From Myxococcales bacterium 68-20 (GTDB lineage: Bacteria; Myxococcota_A; Polyangia; Polyangiales; Polyangiaceae): a DNA stretch of 64,000 nt. This document shows, in pieces, positions 1 to 64,000 of the stretch (positions are counted from its first letter, which is position 1; each line of letters starts with the position of its first letter). The stretch covers positions 21,223-85,222 of the forward strand of contig MKVQ01000015.1 in assembly GCA_001899635.1 (NCBI GenBank), written 5' to 3'. Position numbers and translations under genes: made by a program. The notes under the pieces are model-generated. The model was given only the letters and a program-made list of their open reading frames with translations, had not been told where the DNA came from and ran no database searches.

Positions 1-429
1 AAGCGTCGTCTCGAGCGCGGGGGGTGCACGTGCGGGATCCCTCGACGGGGTCGGGCTCGGTCTCGTCGTCGGCGGCATCGACTCGCGCACGGCGCGCGCT
101 CGCGCCGGCGGCGGGATCGGCTTCGTGGGCGGCATCGACTCGCGCGCGGCTCCTGCTCTTGCCGTCGGCGCGATCGGCTTGGTCGTGGGCGGCGTCGATT
201 GGTGCGTGGGCGCCCTCGTAGCGGCCTTCGACGCGTGCGCGGCAGGCTTCGCAATCGGAGGTTTTGCCGCCGCGGGGCCCTGCGTGGTCGGCGAGCGGAC
301 GACGGGCGCCTTCGTCGCGCCGATCGGCCGAAGCTGCGGGCGTTTCGGTTGCTGTGGCGGCGCAGGGGATGCCGGCCGAGCGGGCGGCGGTGGTCGGTTC
401 GAACCTCCGCCTCCCTGCTTGGTCGTCAT
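1..429 (-). CDS. Proline-rich protein, N-terminal part (runs off left edge)
   Basis: An ATG at 427-429 opens a minus-strand frame that continues to base 1 without a stop, so only the first 143 residues are visible. They are almost entirely Pro, Ala, Thr, Arg and Lys, with Gly-rich residues 6-9. A degenerate motif occurs three times: QSTPPTTKPIAP near residue 77, RESMPPTKPIPP near 97 and RESMPPTTRPSP near 116. Such linkers often precede a membrane helix or a kinase or FHA domain in myxobacterial proteins, but no domain is visible here. It starts 36 bases after the stop of the next minus-strand gene and may share its transcript. No clear ribosome binding site is visible. Function unknown. Confidence 0.5.
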   Translation of the reverse strand, partial: MTTKQGGGGSNRPPPPARPASPAPPQQPKRPQLRPIGATKAPVVRSPTTQGPAAAKPPIAKPAAHASKAATRAPTHQSTPPTTKPIAPTARAGAARESMPPTKPIPPPARARAVRESMPPTTRPSPTPSRDPARAPPALETTL

Positions 430-465
430 CGCGGCGTGATGCTAGCGCGCCTCGTTCGCGACCGA

Positions 466-1869
466 CTACTGCTCGCGTCTTGCGGGGATCGGCGCGGGCC
501 GCGACGGGCGCGCGGCCGGAAGGTGACCGCCGGGGCGGTGCGACTGGGCGCGTGTCGTGGGGGATGTCGTCGCTGCCCGTGCCTGCGCAGTCGTGGTCGC
601 GGACGCCTTCGAGCCGGCGGGTGTCGACGTCGTCGCCTTCGCGCCGGCCGGACCTTCGTGGAGGCTGGCGGCGGGCGGGGCAACGGGGGGCGGCAGCCTC
701 TCGACCGGGGCGAGGAGCGCTCCTGCCGCGGGACGCTCGCGGAGGTTCGCGGCCGACGGGGCGATGGGCGGCGCCTCGACCGGATCGACGCGCACCGGCG
801 TGGGCTCCGGCGCATTCGCTGCCGCAGCGGCTCGAGCACGCGGCCGGAACGCGAAGAGGACGAGGATGCTCGCCACGAGCGCGATGGCGGTGACGATCAC
901 GGCGATGCGCTGCGCCGGGACCTTCGCCGCCGTCGGGTGGCTCGGGTAGGGGACCGGCGTCCACGCGGGGAACGGGCCCAGCTCGGCGGGAGGGTGGGGG
1001 CCGAGGCCCGAGCTCGGGAATGGTCGCGGGGAAGCTGGCGCCGCGAGCGGCGCGACGCGGGTGATGCGGGTGACGTTGTCCTCCGGCGTCGTGATCATCT
1101 CGAGCGGCGTCGGGAGCGCCGTCGCGAACGGGGTGGGCGGTAACGAGGCGACCGGCGACCCGCCGCCGGCGTGCGCCACGGGGATCCCTCGCGTGGGCAC
1201 GGGCACGGGCGCTTGCGTGCTCTCGCTCTCCGGCGCGACCGGCGCGCTCGCGTCGCTCCGCGTTTGCGGCGGGAGCGCCGGAAGCGGTGGGAGCGTCGGA
1301 GGCGGGAGGGTGAACCGCGGTGGTGGCGCGGTGTCGCGACGGAGCGTCGTGGCGGTGGGGCGAGCGTCGTCGTCCTGGTCCGAGGTCCTCTCGTGAGGCA
1401 CGTCTTCGCGCACGCGGAACGACGCCGTCAGCGTCGGCGGATCGGGCTCGTCGAGCGGCACCGCGTGCGAGCGCGTGAGCGTCTCCGGATCGTTCGGGGG
1501 AAGCGTCGCCGGGGCATGCGCCAGGCCCGTCCGGTCGCTCGATCCTTCCGGCGGCGCGAGCGAGGGCCGGCGGCTGAGCGTCGACGGCTCGCTCCAGTCG
1601 GCGTCGGCAGGACCGATGGTCGCGTTCTCCGAAAGCTCGGCCGAGCGCGACACCCTCACCTCCGGGGCCGAGCGGACGGGGCTCGCGTTCGTCCGTGCGG
1701 CGATGGCCTCGTGTCCGGGGAGCCCGCCCGGAGGAGCGGGGGCCGGCCTCAGCGCCCTCGCCGGGACCACGCCGCGCTCCTCTGCGAACGTGACGTTGTC
1801 CACTGCCGCTTCCGCGAGCGGAGCGCCCGACGCCGGCGGCAGTGATTCCGGAGCACGAGGAGGAAGCAC
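466..1869 (-). CDS. Proline-rich single-pass membrane protein of unknown function
   Basis: The frame gives 467 residues from a GTG. Residues 1-320 are a low-complexity Pro/Ala/Ser/Thr region with acidic patches. Residues 321-341 form one good hydrophobic helix (RIAVIVTAIALVASILVLFA), followed by an Arg-rich stop-transfer stretch. The rest is another Ala/Pro/Thr-rich tail ending in Arg-rich sequence. No enzymatic domain is visible. The layout resembles the region after the catalytic domain of myxobacterial kinases, but no kinase domain precedes it. Positive residues directly after the helix suggest that the C-terminal tail is cytoplasmic. The exact start is uncertain because there is no strong Shine-Dalgarno sequence. 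Function unknown. Confidence 0.6.
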   Translation of the reverse strand: MLPPRAPESLPPASGAPLAEAAVDNVTFAEERGVVPARALRPAPAPPGGLPGHEAIAARTNASPVRSAPEVRVSRSAELSENATIGPADADWSEPSTLSRRPSLAPPEGSSDRTGLAHAPATLPPNDPETLTRSHAVPLDEPDPPTLTASFRVREDVPHERTSDQDDDARPTATTLRRDTAPPPRFTLPPPTLPPLPALPPQTRSDASAPVAPESESTQAPVPVPTRGIPVAHAGGGSPVASLPPTPFATALPTPLEMITTPEDNVTRITRVAPLAAPASPRPFPSSGLGPHPPAELGPFPAWTPVPYPSHPTAAKVPAQRIAVIVTAIALVASILVLFAFRPRARAAAAANAPEPTPVRVDPVEAPPIAPSAANLRERPAAGALLAPVERLPPPVAPPAASLHEGPAGAKATTSTPAGSKASATTTAQARAATTSPTTRAQSHRPGGHLPAARPSRPAPIPARREQ

Positions 1870-1997
1870 GACGGTTGCCCGTGCACACGTGATGCCGCTG
1901 GGATCGCTACATCGAGGGGCGATGATTCCAGGGCCGCTGCGTCTTTTTCAGCGAGCTCGCGCTCGGTCGCGGCGCCGGCTCGCGTACGCTCACGACC

Positions 1998-2678
1998 ATG
2001 GAGCGGCGCGGCAGGTCGGCAAACCTCGTCCTCCTCGCCATGCTCGTCGTCGGTGTGTGCGGATGCGAGCGAGGCTGCCTTGCGCGGTGGCTCGAGGACC
2101 GCGGCGCTGGGGGGCTTTCACCCGAAGGGCCGGGTGGCGAAGCCCCAGCTGGCAAACCGCGCACCCTGGGGCTGGAGGGCACCGACTGCTCCGACGGCCT
2201 TCTGCGATGCGTCGAGGGCAGGGTAGAGGCCTCGCGTGCGGCTCACCTTCCGCATGGGTGTGGAGGCGGAGCCGGAGGAACAGAGCGCCGGACCGCATGC
2301 GAGTGCCCGTGGGATTTCGTCATGCAGTGCGCATCAGGTTGTGCGCGCGAGGGGCTCGAGGCGATCGGCGTGTTATCGGACGCAGGCGCGGTGCAGCTCT
2401 GCCGGCCGTCGGCTCCGGTGGCCCGTCCCGTCCTTCCCGGTGACCCGGTCCCGACCGACATCTGCACGAGCGAAGGCGTGGCGTGTGTGGATGGGATCAT
2501 CCGCGCATGCGAGGCGCCCGGGCTTCCCACCCGCGCCGTCGCGACCTGTCTGAATGGTTGCCAGTCGCATGTCGGCATGGACGGCTGGGGAGACGACAGC
2601 GGGGACCCTGGGGCGCTGAAGGACCCCGATGGAGTCGCTTCGATCCTCTGTCGACGCGATCACGCTGAACGCCGGTAA
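1998..2678 (+). CDS. Cys-rich putative lipoprotein
   Basis: The 226-residue product starts with a basic n-region (MERRGRS), a hydrophobic core and the lipobox-like VCGC near residues 20-23, so it is probably lipidated and exported. The mature part contains about a dozen Cys residues in short spacings (for example the TDCSDGLLRCVEG and ICTSEGVACVDGIIRAC segments). Its two halves look alike, as in a duplicated small disulphide-bonded module. There are no catalytic motifs. Cys-rich lipoproteins of this kind are common in myxobacteria and mostly uncharacterised. It is divergent from the proline-rich membrane protein on its left. Function unknown. Confidence 0.7.
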   Translation: MERRGRSANLVLLAMLVVGVCGCERGCLARWLEDRGAGGLSPEGPGGEAPAGKPRTLGLEGTDCSDGLLRCVEGRVEASRAAHLPHGCGGGAGGTERRTACECPWDFVMQCASGCAREGLEAIGVLSDAGAVQLCRPSAPVARPVLPGDPVPTDICTSEGVACVDGIIRACEAPGLPTRAVATCLNGCQSHVGMDGWGDDSGDPGALKDPDGVASILCRRDHAERR

Positions 2679-3195
2679 CGCGCAACGCGCTTCGCGAGCG
2701 AATACGCCCACGCGCGAAGCCGTCGCGTCGATCTTCGACTGCCCTATGACGCTCGCGTCACGGGCGTGGCACGCAGGTGAGCGTTCCCGCTCGGTCACTC
2801 GTCGTCGCTGCCTCTTGTTCACGGCGCTGCGGGGGGCGCGCGCCCCGAATTTCCCGGGGGTTCGAGCGATCGACATCAGAAAGATGACGGCGTCGCGCGG
2901 AGGTTTGTACGATTTTTCATGGGGAACGAGAGACGTTCCGGCGCGCTTCGGCGCGCCCGGAGCGAGGGAGTCGCTCGTCCTCCGAACCCGACCCAGTTCC
3001 CAGATTGAGCAACGAGACACACTTTAGACTGTGGCGAGCCGCTTGCTTCCAAGAGAGACCGCACCCGACGGGTCAGCCGGGTGACGGGGTAGCAGGGTAG
3101 GACCTGCACCCCGCGGAAGCACTCGAAGGGCAGGGAGGCAGCCTCGGTCGGATTCGAAACGGATCGCTCCGAAGGTTGGAAGGCGGAACAGAACG
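2679..3195. other. Intergenic stretch without a convincing gene
   Basis: No reading frame here has codon use like its neighbours. It contains a 14-base perfect palindrome GGGGCGCGCGCCCC at 2833-2846, which could form a hairpin after the upstream lipoprotein gene although no T tract follows. It also has some of the less GC-rich sequence in the area (around 2890-2925 and 3000-3030). That part probably carries the promoter of the next gene, but I cannot place convincing -35 and -10 boxes. Confidence 0.5.
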
Positions 3196-4185
3196 ATGAA
3201 TCGCGCGAAGCTCGGCTCGGTTCTCTTCATCAGTGCCATGGTCGTGTCGCTCGTCGCTCCACGGGAGAACGAGGCGCTCGCGGACCGCGGCGGCGTCAAT
3301 CCTCTCCTGCCTCGCGTCATCGAGAACGCGAAGGTGGAGCCGGCGCCGCTGGCGGTGCTTGCGAACGCGGGCCTCAAGGCCGTCGCGACGCCCGAGATTG
3401 GCACGACCGGCAGCTGCCCCGACGGAATGCTCGAGGTCGAGGGCGACTGGTGCCCGGACGTCGAGCAGAAGTGCCTGCGCTACATCGACCCGGAGGGCGT
3501 CTTCCCCCGCCGCTGCGCCGAGTTCGCGCCGACGTCCAAGTGCAACGGCAAGACGACCAAGAAGCATTTCTGCATCGACCGCTACGAGTGGCCGAACAAG
3601 GCCGGTGAGAACCCGGTCGTCATGAAGACCTGGTACGACGCGCGGGACGCGTGTGCAGGCGCGGGCAAGCGTCTCTGCGGCGACAGCGAATGGACCGTGG
3701 CGTGCGAGGGCCAGGAGCGGCTGCCGTACCCGTACGGCTACGACCGCAACTCGGAGGCGTGCAACATCGACAAGCCGCACCCGGACGTGAACGAGAAGGC
3801 GCTCGGCTCGGCTGACCCGAAGGTCCGCGATGCGGAGGCGAAGCGCCTCTGGCAGGGTGAGCCGAGCGGCTCGCGGTCCTCGTGCGTCAGCCCCTACGGC
3901 GTGTTCGACATGACCGGCAACGTCGACGAGTGGGTCGTCAACGAGAGCGGCCAGCCGTACAAGAGCGGCCTTAAGGGTGGCTACTGGGGGCCCGTCCGCG
4001 ATCGCTGCCGTCCGATGACGACGATCCACTCGGAGGGCTTCTCGTTCTACCAGATCGGCTTCCGCTGCTGCTCCGACGTCCCGACCGCGGCTCCGTCGAA
4101 GGAGCCGGCGCCGATCGGACCCGCGACCAACAACCCGGCCCTGCCGAGCACGAACCCGCCGCCGAGCGCCGTCATCGGTAGCTGA
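3196..4185 (+). CDS. Secreted formylglycine-generating-enzyme-like (FGE-sulfatase domain) protein
   Basis: The product has 329 residues. Residues 1-30 form a signal peptide (KLGSVLFISAMVVSLVAP core, then ALA-D). From about residue 75 the sequence is a typical FGE/SUMF1-fold domain: CPDGMLEV start, YEWPNKAGENPV, GKRLCGDSEW, YPYGYD, the MTGNVDEWV hallmark and the terminal GFRCC. Family members include sulfatase-activating enzymes, but many secreted myxobacterial copies with this Cys-rich pattern are probably binding or structural proteins. A Pro/Ala tail of about 30 residues follows. A second, shorter homologue lies at 44499-45317. Substrate unknown; I infer a non-catalytic or undefined role in the envelope. 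Confidence 0.85.
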   Translation: MNRAKLGSVLFISAMVVSLVAPRENEALADRGGVNPLLPRVIENAKVEPAPLAVLANAGLKAVATPEIGTTGSCPDGMLEVEGDWCPDVEQKCLRYIDPEGVFPRRCAEFAPTSKCNGKTTKKHFCIDRYEWPNKAGENPVVMKTWYDARDACAGAGKRLCGDSEWTVACEGQERLPYPYGYDRNSEACNIDKPHPDVNEKALGSADPKVRDAEAKRLWQGEPSGSRSSCVSPYGVFDMTGNVDEWVVNESGQPYKSGLKGGYWGPVRDRCRPMTTIHSEGFSFYQIGFRCCSDVPTAAPSKEPAPIGPATNNPALPSTNPPPSAVIGS

Positions 4186-4218
4186 GCGCGACCGGTCGTG
4201 AGGATGTGAGCCGAGCCG

Positions 4219-4683
4219 TCAGGGCTCCGTCGCTTCGGCGTCGGAGCCCGCGTCTTTTTGCACGGGCGCGCCGGAGGGCCGCTTCGGCGGATCGCCGTAG
4301 TCGTTGCGCAGCTTGCGCGCGAGCGAGTCGACGAGCACCTGCTCGTGGTAGCCCGGCATCTGCGGGATCTGCACGACGACGCGCACCGCGCCAGTTTCCT
4401 TCGTGCGGATGAACTCCATCGATCCGGGCACCGCCTTCTTTCCGCTCTCGGGGGAGACGTAGTCGAAGAGCAAGTAGCCGGCGCCCTCGTCCTTCTCGGT
4501 GATCTTCAGCCCGAGATCGACGCGGACGAGCCGTGTGCCGGCGTTCCAGGTGCGGTCGTACCCGTACGAGGACTCGTACGAGCTCTTGGCGGACGCCTCT
4601 TCCGACTGCAAGGCGAGCGGGGCGGCCAACGCGAGCGCGACGCAGATCGAAGCAGCCCTGAGACCGTGCCGAGCGAGACGCAT
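4219..4683 (-). CDS. Small secreted protein of unknown function
   Basis: The chosen ATG at 4681-4683 gives 154 residues beginning with a clear signal peptide (MRLARHGLRAAS, then an Ala/Leu core ending near EEASA). The frame is open upstream for 29 more residues, but those are GC-poor, untypical and overlap a repeat, so the inner start is preferred. The mature part is soluble, with an aromatic SSYESSYGYDRTW segment, a beta-rich middle (LVRVDLGLKITEKD) and a charged C-terminus. I recognise no family. It is convergent with the FGE-like gene, 33 bases away, and divergent from the GntR regulator. Confidence 0.7.
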   Translation of the reverse strand: MRLARHGLRAASICVALALAAPLALQSEEASAKSSYESSYGYDRTWNAGTRLVRVDLGLKITEKDEGAGYLLFDYVSPESGKKAVPGSMEFIRTKETGAVRVVVQIPQMPGYHEQVLVDSLARKLRNDYGDPPKRPSGAPVQKDAGSDAEATEP

Positions 4684-4727
4684 GCTTCCGCCGAAGTAAG
4701 GGCAGAAGGGCGGGCCGGGCCAACTAT

Positions 4728-4778
4728 TTGGGGTTGCGCCCCAACCACCCGCAGTGATGCCCCCAACCACCCGCAGTG
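4728..4778. repeat. Hairpin plus tandem 18-base repeat, copy A of a dispersed element
   Basis: TTGGGG (4728-4733) and CCCCAA (4739-4744) form a stem. The right arm begins an 18-base unit CCCCAACCACCCGCAGTG (4739-4756) that is repeated exactly at 4761-4778. The reverse complement of the unit occurs with one mismatch at 12641-12658, again joined to the same TTGGGG/CCCCAA stem. This marks a dispersed intergenic element with a hairpin. Confidence 0.7.
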
Positions 4779-4791
4779 GGAGACAAACCTG

Positions 4792-4831
4792 TTGACTCGA
4801 AATAAATCGGATCTATTCATTGTCACCAGAC
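4792..4831 (+). promoter_or_regulatory. Putative promoter and operator of the GntR/C45 operon
   Basis: TTGACT (4792-4797) and TATTCA (4814-4819) are separated by 16 bases in an unusually AT-rich patch just before the regulator start. The segment 4801-4821 (AATAAATCGG, then ATCTATTCATT) is an imperfect palindrome of the size GntR dimers bind. It overlaps the -10 box, which suggests autorepression. With ATG at 4832 the transcript would have almost no leader. Confidence 0.45.
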
Positions 4832-5641
4832 ATGACGGTCGAGCGGAAGGCAGATGCGGTGGCGGACGATCTCCTCGAGCGCATCGCGGGGCGCGAGCTC
4901 GCGGTCGGGTCGATCCTGCCGAAGGAAGCGGAGCTCGCCGACCACTACGGCGTTGGGCGCAGTGTGATCCGCGAGGCGATCAAGCTGCTCGAGGTGCACG
5001 GTCTCGTCCGTCCGACGCGGCGTCTTGGCACCGTGGTCCTCGACCCGCTCGCCTCGACGAGCCCGGAGGTCGTTCGCGCGCTGCTCGTCCGCAACGGGCA
5101 CATCGATCTCGACTTCTTCACCGGCTGGCTCGAGGTCCGCGCAGCGATCGATGCTCAGATGTGCGAGCTCGCGGCGAGGCGGCGAACGCCGGCCGACCTC
5201 CGGGCGCTCGAAGCCGCCCTCGAGGCGATGCGCGCGTCCACGGCGCGACACGAGGCATTCAACGAGGCGACCCAGCAGCTGGCGTTCGCGCTCGCGCAAG
5301 CCTCGCACAACCCGCTCTTCACCGTGCTCGCGCGCTGGCACGCGCGCGTGGTCGCCGACCTCGATCACGTGTTCCGTACCGTGCGGAGCGCGTCGGTGCC
5401 GCACGTCGCGGGTGTGGAGATGATGCTCGAGTGCATCCGTCGCGGAGACGCCGCGACCACCAAGGAGCTCGTGACCACGTTCCACGTGTGGGCCACTCCG
5501 CGGCTGCTCGCTGCGGCCCGCCTCGCGAACGGGGAAGCACCTGCCGACTCGAAGGTCGAGCCCGAGAGCCGAAACGCTCCCTCGCCCAGCCGTTCCAAGC
5601 GCCCCACCTCGCCAAAGAAGAGCAAGGAGAAGCACGCATGA
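4832..5641 (+). CDS. GntR/FadR-family transcriptional regulator
   Basis: The product has 269 residues from ATG 4832; a TTG at 4820 is a possible alternative. Residues 5-70 form the GntR winged helix: LPKEAELADHYGVGRSVIRE, then AIKLLEVHGLVRP and a wing with RLGTVV. The following roughly 150 residues are all-helical, matching an FCD (FadR C-terminal) effector domain. They include HNPLFTVL and a C-terminal His-containing helix, as in FCD proteins that bind carboxylates through a metal. A lysine/serine-rich tail of about 45 residues is unusual. The stop overlaps the start of the C45 gene by 4 bases (ATGA), so it probably controls that enzyme and itself in response to a small acid. Confidence 0.9.
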   Translation: MTVERKADAVADDLLERIAGRELAVGSILPKEAELADHYGVGRSVIREAIKLLEVHGLVRPTRRLGTVVLDPLASTSPEVVRALLVRNGHIDLDFFTGWLEVRAAIDAQMCELAARRRTPADLRALEAALEAMRASTARHEAFNEATQQLAFALAQASHNPLFTVLARWHARVVADLDHVFRTVRSASVPHVAGVEMMLECIRRGDAATTKELVTTFHVWATPRLLAAARLANGEAPADSKVEPESRNAPSPSRSKRPTSPKKSKEKHA

Positions 5642-7395
5642 CGCTAGCCAGCGATCCGACCCTCGCCTCCGCCGTTCAGCCGTCGTCGGACGAGCCCGTC
5701 ACTACCTTCGGCCCCGCGACGAGGAGGCGCGTCGCGGGGCTGCACGTGCTCACGCTGAAGGGGAGCTTCTACGAGATGGGCAGGCAACACGGTCGTCTGC
5801 TCGGCGAAGAGATGCGTACCGGCCCGCTGGCGTACTACCGCAGCTTCGTCGAGAAGCTGTTCGGTGGAGCCCGCTTCGGCGGTATCGGCGCGGCCTCGTT
5901 CCAGCTCCTCCAGCGCACCGTCGGCTCGCGTGTCGGCGCGACGCTCCCCGAGTTCGCTCGCGAGACCGTTCGCGGGCTCGCGGACGGATCGGGCATCGGG
6001 ATGAAGGCGATGCTCGAGGGGGCAACGATGCCCGACTCGATGCTGTGGCTGGCGTCGAGGCTGATGCAGATCCGAGGCGCGGGGCCGGCGATGCACCATC
6101 GCGTCGGCCTCGGGCTTGGATGCACGAGCGCGATCGCCTGGGGAGACGCGACGCGTGACGGTCGCCTGCTCCACGCGCGGAATTTCGACTACCACGGCGT
6201 CGACGCGTGGCCGCGGACGCAGGCGGTGCTCTTCCACGAGCCCGACGACGGCATGAAGTACGTCTCCGTCGCCGCGGCCGGCGTCGCGCTCGGCGGCATC
6301 ACCGCCATGAACGAGGCGGGGCTCACGCTCACCGTACACCAGCACATGTTCACCGATCGGGTGAAGCTCGGCGGGACGCCGATCGGCGTCACCGGCGACG
6401 TCGTCATGCGCAAGGCCGAGACGCTCGACGACGCCGCGCGCATCCTGAACGAGCAGACGCCGATCGGCTGCTGGACGTACCTCGTCACCGACGGCAAGCG
6501 GCGCGAGGTCCTCTGCCACGAGGAGAACCCGTATCGGAAGGCCGCAATCCGTCATGGTGGCGGCGACGGGGCATCGGGCGGGACGTTCGGCTACGCCAAC
6601 ATCTACCTGGATGGCGATCTCGGCGACACCGAGCTCGATCTCTACGGCTCGTACTGGAGGCACAACCGGAGTCGCTTCGAGCGCACGAACGCGTTGCTCG
6701 CCGAGCGCGCGGGATCACTCGATCCCGAGGCGATGGGAGCGATCCTCGCCGACGTCGGCGACGGCGCGTGCCGCATCCGCGGGAGCATCGCGATGGTCCT
6801 CACCGTCGGCTCGGTCGTCTTCCGTCCCGAGGACGGCGTGGTCTGGGTCGCGAATGGCGAGGCGCCCACGAGCCACAACACCTTCGTCCCGTTCTCGCTG
6901 AGGACGCAGCGTCACGCTCCGGAAGAAGGGGCCTTCGTCGCGCGCGAGCTGACCCCATCGGCGCGGCGCGCGTTCGACCACTTCCGCCGCGCGTACCTCG
7001 CGTACGTCGACGACTCGGACGTGCCCCGCGCGCGCCGGGAGGTCGCGGAGGCCTGCGAGCTCGAGCCGCGGCAGTCCGTGTATCATGCACTGATGGGCCT
7101 GCTCGCGCTCAACGACGGCGATCCGAGCGCCGCGGCAGTGAAGCTCGATCAAGCGATCCAGCTCGGGCACGAGGACGAAGCGCGCGTCGCGGCGTTCCAT
7201 CTCTGGCGGGCCCGCGCGTTCGACCTCCTCGGGCGCCGTTCCGAGGCGCTTCGTGACTACCGCCGCGTGCTCGGACTTCGCGCCGATCGCGCGGTCGACG
7301 TCGCCGCCCGCCGTGGTCTCGCTCGCACGTACTCGATCGCTCGCGCACGTCGCTTCCATGTCGACATGGCGCTTGCGGACGTCGTCCAGCCGTAG
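5638..7395 (+). CDS. C45-family Ntn hydrolase (acyltransferase/peptidase) with TPR-like C-terminus
   Basis: The product has 585 residues. The N-terminal part carries the family's GSFYEMGRQHG motif. The mature nucleophile is predicted at Cys162 in LGLGCTSAIAWG, followed by DGRLLHARNFDY. In the acyl-CoA:6-aminopenicillanate acyltransferase/C45 family, self-cleavage before this Cys creates the active N-terminal nucleophile, which hydrolyses or transfers amide-bound acyl groups. From about residue 440, helical repeats with A/L/G patterns (YHALMGLLALNDGD, RAFDLLGRRSEALRDY) look like two or three TPRs, not part of the core family, and may bind a partner. No signal peptide is visible. It is coupled to the upstream GntR regulator. 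Substrate unknown. Confidence 0.88.
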   Translation: MTLASDPTLASAVQPSSDEPVTTFGPATRRRVAGLHVLTLKGSFYEMGRQHGRLLGEEMRTGPLAYYRSFVEKLFGGARFGGIGAASFQLLQRTVGSRVGATLPEFARETVRGLADGSGIGMKAMLEGATMPDSMLWLASRLMQIRGAGPAMHHRVGLGLGCTSAIAWGDATRDGRLLHARNFDYHGVDAWPRTQAVLFHEPDDGMKYVSVAAAGVALGGITAMNEAGLTLTVHQHMFTDRVKLGGTPIGVTGDVVMRKAETLDDAARILNEQTPIGCWTYLVTDGKRREVLCHEENPYRKAAIRHGGGDGASGGTFGYANIYLDGDLGDTELDLYGSYWRHNRSRFERTNALLAERAGSLDPEAMGAILADVGDGACRIRGSIAMVLTVGSVVFRPEDGVVWVANGEAPTSHNTFVPFSLRTQRHAPEEGAFVARELTPSARRAFDHFRRAYLAYVDDSDVPRARREVAEACELEPRQSVYHALMGLLALNDGDPSAAAVKLDQAIQLGHEDEARVAAFHLWRARAFDLLGRRSEALRDYRRVLGLRADRAVDVAARRGLARTYSIARARRFHVDMALADVVQP

Positions 7396-7483
7396 CGCTC
7401 ACGTGACCACGCGAAGGTGGGAAGGAGCGGCGATTCGATCCCGCTCTTCCCGCTCTGGCTCGACGGATCGGGGGGGCCGACGC

Positions 7484-8644
7484 TCAGCGGCTCTCGACGC
7501 GGAGCGACGCCGGTGGCTCGTTCGCGTCGGCAGCCTCTGCCGAGCCGTCGTTCGCCAGCACGGGCGACGCCGCGAGCGCCTTGAGCGCGGAGCGATCGAT
7601 CACCAGGAAGAAGGCGGCAGAGCCGATCGTCCAGACGAGCTGGATCGCGTAGAGGAGGAACACGTACGCCGAGCCTGCCCCGGTCACCACGTCCGTCGGG
7701 AAGTACATCGTCATGCCGGCGTAGATGCCCGCCTGGAAGACGCCGAGCAGGCCGGGCGGACCGGGGATCAGGATCGTGCAGCCGAGCATGCCCATGAGGG
7801 CGCAGGCCTCTCCGAACGTGATGGGCGTGCCATCGGCGTGGACGACGCCGCAGCCCCACGCGAGGAGCCACATCCCGAAGGCGTTGATGCCCCAATAGAG
7901 CGTCGTCTCGACGAGGAACCCGCCGGCGTCGCGCCCGCGCCCGAGGAAGTGGAGGCCGTTGGCGAGCTTCTCCGCGGTGTCCGCGAGCTTCTCGCCAAGC
8001 TTCTTCGACACGAGGCCGAAGACGGCGAGCGTCATGCGCCGCGCCCAGCCGCGCGCGAAGTAGAACACCGCGATCGTGACGAACGCGGTGGTGAAGACGC
8101 CGAGCATCACGAAGCCGCTCGTGCGCACCTGCGCGACGCTGATCGGCAAGCCGACCACGCGGCTCGGGAGCGGATCGATCGTCGGCACGAAGACGAGCGC
8201 GATCGCGAGCACGATCGACAGGTAGAGGCCGTCGACGACGCGCTCGGCGACGACGGTGCCGGTCGCCGACGACATCGAGATCTTGCCCTTCTCCCGCAGC
8301 ATGTACGGGCGGACGATCTCGCCGATGCGGAAGGGCATGAGCAGGATGGCCGCGAAGCCGATCCACGAGACGGCGAGGACTCGCTTCCGCGGGACGTCCG
8401 CGAAGGATCGGAGCAGGTACCGCCACCGGACGGCGCGGAAGTAGCTCATGACCCCGAGGGTCGCGAGGTACGCGGGGATGACCAGCCAGTTGACGTGGGC
8501 GAAGTTGCCGCCCTCTGGCACCAGTGTCAGGCCCCCCTTCTGCAGTGTGAAAACGATTCCCGCCGTGATGATGACCGAGGCGAGCAGCTTTGCGGCGTTG
8601 CGCCGAAGAAAGCCTTTTTGTTCTTGCGGCTTGTCCGTGGCCAT
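7484..8644 (-). CDS. Integral membrane protein, LPG-synthase-TM / UPF0104 family
   Basis: The 386-residue product has about eight hydrophobic helices with the family's characteristic RAVRWRYLLR, a long MPFRIGEIVRPYMLREK segment, a TVVAERVVDGLYL segment and the LIPGPPGLLGVFQAG loop. The family covers the flippase-like membrane half of MprF and many stand-alone proteins beside polysaccharide or lipid-sugar genes. The catalytic lysyltransferase half of MprF is absent, so this is not an aminoacyl-phosphatidylglycerol synthase. It lies 258 bases after the nucleotide-sugar dehydrogenase on the same strand, consistent with moving or assembling a lipid-linked glycan. The acidic, Ala-rich tail is cytoplasmic by inference. 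Confidence 0.85.
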   Translation of the reverse strand: MATDKPQEQKGFLRRNAAKLLASVIITAGIVFTLQKGGLTLVPEGGNFAHVNWLVIPAYLATLGVMSYFRAVRWRYLLRSFADVPRKRVLAVSWIGFAAILLMPFRIGEIVRPYMLREKGKISMSSATGTVVAERVVDGLYLSIVLAIALVFVPTIDPLPSRVVGLPISVAQVRTSGFVMLGVFTTAFVTIAVFYFARGWARRMTLAVFGLVSKKLGEKLADTAEKLANGLHFLGRGRDAGGFLVETTLYWGINAFGMWLLAWGCGVVHADGTPITFGEACALMGMLGCTILIPGPPGLLGVFQAGIYAGMTMYFPTDVVTGAGSAYVFLLYAIQLVWTIGSAAFFLVIDRSALKALAASPVLANDGSAEAADANEPPASLRVESR

Positions 8645-8902
8645 CGGTTTCCGGGAGGGGGCGAGGAGGCGTCTGCGCGGGCCGGGCTCCGGCCGAGCCC
8701 GCTGCGTATAGCACGTCTCGTACTCAGGGCGGGCGCGCCTGTGGGCAGCGCGCTCGAGCGGTGCTTGGCGCCTCCTGCTCAGTTCCGGAGGTGGGGGAGA
8801 GGAGAGTGCGAGGAGGGGGGAAGGCGAGGCGGCTCGATCGATCCGAACGTCCGCCCGTCGACGCGTCAGCGATCCCGGTCGACCGGCGCTCGGCCGGCCG
8901 CC

Positions 8903-10183
8903 TCAGAGGCTCCAGTAGTGGATTGAGCGGCCCAGCTTCGAAGCCTGGGTATGGAAGGCGCTCTTCACGTCGACGAAGACGCCGCCGTTCCGGAGCGAAG
9001 CGGCGAGCTTGTCGACGCCCATGTCGAGGTACTGCTTGTGCGAGACGGCGAACACGAGGCCGTCGAGGGCGCGGAGCTCGTCGAGGGAGGAGAGCTCGAG
9101 GCCGTACTCGTGGTGGGCGTCCTTGGAGTTCGCGAGCGGGTCGTGGATCATCGCGTTGATCCCGTACTCCCTCAGCTCCGTGATGATGTCCGGCACCTTG
9201 CTGTTCCGGATGTCGTTCACGTCCTCCTTGAAGGAGAGGCCGAGGACACCGATGCGCGCGCCCTTCACGGGGATGTCCGCGTTCACGAGCATCTTCACGA
9301 GGCGCTGGGCGACGAACTTGCCCATGCCGTCGTTGATGCGGCGACCCGCGAGGATGACCTCCGGCTGGTAGCCGAGCTGCTGGGCCTTCATCGTGAGGTA
9401 ATACGGATCGACGCCGATGCAGTGGCCGCCGACGAGGCCGGGACGGAACTTGAGGAAGTTCCACTTCGTCCCCGCCGCCGCCAGGACGTCCATCGTGCGG
9501 ATGCCCATGCGATCGAACACGATCGCGAGCTCGTTCATGAGCGCGATGTTGAGGTCGCGCTGCGTGTTCTCGATCACCTTCGCCGCCTCGGCGACCTTGA
9601 TCGAGGGGGCGCGGTGGACACCTGCGTCGATGATCGCGCCGTAGGCTGCGGAGACGCGCTCGAGCGTATCGGCGTCTTCGCCCGAGACCACCTTCGTGAT
9701 GCGTTCGAGGGTGTGCTCCTTGTCACCGGGGTTGATGCGCTCCGGCGAATAGCCGAGCTTGAAGTCCTTCCGCTCGAGGCCCGAGACCTTGACGAGCTCC
9801 GGCCCGCAGACGTCCTCGGTCACGCCGGGATAGACCGTCGACTCGTAGACGACGACGTCGCCCTTCTTGAGGACCTTGCCGACGGTCCGCGACGCCATCA
9901 CGACGGGCGTGAGGTCGGGGAGGTGGTTCTCGTCCACCGGAGTGGGGACCGCGACGACGAAGAAGGTGCAGCTCGCGAGGTCGTCCACGTTGCTCGTGAA
10001 CTGGAGCGTCGAGGACTTGAGCTCCGCTTCGGCGACCTCCAGGTTCCGGTCGAAGCCGCGCGCGAGCTCCGCAACTTTCTCCTCGTGGATGTCGAAGCCG
10101 ACCGCGCCTGGGAACTTGCGCGCGAAGGCGAGCGCGACGGGAAGCCCCACGTATCCGAGACCGATGATCCCGATCTTCTCCAT
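8903..10183 (-). CDS. Nucleotide-sugar (UDP-HexNAc-type) 6-dehydrogenase
   Basis: The 426-residue product is full length for the UDP-glucose/GDP-mannose dehydrogenase superfamily. It has an N-terminal NAD fold GLGYVGLPVA, VPTPVDENHLPDL, STVYPGVTED and GYSPERINPGDK, the Lys-bearing AAKVIENTQRD (Lys202), the catalytic Cys255 in GGHCIGVDPYYLT and the C-terminal FKEDVNDIRNSK. The ERINPGD and HCIGVDPYYL patterns fit the WbpA/TviB group, which oxidises UDP-GlcNAc or UDP-GalNAc to the uronic acid for capsule or O-antigen. It probably supplies an acidic sugar for surface polysaccharide together with the nearby PHP phosphatase and membrane protein. Confidence 0.92.
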   Translation of the reverse strand: MEKIGIIGLGYVGLPVALAFARKFPGAVGFDIHEEKVAELARGFDRNLEVAEAELKSSTLQFTSNVDDLASCTFFVVAVPTPVDENHLPDLTPVVMASRTVGKVLKKGDVVVYESTVYPGVTEDVCGPELVKVSGLERKDFKLGYSPERINPGDKEHTLERITKVVSGEDADTLERVSAAYGAIIDAGVHRAPSIKVAEAAKVIENTQRDLNIALMNELAIVFDRMGIRTMDVLAAAGTKWNFLKFRPGLVGGHCIGVDPYYLTMKAQQLGYQPEVILAGRRINDGMGKFVAQRLVKMLVNADIPVKGARIGVLGLSFKEDVNDIRNSKVPDIITELREYGINAMIHDPLANSKDAHHEYGLELSSLDELRALDGLVFAVSHKQYLDMGVDKLAASLRNGGVFVDVKSAFHTQASKLGRSIHYWSL

Positions 10184-10331
10184 GTGGGCGTGGTTTCTAT
10201 CAGGCCCTCCGGTGAGGAGCTAGACCGCGTGTAGGACCGTACGCAGCACGTGTTCGCCGAAAACCGATCGGTGTGGCGAGCGCATTCGGTCGCGCGAGCG
10301 CAACGGCGACGTCGGGCCGTGACCGAAGCGG

Positions 10332-11147
10332 TCAGAGTCCGAGGATGCCTTGCGGCCCATCTCTCAGGAGCCGCACGGCCTCCGTCGCGCCGACGCGCTT
10401 CTCGAGTGCTTCGATCGCCTCGACGACGACGGCGGCATCCGAAGGCCGATGCGCGTCCGAGCACGCGGCCTCATAGGCTTCCTCGTCGAGGAGCTTCTCC
10501 GCAGCCTTCCTCGAAGCTCGTCCGTATTTTCCGACGAGCGCGCAGACGTCGAGCAGCAGGCAGGCCCCGGCGTCGAGGAGCGGATCGAGACAACGGTCGT
10601 CCTTCCACACCGGCTCGTAGCGCTCGGGATGAGCGAGGACCGGCCGGAGTCCCGCACGCGCGAGGTCGAAGAACCGATGCTGGAGCTGCGGAGGGAATCC
10701 TCTTGGGTTGAGCTCGACGAGCACGCCCCGCAAGCGGCGCGCGCCCGGCGGGGCGGGGGCACCGCCTCCGGGTCCGCCTCCGCCTCCGCCTTCACATCCA
10801 CTCTCGCGGTGGCGCCGGCCCTCGGTCCCGAGATCGGGGTAGGGGAGGCCCTGTCCCTTCACGAGCCGGCCGAAGACGACGTCATCGAGGAAATGTTCGC
10901 TCGATAGGTGGACGTCCGGCAGCTCTTCGCGCCGTTCGACCAGGTGCGGGCGCATCGAGGCGAAGGCGTGCTCCAAGGCCGGCCGGTCGTTGTCGAACAT
11001 GCCGGGGCGCATGTGGGGCGTGGCGACGACGACGTCGAATCCCGCCGCGCGGAGGCGCCGGAGGAGATCGATGCCTTCCTCCGGCGTCTTCACGCCGTCG
11101 TCGATGCCGGCGATCCAATGGCAGTGCAGGTCGACGAAGCCTCTCAC
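10332..11147 (-). CDS. PHP-domain tyrosine-protein phosphatase (CpsB/CapC/YwqE type)
   Basis: The product has 271 residues from a GTG. It shows the PHP metal motifs in order: DLHCHWIAGIDDG (residues 6-18), ATPHMRPG, a HPERY segment and CSDAH near the C-terminus, which bind a trinuclear metal centre. The family dephosphorylates BY-kinases that control capsule export. Residues around 117-135 form an unusual Gly/Pro/Ala-rich insert with a run of six Gly where other members have a short loop. The neighbours (sugar dehydrogenase on the same strand, MglA-like GTPase divergent 47 bases away) support a polysaccharide role. No BY-kinase lies in the window. Confidence 0.87.
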   Translation of the reverse strand: MRGFVDLHCHWIAGIDDGVKTPEEGIDLLRRLRAAGFDVVVATPHMRPGMFDNDRPALEHAFASMRPHLVERREELPDVHLSSEHFLDDVVFGRLVKGQGLPYPDLGTEGRRHRESGCEGGGGGGPGGGAPAPPGARRLRGVLVELNPRGFPPQLQHRFFDLARAGLRPVLAHPERYEPVWKDDRCLDPLLDAGACLLLDVCALVGKYGRASRKAAEKLLDEEAYEAACSDAHRPSDAAVVVEAIEALEKRVGATEAVRLLRDGPQGILGL

Positions 11148-11194
11148 GTCTGGTCGATACTACCGCGCCAACACCGTGGTACGCTCGCCAACCA

Positions 11195-12580
11195 ATGGCG
11201 TCGGTGAACCCGCACACGCGGGAGCTCGTCTTCAAGCTCGTGTTCTACGGCCCCGGCCTCGGTGGCAAGACCACAACGCTGCAGTACATCCACGCAGCAA
11301 CGAAGCCCGAGCATCGCGGCAAGATGGTGTCCCTCGCGACACCGACGGACCGCACGCTCTACTTCGACTTCCTGCCGATCCGCGTTCCGCGGGTGCGCGG
11401 GATGGCGGTGCGTCTCCAGCTCTTCACCGTCCCGGGGCAGGTCTATTACGCGGCGACGCGGAAGCTCGTTCTGTCCGGCGCGGACGGGATCGTGTTCGTC
11501 GCGGACTCGCAGGCCGGGCGCGCGGAGGTCAATCAGGAGTCGCTCGACGATCTCCACTCCAACCTCGGCGAGCACAATCGCTCGCTCGAGGAGGTCCCGC
11601 ACACGTTCCACTGGAACAAGCGGGATCTCGGAGAGCTCCTCTCGATCGAAGAGCTCGACCGGCGCTTCAACCGCCATGGCGCGCCGTCGCTCGGCACGGT
11701 CGCCACCAAGGGCGAGGGCGTCTTCGAGGGGCTCGAGCGCATCGCCCGACTCGTGCTCAAGGCCTACGAGAAGGACCCCAAGGTTCGCATCGAGGCCACG
11801 AGCGAGATGGCGAAGGACGGCAGCGAGCCACGCATCTCCGAGGAAGGAATCGCCCAGGCGCTCCGCCAGATGGAGACCGCGGGCGTCGAGCCGCCGACGA
11901 AGATCTCGCAGACGGTTCCCGAGACGAGTGTGATCGCGGCCGGTCACCCTGGAGCACGGCCCGACGCGCAGCCGAGCGAGAAACCGAAGAGCGATCGCGT
12001 CGACGACGGCGGCACGAAGAGCGACAAGCCGGCGCCGAACAAGCCGATCCGGAGCGACAAGCCGATCTCCGTCCGGACCTCCGAGGCGAAGCTCGTTCAG
12101 GACTCCGGCGCGTGGACGCGCTTCACCCTCGGCGACTCCCCCGGCCCCTCCGTCGAGCCGGCGCAGGCCGCGCACGGTCCCTCCGTCGAGGCGCCACCGC
12201 CCGTCGTCCTCCCCGTGCAGAGCGGGGACGGCGCGCCGATCTTCTCGCTCGCGGACCTCTGGCCCGAGTCGGAGCGCGACCGGGTTCGTCAGGCCGAAGC
12301 GATGCTCGCCGCGCGGGACGCGGTCAACGCGATCCTCGCCTGCGACGTCCTCGTCACTCGCGTCCTCGCTTCCGCGGCCGGCCTGGTCGGGACGCTCGAT
12401 GCGCCGCGCGATCCCGCGCTCGTGTCGCTGCTGCTGGGTCTCGACGGCGGGCGGTACCTGCACTTCCGCACCGTCGTCCGCGCCGCGCGCCATCGCGAGT
12501 CGGTCACGATGAAGGACGCGTACGAGTGCTTCACGTTCTCGATCGAGGCGCGTCGCGCGCGCGAAGCACTGCGCCGTTGA
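11195..12580 (+). CDS. MglA-like small GTPase with long C-terminal extension
   Basis: The product has 461 residues. Residues 1-195 closely resemble the polarity GTPase MglA of Myxococcus: FYGPGLGGKTT P-loop (residues 17-27, with G where MglA has C), TDRTLYFDFLP, TVPGQVYYAATRKL as switch II, VFVADSQ, and WNKRD for guanine specificity. MglA is only about 195 residues long. The extra roughly 265 residues comprise a charged Pro/Ser/Lys-rich linker (about 200-340) and a compact helical C-terminal domain (about 345-461) of unknown type. MglA-type proteins switch cell polarity and motility with an MglB-type GAP, which is not seen nearby. The gene is divergent from the PHP phosphatase. Confidence 0.9.
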   Translation: MASVNPHTRELVFKLVFYGPGLGGKTTTLQYIHAATKPEHRGKMVSLATPTDRTLYFDFLPIRVPRVRGMAVRLQLFTVPGQVYYAATRKLVLSGADGIVFVADSQAGRAEVNQESLDDLHSNLGEHNRSLEEVPHTFHWNKRDLGELLSIEELDRRFNRHGAPSLGTVATKGEGVFEGLERIARLVLKAYEKDPKVRIEATSEMAKDGSEPRISEEGIAQALRQMETAGVEPPTKISQTVPETSVIAAGHPGARPDAQPSEKPKSDRVDDGGTKSDKPAPNKPIRSDKPISVRTSEAKLVQDSGAWTRFTLGDSPGPSVEPAQAAHGPSVEAPPPVVLPVQSGDGAPIFSLADLWPESERDRVRQAEAMLAARDAVNAILACDVLVTRVLASAAGLVGTLDAPRDPALVSLLLGLDGGRYLHFRTVVRAARHRESVTMKDAYECFTFSIEARRAREALRR

Positions 12581-12640
12581 ACGACCGGACCTGATCGCGC
12601 ATTCGACCGCGCCGAAGGCGCATCTCTGCGGGGGGGCATC

Positions 12641-12670
12641 CACTGCAGGTGGTTGGGGCGCGAGCCCCAA
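12641..12670. repeat. Dispersed hairpin element, copy B, between convergent genes
   Basis: CACTGCAGGTGGTTGGGG (12641-12658) is the reverse complement of the 18-base unit at 4739-4756 with one mismatch. Its end forms a perfect 7-base stem TTGGGGC/GCCCCAA with loop GCGA (12653-12670). It lies between the ends of the convergent GTPase and kinase genes, where it may act as a bidirectional terminator; no T tract is present. Confidence 0.65.
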
Positions 12671-12731
12671 AGCGCGTTTGGCTCGTTCCTTCCGGCGTGC
12701 GCGCTCGTCGTCGTCGTCGAGGGCTGGGTGG

Positions 12732-15146
12732 TCAGGCTTCGAGCCTGGCCGCGCGGGCGCGGAGGTCCGGCGGCCAGCCCTGCGTCGCGTGATCGAGGAT
12801 CTGCCTCGCATGTTCGGGGGCGAGCACGAGCAGTCCTCGCGCGAGGCCGAAGGCGAGCTCGACGTCGTCGGTCGTCGCCAGGTGCGTGCACCGGCGCAGG
12901 CGCTCTGCGAGCAGGCCGGCCGAGACGTGGCGGGCATCGCCTCGCGCCTGCATCATCGCCCGCACCGCGCCGAGCCGCATGTTTCTTCGCCGAGCGCGAT
13001 CGAGGATGGTCGCGATGAGACGGGGTGTGTGCTCGTCGGTGATGCCGAGCTCCGCGAGCGCGGCGAGCGCGGCGAGCGCCACGTCCTCGGCGGGATGCTC
13101 GAGAAGACCGAGGATGATCGCCCGCGACCGCTCCTGCCAGAGGGCTGGCAGCGCGGCGACCGCCACGCGCGCCAGTGTCGGGTGGCTCGACAACGCGTAA
13201 GAGGCGACGAGCGCCCCGAGCGACTCGTCGGCGCTCGCCGGTAACGAGACGAGGAGGTCCTCCGCGATGTCGATCGCGCCCGGCGTCCCGAGGCGGTCGG
13301 CGAGGCGCTCGAGCCCGCCGCGGAGGATCGGCAGCCCCGACGGACCGATTCCGCGAAGCGCTCTCGTGAAGCGTGCGCGCGCCTCGGCGTCGCCTTGTCG
13401 AACGCGTGCCGAGTAGAGCGCATGCGCCCCGAACGTGCCCGCCGTGTGCAGGAGGCGCTCGCCGGTCGCGTCCCCCGCGGCGAGCACGCGCTGAGCGACC
13501 GGCGCAAGAACGCTCGGGTCGCGGAGGACGCGGAGGAGCGCCTTCGAGAGCGCCGCGCGTGAGCCCGGGATCTCGGGGCCCTCGGTCGCGAGGACATCGA
13601 GCGTGCTCGCGAGGCGCCAGAGCGTCTCGACGGCTTGGGCTTGCGCGAGCTCGCGGATCGCCGCTTCGAGCGGCGCGACGAGCTCGGCGAACGCGCGGGG
13701 GTCGGCGGTGTTGACGAGCCGACGCATGAACGCGCTCGGATCGTTCGTGAGCTCGGAGCGGGGCGACGCCGGGCTATCGAGCTCGATCGACGCTCCGTGG
13801 ATGAGCCACCCTGGGGACGACGCCGGCATGCCGTCCCCGGTCGTGCGCGGCGGTGGTGCTGCCGAGCTCAGCTGGAAGCGCTGGTAGCGCCCGCTCAGCG
13901 AGACCGGCGGCTTGTCGAGGAGGTCGCGAAGCGCTGCGCGAAGGTCGCGCATGCTCACGAAGCGCGCGTTCCGGTCCTTCGCGAGGGCGCGGAGGATGAT
14001 GGCATCGAGCCGAGGGTCGAGGTCCCTCGCGCGTTGCGACGGCGGCGGGACCGGCGCTTCACGCTGCATATGCAGGATCGTCCGCACGTCGCTGTTCGAG
14101 AACGGGACGTCGCCTGTGATGAGCTCGTACATGACGATGCCCAGCGCGTAGACGTCGCTTCGTGCGTCGAGCTCGGAGGCAGTGGTCTGCTCCGGGGACA
14201 TGTATTCGGGCGTGCCCTGGAAGCGTCGCGTCTCCTCGGCGACCGCGCCCTGCGCAATCCCGAAGTCGCAGACCTTCACGATCTCCATCGCGTTGCCGTC
14301 GTCGTCCGAGCCCTGGAGGATGACGAGGTTCTCCGGCTTCACGTCCTTGTGGACGATGTTGCGCGCGTGCGCGTGCGCGAGCCCGGCGCAGACCTGCGAG
14401 GCGAGACGGACCACGCGGTCCGCATCGAGGCGCCCCTCACGTTCGAGGATGCCGCGAAGGCCGACGCCGTCGAGGTACTCCATCACGAGGTAGAGGAGGC
14501 CGTCCGGCTCCTGCCCGAAGTCGAGCACGCGGGTGATGTTCGGGTGATCGAGTCGGCTCGCCGCGAGCGCCTCGGCATGGAAGCGGCGCCCGAAGTCGGC
14601 GTCGCTCTGGAAGGTGTCGTGGAGGACCTTCACCGCCACAGGCATCTGCAGCTCGCGGTGCCGCGCGCGATAGACGGCGCCAACGCCGCCGCCACCGATG
14701 AGCGACTCGATCTCGAGCTTGCCGTTCGCGAGGCGCCGGCCGACGAGGTCGGACGCGCTGGCGGCCGTGCACTCTCTTCCTTCGAGATCCGCGGTGTGTC
14801 GGTCCGAGAGCTCGTGGTTCGTCGCGTGTCGGGCGCGGAGCGCGGTCGGTCGTTCGGTCGCAGCTCGGAGGAGCGGTGCGGACTCGGGTTGGCGAACGCG
14901 CAGCTGGAGCGGGAAGCCCTGGGGCGTCGGCGGTCCGACGGGATCCGCGAGGAGCCTGAGCGGCTCGGTCGCTCCGGGAGAGTAGACCTCGAGCGTGTGA
15001 GTGGACCGATCGACGGGTGCCGTCAGCAACGGCACATAGGCGACCTGTCCGGCGAGCGCGATGCCTTCCAGGAAGGCCCTCGACGCGTCGTCCGCCAGAT
15101 CCGCCACAAGCATGGGGAGCGAGCCGTGCGATGCAACTGACTTCAC
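12732..15146 (-). CDS. Ser/Thr protein kinase with N-terminal accessory domain and C-terminal HEAT-like repeats
   Basis: The frame is open from a TTG at 15185, but that codon sits inside a -35-like TTGACA, so the GTG at 15146 (804 residues) or ATG at 15113 is more likely. The first 110-130 residues are beta-rich (VAYVPLLTAPVDR, THTLEVYSPG), resembling a PilZ-type fold by inference. A kinase domain follows: glycine loop IGGGGVGAVYRA, VAVKVL Lys, HKDVKPEN catalytic loop (Lys for the usual Arg), CDFGIAQ and PEYMSPEQ. The last 330 residues are Ala/Leu-rich helical repeats (VALAALAALAELG type), as in HEAT scaffolds. There is no membrane helix, so it is probably cytosolic. Confidence 0.85.
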   Translation of the reverse strand: MKSVASHGSLPMLVADLADDASRAFLEGIALAGQVAYVPLLTAPVDRSTHTLEVYSPGATEPLRLLADPVGPPTPQGFPLQLRVRQPESAPLLRAATERPTALRARHATNHELSDRHTADLEGRECTAASASDLVGRRLANGKLEIESLIGGGGVGAVYRARHRELQMPVAVKVLHDTFQSDADFGRRFHAEALAASRLDHPNITRVLDFGQEPDGLLYLVMEYLDGVGLRGILEREGRLDADRVVRLASQVCAGLAHAHARNIVHKDVKPENLVILQGSDDDGNAMEIVKVCDFGIAQGAVAEETRRFQGTPEYMSPEQTTASELDARSDVYALGIVMYELITGDVPFSNSDVRTILHMQREAPVPPPSQRARDLDPRLDAIILRALAKDRNARFVSMRDLRAALRDLLDKPPVSLSGRYQRFQLSSAAPPPRTTGDGMPASSPGWLIHGASIELDSPASPRSELTNDPSAFMRRLVNTADPRAFAELVAPLEAAIRELAQAQAVETLWRLASTLDVLATEGPEIPGSRAALSKALLRVLRDPSVLAPVAQRVLAAGDATGERLLHTAGTFGAHALYSARVRQGDAEARARFTRALRGIGPSGLPILRGGLERLADRLGTPGAIDIAEDLLVSLPASADESLGALVASYALSSHPTLARVAVAALPALWQERSRAIILGLLEHPAEDVALAALAALAELGITDEHTPRLIATILDRARRRNMRLGAVRAMMQARGDARHVSAGLLAERLRRCTHLATTDDVELAFGLARGLLVLAPEHARQILDHATQGWPPDLRARAARLEA

Positions 15147-15157
15147 GAAGCCGTCCC

Positions 15158-15185
15158 ACGTTATTGCAACACGAAGGGGTGTCAA
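15158..15185 (-). promoter_or_regulatory. Putative sigma70-type promoter of the HEAT-repeat kinase
   Basis: Reading the minus strand, TTGACA (15185-15180) and TAACGT (15163-15158) are separated by 16 bases, directly before the preferred GTG start at 15146. The -35 box is a perfect consensus; the -10 box is weak. Confidence 0.35.
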
Positions 15186-15211
15186 CGACGCGCGCGTGAC
15201 GAAGCGCTGCT

Positions 15212-15237
15212 TCGATTCGAGCTTTTGCTCGAATCGA
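15212..15237. other. Perfect 11-base inverted repeat (hairpin or operator)
   Basis: TCGATTCGAGC (15212-15222) and GCTCGAATCGA (15227-15237) pair perfectly around a TTTT loop. The site lies after the aldehyde dehydrogenase stop and before the kinase promoter on the same strand. It could end transcription (although no T tract follows on the minus strand) or bind a dimeric regulator. Confidence 0.55.
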
Positions 15238-15274
15238 TGCGCACGTGCGAACGATCGATCGCCGCGTCCTGGAT

Positions 15275-16828
15275 CTAGAGCAGCTCGCGGATGCGCCGAA
15301 CGACGCCGCCGCGTCCGAAGACGGCGCGGAAGAGGCGCATCTGCCAGCGGTACTTCTTGCTCGAGTACGGGAACCAGGTCGGGTCCGACGCCGGCTCCGG
15401 GAGTCGGCCCGTGAACACATGGCGGACCTCGGCCATGTCACGCAGCGCGTCGTCGCCGTGGACACGGCCGAAGCCGCTCTGCTTCGTCCCGCCGAACGGC
15501 GCTTCGACGGCGCCGTAGTTGATGAGGACATCGTTCACGACGACGCTGCCCGCCTCGATCCGCTGCGCGAGTCGCTTGCCCTTCTCGCGATCCTTCGTGA
15601 ACACGTAGGCGTTGAGCCCGAGGTGGGAGTCGTTGGCGAGGCGCACGGCCTCGTCCTCGGACGTCACCTTCTGGATCGGCACGATCGGTCCGAAGATCTC
15701 CTCCTTCATCACCGTCATCGTGTGATCGCAGGCCGCGAGCACCGTCGGCTCGAAGAACTGGCCGGGGCCGGGGAGGCGCCTGCCGCCGGTGATGATGCGC
15801 GCGCCCTTCTTCACGGCGTCGTCGATGTGCTTCTCGGCGATCTCGATCTGCTTCGGGAAGATGATCGCGCCGACCTCGACGGCGTCCGTCATCGGATCGC
15901 CCTGCCGGAGCTTCTCGGTCAGCTCGCGGACGCGGTCGACGAGCTGATCGTGGATCGCCTCGTGCGCATAGACACGCTCGACGGAGATGCAGACCTGACC
16001 GGAGTTGACGAAGCCGCCGAAGACGATGGCGTTCGCGGTCCGTTCGACGTCGCAGTCGGCGCACGCGATCAGCGGGGCCTTGCCGCCGAGCTCGATCACG
16101 CACGGGACGAGGTTCGCTCCGCAGGCCGCGGCGACGCGCTTTCCGGTCTCGACGCCGCCGGTGAAGATCAGCTTCTGGATGCCGCCTTCGATGAGGGCCT
16201 GGCCGACGTCGCCACGACCGTGCACCACGCCGAAGAGGTCCTCCGGCAGACCGGTCGCGTCGAAGATCTCCTTCGCCTTCTGGACCGAGAGCGGGGTGAC
16301 CTCACTCGGCTTCACGATGACCGCGCTGCCGGTGACGAGCGCAGCGAAGACGTCGGCCATCGGGATCACGAACGGGAAGTTCCAGGGCGAGATGACGCCG
16401 ACGACGCCGCGCGGGTGATGGTGGAGAACGCTCTTCTTGTGCTTGAGGAGGTGGAGCGGCAGCTCGCGCGGCGCGAGGATCCGAGGCGCGTTCTTGCAGT
16501 AGTAGGTGAGCTGATCAACCGCGATCATCACCTCGTGGCCGAGCGCATCGGCACGCGGCTTTCCGCACTCGCGGCTCACGACGTCGACGATCTCGTCGGC
16601 CCGTTCGACCAGCGCATCGCGGAACCGGAGGAGGCGGGTGCAGCGCTCCTCCACCGGTAGGACGCCCCAGGCCGCCTGGGCTTTCTTCGCGCGCGCGATC
16701 GCTTTCGTCACGTCGTCGGCCGACGCGATGGGCACCACGCCGAGCAGCTCACCCGTCGCGGGCTCCCAGCTCTCGAGCGTGCGATGTTGATGGATGCCGT
16801 TCGTGTCGATCGGGTGAAGCGCGCCCAT
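15275..16828 (-). CDS. NAD(P)-dependent aldehyde dehydrogenase superfamily enzyme
   Basis: The 517-residue product has every catalytic element: SPWNFPF with Asn150, IVKPSE for cofactor binding, FTGGVETGK, ELGGKAP with Glu246, NSGQVCIS with the nucleophile Cys280, and EEIFGP. The length and the C-terminal extension (WQMRLFRAVFGRGG) match the class 3-like/succinate-semialdehyde branch, which oxidises aliphatic or aromatic aldehydes to acids. The basic amphipathic tail resembles the membrane-associating tail of fatty-aldehyde dehydrogenases. The neighbouring gloA suggests aldehyde detoxification, though they are probably separate transcripts. Substrate not determined. Confidence 0.92.
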   Translation of the reverse strand: MGALHPIDTNGIHQHRTLESWEPATGELLGVVPIASADDVTKAIARAKKAQAAWGVLPVEERCTRLLRFRDALVERADEIVDVVSRECGKPRADALGHEVMIAVDQLTYYCKNAPRILAPRELPLHLLKHKKSVLHHHPRGVVGVISPWNFPFVIPMADVFAALVTGSAVIVKPSEVTPLSVQKAKEIFDATGLPEDLFGVVHGRGDVGQALIEGGIQKLIFTGGVETGKRVAAACGANLVPCVIELGGKAPLIACADCDVERTANAIVFGGFVNSGQVCISVERVYAHEAIHDQLVDRVRELTEKLRQGDPMTDAVEVGAIIFPKQIEIAEKHIDDAVKKGARIITGGRRLPGPGQFFEPTVLAACDHTMTVMKEEIFGPIVPIQKVTSEDEAVRLANDSHLGLNAYVFTKDREKGKRLAQRIEAGSVVVNDVLINYGAVEAPFGGTKQSGFGRVHGDDALRDMAEVRHVFTGRLPEPASDPTWFPYSSKKYRWQMRLFRAVFGRGGVVRRIRELL

Positions 16829-16970
16829 GGCGGCACCGTAGCCGACGAGCCCGCGCGCCGTAAACGCCGGGCCACGCGCGCCACGAACAGCGGTTTACAG
16901 CCGACGCGGCGACCGCGCATTCCCCCGTGAATCACAGGCGCTCGTCTCGCGCGAAGGCGGCACGAGCTTT

Positions 16971-17015
16971 GCGGGGGAGCGACCGCGACACGAGCGGTCG
17001 CGGTCGTTTCCCCGC
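16971..17015. other. Two-part stem-loop
   Basis: CGACCGCGA (16980-16988) pairs with TCGCGGTCG (16998-17006) around a 9-base loop. Outside it, GCGGGG (16971-16976) pairs with CCCCGC (17010-17015). No T tract follows on either strand, so a simple intrinsic terminator is not shown. Confidence 0.5.
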
Positions 17016-17112
17016 GACGGCTCCTCTCCCTCCTCTTTGTCGCCGCGAGCGGGCTGGTTCGCGGCGACCCCTGCTTCCTTCTCTTGCCTCCTTCTTCTCC
17101 TCTTTGCCTACC

Positions 17113-17140
17113 GCTCGTCGCTCGTCGCTCGTCGCTCGTC
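17113..17140. repeat. Simple repeat, four copies of GCTCGTC
   Basis: Four perfect 7-base copies lie in tandem outside any gene. Copy number may vary by slippage. Confidence 0.8.
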
Positions 17141-17147
17141 GCACCGA

Positions 17148-17169
17148 TCCTCTCTCCGTGGAGAGAGGA
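17148..17169. other. Perfect 10-base palindrome after gloA
   Basis: TCCTCTCTCC (17148-17157) and GGAGAGAGGA (17160-17169) are perfect complements around GT. The site lies 82 bases past the gloA stop on the minus strand, so a transcript hairpin ending gloA is possible; no T tract is seen. Confidence 0.5.
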
Positions 17170-17250
17170 CGGCGCCGAGCCAGGAGACGAGCCGCGGGGT
17201 CGTCTCGCTGGCTTCCTGAACCCGCTCGGGTCGTCGCTTCCGTGCGCGAG

Positions 17251-17634
17251 TCAGCCGCGCTGGATGAGCTCGATCTTGTAGCCGCTCGGATCTTCGACGA
17301 AGGCGATGACGGTCGTTCCGTGCTTCATCGGTCCGGGCTCGCGCACGACCTTGTAGCCGAGGGCCCGGACCTTGTCGCAAGCGGCCTTGATGTCGTCGGT
17401 GCCGAGCGCGATGTGACCGAACGCGTCGCCGTGGTCGTACTGCGTGCGGTCCCAGTTGTACGTGAGCTCGATGACGGTGTTCGTGCTCTCGTCGCCGTAG
17501 CCGATGAAGCACAGCGTGAACTTGCCGTCGGGGTACTCCTTCTCGCGGAGCACCTTCATCCCGAGTGCCTCGGTGTAGAACTTCTTCGAGGCGGCGAGAT
17601 CGCCGACGCGGATCATCGTGTGGAGCATTCGCAT
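17251..17634 (-). CDS. gloA: Lactoylglutathione lyase (glyoxalase I)
   Basis: The 127-residue product is full length for the small bacterial GloA. It begins [20 protein letters not shown] and contains [24 protein letters not shown], the [10 protein letters not shown] stretch with a metal-ligand Glu, a GHIALGTDD segment with a His ligand, and a C-terminal [11 protein letters not shown] with the last Glu ligand. It isomerises the methylglyoxal-glutathione hemithioacetal to S-lactoylglutathione in the cytosol. The ligand set His/Glu/His/Glu is intact. The short, loop-deleted form is typical of Ni- or Co-activated enzymes. Confidence 0.96.
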
Positions 17635-18345
17635 GCGCGCGAGCCTAGCCCGCTTTGCCCGCGTGTCGAAGGCCCGCCCAGGCGATGAACGCGAGCGTCG
17701 TCGGGATCACGACGACGACGGTGCGCCGTGCGCGACGTCGTGACCCGCGCGTGCGATCGATCGTCCAGCCCACGGAAGGTGAGAGGGGAGGGCGCGCTCG
17801 AGGCGATGCGCGCGTCGGCTCGACTGGACCGCGTGCTCTGCGCGACGCCGCGGAGGACGTGGAGCGCGAAGGCCGACCCGAATGCGAGACGATGAAGTGG
17901 TCGGGAAGCCTCGACGTCCGCCGACGCGATCGGCATCGGCGATTCGGAGGAGGACGCGTAGCGCGAAGAGCGCCCGAACGAGAGACGACGAAGGGGTTGA
18001 TGCGGTCGACGACGATCCCGATCGAGCACGCGATCGAGAGGCGAGAGCAGCCAGCCGAAGCGGGGGCATCCACCGAAAGCGCCTGGGCACCGACGGCGCG
18101 ATCGCAGCAAGCGTCTGCCGATCGACGTCGTTGGCCCGTCTGCCGGGCGTCGCGATGGCGGCCACCGACCATGTTGCCGGCCCGATTTCGCCCGGTCTTG
18201 TGTGCCTTTTCGGTGGGCTGCCGTCGACGGGGCGGTGTCGTAACGCCCTGGTGCAGCGGGGATCCGGGGGCCGCGCGTCTCTACTCCGTCACGGGGGTGG
18301 TGTAAGACAAGGCTTCGAGGGCCGAACTGCTGTAATCTTCATGGC
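17635..18345. other. Gap without a convincing intact gene; possible decayed membrane-protein gene on minus strand
   Basis: Three minus-strand frames each show only pieces of plausible protein. One ends with a hydrophobic [16 protein letters not shown] segment (stop at 17645, 11 bases before gloA). Others contain short hydrophobic pieces such as FGSAFALHVLRGVA and SIACSIGIVVDRINPF. Each is interrupted by Arg/Ser-rich nonsense-like sequence. This could be a frameshifted small membrane protein or chance. The right end (about 18280-18345) should hold the kinase promoter. Confidence 0.35.
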
Positions 18346-20562
18346 GTGGCGGACGTCCTTCCCTCGGGCGAGCTGACCGACGAGCCGTCGGACTTCGGCG
18401 CGCTGCGTCCGAGCACACGGCTCGGTCGCTACGAGCTTCTGGTTCCGATCGCGCGAGGAGGGATGGCGCGCGTCTGGGCTGCGCGTCAGCACGGACAGCG
18501 CGGCTTCCAGAAGCTCGTCGCGATCAAGACGATCCTCCCGCATCTCGCCGAGGAGGCCGAGTTCGAGCGCATGTTCCTCGACGAGGCGCGGATCGCCTCG
18601 GGCGTTCATCACCCGAACGTCTGCGAGATCTACGAGCTCGGCGAGGACAAGCGAACGCTCTACCTTGCGATGGAGTGGGTGAGCGGTGACTCGCTCTCGC
18701 GCGTGCTGCGCGCGAGCGGGAAGACCGAGGCGCTCGACCCTCGCGTCGCCGCGCGCATCATCGCCGATGCGTGTGCCGGCGTGCATGCCGCCCACGAGCT
18801 GACCGACGACGACGGCCGCCCGCTCGAGGTCGTGCATCGCGATCTCTCTCCTCATAACGTGCTCCTCACGGGCGACGGCGTCGCGAAGGTGTGCGACTTC
18901 GGCGTGGCGAAGGCGCTCGGCCAGCTGCACGAGCAGACCAGCGCGGGGCAGCTGAAGGGAAAGATCAGCTACATGTCACCGGAGCAGGTGACCGGCGGGG
19001 CGATCGATCGCCGGAGCGACGTCTTCTCGCTCGGCTGCGTCCTGTACGAAGCGACGACGGGCGTGCGCCCGTTCAAGGGCGAGCAGGATCACATGGTCAT
19101 GCACGCCATTCTCAGCGGCGAGCTCCAGCCGCCGACGAGTGTCGTCCGGAACTATCCGCTCGAGCTCGAGCGCATCGTCCTCCGTGCTCTCGCTCACCAG
19201 CCGATCCTCCGCTTCCCGACCGCGGAGCGGATGCGCTTCGCGCTCGAGGAGTTCCTCGCGAAGGGGCAGCTCGTCACGCAGTCGAACGTGGCGCAGGTCG
19301 TGCGCGCGAGGCTCGGCGAGCAGCTCGACCGACGCAAGGAGCGGATCAAGCAGGCCTCGTCCGTAGTGGAGCAGGGCGCGTGGGATCCGGCGAGCGCCGG
19401 CACGACGCGAGACGCAGTGGACCACCGCTCCGGTGTGAAGCCGTCTCGGCCTCTCAACTCGACGGGCGTCGCCCACGACGCCGTGTTCGAGGTCGCGCCG
19501 CCGACCTCGATGCCGCCGACGCCCCGGATGCCGCCGCCGCTGCCGCCCTCCGCCGGTCATACGCACACCCCCTCGAACAGCTCTCCATCGATTCGCCCGC
19601 CGCTCCCGAGCGTGGCGACGATGCCGCCGATGTCGGGTCCGCATGGGCCCCACGACCCCGTTCTGCCGCCTGGCAACGTCGCGCTGACGTATCCGATCGG
19701 ACCTGGCGGGATGATGTCGCCGATCGGCCATCCAGGCGTGCCGAGCCCTCCGGCGGACTACTCGAGGCCGGGGCGTCACGGTGAGCGCGCGGACTGGTCG
19801 AGCTCCGGTCATGGGCCCGGACCAGCGCAGCAGACGATTCCGCCGGCGTCGGGGTCGAGCCCCGGGCGTCACGGTGAGCGCGCGGACTGGTCGAGCTCCG
19901 GTTACGGGCCGGGACCAGCGCAGCACACGATCCCGCCGATCTCGGGGCTCTCGCCGAGCAACCCGTACGGCAACCCGGCGATCTACGACGGCGCAAACGC
20001 GCTCCCGCCCGAAGGGGTCGCCGAGCCGCAGCAGCCGCAGGCCGGTGCGGGGCAATACGCGCTCGCCGCGTTCGTGGGGTTGCTCTTCGCCCTCCTGATC
20101 GGTGGCGGCGGCTTCTTCATCTGGCACGCACGCGCGAAGCAGGCGCCGACGCCGCCACCGGCCCCGACGGAGGTCGCAGCGCCCGCGCCTTCGCCTCCGA
20201 CCTCCGCGACCGTCCCCGCCGCCGCGCCAGCAGTTCCCGTGGCGATCGACGCCACCCCCGCGGACGCGATCCTGATCGTCGACGGCAACGAGCTGCCGCC
20301 GGAGACGCGATCGATTCCGCGCCCTGCCGAAGGTCAGACGGTCACCGTCCTCCTCCGTGCGAAGGGACACGACGACGCGAGCATCGAGATCGACTCCTCG
20401 ATGGAGGGGCCGATCGAGATCGCTCTGAGGCCGATCGCGGAGAACACCGCGCCTGCAGCATCTGCGGTGCCGGACATTTCGACGGCCGCGGCCTCTTCTG
20501 CCAAGGCTCCGTCGAAGCCACGGCCGCGAGAGCCGAGCGCGCTCCCGGATAATCCGTATTGA
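18346..20562 (+). CDS. Transmembrane Ser/Thr protein kinase with PEGA-like periplasmic domain
   Basis: The product has 738 residues from GTG 18346; an ATG at 18341 is out of frame. Residues about 25-300 form a complete kinase: IARGGMARVWAARQ, VAIKTI, HRDLSPHN catalytic loop, CDFGVAK, GKISYMSPEQ and DVFSLGCVLYE. A long Pro/Ser linker (about 350-570) holds two copies of a 31-residue repeat. One helix follows (ALAAFVGLLFALLIGGGGFF, near 572-592), then a Pro/Ala stretch and a PEGA-like domain (about 645-705; VAIDATPADAILIVDGNE). PEGA domains are thought to bind surface structures, so this is a cell-envelope sensor kinase. A TPR protein and a lipoprotein follow on the same strand, 52 and 0 bases apart. 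Confidence 0.92.
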   Translation: MADVLPSGELTDEPSDFGALRPSTRLGRYELLVPIARGGMARVWAARQHGQRGFQKLVAIKTILPHLAEEAEFERMFLDEARIASGVHHPNVCEIYELGEDKRTLYLAMEWVSGDSLSRVLRASGKTEALDPRVAARIIADACAGVHAAHELTDDDGRPLEVVHRDLSPHNVLLTGDGVAKVCDFGVAKALGQLHEQTSAGQLKGKISYMSPEQVTGGAIDRRSDVFSLGCVLYEATTGVRPFKGEQDHMVMHAILSGELQPPTSVVRNYPLELERIVLRALAHQPILRFPTAERMRFALEEFLAKGQLVTQSNVAQVVRARLGEQLDRRKERIKQASSVVEQGAWDPASAGTTRDAVDHRSGVKPSRPLNSTGVAHDAVFEVAPPTSMPPTPRMPPPLPPSAGHTHTPSNSSPSIRPPLPSVATMPPMSGPHGPHDPVLPPGNVALTYPIGPGGMMSPIGHPGVPSPPADYSRPGRHGERADWSSSGHGPGPAQQTIPPASGSSPGRHGERADWSSSGYGPGPAQHTIPPISGLSPSNPYGNPAIYDGANALPPEGVAEPQQPQAGAGQYALAAFVGLLFALLIGGGGFFIWHARAKQAPTPPPAPTEVAAPAPSPPTSATVPAAAPAVPVAIDATPADAILIVDGNELPPETRSIPRPAEGQTVTVLLRAKGHDDASIEIDSSMEGPIEIALRPIAENTAPAASAVPDISTAAASSAKAPSKPRPREPSALPDNPY
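19771..19956 (+). repeat. Tandem 93-base repeat within the kinase linker
   Basis: Two in-frame copies encode 31 residues each, starting GRHGERADWSSSG at residue 476 and again at 507. They differ at only a few positions, which points to recent duplication. Confidence 0.85.
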
Positions 20563-20614
20563 ACGTTTCAACCCCGTTGCTCAGCGCGGGCGTTTTCGCT
20601 CTACACTGGGACAC

Positions 20615-21643
20615 ATGAACAGCAGTGGGACGGTCGTCGCGTCCTCGTGCGGAGGGGGCAAGGCAGGCCCCACATCCTCGTGGCGCGGGCGCGGTACTCG
20701 TTTGGGCCTCGCGTTTGGGCTCGGGCTCGCGCTCGCGAGCGTAGCTGCTCCGGCGCGAGCCGATGATCCGCCGCCGGTCGCCGAGTCCGCTGCCGCCGAG
20801 GCGCGGCAGCAGTACGGGATGGGCACGCAGGCCTTCGCGCAGAAGCGCTACTCCGAGGCGGCGCTCCACTTCGAGGCCGCGGCCTCGTTCAAGGCGAGCG
20901 CGATCGCGCTCTACACCGCGGCCCTCGCATGGGATCTCGCCTCTCGACCCGAGCGCGCCGCCGATGCATATGCGCGGTCGCTCGAGGTCCCCGGTCTCGA
21001 CCCGAAGCAGACCACGATCGCGAAGGACCGTGTCAGTGCGCTCGAGAAGACGCTCGGCACGGTCGCGGTGACGGCGCCGGAAGGCTGGAAGGTCCAGCTC
21101 GACACGCTCACCGAGGTCCAGACCCCGGCTCGCCTCCACGGTTCGCCGGGCGTCCACACGTTGACGGTGCGCATCCCGGGCAAGCCGATCGAGCGTCGTG
21201 ACGTCACGCTCGACGCCGGGAAGGTGACGACCCTCGAGCTGGAGGAGCCGCCGCCCGCACCGGTGGCCGAGCCGGAGCCGGCGTCGACCGCGCCCGAGCC
21301 GCCGCCCGCGCCCCCGGCGCGCCTGCGCGAGCCCTTCTGGACCACGCTGCGCGTCGTCGGTGTCGGCGTGGCCGGCGTCGGCGTCGCCGCGCTCGGCGCA
21401 GGCGTCATCCTCGGAACGAGCGCGAACGGCGCGAAGGACGCCTACGACGCCGGCCCCACCCGGGCAGCATTCGATCATGCGTCCTCGCTTCAGACCTGGA
21501 CCAACGTGACGCTGATCACCGGCGCGGTGCTCGTTGCCGGTGGCGTCGCCCTCGTCGTCCTGCCGCTCGGCAACGAGCGGTCCGAGGGCCAAGTGAAGGT
21601 CGGCGCGGCGCCCGGCTCCATCGTCGTCGGAGGAACGTTCTAG
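20615..21643 (+). CDS. TPR and PEGA-like exported protein with two C-terminal helices
   Basis: The product has 342 residues. Residues 25-50 form a long signal sequence or anchor (RLGLAFGLGLALASVAAPARA). Residues about 60-130 are TPR-like (GTQAFAQKRYSEAALHFEAA, AALAWDLASRPERAADAYAR). Residues about 140-205 resemble a PEGA fold (GTVAVTAPEGWKVQLD, GVHTLTVRIPGKP). After a Pro/Glu linker, two hydrophobic helices near 245-267 and 290-312 flank a polar loop. This architecture regularly accompanies membrane kinases in myxobacteria. It lies 52 bases after the PEGA kinase and ends exactly where the next gene begins, so the three are probably one operon. Role unknown; I infer an envelope scaffold. Confidence 0.8.
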   Translation: MNSSGTVVASSCGGGKAGPTSSWRGRGTRLGLAFGLGLALASVAAPARADDPPPVAESAAAEARQQYGMGTQAFAQKRYSEAALHFEAAASFKASAIALYTAALAWDLASRPERAADAYARSLEVPGLDPKQTTIAKDRVSALEKTLGTVAVTAPEGWKVQLDTLTEVQTPARLHGSPGVHTLTVRIPGKPIERRDVTLDAGKVTTLELEEPPPAPVAEPEPASTAPEPPPAPPARLREPFWTTLRVVGVGVAGVGVAALGAGVILGTSANGAKDAYDAGPTRAAFDHASSLQTWTNVTLITGAVLVAGGVALVVLPLGNERSEGQVKVGAAPGSIVVGGTF

Positions 21644-23119
21644 ATGACTCGTCTCAGCCCGCGCACCGTCATGGTGGTGTGCTCCTCGGCGCTCGCTCTC
21701 CTCGTCGCAGGAGCGAGCTGTTCGCTCGATCTCGACGAGTCGCTGATCGACAGATCGGACGGCGGGGACACGCTCCCCGACGTCGGGCCGCAGGACGGCA
21801 CGGGGGACGGAGGGGGCGACAGCGGCGGTCCGGTCGGGCCCGAACCGGCGTCTTGCACGACCGACGACGCCTGCAAGACCGACCACGGCTGCCTCAAGGG
21901 CAAGTGCGATCTCACTCGCAAGAGCTGCGTCTACGACGTGTGCCGGCCTTCGGCGTGCAACGCGGCGGCGTGCGAGCAGAACGCGCGTACGTGCGGGGCC
22001 TCCGCGCCGTACAAGCTCAAGGCATCGCAGTTCAACGTCGGCGCGCAAATCGCCGCCAGGTCCGCGGCTGCGGTGCACCCGTGGCTCTTCGTCGTCACGG
22101 CCACGGGCGTCGTCGCGTTCAACGTGTCGAACCCTGCGAACCAGACGCCGCCGCAAGCTCCGGTGGTCGGGCTCGGCTTCATCCCGAACGCGCTCGTGCA
22201 GAGCGGGAGCCGCGTGTGGATGCTCGGCGGCGCGACCGGCGGCGGACCGAGCCGGATCCAGCTCGCGTACGTCGACGTTCCCGCCGATCCCTTCGCGACC
22301 AAGATCGCCGCCCACACGGTGCTCGCGAGCTACAACCGTCCTGCCGAGGGGGCCTGGCTGTTCCCGCGCGGCGGAGACTCCGCGCTCCTCGTGAGCCAGG
22401 CGGCGCAGTTCCCGTCCGTCGAGCTCGAGGCACCCTTGAACGAGCCGGCATCGCTCACTGCCACCGCGCTTCTGCCGCCACAGAACTTCGGCCCGAGCGC
22501 CGTCAGCGGCACACGATTGCTGCTCAGCGCGGTGGTGAACCAGGCGGCGTCGTTCGTGTTCATCGACGACGCCGGCTCGGCAAATCCCACGACCGGCGCG
22601 GCGGTCAACATCGCCGACGCAGGGGCTGTCAGCTTTCACCGGACGTTCGCGCAGAGCCCCGACGGCGCGATCTTCTGGGCGACGGGCGTTCATCAAGGCG
22701 CGCCCGTCACGACGACCCGCGCCGCTCGCGGCTACTTCCTCGTCCCCGGTGCGAACGGCCCGATCGAGGGGAACGCCGGCGTCGACATCGAGGTGTACGA
22801 CGCCGATACGGTCGGTGCGAACGCGGCCATCTTCGGAGGCCACCAGGCGACCGCGGCGATGCTCGACTCGAAGACGGTCATGATCGCGACGCAGGCGCAC
22901 GAGAACGATCAACAGACCGCGGTGCAGTTCGTCCGGCGTGAGCCGCTCGGTCTCGTGAAGGACGGCGACGTGCCGCGACGGCAGCTTTTGCCGTCGCCGA
23001 TCGGCTCGTTCGTAGCTGCCACCGCGAGCAATGGTGTCGGCTACCTCGTGGCGAACGACCAGGGCGGGCAGACACCTTCGGCCACGGTCTACGTGTTCGA
23101 TCCGGCGTGCGCGCCCTGA
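21644..23119 (+). CDS. Putative lipoprotein with propeller-like beta repeats
   Basis: The 491-residue product starts at the base after the previous stop. Its signal peptide ends in a lipobox-like VAGASC (Cys near 26). An acidic Gly/Asp-rich tether follows, then a Cys-rich module (residues about 70-125, about ten Cys: SCTTDDACKTDHGCLKGKCD), then about 360 residues of beta-rich repeats (PWLFVVTATGVVAFNVSNP, SRVWMLGGATGGG, TRLLLSAVVNQ) resembling a beta-propeller. Such lipoproteins are common and unexplained in myxobacteria. It is co-directional with the kinase and TPR genes, so it may be the extracellular partner of the PEGA kinase. Confidence 0.75.
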   Translation: MTRLSPRTVMVVCSSALALLVAGASCSLDLDESLIDRSDGGDTLPDVGPQDGTGDGGGDSGGPVGPEPASCTTDDACKTDHGCLKGKCDLTRKSCVYDVCRPSACNAAACEQNARTCGASAPYKLKASQFNVGAQIAARSAAAVHPWLFVVTATGVVAFNVSNPANQTPPQAPVVGLGFIPNALVQSGSRVWMLGGATGGGPSRIQLAYVDVPADPFATKIAAHTVLASYNRPAEGAWLFPRGGDSALLVSQAAQFPSVELEAPLNEPASLTATALLPPQNFGPSAVSGTRLLLSAVVNQAASFVFIDDAGSANPTTGAAVNIADAGAVSFHRTFAQSPDGAIFWATGVHQGAPVTTTRAARGYFLVPGANGPIEGNAGVDIEVYDADTVGANAAIFGGHQATAAMLDSKTVMIATQAHENDQQTAVQFVRREPLGLVKDGDVPRRQLLPSPIGSFVAATASNGVGYLVANDQGGQTPSATVYVFDPACAP

Positions 23120-23142
23120 GCGCACGTCGCCTCGCTCGAGCA

Positions 23143-24231
23143 TCAGCGGATCGAGACGACGACGATTCGAGCGTCCTCGCCCGAGCCCGTCGCAACGAAT
23201 GCGCCGTCGTTGTCGACGGCGAGGGCGTTCACCCGCTCGAACGTCGGGTCGTCGGACACGACGCGCCGCGCGGCTCGCGCGGCGGGACGGTCGTCGACCG
23301 GCGATGACGCGAGGAGCGCGGGGTGCGTGGCGTCGAACCAGTAGACGCTGCCACGATGGATCGCGATGGGGGCGTCGCGCACGCCGGTCGCGACGGTCTC
23401 GAGCGGGCCGCCCGTCTTCTTCACGCGGACGAGCGTGCGGGCTCGGCTCTTCGGATCGATGGCGGTCGCGTAGACCCATGCGCCGTCGACCTGCGGGCTC
23501 GCGAACGCTCTGCCGCCCGCGAGCTCGCTGACCGCTCCACGCGCGCGCGGCGCTCCCTCGAGCCCTGAGGACGTCGCGATGTAGACGTCGTCGGTGTCGA
23601 CGGCGAGCCCGCGTGGCGCCCCTTCGAACGTCGCGAGCTGCGCGGCCGTCGTCCCGGTCACGCGCGTGAGGACGCCGCCGCTCCCTCGAGCCTCGGTGAA
23701 GAAGACGTCCCCGCCTGCTGCCGCGACGCTGGTGAAGATCGCGCGATCCCGGACCGTCGTCGGGGCTCCGCCGCCGACGGGAACGCGGAGGACGAGGTCA
23801 CCGGGGGTGGCGATCCAGACGAGCGCGGCGTCGTGCGAGTCGACGGAAAGCGCGCCCGCGATCGGCGCCGGTCGCGCGATGCGCGTCGGCTCGACTCGCG
23901 CTCCTTCGGGCGGGTTCTTTTCGAGTGCACAGAGGGTGTCGTCGGAGGAGTCGCCGAAGTAGACGTGCGTCGCGTCGGTCGCGAGCGCGCGTGCGTGGAC
24001 GTGGACGAGAGGGCGCGGCTTCAGTCCCTTTGCCGCCGGCGTCGTGACGACGCGCGGCGGACCACCGTCGACGTCGCGTGCTGCAGCGGCCCCCTCGGCC
24101 GCTCCGAGCTCGGAGGGCAGCGCGCGATTGCCCACGTCGCGAGGGCCGCGCTTCGCGCACGCCACAGCGAGCGTGAACGCGACAGCCGCCAGGCAGCACG
24201 ACGCGAGCCGGGCTCGTCGGCGCATGTTCAC
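23143..24231 (-). CDS. Putative lipoprotein with six- or seven-bladed beta-propeller
   Basis: The product has 362 residues. The signal peptide has basic MNMRRRAR, then CCLAAVAFTLAVAC with lipidation predicted at the last Cys (about residue 25). The mature part repeats an NHL/YVTN-like pattern at about 45-residue intervals: THVYFGDSSDDTLCAL, AALVWIATPGDLVLRVPV, GDVFFTEARGSGGVLTRV, DDVYIATSSGL and GAWVYATAIDPKSRARTLVRV. This is a typical propeller used for binding. It is convergent with the upstream propeller lipoprotein, with only 23 bases between the stops. Ligand unknown. Confidence 0.75.
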   Translation of the reverse strand: MNMRRRARLASCCLAAVAFTLAVACAKRGPRDVGNRALPSELGAAEGAAAARDVDGGPPRVVTTPAAKGLKPRPLVHVHARALATDATHVYFGDSSDDTLCALEKNPPEGARVEPTRIARPAPIAGALSVDSHDAALVWIATPGDLVLRVPVGGGAPTTVRDRAIFTSVAAAGGDVFFTEARGSGGVLTRVTGTTAAQLATFEGAPRGLAVDTDDVYIATSSGLEGAPRARGAVSELAGGRAFASPQVDGAWVYATAIDPKSRARTLVRVKKTGGPLETVATGVRDAPIAIHRGSVYWFDATHPALLASSPVDDRPAARAARRVVSDDPTFERVNALAVDNDGAFVATGSGEDARIVVVSIR

Positions 24232-24424
24232 CTCGCACCCTCGCGGGCCGGGGCCGGGCGCGTTGGCGCATGCGAGCTCGGGGTGGACTCCGTGACCATG
24301 GGCGCGTCGTCGAGCGAGAGCACGAGAGCGAGATCGTCGCTCTCATGCAGCGCCGATACCGGCGTCCGCCTCCGTCACGCTGCCGCGAACCCTCAGCGGG
24401 CTCGGGCGCATCGCGCCGCGTCGG

Positions 24425-25228
24425 TCACACCAGATCGCGCGGGCGGCCGGCCTGGACCCACGGGCCCTCGCGATCCATCTGATCGTAGAACGCGCGCATC
24501 TTGCCGCGGAGGTCGGCCTCGAAGGCGTGCGCCGTGTCCGGCAACAGCTGGACGCGGGCGGTGAGGTACGCGCGCCAGTAGTCGATCTGCGCGCGCTCCC
24601 ACGCTTTGAGGTGATGGATCGTGACGGGACGCGCGGCGCGCCAGGCCTTCTCTGCCTGGCGCATTGCGAGCCATGCCGGCCACGCGGCCTCCTCGGACAG
24701 CGGGTGGACGCACGTCTCGCCCATGCGCATGTACGTGCCGGGCTCGAAGCCGTTCATCGTCCGGCAGTGCGGGCAGGGGACGTTCAGCGCGCGGTAGGTG
24801 AACGGGATCTCGAGCGGCGCGCCGCAACGCACGCAGGCGAACGGACGTCCGAGCTCCGCTCGTGCGCGCTGGTAGAACGCACGTCCGGCGTTGGACCAGA
24901 TCTGGATCCGCGTCCGCTCGCGCTCCACCTCGAACCAGTCGCGGAGCGTCTCGCCCTTGGCGCGCTCGCGAGCGAGCACGTCGGGCGGCGCGCCGGCTTG
25001 CTCGAACGTCGGCTCGACCTGGTCGTTCCACGTGTCGTCGAGCTTGCTCTCGAGTTGCTTCGCCCGAAGCTCGATCGCGCTCCACGCGTTGCCCATCGGG
25101 AGCGGATCGAAGTTGGACTGCTGGAGGAGCATCGGGCACCCCTCCCGCGCCTCGCCCATGATCTGAACGAAGCGCTCGCGCATCTGAGCGAGGAATCCGT
25201 CCCAGCGATTCACGACGGCTGTTGTCAT
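24425..25228 (-). CDS. Cytosolic zinc-ribbon protein of a three-gene set
   Basis: The chosen ATG (25226-25228) gives 267 residues. The open frame extends 34 Arg-rich residues upstream, but those overlap the preceding gene and look non-coding. The N-terminal half is helical with many charged and aromatic residues (NRWDGFLAQMRERFVQ, WNDQVEPTFEQAG). A zinc ribbon lies near 140-165 (FACVRCGAPLEIP and VPCPHCRTMNG: two CXXC). The C-terminal 90 residues are helical, Trp-rich. There is no signal or membrane segment. It starts 2 bases after the stop of the small zinc-ribbon gene, so translation is probably coupled. Function unknown. Confidence 0.75.
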   Translation of the reverse strand: MTTAVVNRWDGFLAQMRERFVQIMGEAREGCPMLLQQSNFDPLPMGNAWSAIELRAKQLESKLDDTWNDQVEPTFEQAGAPPDVLARERAKGETLRDWFEVERERTRIQIWSNAGRAFYQRARAELGRPFACVRCGAPLEIPFTYRALNVPCPHCRTMNGFEPGTYMRMGETCVHPLSEEAAWPAWLAMRQAEKAWRAARPVTIHHLKAWERAQIDYWRAYLTARVQLLPDTAHAFEADLRGKMRAFYDQMDREGPWVQAGRPRDLV

Positions 25229-25230
25229 CG

Positions 25231-25443
25231 TCACTTCGGCTTCGCGGAGAGTGGCGCGTTGCAATACCGGCAGACGGGCACGTCCGAGGCGCCGGCGCTG
25301 TTCTCGCGCGCGGCCCCGCAGTTCGCGCACGTGAGCGTGTTGTGCATCCCCGCGGACACCCCCGCGTCGACGTACTTCGGCGTCGACGCGAGAGCGTTGG
25401 CGAAGATGTTCGCCGCCGTGTTCGGCTTCTTCTCGGAGCTCAC
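25231..25443 (-). CDS. Small (70-residue) zinc-ribbon protein
   Basis: A GTG at 25443 gives 70 residues; longer starts would lie inside the upstream gene. The first 30 residues (SSEKKPNTAANIFANALAS) look like a flexible lead. The rest is a compact ribbon with TCANCGAA and VCRYCNAP, that is two CXXC knuckles. It begins 19 bases after the stop of the Gln-rich protein and ends 2 bases before the next start, so it is the middle gene of an operon. It could be an adaptor between its two larger neighbours. Not recognised as a named family. Confidence 0.65.
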   Translation of the reverse strand: MSSEKKPNTAANIFANALASTPKYVDAGVSAGMHNTLTCANCGAARENSAGASDVPVCRYCNAPLSAKPK

Positions 25444-25462
25444 CGGACGGCGTCCCGAGGGA

Positions 25463-26788
25463 TCAGAAGTTGACGTCGCCGTCCGCGGACGGCGCAGCGA
25501 ACCGCTGCTGGAAGTGCGCCTGGAGCTCGCTGAAGCGGCGATGGAGCTCGCCATTGTTCTTCATCGCGTTCTGGGCGAAGTGGGTCGACCACCAGGTGCT
25601 CACGTTGCTCCAGGCGAGCGCATTCATCCCGTAGCTCTGGAGGACCTGGTTCGCGTCGCGGCCCTGCTGCGCCGCTGCGTTCTGCGCCTCCATGATCTCG
25701 ACCCACTGCTCGAGCGTGATCGGCGGGCCTTGCGAGTCGGTCGCGCCCGGGTTGCTCATTCCGGCGACGCCCGCGGCGGCGGCGCTCGCGAACATGCCCT
25801 GACCGGCGCTGCTGAACGCCTTGCCGTATTCGGTCGCGATCGTCACCGTCGTGTCGCGGGACATGCGCGCCATCCACTCGTTCGAGACGGCGTCCCACTT
25901 CGCGCGGTCGATCCCGATCTTCGAGAGGATCACGTTGATGTCCGTCCCGTTCGCGAGGGCGGCCTGCGCCTGCGCCCAGACCTGGAGGCTCACGCCCTCG
26001 TAGGGCGCGAGCTCACCGGCGAGCTCACCCTGCGCCCGGTTCTGCATCGTCTGCATCGCGAGCTTCGTGAAGACGTTCATCTGCATCTGGGTGATGTCGC
26101 CCATGTCCCAGCCGAACCGCTGACGCTGCTGCGGCTGCGGCGCGTAGCGGTAGACCGTCTGGCGAAGGCGCTCGACCTGCTGCTGGTTGTCGATCGACAT
26201 CTCCTGCCAGAGCTGCTGGTAGACGTCGCGCCGGCCCGCGGCCATCGCATTCTCGAAGCGCACGCCGCAGATGAAGCGGTTGACCGTCTCGTTCACCTGG
26301 TAGAAGTGCTGCTCGTTCCGGATCCCGAACTTGCGGAACAGCTCGTAGCGCTTCGCCTGGTCGTCCCAGACCTCTTCCATCTGACGGTGCGCGGCCCACC
26401 ACGACTCGATGTCGTTGCCGATGTCGAAGCTCGCGGTGTCGTCCTGCGCCTCGAGCGCGTAGTCGCGCACGAAGCCGGCGTCGTCCGAGTCGTCGTCCGC
26501 GTCCGCCTCTTCCCACTGCTCCTGAGGCTGCTGCTGGGCATAGCCCTGCTGGGGGTACGCCTGCTGCGGGTGACCCTGCTGGGGATAGCCCTGCTGCGGG
26601 TGGCCCTGCTGGGGGTAGCCCTGCTGGGGATAGCCCTGCTGCGGGTGGCCCTGCTGGGGGTAGCCCTGCTGCGGGTGGCCCTGCTGGGGGTAGCCCTGTT
26701 GGAACTGGTTGTATTGCTGATTCACGGCGTTCTGCGCCTGGTTCGCAAGCTCACCGGCCTTCTTCTTCATCGAATCGAACAAACCCAT
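25463..26788 (-). CDS. Gln-rich pentapeptide-repeat protein with Trp-rich helical domain
   Basis: ATG 26788 is supported by a strong AGGAG nine bases upstream; the open frame before it is not typical coding sequence. The 441-residue product begins [19 protein letters not shown], an amphipathic helix that may bind membranes. Residues 30-84 are eleven near-perfect [10 protein letters not shown] units. An acidic patch follows ([11 protein letters not shown]), then a soluble helical region of about 330 residues built from repeated modules containing [14 protein letters not shown] and NEWMARM and NVSTWW. There are no catalytic motifs. The repeat resembles membrane- or self-associating GYPQQ tails seen in annexin-like and spore proteins. 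First gene of a set with two zinc-ribbon proteins. Confidence 0.8.
26537..26701 (-). repeat. Eleven-copy 15-base repeat encoding [10 protein letters not shown]
   Basis: Near-identical 15-base units alternate between Tyr and His at position 4. The near-identity of the DNA suggests expansion by slippage; repeat number may vary between strains. Confidence 0.9.
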
Positions 26789-27036
26789 CGATCGCTCCTC
26801 TTGCACCGCGGCGCACCGGCGCGTTCCTCGACCGCCCAGCGACGATCGAAATAGGGCAGCGAGAGTACGCAGAGCGATAGGGCTGTCCACGACGAAGCGC
26901 TGCCGCCTTCGACTTTGGTCTCAGGTCGTCCGACGTTCGGCTTCACCGCGCCGCAGCCGAATGGACTGCTCCTCGGGACATTCGGGAGGCACATCGGGTT
27001 GCGCTCGCTGCGATCGGCCGCTACGGAGAGGCCGCG

Positions 27037-28071
27037 ATGATGACGAGTCCCTTCCGGCCGCCGCGGTGGCTCAAGAGCCCGCATCTCCAGACCATCGGCG
27101 CCGCCGCTCCGCTCTTCGCGCCGCCGCGCTCGCACTCGGTCACGGAGGAGGAGAGCCTGCGGATCCCGGTCGGGACGGACGGGCACCTCCACGCGCGGGC
27201 GTGGTGGGCGGGCGCGCGTGCGCCTGCGGTCGTCATCCTCCACGGCATCGCCGGCTCGAAGGACTCGCATTGTTGCGTCCGCGCGGCCGTCGCCCTGCAT
27301 CGCGCCGGCTATCACGCGGTTCGCCTCGACATGCGCGGTGCGGGCGACAGCGTGACCGACGCGCCGTCGCTCTATCACGCCGGGCTGACGACGGACCTCG
27401 ACCTCGTCGTTCGTCGTCTCGCGGCCGATCCGCGCGTCGCCGGTGTCTTCGTCCTCGGCTTCTCGGGTGGAGGCAGCCAGGCGCTCAAGCTCGCGGGAGA
27501 GTGGGGCGACGCTCCTCCCTCCGGCGTCCTTGGCGTGGCGAGCATCTCCGCACCGCTCGACTACACCCGCGTGGCCGCGCGGATGGACACGCTCGTGTGC
27601 CTGCCGTACCGCTTCCACGTCCTTCGCGGTCTCGTCGATCGCGCGCGCGCCTTCGTTCAGCATCACCCGCAGCGCGCCCGCTATCGGAGCGCCGACCTCG
27701 ACGGGATCAAGCGGTTTCGCAACTACGACGGCTCGATCATCGTGCCGATGCATGGCTTCTCGGACGTCGACAGCTATTACCGGGAGGCGAGCTCCGGCCG
27801 CTATCTCGGGAAGGTCCGCGTCCCGACCATCGTGATCCACGCCGAGGACGATCCGATGGTGCCGATCGACACCGTGCGCCCGTGGCTTGCCGGCGCGTCG
27901 AGCGCAGTGCGCGTCCAGCTCAGCCGCCACGGCGGACACATCGGCTGGCTCGCCGGGCTCGACGAGTCGAGCTGGATCAAGGGCTGGGCGACGAGCGAGG
28001 CGCTCGCGTTCTTCGCCGAGCACGCCCCCGTGCCCGTCGCCGAGTCACGCCCCACTGCATCGGTGGCCTGA
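27037..28071 (+). CDS. Alpha/beta hydrolase, YheT-like (EMB8) family
   Basis: The 344-residue product matches the YheT family: N-terminal PRWLKSPHLQTIGA, PAVVILHGIAGSKDS oxyanion region, RLDMRGAGDS, and nucleophile elbow GFSGGGSQALKLAG (Ser near 150). The YRSADLDGIKRFRNYD segment is typical of the family. Asp lies in HAEDDPMVP and the catalytic His in SRHGGHIGW. Family members act on esters or amides of lipid-like substrates, but physiological targets are poorly known. No signal peptide. The gene is divergent from the Gln-rich protein operon (248 bases between starts). ATG at 27037 or 27040 is possible. Confidence 0.92.
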   Translation: MMTSPFRPPRWLKSPHLQTIGAAAPLFAPPRSHSVTEEESLRIPVGTDGHLHARAWWAGARAPAVVILHGIAGSKDSHCCVRAAVALHRAGYHAVRLDMRGAGDSVTDAPSLYHAGLTTDLDLVVRRLAADPRVAGVFVLGFSGGGSQALKLAGEWGDAPPSGVLGVASISAPLDYTRVAARMDTLVCLPYRFHVLRGLVDRARAFVQHHPQRARYRSADLDGIKRFRNYDGSIIVPMHGFSDVDSYYREASSGRYLGKVRVPTIVIHAEDDPMVPIDTVRPWLAGASSAVRVQLSRHGGHIGWLAGLDESSWIKGWATSEALAFFAEHAPVPVAESRPTASVA

Positions 28072-28152
28072 TCGGTCGAGCTCGTTCGAAACGGGCGTCG
28101 CGGGCGTGCGACGAGGTCACCCGATCGCCGGACATTGGCCTATTCTGCGCGC

Positions 28153-28632
28153 GTGTTCCTTCGCTGGTTGCCCAAGGCCGCTTACGGCATCGTCCACGAG
28201 GCGACGCGTCACATCCTGAAGCGCCCGGTGGTCGGGATCGTCGCGGTCGCGCGGACGCCCGACGGTCGACTCCTCCTCGTCCGCCGCGGCGACAACGGGA
28301 TGTGGGGGTTGCCTGGCGGGACGCTCGAGTGGGGCGAGACGTTCGTGACCGGGCTCGGCCGTGAGCTCGAGGAAGAGGCTGGCGTCGTCGACCACGAGGT
28401 CGTGCGCGTGCTCGGCGCGTGGTCCGATCCGATGCGCGATCCGCGCTTCCACGCCGTGACGATCGGGGTGGAGTGCAAGGTCGCGCCTCCGGTCAAGCCG
28501 CCGAAGAATCGCCTCGAGATCCTGGAGGCGAGGCTCTTCGACGATGCGGACGTCCCCGCGCGCCTCGCGTTCGGTGCCGAGGACATCGTGAAGGCCGCGC
28601 GCAACGGCTCGACGAACGGCGTCCTCGAGTAG
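28153..28632 (+). CDS. Nudix hydrolase
   Basis: From GTG 28153 the product has 159 residues; a TTG at 28135 would add six. A perfect Nudix box lies near residues 60-82: GGTLEWGE, seven residues, then RELEEEAGV, giving the Mg-binding Glu cluster. These enzymes cleave nucleoside diphosphates linked to another group. The N-terminal helix (FLRWLPKAAYGIVHEATRHI) is basic and amphipathic. The specificity cannot be read from the sequence. It lies 81 bases after the alpha/beta hydrolase on the same strand and may be co-transcribed. Confidence 0.9.
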   Translation: MFLRWLPKAAYGIVHEATRHILKRPVVGIVAVARTPDGRLLLVRRGDNGMWGLPGGTLEWGETFVTGLGRELEEEAGVVDHEVVRVLGAWSDPMRDPRFHAVTIGVECKVAPPVKPPKNRLEILEARLFDDADVPARLAFGAEDIVKAARNGSTNGVLE

Positions 28633-28883
28633 CAGCGTCCGTCCTCGAGCCGTCGGCCGGCGTACGCGTCGGGGGCGACGGCGCGGGCAGCACGGCGACG
28701 GCGCGCGGGCGAGCGGCGCGCTCGAGTCGCTCGTCAGGCGCGGCGTCCGGGCTCAGCCGATCAGGCGTAAGGAGCCTCGCCCACCAGGCGTTGTGAGCGG
28801 GAGGTGGAACTTCCGGGCCTGGTCGTACGTCCACTGTTCCGACGTCCGATCCCTCCACCCTCCGCTTCGGTCCGGCTTCATCC

Positions 28884-30467
28884 ATGACGCGCGTCCCCCG
28901 GCCACTCGCCTGCGAGCCCACACGTCCCTCCATCGGAAGCGGCGTTCACGAGGCGCTTTCGCCGGAATCGGCGGCCTCGGTCGTCGAGCGCATCGAGAGG
29001 GGCGACGCGGACGAGGTCGTCAGTCTGCCGCGGCCTTCCCGGAGGAGCCCGTGCCCCACGTGCGGTAGCCTCGAGGAGCCACGGCAGAGCTCGTCAGATC
29101 CTCGCAACCTCTCGTGCGTAGACGGGGTTTCGGAAGCCCCTTCGTCTCAGTCCTCGGACTCGGGCCTGCCTCTCACGGAGCGAAAGATGGATCGGATCGG
29201 CGAATACCTCGTGCGGCGCCTCATCGGCGAGGGCGGGATGGGCAAGGTCTACGAGGCGGAGGAGCGCCTCTCGAAGCGGCGTGTCGCGCTGAAGGTCCTC
29301 CGCCCCGAGCTCACGCGTCACGAGGAGGGGCGCCGACTCTTCCTCAACGAGATGCAGATCCTCGCCCACCTCGAGCATCCGAACCTCGTCCGGAGCCTCG
29401 CCTCGATGGAAACCGACGGCCAGCTCGTCATGGTCCTCGAGTATCTGCACGGGCGGACGCTGCGGCAGGAGCTCACGCGGCGCGGCGCGCTTCCGTGGCA
29501 AGAGGCGCTCGAGCACGTCGTCCGGATCGCGGAGGCGCTCACGGTCGCGCACGAGCAGGAGCCGCCGATCGTGCATCGCGATCTGAAGCCGGAGAACGTC
29601 ATGCTGACGGTCGCCGAAGGGGCGGCCGAGGACGCTGCTCCCGCGGGGCTGAAGGTCATGGACTTCGGCATCGCCAAGGTGCTCGAGGGGATGCACGGCA
29701 CGAACACGCAGAGCATCGGGACGCTCCAGTACATGAGCCCCGAGCAGATCGATGCGCGAACGATCGATGCGCGGAGCGACCTCTACTCGCTCGGGCTGAT
29801 CTTCTACGAGATGATCGCCGGCGAGCCGCCGTTCTCCTCGGCGTCGCCGCGCGAGCTCTTGAACCTCCAGTGCACCGCGCCCGCACCGGCACTCGATGAC
29901 GAGGTGCGGAGCGGTCTACCGCGCGGCGTGGAGGAGATGCTGTTCGCGATGCTCGAGAAGAAGCCGGAGTCGCGTCCAGCCTCCGCCCGGGAGGTCTCGG
30001 AGCGCCTCTCGCTCTTCCGTGCTGCGGGGGCCTCGTCGGCAGCGGGGCGATCGTCGCGTGCCCGTTCGACGCCGTCGGGCGAGGGGGCGCGGGTGAGCGC
30101 GGCGCCGCCGACACCCCGGATGGCGGGCGCGCCGGAGCGTTCCACGGGCGAGCGCGCGCCCAGCTCGGGCTCGAGCCGTGACGGCGGGACGACGCGCGAT
30201 GAGCGCGGCGAGGGCGACGAGCCGAAGAAGGAGCGCCCGCGTACCGACACGATCGCTCTCGTCGAGGCGAACGCGAGCAAGGCGCGCGAGGTGCCGACGT
30301 GGCTTGCGGTGATCGCCATCGTCGCCCTCTCGCTCGTCGCCGGCATGACGACGTACCTCGTCCGATTGAAGACGACGAGCGATGCGCAGCCGGCCGCGAC
30401 GGCGACCGCGGAGGGACGCGCCGGCAGGAGCATCGGGGCCGACGAAGCCTCGAGCACGAAGCGCTGA
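28884..30467 (+). CDS. Transmembrane Ser/Thr kinase heading the cytochrome operon
   Basis: The 527-residue product carries a complete kinase domain (about 105-370): LIGEGGMGKVYEAEE, VALKVL, HRDLKPEN, MDFGIAK, GTLQYMSPEQ and DLYSLGLIFYEMIAGEPPF. An inner ATG at 29187 with GGAG upstream is an alternative start just before the domain, but the N-terminal 101 residues have normal codon use and contain Cys pairs (PCPTCG). After a Ser/Arg/Glu-rich linker, one helix (about 472-493, WLAVIAIVALSLVAGMTTYLV) leaves only a short periplasmic tail. The next gene, a pseudokinase-cytochrome fusion, starts 14 bases later, so the kinase probably regulates that redox module. Confidence 0.92.
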   Translation: MTRVPRPLACEPTRPSIGSGVHEALSPESAASVVERIERGDADEVVSLPRPSRRSPCPTCGSLEEPRQSSSDPRNLSCVDGVSEAPSSQSSDSGLPLTERKMDRIGEYLVRRLIGEGGMGKVYEAEERLSKRRVALKVLRPELTRHEEGRRLFLNEMQILAHLEHPNLVRSLASMETDGQLVMVLEYLHGRTLRQELTRRGALPWQEALEHVVRIAEALTVAHEQEPPIVHRDLKPENVMLTVAEGAAEDAAPAGLKVMDFGIAKVLEGMHGTNTQSIGTLQYMSPEQIDARTIDARSDLYSLGLIFYEMIAGEPPFSSASPRELLNLQCTAPAPALDDEVRSGLPRGVEEMLFAMLEKKPESRPASAREVSERLSLFRAAGASSAAGRSSRARSTPSGEGARVSAAPPTPRMAGAPERSTGERAPSSGSSRDGGTTRDERGEGDEPKKERPRTDTIALVEANASKAREVPTWLAVIAIVALSLVAGMTTYLVRLKTTSDAQPAATATAEGRAGRSIGADEASSTKR

Positions 30468-30481
30468 CGGGCGGCGTCGCC

Positions 30482-33400
30482 ATGATGATGGGCGGGAGCC
30501 GGCAGCGTCCGGGCGCAGGCGAGGAGCTCGACGCGGTCGGCCGCGCGAGGCGCTTCGCATGCGCGCTCGAGACCGGATCACCTGCGGAGCTGTGGTGCTT
30601 CGAGAGGAGCGACGCCGCGCTCGTGCAGCGGCTCGCGTCCTTCGGAGACGAGGGCCTCGGCGGCTTCGCAGCGGGCTGGGGCGAGGACGAGGAAGGCGTC
30701 TTCGCGCTGCGGCGCGTCCCGTCGAAGACCGTCGACTCACTCGTACGAGGAGAGCAGCTCGATGGCCTGACCGCGCTCGCGAAGGTGCGCGATCTCGCGC
30801 GTGCGCTGGCCGCCTGCGAGAAGAAAGGCGTCTTCCCTGGGCCGCTCCGTCCGGCCGAGATCGCGCTCGGCAGCCCGGGGCGCGCGGACGCGTTCGTGCT
30901 GGCGGACGGATGGATCCGCGTGCTGCTCGGCGCAGGTCACGGCGCCCACGGCGGCAGCGTCGCGTCCGCGCCGTCGCCGCGCTGGACTCCGCCCGAGCAG
31001 GCCGGCGGTGCGCCGTGGGACAACGCGGCCAACCGCTACGTCCTCGGGCTCGTCGCGTATCGCCTCCTCGCGGGCGCGCATCCGTTTGCGGGGATCGGCC
31101 TTCGTGACGCGATGGCCGCCGCATCGTCACCGCCGCCGCCGTTCGACGAGACGATCGCGCGCACGCTCAAGCCGGGCATCCAGAGCTTCGTCCTCGCGAT
31201 GCTCGACCCGGAAGGGGCGGTGCGTCCGTCCAGCGCGATCGCGATCGTGCGGCGATGCGAGGAGCTGATGCGCGACGCTCCTCTACGCAGCGAGTCGCGC
31301 GCCGATACGCAGCGAGAAGCGGGCGGGGGAAAGACGGGAGCGGGCGTGGGCTTCGATCTCCTCCCGCCCGGCGCCGCCCCCGGCCCGTCGGCACGTCGGG
31401 ACGACGCTCGAAGCAACGACGGTCGCGAGTCTCTCACGCGGGACGACCGAGGCTCGCTGCCGGCCGCCCTTGCTCGGCGGGGAAGGATCGCGCTTGCCAT
31501 CGGGCCGATCGCGGTCGGTCTCGCTATTGCGGGGGCGGGGCTCGCGGCGTCGCGGCGACCGGAGCCTCCTCCGCAGCCGCCGGCACGAGCGCTCTCGCAG
31601 GCGCCCCTCCGGAAGACGACCGCGGAGTCGTGCGCCCCGTGCCACGCGCGGCAGGTCGCGGAGTGGTCGCGCTCGGTGATGGCGCACTCGGTGAAGAGCC
31701 CGCTCTTCGGTGCGCTCGAGAGCGTCGTACAGGAGCAGGTCGGGCGCGACGATCGCTGTCCGAGTGGAGCCGGCGTCCTTCGTAAGGCCTCTGGTGACGT
31801 CTGCCGTGACGAGAAGACCGGGCTCGTGCTGACCGGGACCGGCGGCGAGCACTGGTGCGTCAACTGCCACTCCGCCGGAGACAACCTCGGCTCGACCGTG
31901 CCGGCGTGGAGCGCCGGCGCCAACGCACAGGCGCGCCGACCGCTCCGTGACGTGCTCACGCCTCAGGCGATGGAAGGGATCTCCTGCGCCGTGTGCCACC
32001 AGGCGATTGGACCGGTGCACGGCGGAAGTGCGTACCAGGGCAACCCGACCTGGACGTCGCCGGTGACGGGCGCGGTCTTCCGGATGCGCCCAGAGGACGG
32101 GATCGGCGTACGCGGGATCGGCAACAGCGGCTATCTCCTCGATCCGAACGCGCTCCTCCTCCTCCGGTCGTCATCGCTAGGCCCCGGTGGACCCGGCGAT
32201 CCGATCGTGCACCGCCGCACCCCCGAGGACACCGCGCGCTATCTCAGGTCGAGCGAGTTCTGCGGCGCCTGCCACGACGTCCGGCTCTTCGGCACCGACT
32301 CGATCGGTGTGCGCGAGCGTGGCGAGCACTTCAAGCGACTGCGCAACGCCTATTCGGAGTGGAAGTCGTGGGCCGACGCCGAACGTTTGGCGGGGCGTCG
32401 GGTGGCGAGTTGTCAGGACTGCCACATGAGCCTGTACCCTGGCGTGTGCGTGAAGGACGGGGAGGGCAGCGGCACGAGCGGCAAGAGCGGCTCGCGCTCG
32501 GGGACGAACGGGTGTCCTCCGGGCTTTCATTTCGAGGCTCGCGCGCCGGGGGAGAAGGCGCGCGGGATGATCGCGGCGTCGTCTTCGGAGCCGCGGCCGA
32601 TCAGCTCGCACTGGTTCACGAGCGTCGATCTCCCGCTCGCGCTCGAGTTCCCCGACGCCTGGGCGAACGAGACGGCGCTCGATTCGAGCGGCGTGCCCCT
32701 CGGGCTCGAGGCGCGACGCGAGCAACTCCTTCGGCACACTTTCGCGTTCTCGATCGCGAAGGGCACGCGGGTGGGGTCGCGGATCGAGATCCCCGTCGAG
32801 ATCCAGAACGTGGGCGCAGGGCATCGCGTGCCCGCGGGCTTCAGCCAGGAGCGCGAGACCTGGGTCGAGATGACGGTACGCGACGGGCGCGGCGACGTCG
32901 TCTACGAGGTCGGCAAGATCGCGAGCGACGAGTCGGACCTCAGGGACAAGTCGTTCGTGCGGATGACGACGCGCGACGACGTGAAGGACTTCAAAGGCAG
33001 GCCCCTCGGTGTGTTCGGCGCGGACATCGTCGACGGGCCCGACGTCCCGCAGTGGAGCCCGAACCCGACGTTCGGCGGGACCACGTTCCGCGGCAAGGGG
33101 CTCGTCAACATGCAGAACGGTTTCCTCCGCTGCGTGAAGTGCATCGGCGTCATCGATGCGCAGGGCCGCTGTCAGCCCGGACCGGGGCAGGGAAGGACGC
33201 GCGCCGATCGGTTCGACGACGGCGTCTACGACATCGACACGGGCGAGTGCCGCTCGAACCTCACCGGGACGAACGCGTTCTTCGAGACGTACTTCCCCGT
33301 CGGCGCGCTCGACGCCGATCGCGGCATCGCGAAGGCGCCGGACGCGATCCTCGATCAGCGCTCCGCGCCGCCCGGCGTCGTCCTCCGCTACATCTACGAG

Positions 33401-33610
33401 ATCGACGTGCCCGGTCGATCGGGGCCGTTCACCGTCCAGGCGCGTCTCCGCTTCCGGCCATTCCCGCCGTTCTTGCTGCGCGCGTTCGCCGACTACGAGG
33501 CACGCAAGGCCGCGCAGGGGCTTCGTCCGAGCGGGGCGCAGATCACGGGGGCCATGTTCGCGCGTAACCACCCCATCGACCTCGCCGAGGCGAGCGCGAA
33601 GATCGACTGA
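30482..33610 (+). CDS. Pseudokinase fused to a transmembrane helix and a five-haem cytochrome c
   Basis: The product has 1042 residues from ATG 30482 (ATGs at 30485 and 30488 also fit). Residues about 20-265 align with a Hanks kinase C-lobe but lack catalysis: GPLRPAEI stands for HRDLKPEN, ADG for DFG, RWTPPEQ for the APE region, and NRYVLGLVAYRLLAGAHPF for subdomain IX. One membrane helix lies near 334-356. The exported part has CXXCH at 384, 459, 502, 594 and 644, with a VAEWSRSVMAHSV segment like that in cytochrome c554-type proteins. A beta-rich domain (about 730-1042) follows, with VGAGHRVPAGF and a non-haem RCVKCI. It would place haems in the periplasm and the pseudokinase in the cytosol. 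I know of no family with this fusion. Confidence 0.9.
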   Translation: MMMGGSRQRPGAGEELDAVGRARRFACALETGSPAELWCFERSDAALVQRLASFGDEGLGGFAAGWGEDEEGVFALRRVPSKTVDSLVRGEQLDGLTALAKVRDLARALAACEKKGVFPGPLRPAEIALGSPGRADAFVLADGWIRVLLGAGHGAHGGSVASAPSPRWTPPEQAGGAPWDNAANRYVLGLVAYRLLAGAHPFAGIGLRDAMAAASSPPPPFDETIARTLKPGIQSFVLAMLDPEGAVRPSSAIAIVRRCEELMRDAPLRSESRADTQREAGGGKTGAGVGFDLLPPGAAPGPSARRDDARSNDGRESLTRDDRGSLPAALARRGRIALAIGPIAVGLAIAGAGLAASRRPEPPPQPPARALSQAPLRKTTAESCAPCHARQVAEWSRSVMAHSVKSPLFGALESVVQEQVGRDDRCPSGAGVLRKASGDVCRDEKTGLVLTGTGGEHWCVNCHSAGDNLGSTVPAWSAGANAQARRPLRDVLTPQAMEGISCAVCHQAIGPVHGGSAYQGNPTWTSPVTGAVFRMRPEDGIGVRGIGNSGYLLDPNALLLLRSSSLGPGGPGDPIVHRRTPEDTARYLRSSEFCGACHDVRLFGTDSIGVRERGEHFKRLRNAYSEWKSWADAERLAGRRVASCQDCHMSLYPGVCVKDGEGSGTSGKSGSRSGTNGCPPGFHFEARAPGEKARGMIAASSSEPRPISSHWFTSVDLPLALEFPDAWANETALDSSGVPLGLEARREQLLRHTFAFSIAKGTRVGSRIEIPVEIQNVGAGHRVPAGFSQERETWVEMTVRDGRGDVVYEVGKIASDESDLRDKSFVRMTTRDDVKDFKGRPLGVFGADIVDGPDVPQWSPNPTFGGTTFRGKGLVNMQNGFLRCVKCIGVIDAQGRCQPGPGQGRTRADRFDDGVYDIDTGECRSNLTGTNAFFETYFPVGALDADRGIAKAPDAILDQRSAPPGVVLRYIYEIDVPGRSGPFTVQARLRFRPFPPFLLRAFADYEARKAAQGLRPSGAQITGAMFARNHPIDLAEASAKID

Positions 33611-33612
33611 GC

Positions 33613-35901
33613 ATGCACGATCGCGTCGGCGTGTCATCGCCTCCCTGGCCCGAGGTCGTGTGGGACGCGCCCATGCTCCGCGGCCTCGACACGCGTGCGC
33701 GTCAAGAGATCGAGGCCGCGGGGAGCGTTCGCGTGCTCCGTGCGGGAGAGGTCCTCTTCGAGCGGGGAGACCCCGCCGATGCCCTTCACGTCGTCGCCTC
33801 CGGCGCCGTCACGCTCTCGGGCGTCCGTCGAGGAGAGGCAGAGCCGGTCGTGATCCGGCGCGCTCGAAGGGGTGACGTCCTCGGCGAGGAGGCTACCGTC
33901 GCCGCGTTCTCGACCCGGCAGCTCGAGGCACGCTGCGAGGAGGACGCGCTCGTCGCCGAGGTCCCGCTCGTCGTCCTGAAGCGCGCGGCGTCGCGGGCCG
34001 GAGGCGCGGAGCTGATGGCGAAGGTCGAACGCGCGCTCCGTCGTGCGGCCACGCTCGATCTCCTCCGCACGACGAGCTTCACGCGCGGCCTTCCCGACAG
34101 CGACCTCGACGAGCTGCTCGACGCCGCACGTCACGTCCACGTCGCGCGCGGAGAACACGTCTACCGCGAGGGCGACGTCGCCACCGAGGCGTTCCTCGTC
34201 GCGGACGGGCTCCTCCAGGCGCAGACCACCGACGATGGGAAGCCGCGCGTCGAGGCGTACCTCGGACGCGGCGATCTGTTCGGCGACGAGGAGCTCGTCG
34301 AGCTGGAGCCGCGGCGAGTCGCGGTCGTGGCGGGCGGGCCCGCGTGGCTCGTCGCCATCCCGCGCGCCGTCTTCGTCGTCGTGGCGCGGCGAAACGCTGG
34401 TCGGATCGACGCCGCGCGCCGCCTCCTTCGTTCTAGCGCGGTCGCGGACCAGCGCCTTCGCCCGGACGCGCAGACGACGGCGCACGTGTTCCGCGATCTC
34501 TACCGGATGCGGGTCGCGCGCTCGCTCCTCGTGATCGATCAAGACGCGTGTATTCGCTGCGGTCATTGCGCATGGAGCTGCGCCGACGTCCACGACGACG
34601 GCGTGAGCCGGCTCGTCCGGCGTGGAGACAAGATCGTCGTCCGTGACGGCAGCGCTCCGGACGACGGGACGAACGCGAGCACGGCGCCGCTCCTCGTCCC
34701 GAACAGCTGCCAGCACTGCAAGAACCCGAGCTGCATGATCGACTGCCCGACGGGCGCGATCGGTCGCGACGCTCGCGGCGAGGTCTTCATTCGCGAGGAC
34801 CTGTGCACGGGCTGCGGGAGCTGCGCGAAGGCCTGTCCGTGGGACAACATCCAGATGGCGCCGCGCCGCGATCGTGCCGCGTACCCGGCGGTCGCGGTGA
34901 AGTGCGACCTGTGCAAGGGCAACGACGGCGGACCGGCGTGCGTCGCGTCCTGCCCGACGCAGGCGATCGCCCGGATCGATCCGAACGTGGCGCTCGTCGA
35001 GCTGAGGATCCCGGGCAAGCCTCGCAAGAGCGCCTCCACACAGTCGATCTTCCCGCCGCGCGCGCCCGCATGGCCGTGGGCGCTGGGCAGCGGTCTCGCC
35101 GGGATCGGTCTCGCGGCTGTCCCGCTCGGGCGATGGACGAGCGGCGTCCTCTCGGGTCTGCTGGTCGCGGTGCTCGTGGCCTATTCGCTCGGCAAGCGCG
35201 TGCGCGGGCCGATCGCGAGGCTCCGCGGTCGTGCGCCGGTCGCGCGATGGCTCTACATCGGCCACCTCTCCGTCGGAGCGTTCGCCTGCGGTATCGTCGC
35301 GGTGCACGCGGCGGGGCGCGCGCCGTCGAGCGCGGCCGGCGCGCTGTCGATCGCGATGGGGCTCGCCGTCATCACCGGAGCGATCGGGGCGGCGATCTCG
35401 GCGATCGTGCCGCGTGCGCTTTCGCGGGTGGAGCGGAAGAGCGTGCTGCCCGAGGAGCTGGCGGCGCGGCCGAAGGAGATCGACGAGAAGGTCTTCGCGA
35501 CCCTCTCGGGCAAGAGCGAGCTCGTGAAGACGCTCTTCGTGAAGGCGCTCCGCCCGTACCGGCGCTCGGCGCTCGGGCCCGCGGCGCTGGTCCTCTCGCG
35601 TCGCACGCTTCGTGACGAGGAGAAGGCGGTCCGTGCGCGCATCGATGCGCTCACCGGTGGAAAGAAGGGCGAGGCGCTCGCGGGCATCGACGACCTCGTG
35701 CGCCTCGTGGTCGAGCATCGCGCCGTCCGCGCACAGCGAGCGCTCACGTGGACACTGCGCGGATGGATCGTGCCGCATCTCGCGGCGACGGCGGCGGTGG
35801 TCGTCCTCCTCGCGCTCCACGTCATCGGGGTGAGCCGGTCGGCGCTCGCGCAGCGCGCGCCGGAGCCGACGCGTGCGGTGACCAGCGAGGCACGGCGATG
35901 A
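33613..35901 (+). CDS. Dual cNMP-binding-like, four-[4Fe-4S] membrane protein with HX13H helices
   Basis: The product has 762 residues and starts 2 bases after the cytochrome gene. Residues about 20-140 and 145-270 are two Crp/cNMP-type beta-barrels (AGEVLFERGDPADALHVV, RGEHVYREGDVATEAFLV). Residues 313-450 hold four clusters as in DmsB/PsrB-type electron-transfer subunits: CIRCGHC (313), CQHCKNPSCMIDCP (366), CTGCGSCAKACP (398) and CDLC (431). About five helices follow. Two carry His pairs exactly 13 residues apart (551/565 and 722/736), the pattern that holds bis-His haem b in ferric-reductase/NOX membrane domains. It probably links membrane haem to cytosolic Fe-S. The stop overlaps the next start by 4 bases. 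Confidence 0.92.
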   Translation: MHDRVGVSSPPWPEVVWDAPMLRGLDTRARQEIEAAGSVRVLRAGEVLFERGDPADALHVVASGAVTLSGVRRGEAEPVVIRRARRGDVLGEEATVAAFSTRQLEARCEEDALVAEVPLVVLKRAASRAGGAELMAKVERALRRAATLDLLRTTSFTRGLPDSDLDELLDAARHVHVARGEHVYREGDVATEAFLVADGLLQAQTTDDGKPRVEAYLGRGDLFGDEELVELEPRRVAVVAGGPAWLVAIPRAVFVVVARRNAGRIDAARRLLRSSAVADQRLRPDAQTTAHVFRDLYRMRVARSLLVIDQDACIRCGHCAWSCADVHDDGVSRLVRRGDKIVVRDGSAPDDGTNASTAPLLVPNSCQHCKNPSCMIDCPTGAIGRDARGEVFIREDLCTGCGSCAKACPWDNIQMAPRRDRAAYPAVAVKCDLCKGNDGGPACVASCPTQAIARIDPNVALVELRIPGKPRKSASTQSIFPPRAPAWPWALGSGLAGIGLAAVPLGRWTSGVLSGLLVAVLVAYSLGKRVRGPIARLRGRAPVARWLYIGHLSVGAFACGIVAVHAAGRAPSSAAGALSIAMGLAVITGAIGAAISAIVPRALSRVERKSVLPEELAARPKEIDEKVFATLSGKSELVKTLFVKALRPYRRSALGPAALVLSRRTLRDEEKAVRARIDALTGGKKGEALAGIDDLVRLVVEHRAVRAQRALTWTLRGWIVPHLAATAAVVVLLALHVIGVSRSALAQRAPEPTRAVTSEARR

Positions 35902-38069
35902 GCGATCGCGCGCGGGCGAAGGCTCCGAAGGCGGTCCGCACGAGCGACGTCGCTCGGGTGCGCACGCTGGCGCTCGCCGCGGCCGGCGCCGCGGCCGGGG
36001 TCGCGATCGCCGTCGCCGTCGACCGGACACCGCTCGGGACCGAGCGGCCAATCGCGCGGCCGCACGCGAAGGTGGCGTGTGGGGCGTGTCATGCGGAGAC
36101 GTCGACGTCGGTGGCTTCGCTTGCGCCGGAGCCACCGCATCATGTCGCCGCCGCGTGCAAGAGCTGCCACGGCGGCTCGCATGTCTCCACACGTGCGGCT
36201 CACCGGAGCCTCGCCGCGAAGGGCGAGCTCACGTGCGCGACATGCCACGCGCAACATGCGGGTGGGCAGGGCGTGACGTTCGAATCGGATCGCGTCGTCC
36301 GCTGGGGGGCGGGGAGCGAGGTGGCAGTCGGCCCTCCACGCGGGGGCGCGCCGGGCTCGGGCGCGCTTGCGAACGGAACGACGGTGCCGCTCGTATCGCT
36401 CGCGGCCTGCGCGAAGTGCCACGACCCGTCACGAGCGGCCGATCCGATCTCGGCCTGCGTCCCGGCGAAGACGCGAGCGGACGCGGACGCGCTGCTCCGG
36501 AACACGCCGTCGCAGTGCTTCGACGAGCACACTCGCCTCGATGACCTGCGCGGGCCGGCTGCCGGTGGGGAGAGGCGCGCGGGGCCGAGCGCGCCGGTGT
36601 GCGCATCGCAACACGGCGGTGCGCGCTTCGTCGCGTGGGAGGCGGCGCGCGAGATCGGCGCCACCACGGCTTGGGTCGCGTCCGAGAAACCCGACGCCCT
36701 TCCCTGGACGCCCGCCGCGGGCGCGGTCGCGGGCGCGCTGGTGCTCGCCGCCGGCGCAGCGGCCGCCGATCGCCGGAGAAGGCGCTCCGCCGAGAAGCCG
36801 AGGTCACCGGCGCCCGTCGTGCCTGCTCCGCGGAAGCGGCTGCCGATGATCGATCCGACGACGTGCCTCGGCTGCTACGCGTGCGTCGATGCGTGTCCCT
36901 TCGACGTCCTCACGATCGACAAGTACGTCGCCGTCGTGGCGCGGCCGGAGGAGTGTTGCGGCGTCGTCCTCTGCGAGCAAGTTTGTCCGAACGGTAGCCT
37001 CCGTGTCGAGGACGGCGAGCCGATCGTCGATCGCCCGGCGACCGACGAGCACCTCGAGAGCCGCGATGTGCCCGGCCTCTTCCTCGCGGGTGACCTCACG
37101 GGCCTTCCGCTCATCAAGAACGCGATCAACCAGGGCGCGCGCGCGGTCGATCGGATCGCGGCGACGCTTCCGCGCCGCCGGACCGAGCCGATCGACCTCG
37201 TCGTCATCGGCGCCGGGCCGGCCGGTCTGAGCGCGGCGCTCCGTGCCAAGGAGAAGGGCCTCTCGTGCGTGGTCGTCGAGCAGGCCACGGTCGCCGCGAG
37301 CATCAAGAGCTTTCCTCGCGACAAGATCGTCCACGACCCTCCGCTCGATCTCCCGGTGGAGGGGGAGCTCTGGCTCGAGCAGGCGACGAAGGAGGAGCTC
37401 CTCGCGCAGTGGACGCGCATCGTCCGCGCGCGCGGGCTCGACGTGCGCGAGGGACACCGCGTGGTCGACCTCGCGAAGACCGGGGACGGCTTCGTCGTGA
37501 CGACGGAGCGGGGGGACGAGGCCTCCGCGGAGACGAGCCATCGCGAGATTCGCGCGGCGCGCGTGGTGCTCGCGATCGGTCGGCGCGGTACGCCGCGGCG
37601 ACTCGATCTCGAGATCGAGCGCGGGGCCGAGGACCGACTCGCCTACGCGCTCGCCGATGCGCGCAGCTTCGCGGGAAAGCGCGTCGTCGTCGTCGGCCTC
37701 GGGGACAGCGCGATGGAGGCGGCGCTCGCCCTCGCCCGGCAGCCGGGGACCTCCGTCACGATCTCGTACCGAGGGACGCGCTTCGCTCGTGGGAAGGCGA
37801 AGAACGTCGCCGAGCTCGAGAGCCTCATCACCCAGAAGAAGCTGAAGGTCTTCTTCGAGACGGTTCCGGTCGCGATGACGAAGTCCAGCGTGACCCTCGC
37901 CGGTACCGGGCCGCATGCAGGCCGTCGCAGCCTCGGCGCCGACGCGATGCTCGTGCTCATCGGCGGGGTACCGGCCTGGGACCTGCTGACGCGCGCCGGC
38001 ATCCGGCGTCCGAGCGTGGAGCGTGCTCCGTCGCCCTTCGCGCCCGATCTCACGGCCGACGAGGGATGA
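35898..38069 (+). CDS. Four-haem cytochrome c - ferredoxin - permuted flavoprotein fusion
   Basis: The product has 723 residues from the overlapping ATG. A helix near 18-41 and another near 275-295 bracket an exported segment with CXXCH at 61, 87, 113 and 171. After the second helix an Arg-rich stop-transfer is followed by two cluster motifs: CLGCYACVDACP (323) and CCGVVLCEQVCP. Then comes a TrxR-like FAD/NAD(P) domain in permuted order. The usual C-terminal motif (LFLAGDLTG, Gly398-Asp399, then NAINQGARAVDRI) precedes the FAD site GAGPAGLSAA (438) and the pyridine-nucleotide site GLGDSAME (600). The redox CXXC of thioredoxin reductase is absent. It would pass electrons between NAD(P)H and periplasmic haems. 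Confidence 0.92.
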   Translation: MSDRARAKAPKAVRTSDVARVRTLALAAAGAAAGVAIAVAVDRTPLGTERPIARPHAKVACGACHAETSTSVASLAPEPPHHVAAACKSCHGGSHVSTRAAHRSLAAKGELTCATCHAQHAGGQGVTFESDRVVRWGAGSEVAVGPPRGGAPGSGALANGTTVPLVSLAACAKCHDPSRAADPISACVPAKTRADADALLRNTPSQCFDEHTRLDDLRGPAAGGERRAGPSAPVCASQHGGARFVAWEAAREIGATTAWVASEKPDALPWTPAAGAVAGALVLAAGAAAADRRRRRSAEKPRSPAPVVPAPRKRLPMIDPTTCLGCYACVDACPFDVLTIDKYVAVVARPEECCGVVLCEQVCPNGSLRVEDGEPIVDRPATDEHLESRDVPGLFLAGDLTGLPLIKNAINQGARAVDRIAATLPRRRTEPIDLVVIGAGPAGLSAALRAKEKGLSCVVVEQATVAASIKSFPRDKIVHDPPLDLPVEGELWLEQATKEELLAQWTRIVRARGLDVREGHRVVDLAKTGDGFVVTTERGDEASAETSHREIRAARVVLAIGRRGTPRRLDLEIERGAEDRLAYALADARSFAGKRVVVVGLGDSAMEAALALARQPGTSVTISYRGTRFARGKAKNVAELESLITQKKLKVFFETVPVAMTKSSVTLAGTGPHAGRRSLGADAMLVLIGGVPAWDLLTRAGIRRPSVERAPSPFAPDLTADEG

Positions 38070-38488
38070 CGTTCGACGCCGACCTCGACGAGCGGGCAGG
38101 CGTCGACGTGCATCCGGCTGGGGTCGGCCCAAGCCGCTCGTGGTCTGCCGTGTCACACTCCCTACGGAGGCGCGGTCGAATGATCCTCGTGTCGACAGCC
38201 GCGGACTGGCTCGCTCCCGACGCGCTGGTGGTCGGCTACCTGACGATCCGCAACGACGGGCTCGCCTTCCAGACCGTCGTTCCGAACTCGGCGCGAGCGT
38301 TCGATGTCGGAATCGAGCGGATCGAGCGCTTCGACTTGCCGAGCTCGAGGGTCGGCACGTCGAGCGCGATCGAGATCGTCGTCCGCGGCGGTGCCCCGCT
38401 CCTGTTCCTCGTCCCCGACCGGAGGGTGTGCGCGCTTGCGCTCGAGCAAGCGATCGGGCTCTCTGCCGCGCGCGGCGTCTATCGCTGA
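38066..38488 (+). CDS. Small soluble protein closing the redox operon
   Basis: An ATG overlapping the previous stop by 4 bases gives 140 residues; a later ATG at 38180 would give 102. The C-terminal 100 residues are beta-rich (DALVVGYLTIRNDGLAFQTV, AIEIVVRGGAPLLFLVPD) and end in a helix (VCALALEQAIGLSAA). That order of strands plus a C-terminal helix resembles a PH/GRAM-like fold; this is inference from pattern only. The coupling argues that it belongs to the electron-transfer system, perhaps as an adaptor. No Cys or haem motif is present. Confidence 0.65.
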   Translation: MTFDADLDERAGVDVHPAGVGPSRSWSAVSHSLRRRGRMILVSTAADWLAPDALVVGYLTIRNDGLAFQTVVPNSARAFDVGIERIERFDLPSSRVGTSSAIEIVVRGGAPLLFLVPDRRVCALALEQAIGLSAARGVYR

Positions 38489-38622
38489 GTCGGGGAGCGA
38501 TCGGCCGGCGCGGCGGCGAGCGGCGCCGGCCGTAAGCAGGCTCGCACTCGGATCGTTGGAGGCAGGCGTGGTCGGAGACCCTTTTTCGGGTTGACGCGTA
38601 CAAGGACGCCGGAGCCCTCGCC

Positions 38623-40188
38623 ATGAAGCTGAAAACCACCGCCATCCTCGCTGCTTGCGGCGTCTTTCTCTCCGCGGCCGGGGCCTTTGCGATCCCGGTC
38701 GGCCCGTCTGGCACCGTCACGGCGGACCCCTCGGCGACGAACGCGATCAAGGCCGCCGGGGGCGAGGGCTGGGAGAGCGGCGCGCGGATCACGGCCGGAG
38801 ACACGCTCCTCGTCGATGCACGGCTCGGGCACGCGTCGGTATCGAAGTCCTCCAGCGGAGAGACCTATCTCTTCGCGCAGGTCACGGCCTCGGACGCCAC
38901 GGTCTCGTCCTCGCCCTCGCCCATCGCGCCGATGAACCTCGCGGTCGTCATCGATCGATCCGGGTCGATGAAGGGCGAGCGCATCGCCAACGCGATGAAC
39001 GCCGCCGTGGCGGCGCTCGAGCGGATGCGCGACGGCGACAGCATCGCCGTGGTCAGCTTCGACACCGCGGCCCAGGTCGTCGTCCCGCCGACACGGGTGA
39101 GCGCCGGCAACCGCTCCGCGATCGAATCGGCGATCCGCTCGATTCGTCTCGGCGGCGACACCTGCATCTCGTGCGGCCTCGAGGAGGGAATGCAGCAGCT
39201 CGCGCTCACGAGCCTCGGCGGCGATCGGATCAATCGGATGATCCTCCTGTCCGACGGCGCCACCAACGCCGGCGTGCGCGACATCGGGGGGCTTCGTTCG
39301 ATGGCGGGGCGCATGTTCGGTCGCGGCGTCACGATCTCGACCATCGGCGTCGACGTGGACTTCGACGAGAAGATCATGGCCGCGATCGCGAGCGAGGCGA
39401 ACGGTCGTCACTACTTCGTGGCGAACGCGTCGGGCCTGCCGGCGGTCTTCGGTCAGGAGTTCGACGACCTCCTCGCGTCGGTCGCCAAGGAGACGGAGCT
39501 CGCGATCGAGCTCGCCCCCGGCGTCGAGGCCGTCGAGGTCTTCGATCGGAGCTTCCGCCGCGAGGGGAACAAGCTGATCGTCCCGTTCGGTACATTCAGC
39601 TCGAAGCAGGAGAAGACGGTGCTCGTGAGGCTCCGCGTGCCGACGGACCGCGACGGGGATCAGCCCGTGGCCGATCTGAAGCTCGCGTTTCGCGACCTCG
39701 TGAAGAAGACCGACGGTGCCTGCAACGGCTCGCTCGCCGTCGCCGTGAAGAGCGACGGTTCGGAGCAGAAGGACCTCGATCCGTTCGTCGCGGCGCGCCT
39801 CGAGCGGAGCCGCACGGCGCAGACGCTCACCGAGGCGAACAAGCTCTTCGAGGCCGGCCGCATCGGAGAAGCACGCGCGAAGCTCGCTGCTCGCAAGACG
39901 GACCTGGACAAGAGCAAGTCGAGCGCGCTCGCCCTCGCGGCCGCGGCGCCGAGCGCGGCTCCGCGCCGACCCGCACGCGCCCTCGACCGCGACTTCGCCG
40001 ACCAGGCCGCTGCCGTCGAGGAGGCCGAGCAGCACTTCGCGCCGGCGCCCGTCGCGGCGGCGCGCCCTGCGAGCCCGGGCGCGCTCGGCGGCGGCGGGTT
40101 CGCGCAGCCTCCGCCCGCGCAGACCTCACGCGAAGGCAAGGCGCAGGTCCGCGCCAACCAGGAGAAGGCTTCGAGCTTCGGCTTCTGA
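38623..40188 (+). CDS. Secreted VWA-domain protein
   Basis: The 521-residue product has a signal peptide (MKLKTTAILAACGVFLSAAGAFA). A von Willebrand A domain spans about 104-285 with an intact MIDAS: Asp111-Ser113-Ser115 in VVIDRSGSMKG, the Thr in RLGGDTCISCG and the Asp of LLSDGATNAG. VWA domains bind proteins through a metal ion. Residues about 300-380 form a beta domain (VIT-like partner, inferred). A helical segment with ANKLFEAGRIGEARAKL follows, then an Ala/Pro-rich tail ending ASSFGF. A promoter of its own is likely, because 134 bases separate it from the redox operon. It is probably periplasmic or surface-located; partner unknown. Confidence 0.88.
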   Translation: MKLKTTAILAACGVFLSAAGAFAIPVGPSGTVTADPSATNAIKAAGGEGWESGARITAGDTLLVDARLGHASVSKSSSGETYLFAQVTASDATVSSSPSPIAPMNLAVVIDRSGSMKGERIANAMNAAVAALERMRDGDSIAVVSFDTAAQVVVPPTRVSAGNRSAIESAIRSIRLGGDTCISCGLEEGMQQLALTSLGGDRINRMILLSDGATNAGVRDIGGLRSMAGRMFGRGVTISTIGVDVDFDEKIMAAIASEANGRHYFVANASGLPAVFGQEFDDLLASVAKETELAIELAPGVEAVEVFDRSFRREGNKLIVPFGTFSSKQEKTVLVRLRVPTDRDGDQPVADLKLAFRDLVKKTDGACNGSLAVAVKSDGSEQKDLDPFVAARLERSRTAQTLTEANKLFEAGRIGEARAKLAARKTDLDKSKSSALALAAAAPSAAPRRPARALDRDFADQAAAVEEAEQHFAPAPVAAARPASPGALGGGGFAQPPPAQTSREGKAQVRANQEKASSFGF

Positions 40189-40621
40189 GCGGCTTCCAGC
40201 GGGCAGGACCCCGCCGGTGAAGGAATGCGCCGGGGGCGCGCAGAGCGGAGAACGCGTCGAGCTTCGGCGCGTCGCGCACCCGCGCGTCGGTTCGACGTGT
40301 CGACCTCACGCGCGAAGATCGGAAGCCACCGCGGCACGTCGCGGCACGCGCCGGTGACGTCGCGCTGCGCGAAGGCGAGCGGTGATCGCCTGCGCTCATC
40401 GGATGTCGTCGTGCTCGGACGCGCGGCGGCGTGTCCTTGGCGGAGTGCTCGCCGGGGGCGCCACAGCCTCGCGGCTTCGCCACACGCGGGCCGTGCCCGT
40501 CTGGCGCTCATCCGCGCCCTCCGTCCGCCCTTGGCGGCAGCGCTCTTCCGCGGTCCGCGACCCACGCGCGGATCCGCGCGGGCACCCGCTTCCGGCATCC
40601 CGAGTGCTTCACGGAACGCGC
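40189..40621. other. Intergenic gap with no supported gene
   Basis: The frame of the following protease gene is open back to 40382, but the extra residues are Arg/Ala/Ser-rich without homology-like features and would place the signal peptide internally. I see nothing else here apart from sequence that must include the protease promoter. Confidence 0.45.
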
Positions 40622-42133
40622 ATGAGCGCGGTGCAGTCCGGGTTGCGCGTGCGGGCCTGGATGCGCATGCCGGTGCTCGCGCGTCGCGTGGCAATGCCCC
40701 TGCTCGCGCTGGCGACCTCCACTTGCTACCGCCCCGCCACGCAAGCGGGGCAGCATGGGAGCTGGACCTACGAGGTCGAAGCGCCTGCGTTCGGGTCGCG
40801 GCTCGTGACCGTCGAGGCGACATTCGAAGGGGCGCGGACCGAGCGCATCGGAATCCCGCGCGACTCGGTGCCTTGGGTCAGGGACATGAAGGTCCGCTCT
40901 GGCGACTCGTGGCGGACGGTCGAGCGGCGCGGCAACGAGTGGTTCGACCGCTCGTGCAATTGGCGCTGCACCGTCCGATACCAGATCGACCTCGGGGAGC
41001 TCGCCAACGCGTGCGGAGACGAGGTCGACTGCGCACGTCGCGTCGGCGCCGCGACCCTCTCGCCCGCGCTCGCGTGGCTCGTGCATCCCGTGCCGCGCAC
41101 CGATGTGCCCGTGAAGGTGCGCGTCCACACGACGGACAGCGCGCAGTTCGCCACGGGGATGAGCGTCGCCGACCCCGAGAGCAGGACGTTCACGTTCCGC
41201 TCGTTCGATCTCGACGAGGGCAGCTTCACGGCGTTCGGACCGATGCGCCGGTTCCGCGTCGACGTGCCGGGCAAGGGCTCGAGGACGGCGCGCATCGACG
41301 TCGCCGTTCTCGGCGACGCTCGATACGCGATGCCCGACGCGACGATCCAGTCGTGGGTCGAGGACGCGGCGAACGCCACGGTTCCGCTCTTCGGTCGCTT
41401 CCCTGTGGATCGAACGACGCTCTTCGTCGTGCCCGCGAAGGGCGAGGAGGAGGTGATCTTCGGCAAGGTCCTCTCCCTCGCCGGCGCTTCGGTCGTGCTC
41501 GTAGTCGGCGACCAGATGCAGCCCGAGGCTCGGCAGAAGGACTGGGTGCTCGTCCACGAGCTGTTCCACCTCGGCTTCCCGACGTTTCGCGGGGAGGGGC
41601 GCTGGCTCGGCGAGGGGCTCGCGACGTACTACGAGCCGCTCCTCCGTGCGCGTGCGGGCTGGACGACCGAGTCCGACGTGTTTCGTCAGTTCGCTCGAAA
41701 CATGCCGCGAGGGCAGGGGCCGCGCGGCTCGAACGCCGGCGGCCTGGCCGCGCGCGACGACCTCGACACGATCTACTGGGGCGGCGCCCTCTTCTGTCTC
41801 GCGGCCGACGTGCGGATCCGAGAGGAGACGCGCGGGACGAAATCGCTCGACGACGTCCTCCGTGCAGCGCTCGAGCGCGGCGGAGACGCGACCCACGTCT
41901 GGACGGTCCGCGACGTGGTCAGTCTCGGTGATGCCGTCACGGGGACGAAGGTGCTCTCCCAGATGTACGAGCGCCACGCGGCGCGGGGCGAGCGCATCGA
42001 CCTCGACAGCTTGATGGTCGCGCTCGGGGTCGGGCCGGACGGCCGCGAGTCCGACGACTCACGCCCGCTCGCGTGGATCCGCCGCGCGATCATCGAAGGC
42101 CCGCGCCGCGATCCGGTCGCGCGTACGCCGTGA
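40622..42133 (+). CDS. Lipoprotein gluzincin-type metalloprotease (M1/M61-like)
   Basis: From ATG 40622 (503 residues; ATGs at 40661 and 40667 also possible) the sequence begins with a signal peptide ending LLALATSTC, so Cys near 34 is probably lipidated. A beta-rich N-terminal half follows. The zinc site is at about 312-331: HELFH, a 14-residue spacer, then GEGLATYYE, with the third ligand Glu331. The spacing matches peptidase MA/M61-like gluzincins rather than M1 aminopeptidases (18). The C-terminal half is helical. It probably cleaves peptides at the outer membrane or periplasm; substrate unknown. It is convergent with the small lipoprotein gene. Confidence 0.85.
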   Translation: MSAVQSGLRVRAWMRMPVLARRVAMPLLALATSTCYRPATQAGQHGSWTYEVEAPAFGSRLVTVEATFEGARTERIGIPRDSVPWVRDMKVRSGDSWRTVERRGNEWFDRSCNWRCTVRYQIDLGELANACGDEVDCARRVGAATLSPALAWLVHPVPRTDVPVKVRVHTTDSAQFATGMSVADPESRTFTFRSFDLDEGSFTAFGPMRRFRVDVPGKGSRTARIDVAVLGDARYAMPDATIQSWVEDAANATVPLFGRFPVDRTTLFVVPAKGEEEVIFGKVLSLAGASVVLVVGDQMQPEARQKDWVLVHELFHLGFPTFRGEGRWLGEGLATYYEPLLRARAGWTTESDVFRQFARNMPRGQGPRGSNAGGLAARDDLDTIYWGGALFCLAADVRIREETRGTKSLDDVLRAALERGGDATHVWTVRDVVSLGDAVTGTKVLSQMYERHAARGERIDLDSLMVALGVGPDGRESDDSRPLAWIRRAIIEGPRRDPVARTP

Positions 42134-42212
42134 GCTCGAGCAGACGGCTGACCGCGCGACGCGTTGCTCTGTACGGCCCGCTCGAGCCCATTGCAGCCGT
42201 GGCTGGCCGCGC

Positions 42213-42674
42213 TTACTCCTCGCAGTCCGGGAAGCCGGTCGCGGCCGAGAGAGAGCCGGGGCAGCTCACCCAACCGTCGACGCTCTGGAGTTGTGAGGTG
42301 ACGTACGCCTCGGGCGCGCCGCCGTCAGACTCGCGGCGGACGTAGCACCCGTGCATGTCGTCGCCGTCGCAGGCGTCGCCGGGCCCTGGGCAGCCGAGCG
42401 GGGTCGAGACGCGCTCCACGCACCTCTTCGCGAGGTCGACGCGTCGTCCGCTGAACGCCTCGCAACAGCCTTCACCGCACTCACCATTCGCGTCCAGCGC
42501 ACACGTGACGGGGGGAACGTCGCGCTTTGCGGACGCGTCCTTCTTCGCGGATGCGTCGCTCTCCGAGGACGCGTCCGGCGCGGATGCGGAGGACGCATCC
42601 GATTGCGTCTTCCCTGAGCACCCCCACACCACGAGCATGAGGGCGCTGACGCGGATCCGAGGCGGCTTCTTCAA
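42213..42674 (-). CDS. Small Cys-rich lipoprotein
   Basis: A TTG at 42674 with GGAG about eight bases upstream gives 153 residues with a compact signal sequence (KKPPRIRVSALMLVVWGC) and a lipidated Cys near 19. The frame is open another 101 residues upstream, but that part overlaps the divergent sigma54-activator leader and looks Arg/Ser-rich nonsense. The tether has repeated Ser/Asp/Ala/Lys units (SDASAKKDASAKRD). The mature domain holds about eleven Cys in close pairs (CALDANGECGEGCCEAF). Function unknown. Confidence 0.6.
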   Translation of the reverse strand: MKKPPRIRVSALMLVVWGCSGKTQSDASSASAPDASSESDASAKKDASAKRDVPPVTCALDANGECGEGCCEAFSGRRVDLAKRCVERVSTPLGCPGPGDACDGDDMHGCYVRRESDGGAPEAYVTSQLQSVDGWVSCPGSLSAATGFPDCEE

Positions 42675-42893
42675 GGCGGAGCTCCGTGGGCAGGGGGCGG
42701 AGTCGTGAGGCCCTAGCGCCGTGGCAGCACGGGTGACCACCGCGATCGACCGACGAGGTGCGCTCTCGAGCGCGACCGTAGCGGCACAACTCGACAGCTC
42801 GAACGTAGCCTCGCTTCTTCTCGGGAGAAAGCGTCTGAAGCTCGCGGGGCGACGGCGCGCACTTCCGTCCGGCTGTCGACTATCATCAGCGTC

Positions 42894-44465
42894 ATGGCGG
42901 AACCCCCCCGTCCGCGCCCGCAGCCTCCACGTCCCGGACCTCCCGCTTCGGCTCCGCCACCGGAGAGCCGCGCGCACCCGTCGTCACCCCCGCCGAGCGG
43001 TCGTCCCTCGATCCCCTCGGCGTTGCCGCTCGGTCGCGCGTCGACGCCCGACTCGGAGCTCGAGGACGGTACGCCGTCGCGCGCCTTCGGGACGACGCCG
43101 CTCCGTCCGCTCATCGACATCGCTCAGCCTCGGCTCTCGCTCGTCGTGGAGAGCGAGAACGGCCAGGCGGTCGGACGCTCGATCACCCACGAGGGCGACG
43201 TCTGCCGGATCGGGACCCATCCCTCGAACGACATCACGCTCGACGATCCTGCGGTCTCGCGCTTCCACTGCCGTCTCGTCCCCGATCGCGACGGCTGGCG
43301 CGTGGAGGACTCCGGCTCGCTGAACGGCACGCGCCTGCAGGGGCTCCAGATCCACAGTGCGGTGTTGCCGCCGGAGGCGCGCCTGTCGATCGGCAACTCG
43401 ACGATCGCGATCCTCGGTGCCCCGAAGGTGAACGAGAAGACGCTCGTTCCGATGATGCCGAGCTTCGGCGCGCTCACGGGCACGGGGCGGGCGATGCGCA
43501 AGCTCTTCGCGCTCCTCGAGAAGGTCGCGGCGAGCGAGATCAACTGCTTCATCCACGGCGAGAGCGGCACCGGCAAGGAGCTCGTCGCGACGGAGATCGT
43601 CCAGCGCGGCGTCCGGGCGGACAAGCCGTTCGTCGTGGTCGACTGCGGTGCGATCTCGCCCACGCTCGTCGAGAGCGAGCTCTTCGGTCACGTCCGCGGC
43701 GCGTTCACCGGCGCCGATCGCGATCGCATCGGCGCCTTCGAGGCTGCCGACGGAGGCACGGTCTTCCTCGACGAGATCGGCGAGCTTCCGCTCGAGGTCC
43801 AGCCGAAGCTCCTCCGCGCGCTGGAGCAGCGAGAGATCCGGCGCGTCGGAGAGACGAAGACGCGCAAGGTCAACGTCCGCGTCATCTCGGCGACGAACCG
43901 CGACCTCGAGCGTGAGGTCAACAAGGGGAGCTTCCGCGGCGACCTCTACTTCCGCATCGCGGTGATCACGGTCCGCGTTCCGCCGCTCCGCGAGCGCACC
44001 GAGGACCTGCCGCATCTCATCCGCGCCTTCCTCGCGCAGCTCGACGCCTCCGGGCACGAGTCGCTTTTCGGCCCCGAGGTGCTCGCCGAGCTCGCGAAGC
44101 ACGAGTGGCCCGGCAACGTGCGCGAGCTCCGGAACTACGTGGAGCGGAGCATCGTCCTCCAGACGGCGCGCCTCTCGTTCGCGCCGTCGCAGGGCATCCC
44201 GAACGCCGCGTCCGGGGGGGCTGCGAACGTCGATGTGAACATCCCGTACAAGGTCGCGAAGGAGGCGCTCATCGACGGCTTCGAGCGTGCCTACGTCCGC
44301 GCGGTCATCGCCGCCTGCAACGGCAACATGACGAAGGCCGCTCGCATGGCGGGCATTGACCGGATGTACCTCCATCGCCTCGTGCAGAAGCACGGCAGCC
44401 GCGAGCAGCTCGCCTCCTCGGCGGACGGAGGGCCGGCGTCGCAGCGCAGGGCCTCGGAGGAATAG
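42894..44465 (+). CDS. FHA-domain sigma54-dependent transcriptional activator
   Basis: The 523-residue product begins with a Pro-rich leader. An FHA domain (about 85-175) shows [21 protein letters not shown] and the SLNGT loop, which bind phosphothreonine. The AAA+ domain (about 190-415) has [15 protein letters not shown] at 269-274 for sigma54 contact, FLDEIGELP and R-finger-like [21 protein letters not shown] Fis-type helix-turn-helix lies near 475-505 ([20 protein letters not shown]). In myxobacteria this class couples Ser/Thr kinases to sigma54 promoters, so it is a plausible target of the window's kinases. No cognate sigma54 site was identified. Confidence 0.95.
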
Positions 44466-44498
44466 GGCGCGAGTCGCTCGGCCTTGGTCGTTGGGTCG

Positions 44499-45317
44499 TT
44501 ACTCGGCGGCGTCGGCGCAGCAGCGGAAGCCGGTCGAGTAGTCGTAGTACGCCGGCGCGTGCGCCGTCGTGCGGTAGTCGCAGCCCTCGCCGTTCAGTTT
44601 CGTGTCGAGGTAGTAGCCGCCGCGGAAGCTGCCGTCGTCGGTCCACTCGTGGACGTTACCGACCATGTCGTGCACGCCGTAGTCGTTCGTGCAGGTCGAC
44701 GTATCGCCCGTCTTCTCGACCGTGTTGTCCATCTGGTTGGCGCGCGGATCGTTCATCGTGCGCCCCGTGCGCTCGCCGTGGTGGAGGATGTTCATCGGCG
44801 AGGTGCGCTTCGTGTCGACGCAGGCGTTCGCGACGCGCGTGTCGCCGTACGGGTAGCGCGTGGTCGACGGGCCCTTGCAGGCGGCCTTCCACTCGTCCGC
44901 ACGGCAGAGGCGCTTGTTCGACGCCGCGCACGCGCGCTTCGCCTCGATCATCGAGATGTGCGCCTGCGGGACGACGCCCGGGCGCGAGACCGCGCGGACA
45001 CGATGACCGTTCGGCGCCTCGTGGGGGCTGAAGTCGGTCTCGGTGCCGTCCTCGTGGATCTCGACGAGCGAGCCCTCGTACTTGTCGACGCAGGTCTGAC
45101 GGGACCCGATCGTACCGACGAGCGCCATGTTCGGCGGACAGGGGCTGCGGTCGGTGATGCGCGCGATCATCTCGGGCATGCTCACCGGCTCGGAGATGCG
45201 ATGGGCCCTCGACACGGAGGAGGCGAGGGATGCGGCACTGCCGGCGCTGATCACCGTGAGGGCGCCCACCAGGCTCGCCGCGACCATCCACCGGACCTTC
45301 GAGAGGTTCGTCGTCAT
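44499..45317 (-). CDS. Secreted formylglycine-generating-enzyme-like protein
   Basis: The 272-residue product starts MTTNLSKVRWMVAAS with a signal peptide or anchor to about residue 35. The domain begins at CPPNMALVG and continues with DKYEGSL, NKRLCRADEWKAAC, YPYGDTRVANAC, the MVGNVHEWTDDG hallmark and the terminal STGFRCC. It is a shorter paralogue of the protein at 3196-4185, again with many paired Cys. The 33-base gap to the convergent sigma54 activator is tight. Catalytic oxygenase function is uncertain; a structural or lectin-like envelope role is also possible. Confidence 0.87.
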   Translation of the reverse strand: MTTNLSKVRWMVAASLVGALTVISAGSAASLASSVSRAHRISEPVSMPEMIARITDRSPCPPNMALVGTIGSRQTCVDKYEGSLVEIHEDGTETDFSPHEAPNGHRVRAVSRPGVVPQAHISMIEAKRACAASNKRLCRADEWKAACKGPSTTRYPYGDTRVANACVDTKRTSPMNILHHGERTGRTMNDPRANQMDNTVEKTGDTSTCTNDYGVHDMVGNVHEWTDDGSFRGGYYLDTKLNGEGCDYRTTAHAPAYYDYSTGFRCCADAAE

Positions 45318-45549
45318 CGGGCGCCCCCTATTCCACGATGGGTGCCACCGGGCCTACGCAGTGAAAGCCGCGTGCTTTCAGTACGTTGCCTGCGTCGGCG
45401 CTCATGCGGGAGGAGACGAGTCCTCGCAGGATCGAGGACCGAGGTCTGCTGTGAGGCTCAGCTTCGCGAGACCCACGGCCCCGCGAGAGTACCGGAACGG
45501 ATACTGAACCTCTTCTCAGGTCCTGCTGAGCGGATGTATCGTAGAAGCG

Positions 45550-47118
45550 ATGTCCGCCGGCTCTCGCTTCACGTCGCGGCTCGCTCGTCTCGCGCCGAGC
45601 CTGAAGCCGCTCACGCCTGCGGATGCTCCTGCGTCGAAGGCGCCGGTGCCGGAGCCGGCGATGTTCGATGCGCCGCTCTTCACACCGGCCCCGCGTTCGG
45701 CGCCGCGTGAATCGAAGGCGTCGTTGCCGGAGCCGGCGATGTTCGATGCACCGCTCTTCACACCGGCGCCGCGTGAATCGAAGGCGTCGTTGCCGGAGCC
45801 GGCGATGTTCGACGCACCGCTCTTCACGCCGGCGCCGGCGCTGGCGCGGAGCGTGGTCTCGCGCGCGGAGCCGGAGCAGGCGTCGGCGTCGGTCGACAGG
45901 CATGACGTGAGCGCGCCGGGCTCGGTCCTCGAAGACCTTCGGGCAAGGATGGCCGCCGTCCTCGAGCGAACGCGGGCCGAGCCGAAGCGCGAGCCGCCGC
46001 GCGTCGACGTCGCGGAGCTCCCGTTCTGCGTCGAGGACACCGCTGCCGGGCCGCTGCACTCGCGCACCGTGCGCCACGGCGGCGAGCATCGAATCGGTCG
46101 TATCCCCATCGCTCCAGCTCGTCGCGCCGATGCGAACCTGCTCGCGCTCCTCGCGCTCGATCCGCGTCTCGCGTCGTGCGATCCCGCGTGTGCGCTCTAC
46201 CTCGACACCGAGACGACGGGACTCGGACCCGGCGCGGGCACGGTGGCGTTCCTCGTCGGCCTCGCCTGGTTCGACGTCGGGCACGACGGCGCGCCGCCGG
46301 GGCTCGTCGTCGAGCAGCTGCTCGTCCGGCGTCTCGGCGAAGAGGGGCCGGTGCTCGCGCGCATCGCCGAGCGGATCGCCGCCGCGTCGATGCTCGTGAC
46401 GTTCAACGGGAAGAGCTTCGACATGCCGGTGCTCCGCACGCGCTTCGTGATGGGGCGGCGGGAGATCCCGATCGAGCCTCCGCATTTCGATCTCGTGCAC
46501 GTCGCGCGTCGCCTCCACAAGGCGCGCGGTGTCGGCGCCTCGCTCGGCGCGGTGGAGCGCGAGGTGCTGGGCTTCGTCCGTGAGAACGACGTTCCCTCCG
46601 GTGAGGTCTCCGCCTGTTATTTCCACTTCCTCCGCACCGGCGATCCGCGTGCGCTCATCGGCGTCGTCGATCACAACGCGTGGGACGTCGTCTCGATGGC
46701 GGCGCTCGTCGGCCTCTACGGCGAGCCGCTCGAGGGGACGCAGCTCGAGGCGGGCGATCTCGTCGGCGTCGCGCGTACGCTCAAGCGCGCGGGCTCGACC
46801 GACCTCGCCTACGACGTCGCGAACACCGCCGTCGAGCGCGGAGCCGGGAACGACGCGACACGCGCGCGCGCGGAGATCGCGAAGGCCCGCGGCGACAAGG
46901 CGCGCGCGCTCGCGGACTTCGAGTCGCTCGCGCAGTCGGTCGACGATCCGAGCGTGCGCCTCGAGCTCGCGAAGCTCTACGAGCACCACGCGAAGGACGC
47001 GTCCCGTGCGCTCGCGATCGTCGAGGCCGGGACCGGCGAAGCCGATGTGTCCCGGTCGCGTCGCGAGGCGCGCCTCCGGCGGAAGGTCGAGCGTCAGGTG
47101 ACCCGGCGGCTGATCTGA
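45550..47118 (+). CDS. DEDD-type 3'-5' exonuclease-like protein (YprB / RNase_H_2) with N-terminal repeats
   Basis: The product has 522 residues. Residues 29-100 hold three copies of SKASLPEPAMFDAPLFTPAP. Residues about 215-385 form an RNase H-like exonuclease domain: YLDTETTGLGPG (first Asp-Glu pair), TFNGKSFDMPVLRTRF (second Asp), the EREVLGF region and a final DHNAWDVVSMAAL Asp. All four acidic positions look intact. The C-terminal 130 residues are helical, TPR-like (LVGVARTLKRAGSTDLAYDVA). YprB-family proteins are poorly characterised single-strand nucleases. No operon partner is evident; the gene is divergent from the FGE-like gene. Confidence 0.88.
   Translation: MSAGSRFTSRLARLAPSLKPLTPADAPASKAPVPEPAMFDAPLFTPAPRSAPRESKASLPEPAMFDAPLFTPAPRESKASLPEPAMFDAPLFTPAPALARSVVSRAEPEQASASVDRHDVSAPGSVLEDLRARMAAVLERTRAEPKREPPRVDVAELPFCVEDTAAGPLHSRTVRHGGEHRIGRIPIAPARRADANLLALLALDPRLASCDPACALYLDTETTGLGPGAGTVAFLVGLAWFDVGHDGAPPGLVVEQLLVRRLGEEGPVLARIAERIAAASMLVTFNGKSFDMPVLRTRFVMGRREIPIEPPHFDLVHVARRLHKARGVGASLGAVEREVLGFVRENDVPSGEVSACYFHFLRTGDPRALIGVVDHNAWDVVSMAALVGLYGEPLEGTQLEAGDLVGVARTLKRAGSTDLAYDVANTAVERGAGNDATRARAEIAKARGDKARALADFESLAQSVDDPSVRLELAKLYEHHAKDASRALAIVEAGTGEADVSRSRREARLRRKVERQVTRRLI
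45634..45843 (+). repeat. Three tandem coding repeats of 66-78 bases
   Basis: The copies begin at 45634, 45712 and 45778 and encode SKAPVPEPAMFDAPLFTPAP-type units. The second and third differ by only a couple of bases over about 60, so the expansion is recent. Confidence 0.85.
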
Positions 47119-47176
47119 GCGTCGAGTCGGTCGGATCGCGTCGCGCGCGTGGTCACGCTCTCGCGGGTGCGCGCCT

Positions 47177-47221
47177 AGGGGGCGCTGTCCCAGCAGGCGG
47201 GGCCGTGACAGCAGCGCCCCT
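47177..47221. terminator. Imperfect hairpin after the exonuclease gene
   Basis: GGGGCGCTGTC (47179-47189) pairs with GACAGCAGCGCCCC (47207-47220), leaving a three-base bulge. It lies 59 bases after the stop of the exonuclease gene and marks the left border of the defence-like region. No T tract follows, so terminator function is inferred. Confidence 0.35.
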
Positions 47222-47302
47222 GGTAGCGCACGGCGGGCGTCGCCCGGCGACTCACCCACAACGACGTTGGGCTTCGCTGGCTCGGCATGCGAAGGCGACA
47301 GC

Positions 47303-47665
47303 ATGCGCCCTCGCGCTCACGCCGGCCCGTGTTGCGGGCATCTCACACTCCGTGAGCGCTCGGGCTTCGAGATCTGCACGGCCTGCTTCTGGGAGGACGA
47401 CGGCCAGGACGACGTCGACGCCCACATGGATCTCGGTGGCCCAAATCGCGGCACCCTCTGGCAGGCGCGCGCGAACTTCCTGAAGTTCGGGGCGTGCGAG
47501 GAAGCTGCGAGGCGGCACGTTCATCCTCTCGCGCCGGATGAGCCTCGGCTCCGCCAGTGGTTCCTGCTTGACGACGTGGCGGTCGAGCGGATCCCATCAT
47601 CGAACGTCTCCCCCTGGAACCTCCTCCGCGACGGCGGCCTTGACCGACATCGAGCACAACGGTGA
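47303..47665 (+). CDS. CPCC-family cysteine-rich protein
   Basis: ATG 47303 gives 120 residues (an ATG at 47267 would add twelve). The N-terminal half matches the small Cys-rich CPCC family: AGPCCGHLTL, SGFEICTACFWEDDGQDD, GGPNRGTLWQARANFLKFGA. The family normally has CPCC; here the first Cys is replaced (GPCC), leaving three of the four predicted zinc ligands plus nearby residues. CPCC proteins often sit in polymorphic-toxin and immunity arrays. The stop lies 25 bases inside the barstar-fusion gene if that uses its TTG start. No toxin is adjacent. Confidence 0.75.
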   Translation: MRPRAHAGPCCGHLTLRERSGFEICTACFWEDDGQDDVDAHMDLGGPNRGTLWQARANFLKFGACEEAARRHVHPLAPDEPRLRQWFLLDDVAVERIPSSNVSPWNLLRDGGLDRHRAQR

Positions 47666-48431
47666 TCGCGTGACGCTCGTCGTTGAGGTCCCCTACGTGC
47701 GAAGACGCTTCGCGATTCTCGGCTGCGCGTTCCGCATCGAGGTCCTCGACTGTTCGCACCTCGAGTTCACTCCGTACGAGGGCGCCGCGTTGTCGTCGCC
47801 AAGCGAGATCGTGCAGGCGTACGCAGACGTCGTCGAGGCGAAGAACGAAGGGCACGATGTCGTGGTGGTGTGGGGAAGCAGCGGTTCGCTCCGCGTTCAC
47901 TACCAAGCCCTCGCCCTTCGCTTCGACGACGGGACGCCACTGGCGCTCGCGGCGCTCGACGAATGCTCTCGCGCGTACTGGGACGAGTGGAATCGCGACG
48001 CCCGGCAACCTACGCTCGGCACGGCATCACCGCAGGTCCTCCTCATCGACGGGAAGCACTTCGATGACCTCGAAGGGTTCTGGTACGAGGTCTCTCGGCA
48101 GCTCATTCCTGGGGCCGACTGGGGCCACAACCTCGACGCGTTCAACGACGTCCTTCGAGGCGGATTCGGCACTCCTGAAGGCGGCTTCGTCCTGCGTTGG
48201 CTGAACAGCGATCGTTCACGGGAGGTCTTGGGCTATGGCGAGACCGTGCACTGGCTCGAACGCACGGTCTCGCGATGCCACCAGGACAACGTGCCTGCTG
48301 TTCACGCTGACCTCGCAGCGGCCCGCAACGGCGAGGGGCCAACCCTGTTCGACATCATCGTCGAGATCGTCCGCGCACATGGCCCGGGGGGCGATGAAGC
48401 AGAAGACGGCATCGAGCTCCGGCTCGAGTAG
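47640..48431 (+). CDS. Barstar-domain protein with N-terminal immunity-like domain
   Basis: A TTG at 47640 gives 263 residues; the GTG at 47670, five bases past the previous stop, is an alternative. Residues about 140-255 are a barstar (ribonuclease-inhibitor) fold: LLIDGKHFDDLEGFWYEVS, IPGADWGHNLDAFNDVLRGG, EGGFVLRWLNSD and TLFDIIVEIVRAHG. Barstar-type proteins plug the active site of barnase-like RNases. The N-terminal 130 residues (TLVVEVPYVRRRF, VVWGSSGSLRVHYQALALRF) form a separate beta-rich domain of unknown family. With no RNase in the window, it looks like an orphan immunity protein protecting against neighbours' toxins. Confidence 0.85.
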   Translation: MTDIEHNGDRVTLVVEVPYVRRRFAILGCAFRIEVLDCSHLEFTPYEGAALSSPSEIVQAYADVVEAKNEGHDVVVVWGSSGSLRVHYQALALRFDDGTPLALAALDECSRAYWDEWNRDARQPTLGTASPQVLLIDGKHFDDLEGFWYEVSRQLIPGADWGHNLDAFNDVLRGGFGTPEGGFVLRWLNSDRSREVLGYGETVHWLERTVSRCHQDNVPAVHADLAAARNGEGPTLFDIIVEIVRAHGPGGDEAEDGIELRLE

Positions 48432-48756
48432 CATCGATCTGGTGGCGAGGCTCTTGGTTCTCCCGCCGAACGTAGCAGCGGTAGCACGGGGCAGGGGGCC
48501 AGCGGCGGTCCCCTCGTCGGAAACGCGTCGAGGTCGGCGTGCTGCGTGACGCTTGGTACGGGAGCCGAGAAGGATAAGCAGCGCGAGTGAGTTGATGGTC
48601 CAACGGGCTCGTTCGAGCACGAACGATGGAGGTCGAGGAGTGTGAAGACGCGTTTCTGCGATCTCGGCCTGGGGCCGATGACTCACCTTACGAGCGACGG
48701 CCGAGTGCTCGAGGTCCACGGTGCTCTCGCGGAAGTAGCTCACCCAGTGGGTACGT
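48432..48756. other. Gap between the barstar gene and the small minus-strand ORF
   Basis: No frame here is convincing. It may contain the remainder of a decayed minus-strand gene that began at 48939. Confidence 0.35.
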
Positions 48757-48939
48757 TCAGGGCGCTCTTCGCCATCGCGCACCTTTTTCGTGTCGATGGT
48801 TGGCTTGCTTCGGTTCCTCGAAGAGACGGGCCAGCACGGGCTCGATGAGCGCGCGTTCCCACTCGTCGAGCGTAGACGGGAACGGCGCGAGGCCGATGAC
48901 TTCGAGGTGGACGGGCTTCTTGCTGTGGGATCTTGGCAT
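48757..48939 (-). CDS. Possible small protein upstream of the nuclease-Muk operon
   Basis: An ATG at 48937-48939 preceded by AAGGA gives 60 residues beginning MPRSHSKKPVHLEVIGLAPF, with a helical middle (TLDEWERALIEPVLARLFEE) that looks like real protein. In the next frame the similarity-like text continues (TIDTKKVRDGEERPERTHW), so this may be a frameshifted longer gene. It is divergent from the DUF1016 gene 123 bases away and could be a regulator or antitoxin-like partner. No family recognised. Confidence 0.4.
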   Translation of the reverse strand: MPRSHSKKPVHLEVIGLAPFPSTLDEWERALIEPVLARLFEEPKQANHRHEKGARWRRAP

Positions 48940-49062
48940 GTTCGTGTTCCTTTCGGTGTTTGGGGGAGAAACGCCGTCCTCCCCGCCGAAACGGGACACG
49001 AATTCGACCGGCCAGATTCGCTTGCGAAATCGCGACGCGCGCCCGAACCTGTGCTCTCCGGC

Positions 49063-50151
49063 ATGACGACCAAGACCTCGCCGAAGAAGCGCGTCGCCAC
49101 CAAGGTGACAGTGCTCGCCACTCGCCGCGCAAAGCGGGCGATCGTCGACGGCGGGGACACGCGGTTCGCCGAGGTCATCGCGATCATCGAGGCGGCCCGA
49201 AGACGGGCGTACCACGCCGTGAACACGGAGCTCGTCGCCCACTACTGGGAGCTCGGCGAGTACATCAGCCGGAAGATCGCGAACTCCGAGTGGGGAGACG
49301 GCGTCGTCGAGGAGCTCGCCGCCGATCTCGCGAGGCGCTACCCCGGCGTCCGGGGCTACACGCGCCCGAACCTCTTTCGGATGCGCCAGTTCTACGAGGC
49401 GTACCGCTCCAACCGAAAAGTCTCACCGCTGGTGAGACAATTGCCATGGACGCAGCACCTCATCATCCTCAGCCAAGCGAAGCCCGTCGAGACGCGCGAG
49501 TTCTACATCCTCGCCGCCATCAAGGAGCGCTGGTCCAAGCGCGAGCTCGAGCGGCAGATCCGATCGGGCGCCGTCCTTCGCGAGATGCACGCCACGAAGA
49601 TAGTCTCACCAGCGGTGAGACAAACTCACCCGGCAGCGATCGATGAGTTCAAGAACGCTTACAACGTCGAGTTCCTAGGCCTTAGAGCCGAACACTCCGA
49701 GGCCGACCTCCACGGTGCCCTTCTCCGACACCTCGGCCGCTTCCTTACCGAGCTGGGCCGCGACTTCTGCTTCGTTGGCTCGCAATACCCGGTGCAGGTC
49801 GGAAACCAGGACTTCGCGATCGACCTCGTCTTCTTCCACCGCGGACTGCAGTGCCTCGTCGCCCTCGAGCTGAAGGTCGACAAGTTCAAGCCCGCCGATG
49901 TTGGTCAGCTCTCGTTCTACGTCGGGGCGCTCGACCGAGACGTCAGGAAGCCGCACGAGCGGCCGTCCATCGGCGTATTGCTCTGCGCGACGAAGGACGA
50001 CCAGGTCGTCGAGTACGCGCTCGCTCGGACGACGTCCCCCACGCTCGTAGCGGAGTACCAGACCTTCCTGCCGTCGAAAGATCTTCTGCGCGCAAAGCTA
50101 CATGAGCTGTACGCCCAGTTCGCGCCGGTCGTCGCGGAGCCGGATTCATGA
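49063..50151 (+). CDS. DUF1016/YhcG-type PD-(D/E)XK nuclease, first gene of the Muk-JetD operon
   Basis: ATG 49063 gives 362 residues. A lysine-rich start is followed by the family's N-terminal domain (VNTELVAHYWELGEYIS, YTRPNLFRMRQFYEAY, VSPLVRQLPWTQHL). A C-terminal nuclease core has QDFAIDLVFFHRGLQCLVA with Asp254 and LELKV with Glu269 and Lys271, the D-(E)xK signature. YhcG-like proteins are linked to restriction and mobile-DNA contexts; their substrate is not established. Its stop codon overlaps the mukF start by 4 bases (ATGA), so it is translated with the condensin genes. This strongly suggests a shared job in cutting foreign DNA. Confidence 0.92.
   Translation: MTTKTSPKKRVATKVTVLATRRAKRAIVDGGDTRFAEVIAIIEAARRRAYHAVNTELVAHYWELGEYISRKIANSEWGDGVVEELAADLARRYPGVRGYTRPNLFRMRQFYEAYRSNRKVSPLVRQLPWTQHLIILSQAKPVETREFYILAAIKERWSKRELERQIRSGAVLREMHATKIVSPAVRQTHPAAIDEFKNAYNVEFLGLRAEHSEADLHGALLRHLGRFLTELGRDFCFVGSQYPVQVGNQDFAIDLVFFHRGLQCLVALELKVDKFKPADVGQLSFYVGALDRDVRKPHERPSIGVLLCATKDDQVVEYALARTTSPTLVAEYQTFLPSKDLLRAKLHELYAQFAPVVAEPDS
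49420..49438. repeat. 19-base palindrome in the DUF1016 gene, copy 1
   Basis: GTCTCACC, spacer GCT, GGTGAGAC: perfect 8-base arms. The exact reverse complement of the whole 19 bases occurs at 49603-49621. Both copies are read in the same frame (VSPLVR and VSPAVR). Confidence 0.8.
49603..49621. repeat. 19-base palindrome in the DUF1016 gene, copy 2
   Basis: GTCTCACC, spacer AGC, GGTGAGAC. This is identical in arms to copy 1, with the complementary spacer. Confidence 0.8.
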
Positions 50152-51464
50152 CCACATCGCCGACTTCCACGGACCCGAGCCGCGTGATCGCGTCGCTCGC
50201 ACGCGACCAGGTGAATCTGGAGCTCAAGACCGTCGACCTGTGTTTCCTCGCGGGCCTGTACTTGAAGGCCGACAAGGCGGCGCTGACGTCGTTCGAAGAA
50301 GACGTGCTCATCGACATGTTCGAGCAGGTTTGCGATGTGGTCGAGCCCGGCGCCGAGAACCCGCGCAAGCGCGCGACGCACGCAATCCAGCGCCTGCGCG
50401 AGCAGCGCATGCTCGCGCGCGTCGACGCTGCCGGCCTCGTTCGCGCCGGCGACTACGCGCTCACGACGCTCGCGGCCGCCCTCGTTCAATACTTCCTGGC
50501 CGACGAGGCGCTGACCCGTGAGAGCCTGACGCTGCTGACCGGGACTCTGAGCGCGCAGCTCGCCGAGGTGCTGGCGGCGGCAAAGAAGGCTACGGACGCC
50601 GAGTCGTGGCGCAGCAAGGTGTCGGGGCCCCTCCGTGTTACGGTCTCCGAGCTGGTCTCCGGCATCGAACGCAGACAGCGCGGGCTCGACGCACAACAAG
50701 AGGAAGTACAGGCAGAGATCGCCACGCTCCTCTCGGCCGATTGGCTCAGTGCCCTCGAGAGCTGCCAACTCCTCCTCGACACCACGACGGGCACGCTCAA
50801 CGAGCTGAACGCGATCCTCCTCCGCGACACGAACCAGTTTCAGGCGCTGCTCCAGGACATTCAGGCCCGCGCGGAAGCGGCCGACAACGACGAGGCGGCC
50901 GAGACGGTTCAGAGGGTTATCGAGCACGTGGATCGAATCGCGGCATGGGGCAGCGTTCGGCAACAAGCGTGGTCGGAGTACTACCAGTACGTCCACCGCT
51001 ACCTGCGTGACGTGGTGCGGCTCGATCCCGACCGTGCGCTGAGCCAGCGGCTCCGCGATCAGACCGCCACGTGGCCCGCGTCTCCGTTCTTCCTCGTCGT
51101 CGCGCCCGCACCCGCGATGCGCCTCTTGCGGGCGCTCGAAGTTCGCGTCGAGCGCCCGCCCGTGCAGAGGCCACTCACCGAGCGAGAGACCGAGCCCGAG
51201 TGGACGCCGCCCGAGAACGTGCATGCCGACATCGAAATCCTGGTGGTGCAGGCCCTCGATGACGGCGCCGCAACTCTTGCGGAGGTGTCCGAGCGCGTGC
51301 TCGCGAAGTTGCCCGAGTCGCTGCACTATGCGGCGACCGGCCGTATCGCGGATGCCGCTCTCCGGCTCGGCCGTGTTCACAGCGAGCATGAGCGCCCGTG
51401 GGCCCCCGTGCTTTCGCGGCTCGAGGTGGAGGACTGGTCGGTCGATGGAAGGGACACGTCGTGA
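50148..51464 (+). CDS. mukF: MukF-like condensin kleisin
   Basis: The 438-residue product is nearly the length of E. coli MukF (440) and resembles it throughout. An N-terminal winged helix covers about 20-115 (VDLCFLAGLYLKAD, RKRATHAIQRLREQRML). In the middle helices, PLRVTVSELVSGIERRQ, LLSADWLSALESCQLLLD and GTLNELNAILL match MukF's PLKYSVAEIF, DWRAAISSCELLL and GTLRELQ. RIAAWGSVRQQAWSEYYQ and RALSQRLRDQ match as well. The C-terminal winged helix (DIEILVVQALDDGAATLAEV) should contact MukB heads. MukF is the kleisin bridging the MukB dimer and recruits MukE. The start and stop overlap both neighbours by 4 bases. Confidence 0.92.
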   Translation: MTTSPTSTDPSRVIASLARDQVNLELKTVDLCFLAGLYLKADKAALTSFEEDVLIDMFEQVCDVVEPGAENPRKRATHAIQRLREQRMLARVDAAGLVRAGDYALTTLAAALVQYFLADEALTRESLTLLTGTLSAQLAEVLAAAKKATDAESWRSKVSGPLRVTVSELVSGIERRQRGLDAQQEEVQAEIATLLSADWLSALESCQLLLDTTTGTLNELNAILLRDTNQFQALLQDIQARAEAADNDEAAETVQRVIEHVDRIAAWGSVRQQAWSEYYQYVHRYLRDVVRLDPDRALSQRLRDQTATWPASPFFLVVAPAPAMRLLRALEVRVERPPVQRPLTERETEPEWTPPENVHADIEILVVQALDDGAATLAEVSERVLAKLPESLHYAATGRIADAALRLGRVHSEHERPWAPVLSRLEVEDWSVDGRDTS

Positions 51465-52156
51465 GCGCCTCGACCTTCCAGACCCTCGAGGTGGCTCTCG
51501 CCGACGAGCTGTACCCGAAGGTAGATCTCGCACTGCGGCGCGGGCGGCACATCGGTCGCGATGACGGCCCGATGTACGAGTACCTCGTCGATGCCCAAGC
51601 GCTCCTCGAGCCGTTCTATCAGCGCTTCGGTTGCGAACTGATCCAACAGAGCGACGGCTACTTCTACCTTCTGCCTCGTCCGTCGAACGACGCGCTCGGC
51701 CGGCGCCAGCTCTCGCCGGGCGAGATGCTCGTTGGCCAGACGCTCGCGCTGCTCTACTTGGACCCGGCAACCCTGCAGCACGGAGGCGTCGTCGGACGCG
51801 ATGCGTTGCTACAGCGGCTCTCGGCCCTCGTCGGGGCCGACGTTCTCGTGCGCACGCTCCATCCGCGTAGGACGGGCCGGGGCAAGAAGTACGACGAGCG
51901 CATCGCGGCGGAGTCGGTACGTACGAAGATCGGAGAGGCCGTGCGCCGCCTCGGCGAACTGGGCTTCGTCGACGTACTCGATGATACTCGCCTGCGTCTG
52001 CGTCCTGCCCTGATGCGCTTCGCCGAGCCGGTGCGCGGTCTGGGTGATAGGAGCGCTGCGCTCGAGCGGCTTGTGCGAGTCGGCGAAGTCGTTCTCGACG
52101 ACGACGAGCAAGACTCCGAGGAGGACCTGAGCGCTGACGAGGAGCCCTCGTCATGA
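51461..52156 (+). CDS. mukE: MukE-like condensin subunit
   Basis: GTG 51461 overlaps the mukF stop and gives 231 residues (E. coli MukE 234). The match is clear: VALADELYPKVDLALRRGRH, then IGRDDGPMYEYLVDAQALLE and LIQQSDGYFYLLPRPS, LSPGEMLVGQTLALLYLDP, and the C-terminal acidic tail (DDDEQDSEEDLSADEE). In MukBEF, MukE dimers bind the MukF middle region and DNA and modulate ATPase activity. Two winged-helix regions are implied by the pattern. It is coupled to mukB by a 4-base overlap. Confidence 0.92.
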   Translation: MSASTFQTLEVALADELYPKVDLALRRGRHIGRDDGPMYEYLVDAQALLEPFYQRFGCELIQQSDGYFYLLPRPSNDALGRRQLSPGEMLVGQTLALLYLDPATLQHGGVVGRDALLQRLSALVGADVLVRTLHPRRTGRGKKYDERIAAESVRTKIGEAVRRLGELGFVDVLDDTRLRLRPALMRFAEPVRGLGDRSAALERLVRVGEVVLDDDEQDSEEDLSADEEPSS

Positions 52157-55100
52157 GCCGTACGACTGCCGAGGCGCTCGCGCTCGTCAACTGGAAGGGC
52201 GTGTTCTACGAACGCTACCTGCTCGATCGCCACGTGACAGCGCTCGAGGGCGCGAACGGTGCCGGCAAGACGACGGTGATGATCGCGGCCTACGTGGTGC
52301 TGTTGCCCGACATGTCGCGGCTGCGATTCACCAACCTCGGCGAGACCGGCGCGACCGGCGGCGACAAGGGCATCTGGGGGCGGCTCGGAGAGCAGGGACG
52401 CCCGTCGTACGCCGTCGTCGACTTCGCGCTTCCGGGGAAGCGTCGCCTCGTTGCCGGCGTCCATCTGGAGCGGAAGGGCGAGCCGTCCGTCGAGCCGACG
52501 CCCTTCATCATCTCCGGACTGGAGGCCGACGTCCGACTGCAGGACCTCCTGCTTGTGAAGCAAGGCGAAAAGCACGGCGTGCCCGAGCTCCAGGAACTGC
52601 GAGAGAACGCGGTGCGCCTCGGTGGGCGCCTCCAGTCGTTCACTTCCGCGCGTGACTACTTCGCGGCGCTCTTCGATCAGGGAGTCTCGCCGCTCAGGCT
52701 CGGCACCGACGAGGAGCGAAATAAGCTGAACGAGATGCTCCGTACCAGCATGACTGGAGGCATCTCCCGTGCGCTCACGTCCGAGCTGCGCTCGTTTCTG
52801 CTCAAAGAGGAAGGTGGGCTCGCCGACACGCTCCAGCGCATGCGCGCCAACCTGGATGCCTGCCGGCGCACACGGACTGAGGTGCAGGACGCTCGTCGTC
52901 TCGAGCAGGAGATCGGTGGCGTCTTCGCGGCAGGCCAGACGATGTTCGCGGCCGCGCTGCTCGCCACGCGCGAACGCGCAGAGGAGCTCACGCGCCGCGT
53001 CTATGAGGCCGAAGCTGCCCGGAGAGCCGCCAAGGATGCGCGCGACGCCGCGAAGGATGCTCTCGGCCAAACCGTCGCCGCTATCGAGACGATCGAGCAT
53101 CGGCAAGCCGAGATCGGGCAAGCCCTCGAATCCGCCCGCGTCTGGAACGGAAGGATGCGCGCCGCGCTCGACGCGGGGAAGCATCTCGCCGACTGCGTCA
53201 CCAAGCTCGCCCAAGCCGAAGCGCTCGCGGAAGAGCCGGCGTATCAACGCGATGCTGCTGCGGCAGAGCGCACTGCTGCGCGCGATACCCTGCGTCGCGC
53301 CGAGGCCGACTACGCACGCGCGGCCGCAGGGTTGGCAGACATCCAGGAGGGAATCGAAGAGCTGCACCGGCGTGCGGGCGCCTACCGCCAATCGACCCGT
53401 CGCCTGCGTGAGGCGGAGGCACGCCTCGGAGGCGAGCCCATCCCGGTGCTGACGTTCGTCGAATGCATCGCGAGGGCTAGTAACGAGCTGGCCGGGGTCG
53501 ATGACGAGCGCCGCGAAGCATCGCGGCGTCTCGCCGACGCGGAGGACCACCGCGCCCAGCACGTCAAGGTGATGAGCGCACTGCGAGTCCTCATCGACGG
53601 CGACGTGGCCGTGGACATCGCCTACGAATCGGCCCTTTCGGCTCTGCAAGAGCACCGACGGCGTGTCGACCTCGCCGGTCGACTTCCGACACTGGAGAGA
53701 GAGCTCGAAGGCGCGCGAAAGCAGGCCTTGCGACAAGCGAGCGTGCGCGAGCGTGCGTTGACGCTCGGAGTCGTTGCGGGCGTCGAGCCCGCGAGCCAGG
53801 TCGTCGAGCGGTTGCTCGGTGAGGCCGAGGCCACGTTGAAGAGCCACGAAGACCAAGAGGGCGCAGCCAAGGCGTCTACCCAGCAATTCGAGCGGGAGCT
53901 GAAGGAGCTCGAGTCGCGACGTCGCGCGCTTGTTGAACGGGGACCCACGTTCCGTGATCTTTCTGACCGCGCAGAACGGCTCGCCGAGCACCTCTCCACT
54001 CCCGTGGACAGTCGGGCCACGCTGGGCGCTGCTCGCGGCACTCTCAGCGGCCACCTCACGGCAGCGCGAATTGCAGAGGATGCGGTACGCGAGGAGCGCG
54101 AGGCGCTGCTGCAGCAGGCACGCGACCTATTAGCACAAGGAGGTCCGTTCTCTCCCGACCTACTCAAGCTGAAGGATCACCTCGGCGCCGACCTGGTGGC
54201 CGGCAGCTTCGAGGACGTTGGGTTGGGCGAAGCAGGACGACTGGAGGCACGCCTCGGCCCTCTGGCCCACGCGCTCGTCGTCGACGATCCCGAGGCGATG
54301 GCACGATCCCTCGACGGGCGGCCCGAGACGCTCGCGGATGTACTGCTCGTCTCGCGCGACGCCGACCTCGATCAGCTCGCATCGGCGACGAGCTTCGTCG
54401 ATGTGAGCGACCGCGATGTGGCTGTCCGAGACGGGCTCGCTCTTCGTGTCTCTCGCGTCCCCTCGCATCCCCGCCTCGGTCGTCGGGCTCGTGAGGCTCG
54501 CGCGGCCGAGTTGAATCGGGAAGCGGACAAGAAGGCTGGCGAACTCGAAGACGTGAGGGCGCGACGTCGCCAACTCGAACGCCTTGTCGAGGATGGCGAG
54601 GCGCTTCTCGCTGGACATGCCACCTGGCTCGCTGGGGATCCCGCGCCCGAGCTGGCAGCGGTGAATCGCTCGTTCGTCGAGTGTGAGGCGAAGCTTGGGA
54701 TCGAACGGGACGCCATCGCGCGCCACGCTGAGGTTGCGCGCACGCTGCGTCCTCGGGTGAGCGGGCTGCGTGCACTCCTGGGCGAAGCGCTATTCGTCGA
54801 CCCACCGAACTACGCGGAGCGTGCTCAAGAGCTGGAACACGAACGCGACGCGGCTCGGACAGCGAACGAGCTCGCCACGCGCCACAAGACCAGCGCCGAC
54901 GTCGTCGACCGGCATCAAGCGATTCTGCGCCAAGTTCCACTTAGCGAAGACGACGTGGTTTGCCTGAACGAACGAGTGCAGCTCCTGACGAACCAACGCG
55001 GTCGCCTGACCGAGGGGATCGAGGCGCTCGAGTACGTGAGCGCAAATGTCGAAGCGCTGTCGTGGGAGGACGCGCCCATCCGACTCGAGCAGGAACAGTC

Positions 55101-56574
55101 TCTCGTTCCTGACCTGAAGCAGCAACTCGAAGAAGCGAAGGAGCACCAGGCAGCGAGCGAGCGGGCCGCGAAGGAGGCAGAGGCTCGCTTCGACGCGGCG
55201 TTGACCGCGTTTCAGGACGCCGACGGAAAGCGGCTCGCTGCTGTGCATGGGCGCACGCAGGCAGCGGAGGGGTTCGACAAGCTCGGGATCCCCGACCCGA
55301 CCGAGGAGGCTCTCGTCATCGCGGAGGCAGAGGTAACTCGTCTCGACGAGGAGCACCGGGGGCACGACAGCAAGTACCGCGAGCTCCTGACCGCGAAGGG
55401 GCGGCAGGAGGGTCATGTCAGTGAGACGGACCAGAGGCTCACCGAGGCTCAGGACAAGCTTGCCAAGGAGCGTAGCGAAGCCGACCCGGCCGTGAAGCGT
55501 TGGGACGACCTTCGAGAACGTGCAGCTCGGTACGGGCTCGTTGGCAGCCTTCTCACGGAAGCACCAAAGGAGCTGGCTGACGTGCGAGGCCACGTGAACC
55601 TCGTTCAAGAGGCCAACACGGGACGCAAGATCCTGTTCGAACGACTGGGCGGTGCCCAAGGCGGCTCGCAGCTACTCGCGGAATTGCAAACGCTCCGCTC
55701 CCCCTCCGAAGGCGAATTCGCGGCGGCCGTGCTCGCGCTTTGGCTCACGGTGCGTGACTGGCTCCGTCGTCGGCTTCCAGCGCAGGTCGCCGAGGTCGAT
55801 GATCCGCGCGAGGCGCTCCTTCGCCTCCGCGACCAACTCTCGGCGCTGGAGGAGCGGCTCGCGAGCCAGGAGACGGTCCTGCGCGGAGCGAGCGAGGACG
55901 TAGCGCGCGGCATTGACGTGCAGGTTCGGAAAGCTCGCACCCAAGTCAAGCGCCTCAACAAGAACCTCGATGGCGTCAGCTTCGGCAGCATCCAGGGCAT
56001 CCGTGTTCGGCAGAACGCGGTCGAGAGGATGGAGCAGGTTCTCCGGGCGCTGCGCGACGGCACGGCTCAGACGCTGCTCTTTCAGGCCGACATGGCGATC
56101 GAGGAGGCCCTCGACCAGATCTTCCAGCGTTTCGGTGGAGGGCGAACTGGAGGTCAGAAGCTGCTCGACTACCGCGAGTACGTCCACCTGCAGGTCGAGA
56201 TCCGACGCAAGGCGGGGGCTGACTGGGAGATCGCGAACGCTGGTCGCCTCTCCACGGGCGAGGCGATCGGCATCGGCGCCGCCCTGATGATGGTTGTCCT
56301 CACCGAATGGGAGCGCGACGCGACGCTACTCCGAGGGAAGAAGTCACACGGTTCGCTACGCTTCCTGTTCCTCGACGAGGCCAACCGACTCTCGCATGAC
56401 AACCTCGGCGTGCTCTTCGACCTGTGCCAGACGCTCGATCTTCAGCTCCTCATCGCGGCGCCCGAGGTCGCACGTGCCGAGGGAAACACGACCTATAGAC
56501 TTGTCCGCAAGACCACCGCAGACGGACGCGAAGAGGTGCGCGTCAGCGGCCGCCGAACGAGGGCGGAGGCATGA
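52153..56574 (+). CDS. mukB: MukB-like SMC ATPase
   Basis: The 1473-residue product compares with 1486 in E. coli MukB. The N-terminal head has LVNWKGVFYERYLLD and Walker A GANGAGKTT (33-41), then the MukB-type LRFTNLGETGATGGDKG loop and YFAALFDQGVSPLRL. Two long coiled coils flank a hinge about 650-790, where RLGPLAHALVVDD and HPRLGRRAREARAAEL match the MukB hinge edge. The C-terminal head carries the signature RLSTGEAIGIGAAL (1366) and Walker B FLFLDEANRL (Asp1408-Glu1409), then LIAAPE and TTYRLVRK. All ATPase elements are intact. A rare TTA Leu codon lies at 54130. It should extrude DNA loops; with JetD it would act on plasmids rather than the chromosome. Confidence 0.95.
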   Translation: MSRTTAEALALVNWKGVFYERYLLDRHVTALEGANGAGKTTVMIAAYVVLLPDMSRLRFTNLGETGATGGDKGIWGRLGEQGRPSYAVVDFALPGKRRLVAGVHLERKGEPSVEPTPFIISGLEADVRLQDLLLVKQGEKHGVPELQELRENAVRLGGRLQSFTSARDYFAALFDQGVSPLRLGTDEERNKLNEMLRTSMTGGISRALTSELRSFLLKEEGGLADTLQRMRANLDACRRTRTEVQDARRLEQEIGGVFAAGQTMFAAALLATRERAEELTRRVYEAEAARRAAKDARDAAKDALGQTVAAIETIEHRQAEIGQALESARVWNGRMRAALDAGKHLADCVTKLAQAEALAEEPAYQRDAAAAERTAARDTLRRAEADYARAAAGLADIQEGIEELHRRAGAYRQSTRRLREAEARLGGEPIPVLTFVECIARASNELAGVDDERREASRRLADAEDHRAQHVKVMSALRVLIDGDVAVDIAYESALSALQEHRRRVDLAGRLPTLERELEGARKQALRQASVRERALTLGVVAGVEPASQVVERLLGEAEATLKSHEDQEGAAKASTQQFERELKELESRRRALVERGPTFRDLSDRAERLAEHLSTPVDSRATLGAARGTLSGHLTAARIAEDAVREEREALLQQARDLLAQGGPFSPDLLKLKDHLGADLVAGSFEDVGLGEAGRLEARLGPLAHALVVDDPEAMARSLDGRPETLADVLLVSRDADLDQLASATSFVDVSDRDVAVRDGLALRVSRVPSHPRLGRRAREARAAELNREADKKAGELEDVRARRRQLERLVEDGEALLAGHATWLAGDPAPELAAVNRSFVECEAKLGIERDAIARHAEVARTLRPRVSGLRALLGEALFVDPPNYAERAQELEHERDAARTANELATRHKTSADVVDRHQAILRQVPLSEDDVVCLNERVQLLTNQRGRLTEGIEALEYVSANVEALSWEDAPIRLEQEQSLVPDLKQQLEEAKEHQAASERAAKEAEARFDAALTAFQDADGKRLAAVHGRTQAAEGFDKLGIPDPTEEALVIAEAEVTRLDEEHRGHDSKYRELLTAKGRQEGHVSETDQRLTEAQDKLAKERSEADPAVKRWDDLRERAARYGLVGSLLTEAPKELADVRGHVNLVQEANTGRKILFERLGGAQGGSQLLAELQTLRSPSEGEFAAAVLALWLTVRDWLRRRLPAQVAEVDDPREALLRLRDQLSALEERLASQETVLRGASEDVARGIDVQVRKARTQVKRLNKNLDGVSFGSIQGIRVRQNAVERMEQVLRALRDGTAQTLLFQADMAIEEALDQIFQRFGGGRTGGQKLLDYREYVHLQVEIRRKAGADWEIANAGRLSTGEAIGIGAALMMVVLTEWERDATLLRGKKSHGSLRFLFLDEANRLSHDNLGVLFDLCQTLDLQLLIAAPEVARAEGNTTYRLVRKTTADGREEVRVSGRRTRAEA

Positions 56575-57572
56575 ACTGGCGATCCCAGGCGGCCCGTCTC
56601 GCGCTTTTGGAACTACTCGTTCGCGGCGTACTGAAGCGACGCCGTGCGCAAGAATCCGCCTGGGATGCCCTCGATGAACTCCCTTGGACCCGACGCACGG
56701 GGCGACGTGACGAGCTCGGTCTCGTCGAAGACCGGCGACACGAGCTCGTTGCGGTCCTCAACCGCGTGTGGCCCGATTGGGGCAACGTCCTTGCAGCGCT
56801 GACGGCACGAGGTCTCGCGCCGACACCGGACGGGTGGAACGAGCTCGATGACGCGCAGCGCGCGGAGGGACTGCCGCAGCTTCCAGACCGGCTCAACCGA
56901 CGAACGGCGGCAGCCCTGGTCGCGCCACACTCGAAGGCGACCCTCACCGATCGCCGACTCGCGGCGCTTGGCGACGCTGAAGCCACGCACGACGGCTCGG
57001 TGCGGCTCCGGCCACCGCAGGGACTCGTCGCGATCACGCCGCAGGGAAGGGTCGACCTCGCCGCCGTCGCCAGCGTCCTCGGCGAGGTGTCGATCCCGGA
57101 GCGCGCCCTCAATGCGGGCCTCGTTCTAGAAGGGCCGATCCGCGCGGCGCTGCTCGTCGAGAACCTTGGCGTGTTCTGCGACCTACGAATGCTCGAGAGG
57201 TGGCTCTTGGTCCACGTGCCGGGCTGGGACACGGCGACGGTTGCGCGCCTTGTCGAACGGTTGGGCCACGTCCCGGTGGTCCACTTCGGCGATCTCGATC
57301 CCAACGGTGTCCGCATCGTTCAGCACCTTCGCGGACTACGCCCCGACCTGCGGTGGTTCGTGCCCGAGTTCTGGGGCGAGCTCGTCGACGCCAAGGGACT
57401 AGCGGGCGCATGGCCAGAGGACCTCGATCTCCGCGCGACTCCTATGCTCGTGCGCAAGCTTGCGAGCCGTGGCCTCTGGCTCGAGCAGGAGCCTCTCGCG
57501 GTCGATCCGCGAACGTCAGCGGCGCTGGAGGCGCTCGCGCGAGAGTTCATCGCCGAGGAGACCAGCTCTTGA
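56571..57572 (+). CDS. jetD: JetD/MksG-like Toprim nuclease subunit
   Basis: The product has 333 residues, beginning at an ATG that overlaps the mukB stop. The N-terminal half is helical and winged-helix-like (RLALLELLVRGVLKRRRAQ, then WPDWGNVLAALTARGLAP), as in DUF3322. The C-terminal half is a DUF2220-type Toprim fold with LLVENLGVF (Glu197) and VVHFGDLDPNG (Asp241, Asp243), the acidic set that binds Mg and cleaves DNA in topoisomerase-VI-like JetD. In Wadjet/MksBEFG systems this subunit cuts circular plasmids after condensin loading. Classical gammaproteobacterial mukFEB operons lack it, so its place here is notable. Confidence 0.9.
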   Translation: MNWRSQAARLALLELLVRGVLKRRRAQESAWDALDELPWTRRTGRRDELGLVEDRRHELVAVLNRVWPDWGNVLAALTARGLAPTPDGWNELDDAQRAEGLPQLPDRLNRRTAAALVAPHSKATLTDRRLAALGDAEATHDGSVRLRPPQGLVAITPQGRVDLAAVASVLGEVSIPERALNAGLVLEGPIRAALLVENLGVFCDLRMLERWLLVHVPGWDTATVARLVERLGHVPVVHFGDLDPNGVRIVQHLRGLRPDLRWFVPEFWGELVDAKGLAGAWPEDLDLRATPMLVRKLASRGLWLEQEPLAVDPRTSAALEALAREFIAEETSS

Positions 57573-57917
57573 AGCGAAGACGATGGGCACGCGATGAATG
57601 GCCCCTGATTCGTCGCGAACAATGCGAACCCGAGAGAGTGTTCTAGCTCGCCGCGCGCAACCTGCTGGATTCGCAGTGCGAACGGAGACGGCAAACGCTT
57701 GTGGGGAGGGGAGCGCTGGCGCGAGTCCCCGCGACGAGCGTGAAGCTGCCCCTCGACGAAGCAGGAAGGCCTTCGGCCCGTCGCCCGAGAAAGGCGGTGT
57801 TGGCGAATCTGTCAACGCGCTGTAGGGTGCCGTGCCCGTGAGGATTCGTGCACGGAGCTGGTCGATGGCAACGCGTCGTGAGTCACCCGTCCGCCGCTCT
57901 CCGACGGATGGTGGACT
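57573..57917. other. Gap after the Muk-JetD operon
   Basis: No convincing gene. A 75-codon frame at 57598-57825 has poor codon pattern and no recognisable features. Short self-complementary pieces such as GAAGGCCTTC (about 57765) could end the operon transcript. This is the right border of the defence-like region; I see no attachment-site repeat or tRNA. Confidence 0.4.
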
Positions 57918-59264
57918 GTGACGAGTCCGATGGCGCCGTCCAACCGGCGAAGCGGGCGCGTGGTGGCCGCCGTGGTCGGCGCGCTGCTCGTCGTGTCCGG
58001 TATCGTCGTCTTGAAGCTGGCGAGGCGCGCATCGCCGCGAGCGACCACGACCGTTCAGGCTGAGATTGGCATCCCGGAGCTCTACGCGCGTCCGATCGCG
58101 GCGGATGTCGACGGCGACGGGGTCGAGGACATGATCGTCGTGACCGCCATCGAGAACGGCGCGGGGGCGAGGGAGGACGACGAGGTACGGAGGACGAGCG
58201 ACCAGTCTGGGCGCTTCGACGCGCTCGTTCAGGCGATCGACGGAAAGAACGGCACGGTCCTCTACTCGCTCGCGCAGGGCCCCGCATACAGCTCGCTGGG
58301 CGCCGACGCAAAGAGCTCGCCGCGCATCGTGCTCGTCGCGGGCAAGGACCGCCTCGGCGTGGCGCGCGTTCCGCAAGAAGGGAACGCCTCCATCACGATC
58401 CACGAGCTCGCGACCGGCAAGGAGCTCGCGAGCCTCTCGTTCGAGCCGTCGTCCGGTCGCGCCTGCGAGTACGTCTCCGGCCCCGCGCGCTTCCCGAACC
58501 GATTCCTCTTCGAGCGTTCCGGGAATGGCACGTCCGGGACCGTGATCGATCTCGAGCGCGCGACCGCGAAAGCGGCCTCGTCCTCGTGCGGTGACTACAC
58601 GACGCCGAACGTCGCCGACGTCCCCGCGGACTCGATCACAAACCGGACCGCATGGGAGCCGCGCTTCTCGCCGGAGATAGAGCTCCGGAAGGGCGCCGGC
58701 CCGTACGGCGGGAACATGATCGTCGTCGCGCGCTCCGGCGTGGGATTCCTCGTCACGGGCGAGAAAGCCGAGGAGCAGCCGTCCGTCGAAGCGAACGTCC
58801 CCGTCGACGCCGGCGGCGGGCTCCGTCCGAAGCTCGACAACACGAAGATCGAGCTGGTCGGTCTCGACGTCGCTGCAGGAACGACGAGGTTCGTGCGTTC
58901 GCTCGCGTCTCTCGGGTTCGCCACCCAGGTCGTCGATCACGTCGAGGTGATCGAGAGAGGTGCTCTCCTCTTCTTCGAGGGCGCCGACGGGCTCGCGCTC
59001 GTCGACGCCGAGCACGGCGACAAGGTGTGGTCGCTGCCGCTCCCGGACGGCCACCGGCTCTCGAGCTACACGCTCTCGAAGACGCGCGCCTACCTCCATG
59101 TCTTCGGTCCCGACTCGGAGAGCCATGGCGTCGTCTCGAAGAAGCTCGGCTCGCGCATCCTCGTCGTCGATCTCGCGACGGGGAGCTCCGTGCGCTCCGT
59201 GCCCGATGGACCGCTCCACCACAGCGCGGACGCAGGGAGCTCGAATTCGTCGACCGAGCACTGA
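57918..59264 (+). CDS. Membrane-anchored propeller-like protein
   Basis: GTG 57918 gives 448 residues (ATG 57930 is an alternative). The N-terminus is a signal anchor: basic SNRRSGR, then VVAAVVGALLVVSGIVVL. The exported part begins with an FG-GAP/EF-like ARPIAADVDGDGVEDMIVV, where the Asp-rich loop can bind calcium. It continues with PQQ/propeller-style strands (FDALVQAIDGKNGTVLYS, ALLFFEGADGLALVDAEHGD, RILVVDLATGSSV). I infer a six- to eight-bladed propeller used for binding. Convergent with the EGF-repeat lipoprotein. Function unknown. Confidence 0.8.
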   Translation: MTSPMAPSNRRSGRVVAAVVGALLVVSGIVVLKLARRASPRATTTVQAEIGIPELYARPIAADVDGDGVEDMIVVTAIENGAGAREDDEVRRTSDQSGRFDALVQAIDGKNGTVLYSLAQGPAYSSLGADAKSSPRIVLVAGKDRLGVARVPQEGNASITIHELATGKELASLSFEPSSGRACEYVSGPARFPNRFLFERSGNGTSGTVIDLERATAKAASSSCGDYTTPNVADVPADSITNRTAWEPRFSPEIELRKGAGPYGGNMIVVARSGVGFLVTGEKAEEQPSVEANVPVDAGGGLRPKLDNTKIELVGLDVAAGTTRFVRSLASLGFATQVVDHVEVIERGALLFFEGADGLALVDAEHGDKVWSLPLPDGHRLSSYTLSKTRAYLHVFGPDSESHGVVSKKLGSRILVVDLATGSSVRSVPDGPLHHSADAGSSNSSTEH

Positions 59265-59332
59265 CGTACGGGCAGAGCCGCGCCTGCCTCGACCGGGCTC
59301 CGGGACGAGACCGATGCCTGCGCCCTGCCGGC

Positions 59333-60733
59333 CTACTCGACCGGGCAGGCCGATGCGCCGCGCACGTAGCCGTGGTTGCGGTCGAACACGAGCCCGCGGA
59401 CATCGTCAGGCGTCGAGCCGAACGCAGCGGAGTACCCCTTCGCCGGTGACAGCGTCCGGAAGTTCGAGCTGATCGTCGAGAGCAGGAACACCGGGTCGGG
59501 GTTGCCCTCGGTGTCCTTGTGCCAGCTCCACCAGACGGCGCCGAACGTCTCGCCGATCACCGGGAAGTCCACGGCGGTCGTGCCAGCACCGATCTGAATC
59601 GTCTCGGTCACTACGGTGCCGTTGCCGGACCAGTGGTAGAGCGTTCCCGCCCCGTCGAAGGCGATGACCTCGCCGTCGGCGCCGTTCCCGAGGGTCTGGA
59701 TCTGCGTGCGAGCGGCGGTCTGCGGATCGATCGTGAAGAGCGTCTCGGGCGTGGGAGAGCCGTCGCCCGTGACGCCGTAGAGCGTTGCGCCGTCGGGGGT
59801 GAACGCGAGCGCCGAGAACCTCTCGCCCAGCGTCCCGATGGAGGTCGCCACGCCGGTCGCGAGATCGAGGGTTGCGAGGATGCGATCGGGCTGAACCTTG
59901 AGGACCGCATAGACGGTCCCGGTCACCGGGTGCCGCGTCATCGCGTTGGTACCGGAGACGGTGGAGCCGGGGAGGGTGATCGGGAGGCAGCCTACGGTCG
60001 TGAGCGCGACCGTCTCGTTCTGAAAGAGGAAGCCCTGGAAGGGGCTCGCCGAGTAGAGCGCGAGGGGCTCGCAGAGCGTGCCGTTGCCGTTCTTGTCGTG
60101 GTAGCCGGCAGGGCAGGCGCAGGCGAAGCTGCCCGGCGTGTTGGTGCAGACGCCGACGTTCGCATCGCAGTCGTGAGCGCCGGTCGCGCACTCGTCGACG
60201 TCGGAGCAGACCGAGCCGTCGCCCTTGGTGTCCGTGTAGCCGGCAGGGCAGGCGCAGGCGACGCCGCCTGGCGTGTTGGTGCAGACGCCGACGTTCGCAT
60301 CGCAGTCGTGAGCGCCGGTCGCGCACTCGTCGATGTCGGAGCAGACCGAGCCGTCGCCCTTGGTGTCGGTGTAGCCGGCAGGGCAGGCGCAGGCGAAGCC
60401 GCCCGGCGTGTTGGTGCAGACGCCGACGTTCGCATCGCAGTCGTGAGCGCCGTTCGCGCACTCGTCGACATCGGAGCAGACCGAGCCGTCGCCCTTGGTG
60501 TCCGTGTAGCCGTTAGGGCAGATGCAGGTCGCTGGATCGACCTTGTCATTGCATGTCGCGACGGGATCGCACACGCCGCACGTAGGCGGCTTGTCGTTCG
60601 ACCCGGCGTCGTCGCTCGACCCGGCATCGCCTGCATCTTGGTCCGGGGACGCCCCATCACCGGTCGGGGAATCGCCGCAGCTGACGGCGATGGCTGCAAG
60701 GAGCAGGGCCAGTGAGAGGTAGTTCTTGCGCAC
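59333..60733 (-). CDS. EGF-repeat lipoprotein with C-terminal propeller
   Basis: GTG 60733 follows a GGAGG Shine-Dalgarno and gives 466 residues; the long open frame further upstream is antisense to leuS. The signal peptide ends LLLAAIAVSC, with lipidation at Cys near 19. An acidic Ser/Asp tether is followed by a half module and then three calcium-binding-type EGF units of 45 residues (DVDECANGAHDCD, VCTNTPGG, CACPAGYTDTKGDGS). The remaining 270 residues form propeller-like repeats (ALYSASPFQGFLFQNE, VYAVLKVQPDRILATLDLA, ALAFTPDGATLYGVTGDG). EGF domains are common in animals and in myxobacterial surface proteins; adhesion or ligand binding is inferred. Confidence 0.88.
   Translation of the reverse strand: MRKNYLSLALLLAAIAVSCGDSPTGDGASPDQDAGDAGSSDDAGSNDKPPTCGVCDPVATCNDKVDPATCICPNGYTDTKGDGSVCSDVDECANGAHDCDANVGVCTNTPGGFACACPAGYTDTKGDGSVCSDIDECATGAHDCDANVGVCTNTPGGVACACPAGYTDTKGDGSVCSDVDECATGAHDCDANVGVCTNTPGSFACACPAGYHDKNGNGTLCEPLALYSASPFQGFLFQNETVALTTVGCLPITLPGSTVSGTNAMTRHPVTGTVYAVLKVQPDRILATLDLATGVATSIGTLGERFSALAFTPDGATLYGVTGDGSPTPETLFTIDPQTAARTQIQTLGNGADGEVIAFDGAGTLYHWSGNGTVVTETIQIGAGTTAVDFPVIGETFGAVWWSWHKDTEGNPDPVFLLSTISSNFRTLSPAKGYSAAFGSTPDDVRGLVFDRNHGYVRGASACPVE
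60074..60478 (-). repeat. Three tandem 135-base EGF-like repeats
   Basis: Three in-frame copies begin at the Cys codons ending at 60478, 60343 and 60208. The first two are almost identical at DNA level; the third diverges at its end. The flanking half module upstream shares the GYTDTKGDGSV segment. Confidence 0.9.
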
Positions 60734-60988
60734 GTCGAGCCTCCGGGATGTGAATCCCCCCTGAAGGCGACCGGCACCTTGGAGCTCGCGCTCCACCGCC
60801 CCGGAGGCATGGGACTTCGGCCCGCATCGGTTTGCCGAGCGTCCCCCGTTTACCTGGTTTGGGTCGACCGTACGAGCACAATTCACCCGATGGCTCGGCC
60901 GGTGCGGTCCGCGAACGCGCCGACCGCGCGTACGGCCGAGCGGCTTCGCGGTCGCCTCTTTGGGCGCTGAAGTGATAAATGCTCGCCC

Positions 60989-63868
60989 ATGGCCGAGGCC
61001 TACGATCCGTCCGTCATCGAACCGAAGTGGCAAACGTACTGGGAGGAGAACAAGACCTTCCGTGCCGAACGGCGCCCGGGGCGTCCCAAGAAATACGTGC
61101 TCGACATGTTCCCGTACCCGTCGGGCGCGGGGCTCCATGTCGGCCACCCCGAGGGCTACACGGCGACGGACATCGTCTGCCGCTTCGAGCGCATGCGTGG
61201 CACCGACGTTCTCCACCCGATGGGCTGGGACGCGTTCGGCCTCCCCGCGGAGCAGCATGCGATCAAGACCGGCACGCATCCGCGCTCGACGACGCTGAAG
61301 AACATCGACAACTTCCGCCGTCAGCTGAAGATGCTCGGCTTCAGCTACGACTGGGAGCGCGAGGTCGACACGACCGATCCGCGCTACGTGCGCTGGACGC
61401 AGTGGATCTTCCTCCAGCTCTTCAAGAAGGGCCTCGCGTTCCAGCAGTCGAACATGCCGGTCAACTGGTGCCCGGCGCTCGGCACCGTCCTCGCGAACGA
61501 CGAGGTCACTGCCGACGGCCGCAGCGAGGTCGGAGGCTTCCCGGTCGAGAAGCTCAAGATCCGGCAGTGGTCGCTCAAGATCACCGCGTACGCCGATCGC
61601 CTCCTCGAGGGCCTCGAGAACCTCGACTGGCCGGAGACGAAGGCGAAGCAGGCGCACTGGATCGGCCGGAGTGAGGGCGCGAACGTCGACTTCGAGGTCG
61701 AGGGCCATCCCGGGGCGAGGATCACCGTCTTCACCACGCGCGTCGACACCCTCCCGGGCGCGACATACGTCGTGCTCGCGCCCGAGCATGCGCTCGCGCT
61801 CCAGATCGCGACGCCCGAGCACCAGGCCGAGGTGAAGCGCTACGCCGACGAGGCGAACGCCAAGAGCGACGTCGTCCGCTCGGACGCGACGCGTGCGAAG
61901 ACGGGCGTCCCCACCGGCGCCTTCGCGGTGAACCCGATCAACGGCGACAAGATCCCGGTCTGGGTCGCCGACTACGTCATCGGCAGCTACGGCACCGGCG
62001 CCGTCATGGCAGTGCCGGCGCACGACGAGCGCGATCACGCGTTTGCGGTGAAGTACGCGCTGCCGATCGTCCGGGTCGTAGCCAAGGCCGACGGCACCGA
62101 GGTCGACGTCGCGAAGGCAGCGTACTGCGACGACGGCGTCGCCAACGCGGACGCGGTCAGCCGGAGCAAGGCGCCGATCGAGCAGGGCATGCCGAGCGAG
62201 AAGGTCCGCCGTACGGTGACCGACTGGCTCGCGTCGCAGGGCCGAGGGAGCTCGAAGATCACGTTCAAGCTGCGCGATTGGGTCTTCTCCCGGCAGCGCT
62301 ACTGGGGCGAGCCGATCCCGATCTACTTCCCGGTGACGACCGACGGTGACCCGCGGAAGCCCGGCACGAAGTACGAGATCCACTACGACCAGCCGATCCC
62401 GCTCGAGGAGAGCGAGCTACCGCTGCTCCTCCCCGACCTCGAGGACTTCAAGCCCGGCACCGACCCCGCGGGCCCGCTCGCTCGCGCGCTCGACTGGCGC
62501 TTCTTCGAGAGAGAGGGAAAGTGGTTCGCGCGCGAGACCAACACGATGCCGCAGTGGGCGGGCTCGTGCTGGTACTACCTGCGCTTCGTCGATCCGACGA
62601 ACGACGAGGCCGGCTGGAGCCCGGAGGCCTACGACGCTTGGATGCCCGTCGACCTCTACGTCGGCGGCAGCGAGCACGCCGTGCTCCACCTGCTCTACGC
62701 GCGCTTCTGGCACAAGGTCCTCTTCGACCTCGGCGTCGTGAAGCACGAGGAGCCGTTCCAGAAGCTCGTCCACCAGGGCCTCATCCTCGGAGAGGTCGAG
62801 CACATCGTCTTCCACGAGGCGACCGCGGTGCCCGGCTCGCGCGCGAAGCGCGAGGGCGATCGATGGGTCGACGCAGAGACGGGCGCTGACCTCACCGATC
62901 GTCGCATGCGATCGACCGACCTCGACAACCGTGGTGGCGCCTTCTATCTGCGCGAGGCGGACGTCCCTGTCCTGACCACGCCCGACGGCGAGCACTTCGC
63001 GTTCTACGCCGCGTCGGAGACCCTCGTGAGCGCGGAGCGCGCGAAGGAGCGCGACGACGGCTCGTTCGAGGACGCGAAGACGAAGAAGACGCTCGTGATC
63101 CGCAAGGTCACCGAGCAGGACATCACGAAGCGCGGGGCCCACTTCACGCTGAACGACTCGCCGGAGACCCAGGTGCTCTCGCAGGCGTTCAAGATGAGCA
63201 AGTCCCGCGGCAACGTCGTAAACCCCGACGTGCTCATCAAGAGTCACGGCGCCGACTCGCTCCGGCTCTACGAGATGTTCATGGGCCCGCTCGAGGCGGT
63301 GAAGCCCTGGCAGACGAGCGGCATCGAGGGAGTGCGTCGCTTCCTCGAGCGCGTGTGGAACGTCTCGACGACGAACGTCACAGGCGATCCGGCGGACTAC
63401 GACGTCGAGACGCAGAAGCTCGTCCACAAGACGATCAAGAAGGTGACCGAGGACGTCCAGGCGCTCCGCTTCAACACGGCGATCAGCGCGATGATGATCC
63501 TCGTGAAGCACCTCGGTGGCCTGCCGAAGGTGCCGGCGGGCGCCGCGCGCGCGCTCTCGCTGCTCGTCTCGCCCTTCGCGCCCCATATCGGCGAGGAGCT
63601 GTGGCAGCAGCTCGGAGGGAAGACGTCGCTGGCCTACGAGCCGTGGCCGGCGTTCGATCCCGCGCTCGTGAAGGACGACGTCATCGAGATCGGCGTCCAG
63701 GTGAATGGCAAGGCGCGCGCGTCGATCCAAATCCCTGCCGATGCCGATGAGGCGGCGGCGAAGGCGATCGCGCTCGAGGACCCGAAGATCAAGGACTTCA
63801 CCGCGGGGAAGACGATCAAGAAGGTCATCTTCGTGAAGGGACGGATCCTGAACCTCATCGTCGGATGA
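60989..63868 (+). CDS. leuS: Leucyl-tRNA synthetase
   Basis: The 959-residue product is full length and intact. It starts YDPSVIEPKWQTYWEENKTF. The HIGH motif is HVGH at 50-53 (PYPSGAGLHVGHPEGY). The CP1 editing domain contains FTTRVDTLPGATYVVLAPEH and the conserved NPINGDKIPVWVADYV region. KMSKS is exact at 735-739 (FKMSKSRGNVVNPD). The enzyme charges tRNA-Leu in the cytosol and edits mischarged products. An insertion near residues 605-725 (ATAVPGSRAKREGDRW and following), before KMSKS, includes the leucine-specific domain. Its stop overlaps the lptE start by 4 bases, a common bacterial order. Confidence 0.98.
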   Translation: MAEAYDPSVIEPKWQTYWEENKTFRAERRPGRPKKYVLDMFPYPSGAGLHVGHPEGYTATDIVCRFERMRGTDVLHPMGWDAFGLPAEQHAIKTGTHPRSTTLKNIDNFRRQLKMLGFSYDWEREVDTTDPRYVRWTQWIFLQLFKKGLAFQQSNMPVNWCPALGTVLANDEVTADGRSEVGGFPVEKLKIRQWSLKITAYADRLLEGLENLDWPETKAKQAHWIGRSEGANVDFEVEGHPGARITVFTTRVDTLPGATYVVLAPEHALALQIATPEHQAEVKRYADEANAKSDVVRSDATRAKTGVPTGAFAVNPINGDKIPVWVADYVIGSYGTGAVMAVPAHDERDHAFAVKYALPIVRVVAKADGTEVDVAKAAYCDDGVANADAVSRSKAPIEQGMPSEKVRRTVTDWLASQGRGSSKITFKLRDWVFSRQRYWGEPIPIYFPVTTDGDPRKPGTKYEIHYDQPIPLEESELPLLLPDLEDFKPGTDPAGPLARALDWRFFEREGKWFARETNTMPQWAGSCWYYLRFVDPTNDEAGWSPEAYDAWMPVDLYVGGSEHAVLHLLYARFWHKVLFDLGVVKHEEPFQKLVHQGLILGEVEHIVFHEATAVPGSRAKREGDRWVDAETGADLTDRRMRSTDLDNRGGAFYLREADVPVLTTPDGEHFAFYAASETLVSAERAKERDDGSFEDAKTKKTLVIRKVTEQDITKRGAHFTLNDSPETQVLSQAFKMSKSRGNVVNPDVLIKSHGADSLRLYEMFMGPLEAVKPWQTSGIEGVRRFLERVWNVSTTNVTGDPADYDVETQKLVHKTIKKVTEDVQALRFNTAISAMMILVKHLGGLPKVPAGAARALSLLVSPFAPHIGEELWQQLGGKTSLAYEPWPAFDPALVKDDVIEIGVQVNGKARASIQIPADADEAAAKAIALEDPKIKDFTAGKTIKKVIFVKGRILNLIVG

Positions 63869-64000
63869 GAGGCGCGCTCGCGCTCGTGCTCGCGGTGACG
63901 CCGCTGCTCTCGGGCTGCGGCTACCGCGCCGTCCACGGAGGCGCGAGCGCCGAGCGCTTCTCCGTCGTCCTGGCCTCGTCGAACGTCCCGGATGCGGTGG
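63865..64000 (+). CDS. lptE: LPS-assembly lipoprotein LptE, N-terminal part (runs off right edge)
   Basis: The first 45 residues are visible. A short signal peptide (MRGALALVLAVTPLLSGCGY) ends in the lipobox LLSGC followed by GYR, the usual mature start of LptE. The position overlapping the leuS stop matches the widespread leuS-lptE(-holA) order. LptE plugs the LptD barrel to deliver LPS to the outer leaflet. Identity rests on signal peptide and context because the rest is outside the window. Confidence 0.75.
   Translation, partial: MRGALALVLAVTPLLSGCGYRAVHGGASAERFSVVLASSNVPDAV

Follow-up and report, generated by a model that had tools for sequence, protein, structure and literature searches.

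Control of bacterial electron conduits is attributed mainly to changes in gene expression. In eukaryotes, the NADPH oxidase NOX2, which passes electrons from NADPH through FAD and two b-haems across a membrane, is switched by phosphorylation. Among bacterial multihaem cytochromes, one pentahaem group, to which ExtKL and Gsu2801 belong and which has an immunoglobulin-like domain, is described as structurally like Thermochromatium c552 (PMC11976967), a protein that others are there said to have related to archaeal cytochrome nanowires (PMC11976967). An operon from Myxococcales bacterium 68-20 (genome of 11.9 Mb) can be compared with the last two; no description of its own system was found in open-access full text. 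With NOX2 the likeness is one of analogy only; the genes described here (G1-G5) have no ferric-reductase Pfam match, and Fe-S and c-haem sites are added.

The window, i.e., the whole stretch of DNA analysed, is 64,000 nucleotides long. An earlier note had proposed that five genes in it form a kinase- and nucleotide-controlled transmembrane electron conduit, and its coordinates, intergenic distances and domain assignments were reproduced (Pkinase, a cNMP_binding match with two stretches, Fer4_11, Pyr_redox_3 and Fer4, with five CXXCH motifs in G2 and four in G4). The features are as follows.

28884..30467, + strand: G1, Hanks-type Ser/Thr kinase, active-looking (Pfam Pkinase 2.3e-53)
29211-29990: kinase domain of G1
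30306-30362: C-terminal transmembrane (TM) segment of G1 (TM in 24/25)
30482..33610, + strand: G2, predicted pseudokinase-TM-pentahaem cytochrome
30524-31276: predicted pseudokinase part of G2 (kinase fold against PknB)
31487-31543: TM segment of G2 (TM in 28/28)
31631-32425: five c-haem motifs of G2 (CXXCH)
32741-33607: strand-rich C-terminal part of G2
33613..35901, + strand: G3, tandem CNB/Fe-S/putative di-haem-b protein (Pfam cNMP_binding 4.3e-28, Fer4_11 3.2e-12)
33646-34437: tandem CNB domains of G3 (cNMP_binding with two stretches)
34549-34953: 16-Cys Fe-S domain of G3 (Fer4_11)
35131-35853: TM part of G3 with four invariant His
35898..38069, + strand: G4, tetrahaem/ferredoxin/flavoprotein (Pfam Pyr_redox_3 8.2e-31, Fer4)
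35964-36020: first TM segment (TM1) of G4
36078-36422: four c-haem motifs of G4 (CXXCH)
36711-36767: second hydrophobic segment of G4
36846-36995: ferredoxin of G4 (Fer4)
37044-37169: permuted C-terminal segment of the FAD domain of G4
37191-38024: FAD/NAD(P)H domains of G4
38066..38488, + strand: G5, small orphan ORF outside the conserved unit
38623..40188, + strand: VWA-domain protein, a conserved neighbour (Pfam VWA 3.7e-19)

G1-G4 are tightly packed (28884-38069): 14 bases separate G1 from G2 and 2 bases separate G2 from G3, whereas G3 and G4 overlap by 4 bases; a second 4-base overlap lies at the G4/G5 junction. G5 has no Pfam or NCBIfam match, is found in one of 58 genomes (its own) and was rejected as a member of the unit, its place after G4 being taken by the VWA gene in most of the sibling loci examined. 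Of the proposed five-gene operon, four genes thus stand, usually accompanied by VWA, and the fifth falls away. The same note had set the locus apart from Rnf, Dms/Psr and Mtr-type porin conduits, and this holds: G3 scores 40.6 bits against the rnfB model (cut-off 68.7), and the Pfam matches of G1-G5 and VWA contain neither a molybdopterin catalytic subunit nor, at E 0.01, a beta-barrel family. Pfam revealed no catalytic terminal reductase among the operon's products, and no energy-coupling subunit was recognised. A NUDIX hydrolase gene (window 28135-28632) lies directly 5' of the operon; such a gene is also upstream of it in L039, L041 and L046.

The cluster is patchily distributed. Long G4 orthologues were found in 15 of 58 genomes, the own genome included (some in two pieces or cut at contig ends); these 15 comprise 7 of the 12 that belong to the genus. 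The G2 haem part occurs in 20/144 genomes of the class. The G3 profile matches 86 of 377 genomes at 1e-20, many of these rows being CNB domains only, and a near-whole match was counted by hand in 28 of the 377. When contigs were scanned with the G4 profile, 63 loci were obtained, of which 52 have the Polyangia form, 9 come from Acidobacteriota and 2 are weak others. Titles of the Polyangia form name Labilithrix, Polyangium, Sorangium, Minicystis, Enhygromyxa, Plesiocystis and Myxococcales or Polyangia MAGs, a few reading just "Deltaproteobacteria" or "bacterium", and Labilithrix MAGs are the best named-record matches to the locus, records of the own genome possibly being excluded.

Where the earlier note had allowed for scattered homologues in relatives, the opposite was found, and the gene order holds over several genera. 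Across the 52 Polyangia-form loci (L095-L146), counting those with room for the neighbour in question, G3 lies directly 5' of G4 in 43/46, G2 upstream of G3 in 31/37 and G1 upstream of G2 in 23/27; VWA follows G4 within 600 bp in 34/48 and is present somewhere in 20 of the 23 loci of at least 20 kb. At most junctions in sibling loci, neighbouring genes are a few bases apart or overlap by as little. Departures include two Enhygromyxa loci (L121, L138), in which G1 and VWA adjoin G2 on the opposite strand; Sorangium-type loci in which G3 and G4 are some 5 kb apart (L131, L133, L144), one of them (L144) with an opposite-strand gene between G2 and G3; two loci with no G1 in view (L114, L116); one in which a related kinase lies downstream of G4 (L113); and a Minicystis locus (L119) with no G2 beside G3 and a G2-like stretch about 9 kb away on the opposite strand, cut by the locus end. 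Frames are split in L096 and L112, and L147 shows no G3 at its contig edge. The conserved unit consists of G1-G4, usually with VWA. Between G3 and G4 of L051 sits a 1030-amino-acid protein with a weak VWA match (7567-10659), and L133 has a similarly placed protein of 1087 amino acids with no Pfam match.

By sequence, G1 is a Hanks-type Ser/Thr kinase that looks active: K137, E156, HRD 231-233, N238 and DFG 260-262 are invariant in 11/11, and HRD and DFG are present in 29/29 linked kinases. The own genome is rich in kinases (150 matches scored of 238 candidates), so that G1 might be where it is by chance. This is unlikely, because of its linkage and because the linked kinases group together in a tree: all 29 of them, counting a fragment at a contig edge and the kinase downstream of G4 in L113, make up an exact clade (local support 0.881) that excludes the 16 G2 pseudokinases and the 22 further kinases compared. 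The N-terminal part of G2, present on 27/28 proteins, appears to keep the kinase fold while the catalytic residues are lost, making it a predicted pseudokinase. Residues 7-264 of the predicted model superpose on PknB with Z 21.0 and rmsd 6.2 over 234 residues (VIA-align); the HRDLKP position of kinases reads, by eye, FPGPL.P, with FPG invariant in 11/11; an HRD-like motif is found in 0/29 and a DFG-like string in 3/29.

The haem part of G2 carries five CXXCH in 28/28 full-length proteins (the alignments exclude the G003 copy, L040/L096, with its many broken frames, and G2 cut by contig ends), and His 402, 577, 616, 710 and 781, each kept in at least 26/29, could be distal ligands. With the pentahaem (PHC) group of ExtKL, Gsu2801 and c552, this part of G2 shares its five CXXCH and the strand-rich part that comes after them; G2 differs in its N-terminal pseudokinase and TM segment, and sequence similarity is not significant. 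In Foldseek, Thermochromatium c552 (5ze8) ranks fifth (2.1e-10, TM 0.58 by target), with a haem-part model of low confidence, whereas the 50 matches listed by VIA-align for the G2 model are kinases and 5ze8 is absent among them. The best 60 of 946 matches in a PDB profile search of A6 are likewise kinases. The G2 profile reaches E 0.64 against 5ze8, and the ExtKL model scores a weak 22.7 bits on G2 (cut-off 250). Because model confidence is low and sequence similarity non-significant, the predicted PHC-type fold is a lead only. The MtrC/MtrF-type outer-membrane cytochromes are approached through a weak domain II/IV match (22.8 bits, below the cut-off of 30), but their porin partner is not recognised here, and G2 has an N-terminal TM segment and pseudokinase.

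In G3, sixteen Fe-S Cys and H551, H565, H722 and H736 are invariant in 46/46 homologues from two phyla, with identities down to 23%. The His form two H-x13-H pairs on predicted helices (542-566 and 719-747; AlphaFold model, pLDDT 86.4), a spacing also seen in cytochrome b, and two stacked b-haems in the helix bundle are therefore the natural reading. VIA-align of the model listed CNB chains (CRP/FNR-type, PKA/PKG and channels) and so barely probed the haem-b part. The Fe-S part resembles the Fe-S subunits of DMSO reductase/formate dehydrogenase-type enzymes (DmsB, HycB; among the best 60 of 303 PDB rows), from which G3 differs in its fusion to CNB and haem-b parts, no molybdenum catalytic subunit being found in the operon. 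Tandem CNB domains are shared with the PKA regulatory subunit and PKG (profile E of about 1e-28 to 1e-40 for the whole sequence, among the same best 60 of 303); G3, in contrast, is a redox protein and retains both ligand residues in CNB-A only. Judged on these residues, CNB-A has the Glu and Arg of a predicted ligand-binding CNB domain and CNB-B does not. In CNB-A, Glu92 is kept in 45/46 (37/38 of the Polyangia form, 8/8 Acidobacteriota) and Arg102 in 44/46 (36/38 and 8/8), and the Acidobacteriota cassette reads FGEMSVL..(P)R.AT in 5/8 and is similar in the other three. In CNB-B of the Polyangia form, Asp replaces Glu in 33/38 and Arg is kept in 30/38; both residues are missing in 8/8 Acidobacteriota. 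In the own genome, six matches to class III cyclases exceed the cut-off.

G4 combines at least four CXXCH in 45/45 proteins (four in 38/45, five in 7/45) with a ferredoxin and a flavoprotein. Its eight ferredoxin Cys and four CXXCH are kept in 13/13 aligned sequences, TM1 is present in 45/45, and a second TM segment exceeds the hydropathy threshold in 28/44. The best solved relatives of the flavoprotein by sequence are Bdr/YpdA-type reductases and ferredoxin-NADP reductase (best 60 of 258), the FAD/NADPH domains matching 7a76 at 5.9e-31 and 3ab1 at 1.8e-24. Compared with these YpdA/Bdr and TrxR-type enzymes, G4 is permuted, fused to ferredoxin and c-haems, and lacks a conserved flavoprotein Cys: no Cys is invariant after residue 363 in the 13 aligned sequences, whereas the flavoprotein of a YpdA or thioredoxin reductase would have a redox-active one.

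The sequence comparisons indicate that the G4 flavoprotein is circularly permuted. A profile built from the unpermuted FAD domains of L168, L169, L170, L173 and L177 was matched in swapped order in 18/18 proteins tested, its end (257-282 to 304-324) preceding its start (2-4 to 233-270). The match consists of two pieces in 13/18; the second part is split by an insertion in L133, L148, L149 and L155, and L055 has one further, insignificant piece. The short piece, which reads by eye ES..VPG...PLIKN..NQG in the window and in L173, is weak in some proteins (0.0029 in L166, 0.00036 in L058, 0.00022 in L162). Pfam agrees, in that the Pyr_redox_2 match to G4 breaks off at 250 of 291, while that to L173 is complete. 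That an NADPH-type flavoprotein should be circularly permuted in nature is notable alone, and here the unpermuted relatives are fused to the same kinds of partner.

G2 was not detected in the Acidobacteriota or in other related Myxococcota clusters. In Acidobacteriota the G3-like gene adjoins a gene for a protein with a Forkhead-associated (FHA) domain and seven CXXCH, followed directly or after a gap (in L149 occupied by a PIG-L gene) by the ferredoxin-flavoprotein; in L148 and L154, FHA, eight CXXCH, ferredoxin and flavoprotein form a single protein. The FHA domain thus sits on the counterpart of the G4 cytochrome. Pfam finds it in 3/3 Acidobacteriota proteins tested (4.6e-16, 3.9e-15, 7.9e-12), and our own model, built from six of the eight proteins found there, has L150 and L151 as independent cases and matches weakly in L158, L160 and L161. 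In other Myxococcota, the neighbours of G3-like genes encode proteins that combine seven CXXCH, ferredoxin and permuted flavoprotein with FHA domains, one to four in number; Pfam confirms FHA in L159, L162, L163 and L166 (on the opposite strand in L166), and L159, L162 and L163 have several further multihaem frames. In the five loci that supplied the unpermuted domains, a single protein contains the FAD, ferredoxin, CNB and Fe-S parts, and in L168, L173 and L177 it adjoins a haem-b-like gene (16-35 bits, own model) and an FHA-decahaem gene. Across loci of this and similar types, Pfam places FHA on three of the six multihaem proteins tested; it is absent from those tested in L172, L174 and L175, and L172 has a separate two-FHA gene. 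Since relatives without G2 carry FHA on the G4-type cytochrome, phospho-signalling parts appear, from sequence, to have joined the redox core more than once and at different cytochromes.

The anatomy, the conservation of ligand residues, the linkage, the permutation and the FHA domains on relatives' cytochromes are established computationally. Of the proposal in the earlier note, this conservation backs the cofactor inventory from FAD through [4Fe-4S] and haem b to haem c, the segments in the inner membrane, both signalling inputs and the linkage in an operon. The permuted flavoprotein, the H-x13-H pairs and the relatives with FHA are additions to that note. Because ligand residues for each electron step are conserved, the gene order is kept and the CNB-A residues are retained, the locus probably encodes a conduit in the inner membrane that is driven by NAD(P)H, leads to multihaem cytochromes in the periplasm and is gated by phosphorylation and a cyclic nucleotide. 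How the cofactors are filled, whether a complex forms, which way electrons run, and what the donor, gating and acceptor are, we infer as follows. G1-G4 would form one inner-membrane electron-transfer complex, in which the G4 flavoprotein would oxidise NAD(P)H on the cytoplasmic side and pass electrons through the G4 ferredoxin to four [4Fe-4S] clusters and then two stacked b-haems of the G3 helix bundle. The b-haems would carry them across the membrane to the periplasmic tetrahaem part of G4 and the membrane-anchored pentahaem domain of G2, whose c-haems would deliver them to a periplasmic or envelope acceptor. The TM segments of G1, G2 and G4 sit where this topology requires. Flow or assembly would be controlled from the cytoplasmic side, with G1 phosphorylating, or docking on, the pseudokinase domain of G2 and CNB-A of G3 binding a cyclic nucleotide; where relatives lack G1 and G2, FHA on the other cytochrome would read phosphorylation instead.

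The main rival is a redox sensor feeding the kinase, in which the chain would report the periplasmic or cytoplasmic redox state through the pseudokinase, with phosphorylation and not respiration as its output. We regard this as unlikely, if a serious contender. In its favour, the kinase gene is linked to the pseudokinase gene in 23/27 loci and adjacent to it but divergent in two more, the five haems and five candidate distal His of G2 leave no obvious open catalytic site, and the operon has no recognised terminal reductase. A sensor that needs nine c-haem motifs, four His for b-haems and sites for some six Fe-S clusters would, however, be costly; FHA domains, as borne by the relatives, are readers and not writers of phosphorylation, and several relatives lie among other multihaem cytochromes.

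Electrons might also run inwards, with periplasmic donors such as Fe(II) or a c-type cytochrome reducing NAD(P)+ or ferredoxin inside. Multihaem conduits may run in either direction (PMC10734462), and a 10-motif "Forkhead-associated protein", mentioned in the main text of that source only in Table 1, occurs in 27/87 iron-oxidising Gallionellaceae (PMC10734462) and recalls, by its description, the FHA-decahaem proteins found here. Against this, the potential of NAD(P)+ as an acceptor is low, an energy-coupling subunit was not recognised, and most of the named hosts are aerobic heterotrophs. We consider inward flow improbable. A constitutive oxidoreductase with pseudokinase, CNB and FHA as mere scaffolds is very improbable: scaffolding pseudokinases and ligand-free CNB domains exist and CNB-B is degenerate, but CNB-A keeps its Glu and Arg in at least 44/46, a catalytically intact-looking kinase travels with the pseudokinase, and FHA, another phospho-module, is fused to the relatives' cytochromes.

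If an outward conduit gated in this manner is correct, bacterial outward electron flow would be switched post-translationally; with a kinase as partner, and with redox subunits that themselves bear a pseudokinase or FHA domain and a nucleotide receptor, gating would be direct and fast, and a role would be found for one of the very many kinases in these genomes. Whether these loci make up an undescribed class of signal-gated transmembrane conduits in Myxococcota and Acidobacteriota (perhaps also in iron-oxidising Gallionellaceae), with a pseudokinase- or FHA-bearing cytochrome, a CNB receptor and a permuted flavoprotein in common, is close to an even call.

Signalling and cytochrome genes also lie around the more distant loci. 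Downstream in L148 (11539-14022) are a PDEase_II-like gene (3.8e-14; Lactamase_B_2 1.3e-13) and an FHA-GAF-class III cyclase gene, and L154 has a PDEase_II-like gene about 2.8 kb downstream; the PDEase_II-like genes of these two scanned loci score about equally well against the general family of the beta-lactamase fold. Upstream in L148 lies an LVIVD-repeat protein with five CXXCH (59-3049), then genes with 4, 8 and 9 CXXCH, and in L153 ResB and cytochrome c assembly genes (1244-4356) lie upstream of the Acidobacteriota conduit genes. A 12-motif protein with a RoxA-like cytochrome domain stands beside the G3-like gene of L174 (9438-12209). The looser relatives L053-L061 have a ferredoxin-flavoprotein, mostly beside frames with 11-23 CXXCH, and in several a haem-b-like gene; these counts for neighbouring ORFs come from stop-to-stop frames, some overlapping, and are possibly inflated. 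Near such ferredoxin-flavoprotein and haem-b-like genes lie a 607-amino-acid frame with 23 CXXCH in L055 (6993-8813) and a 542-amino-acid frame with 20 CXXCH in L057 (6519-8144).
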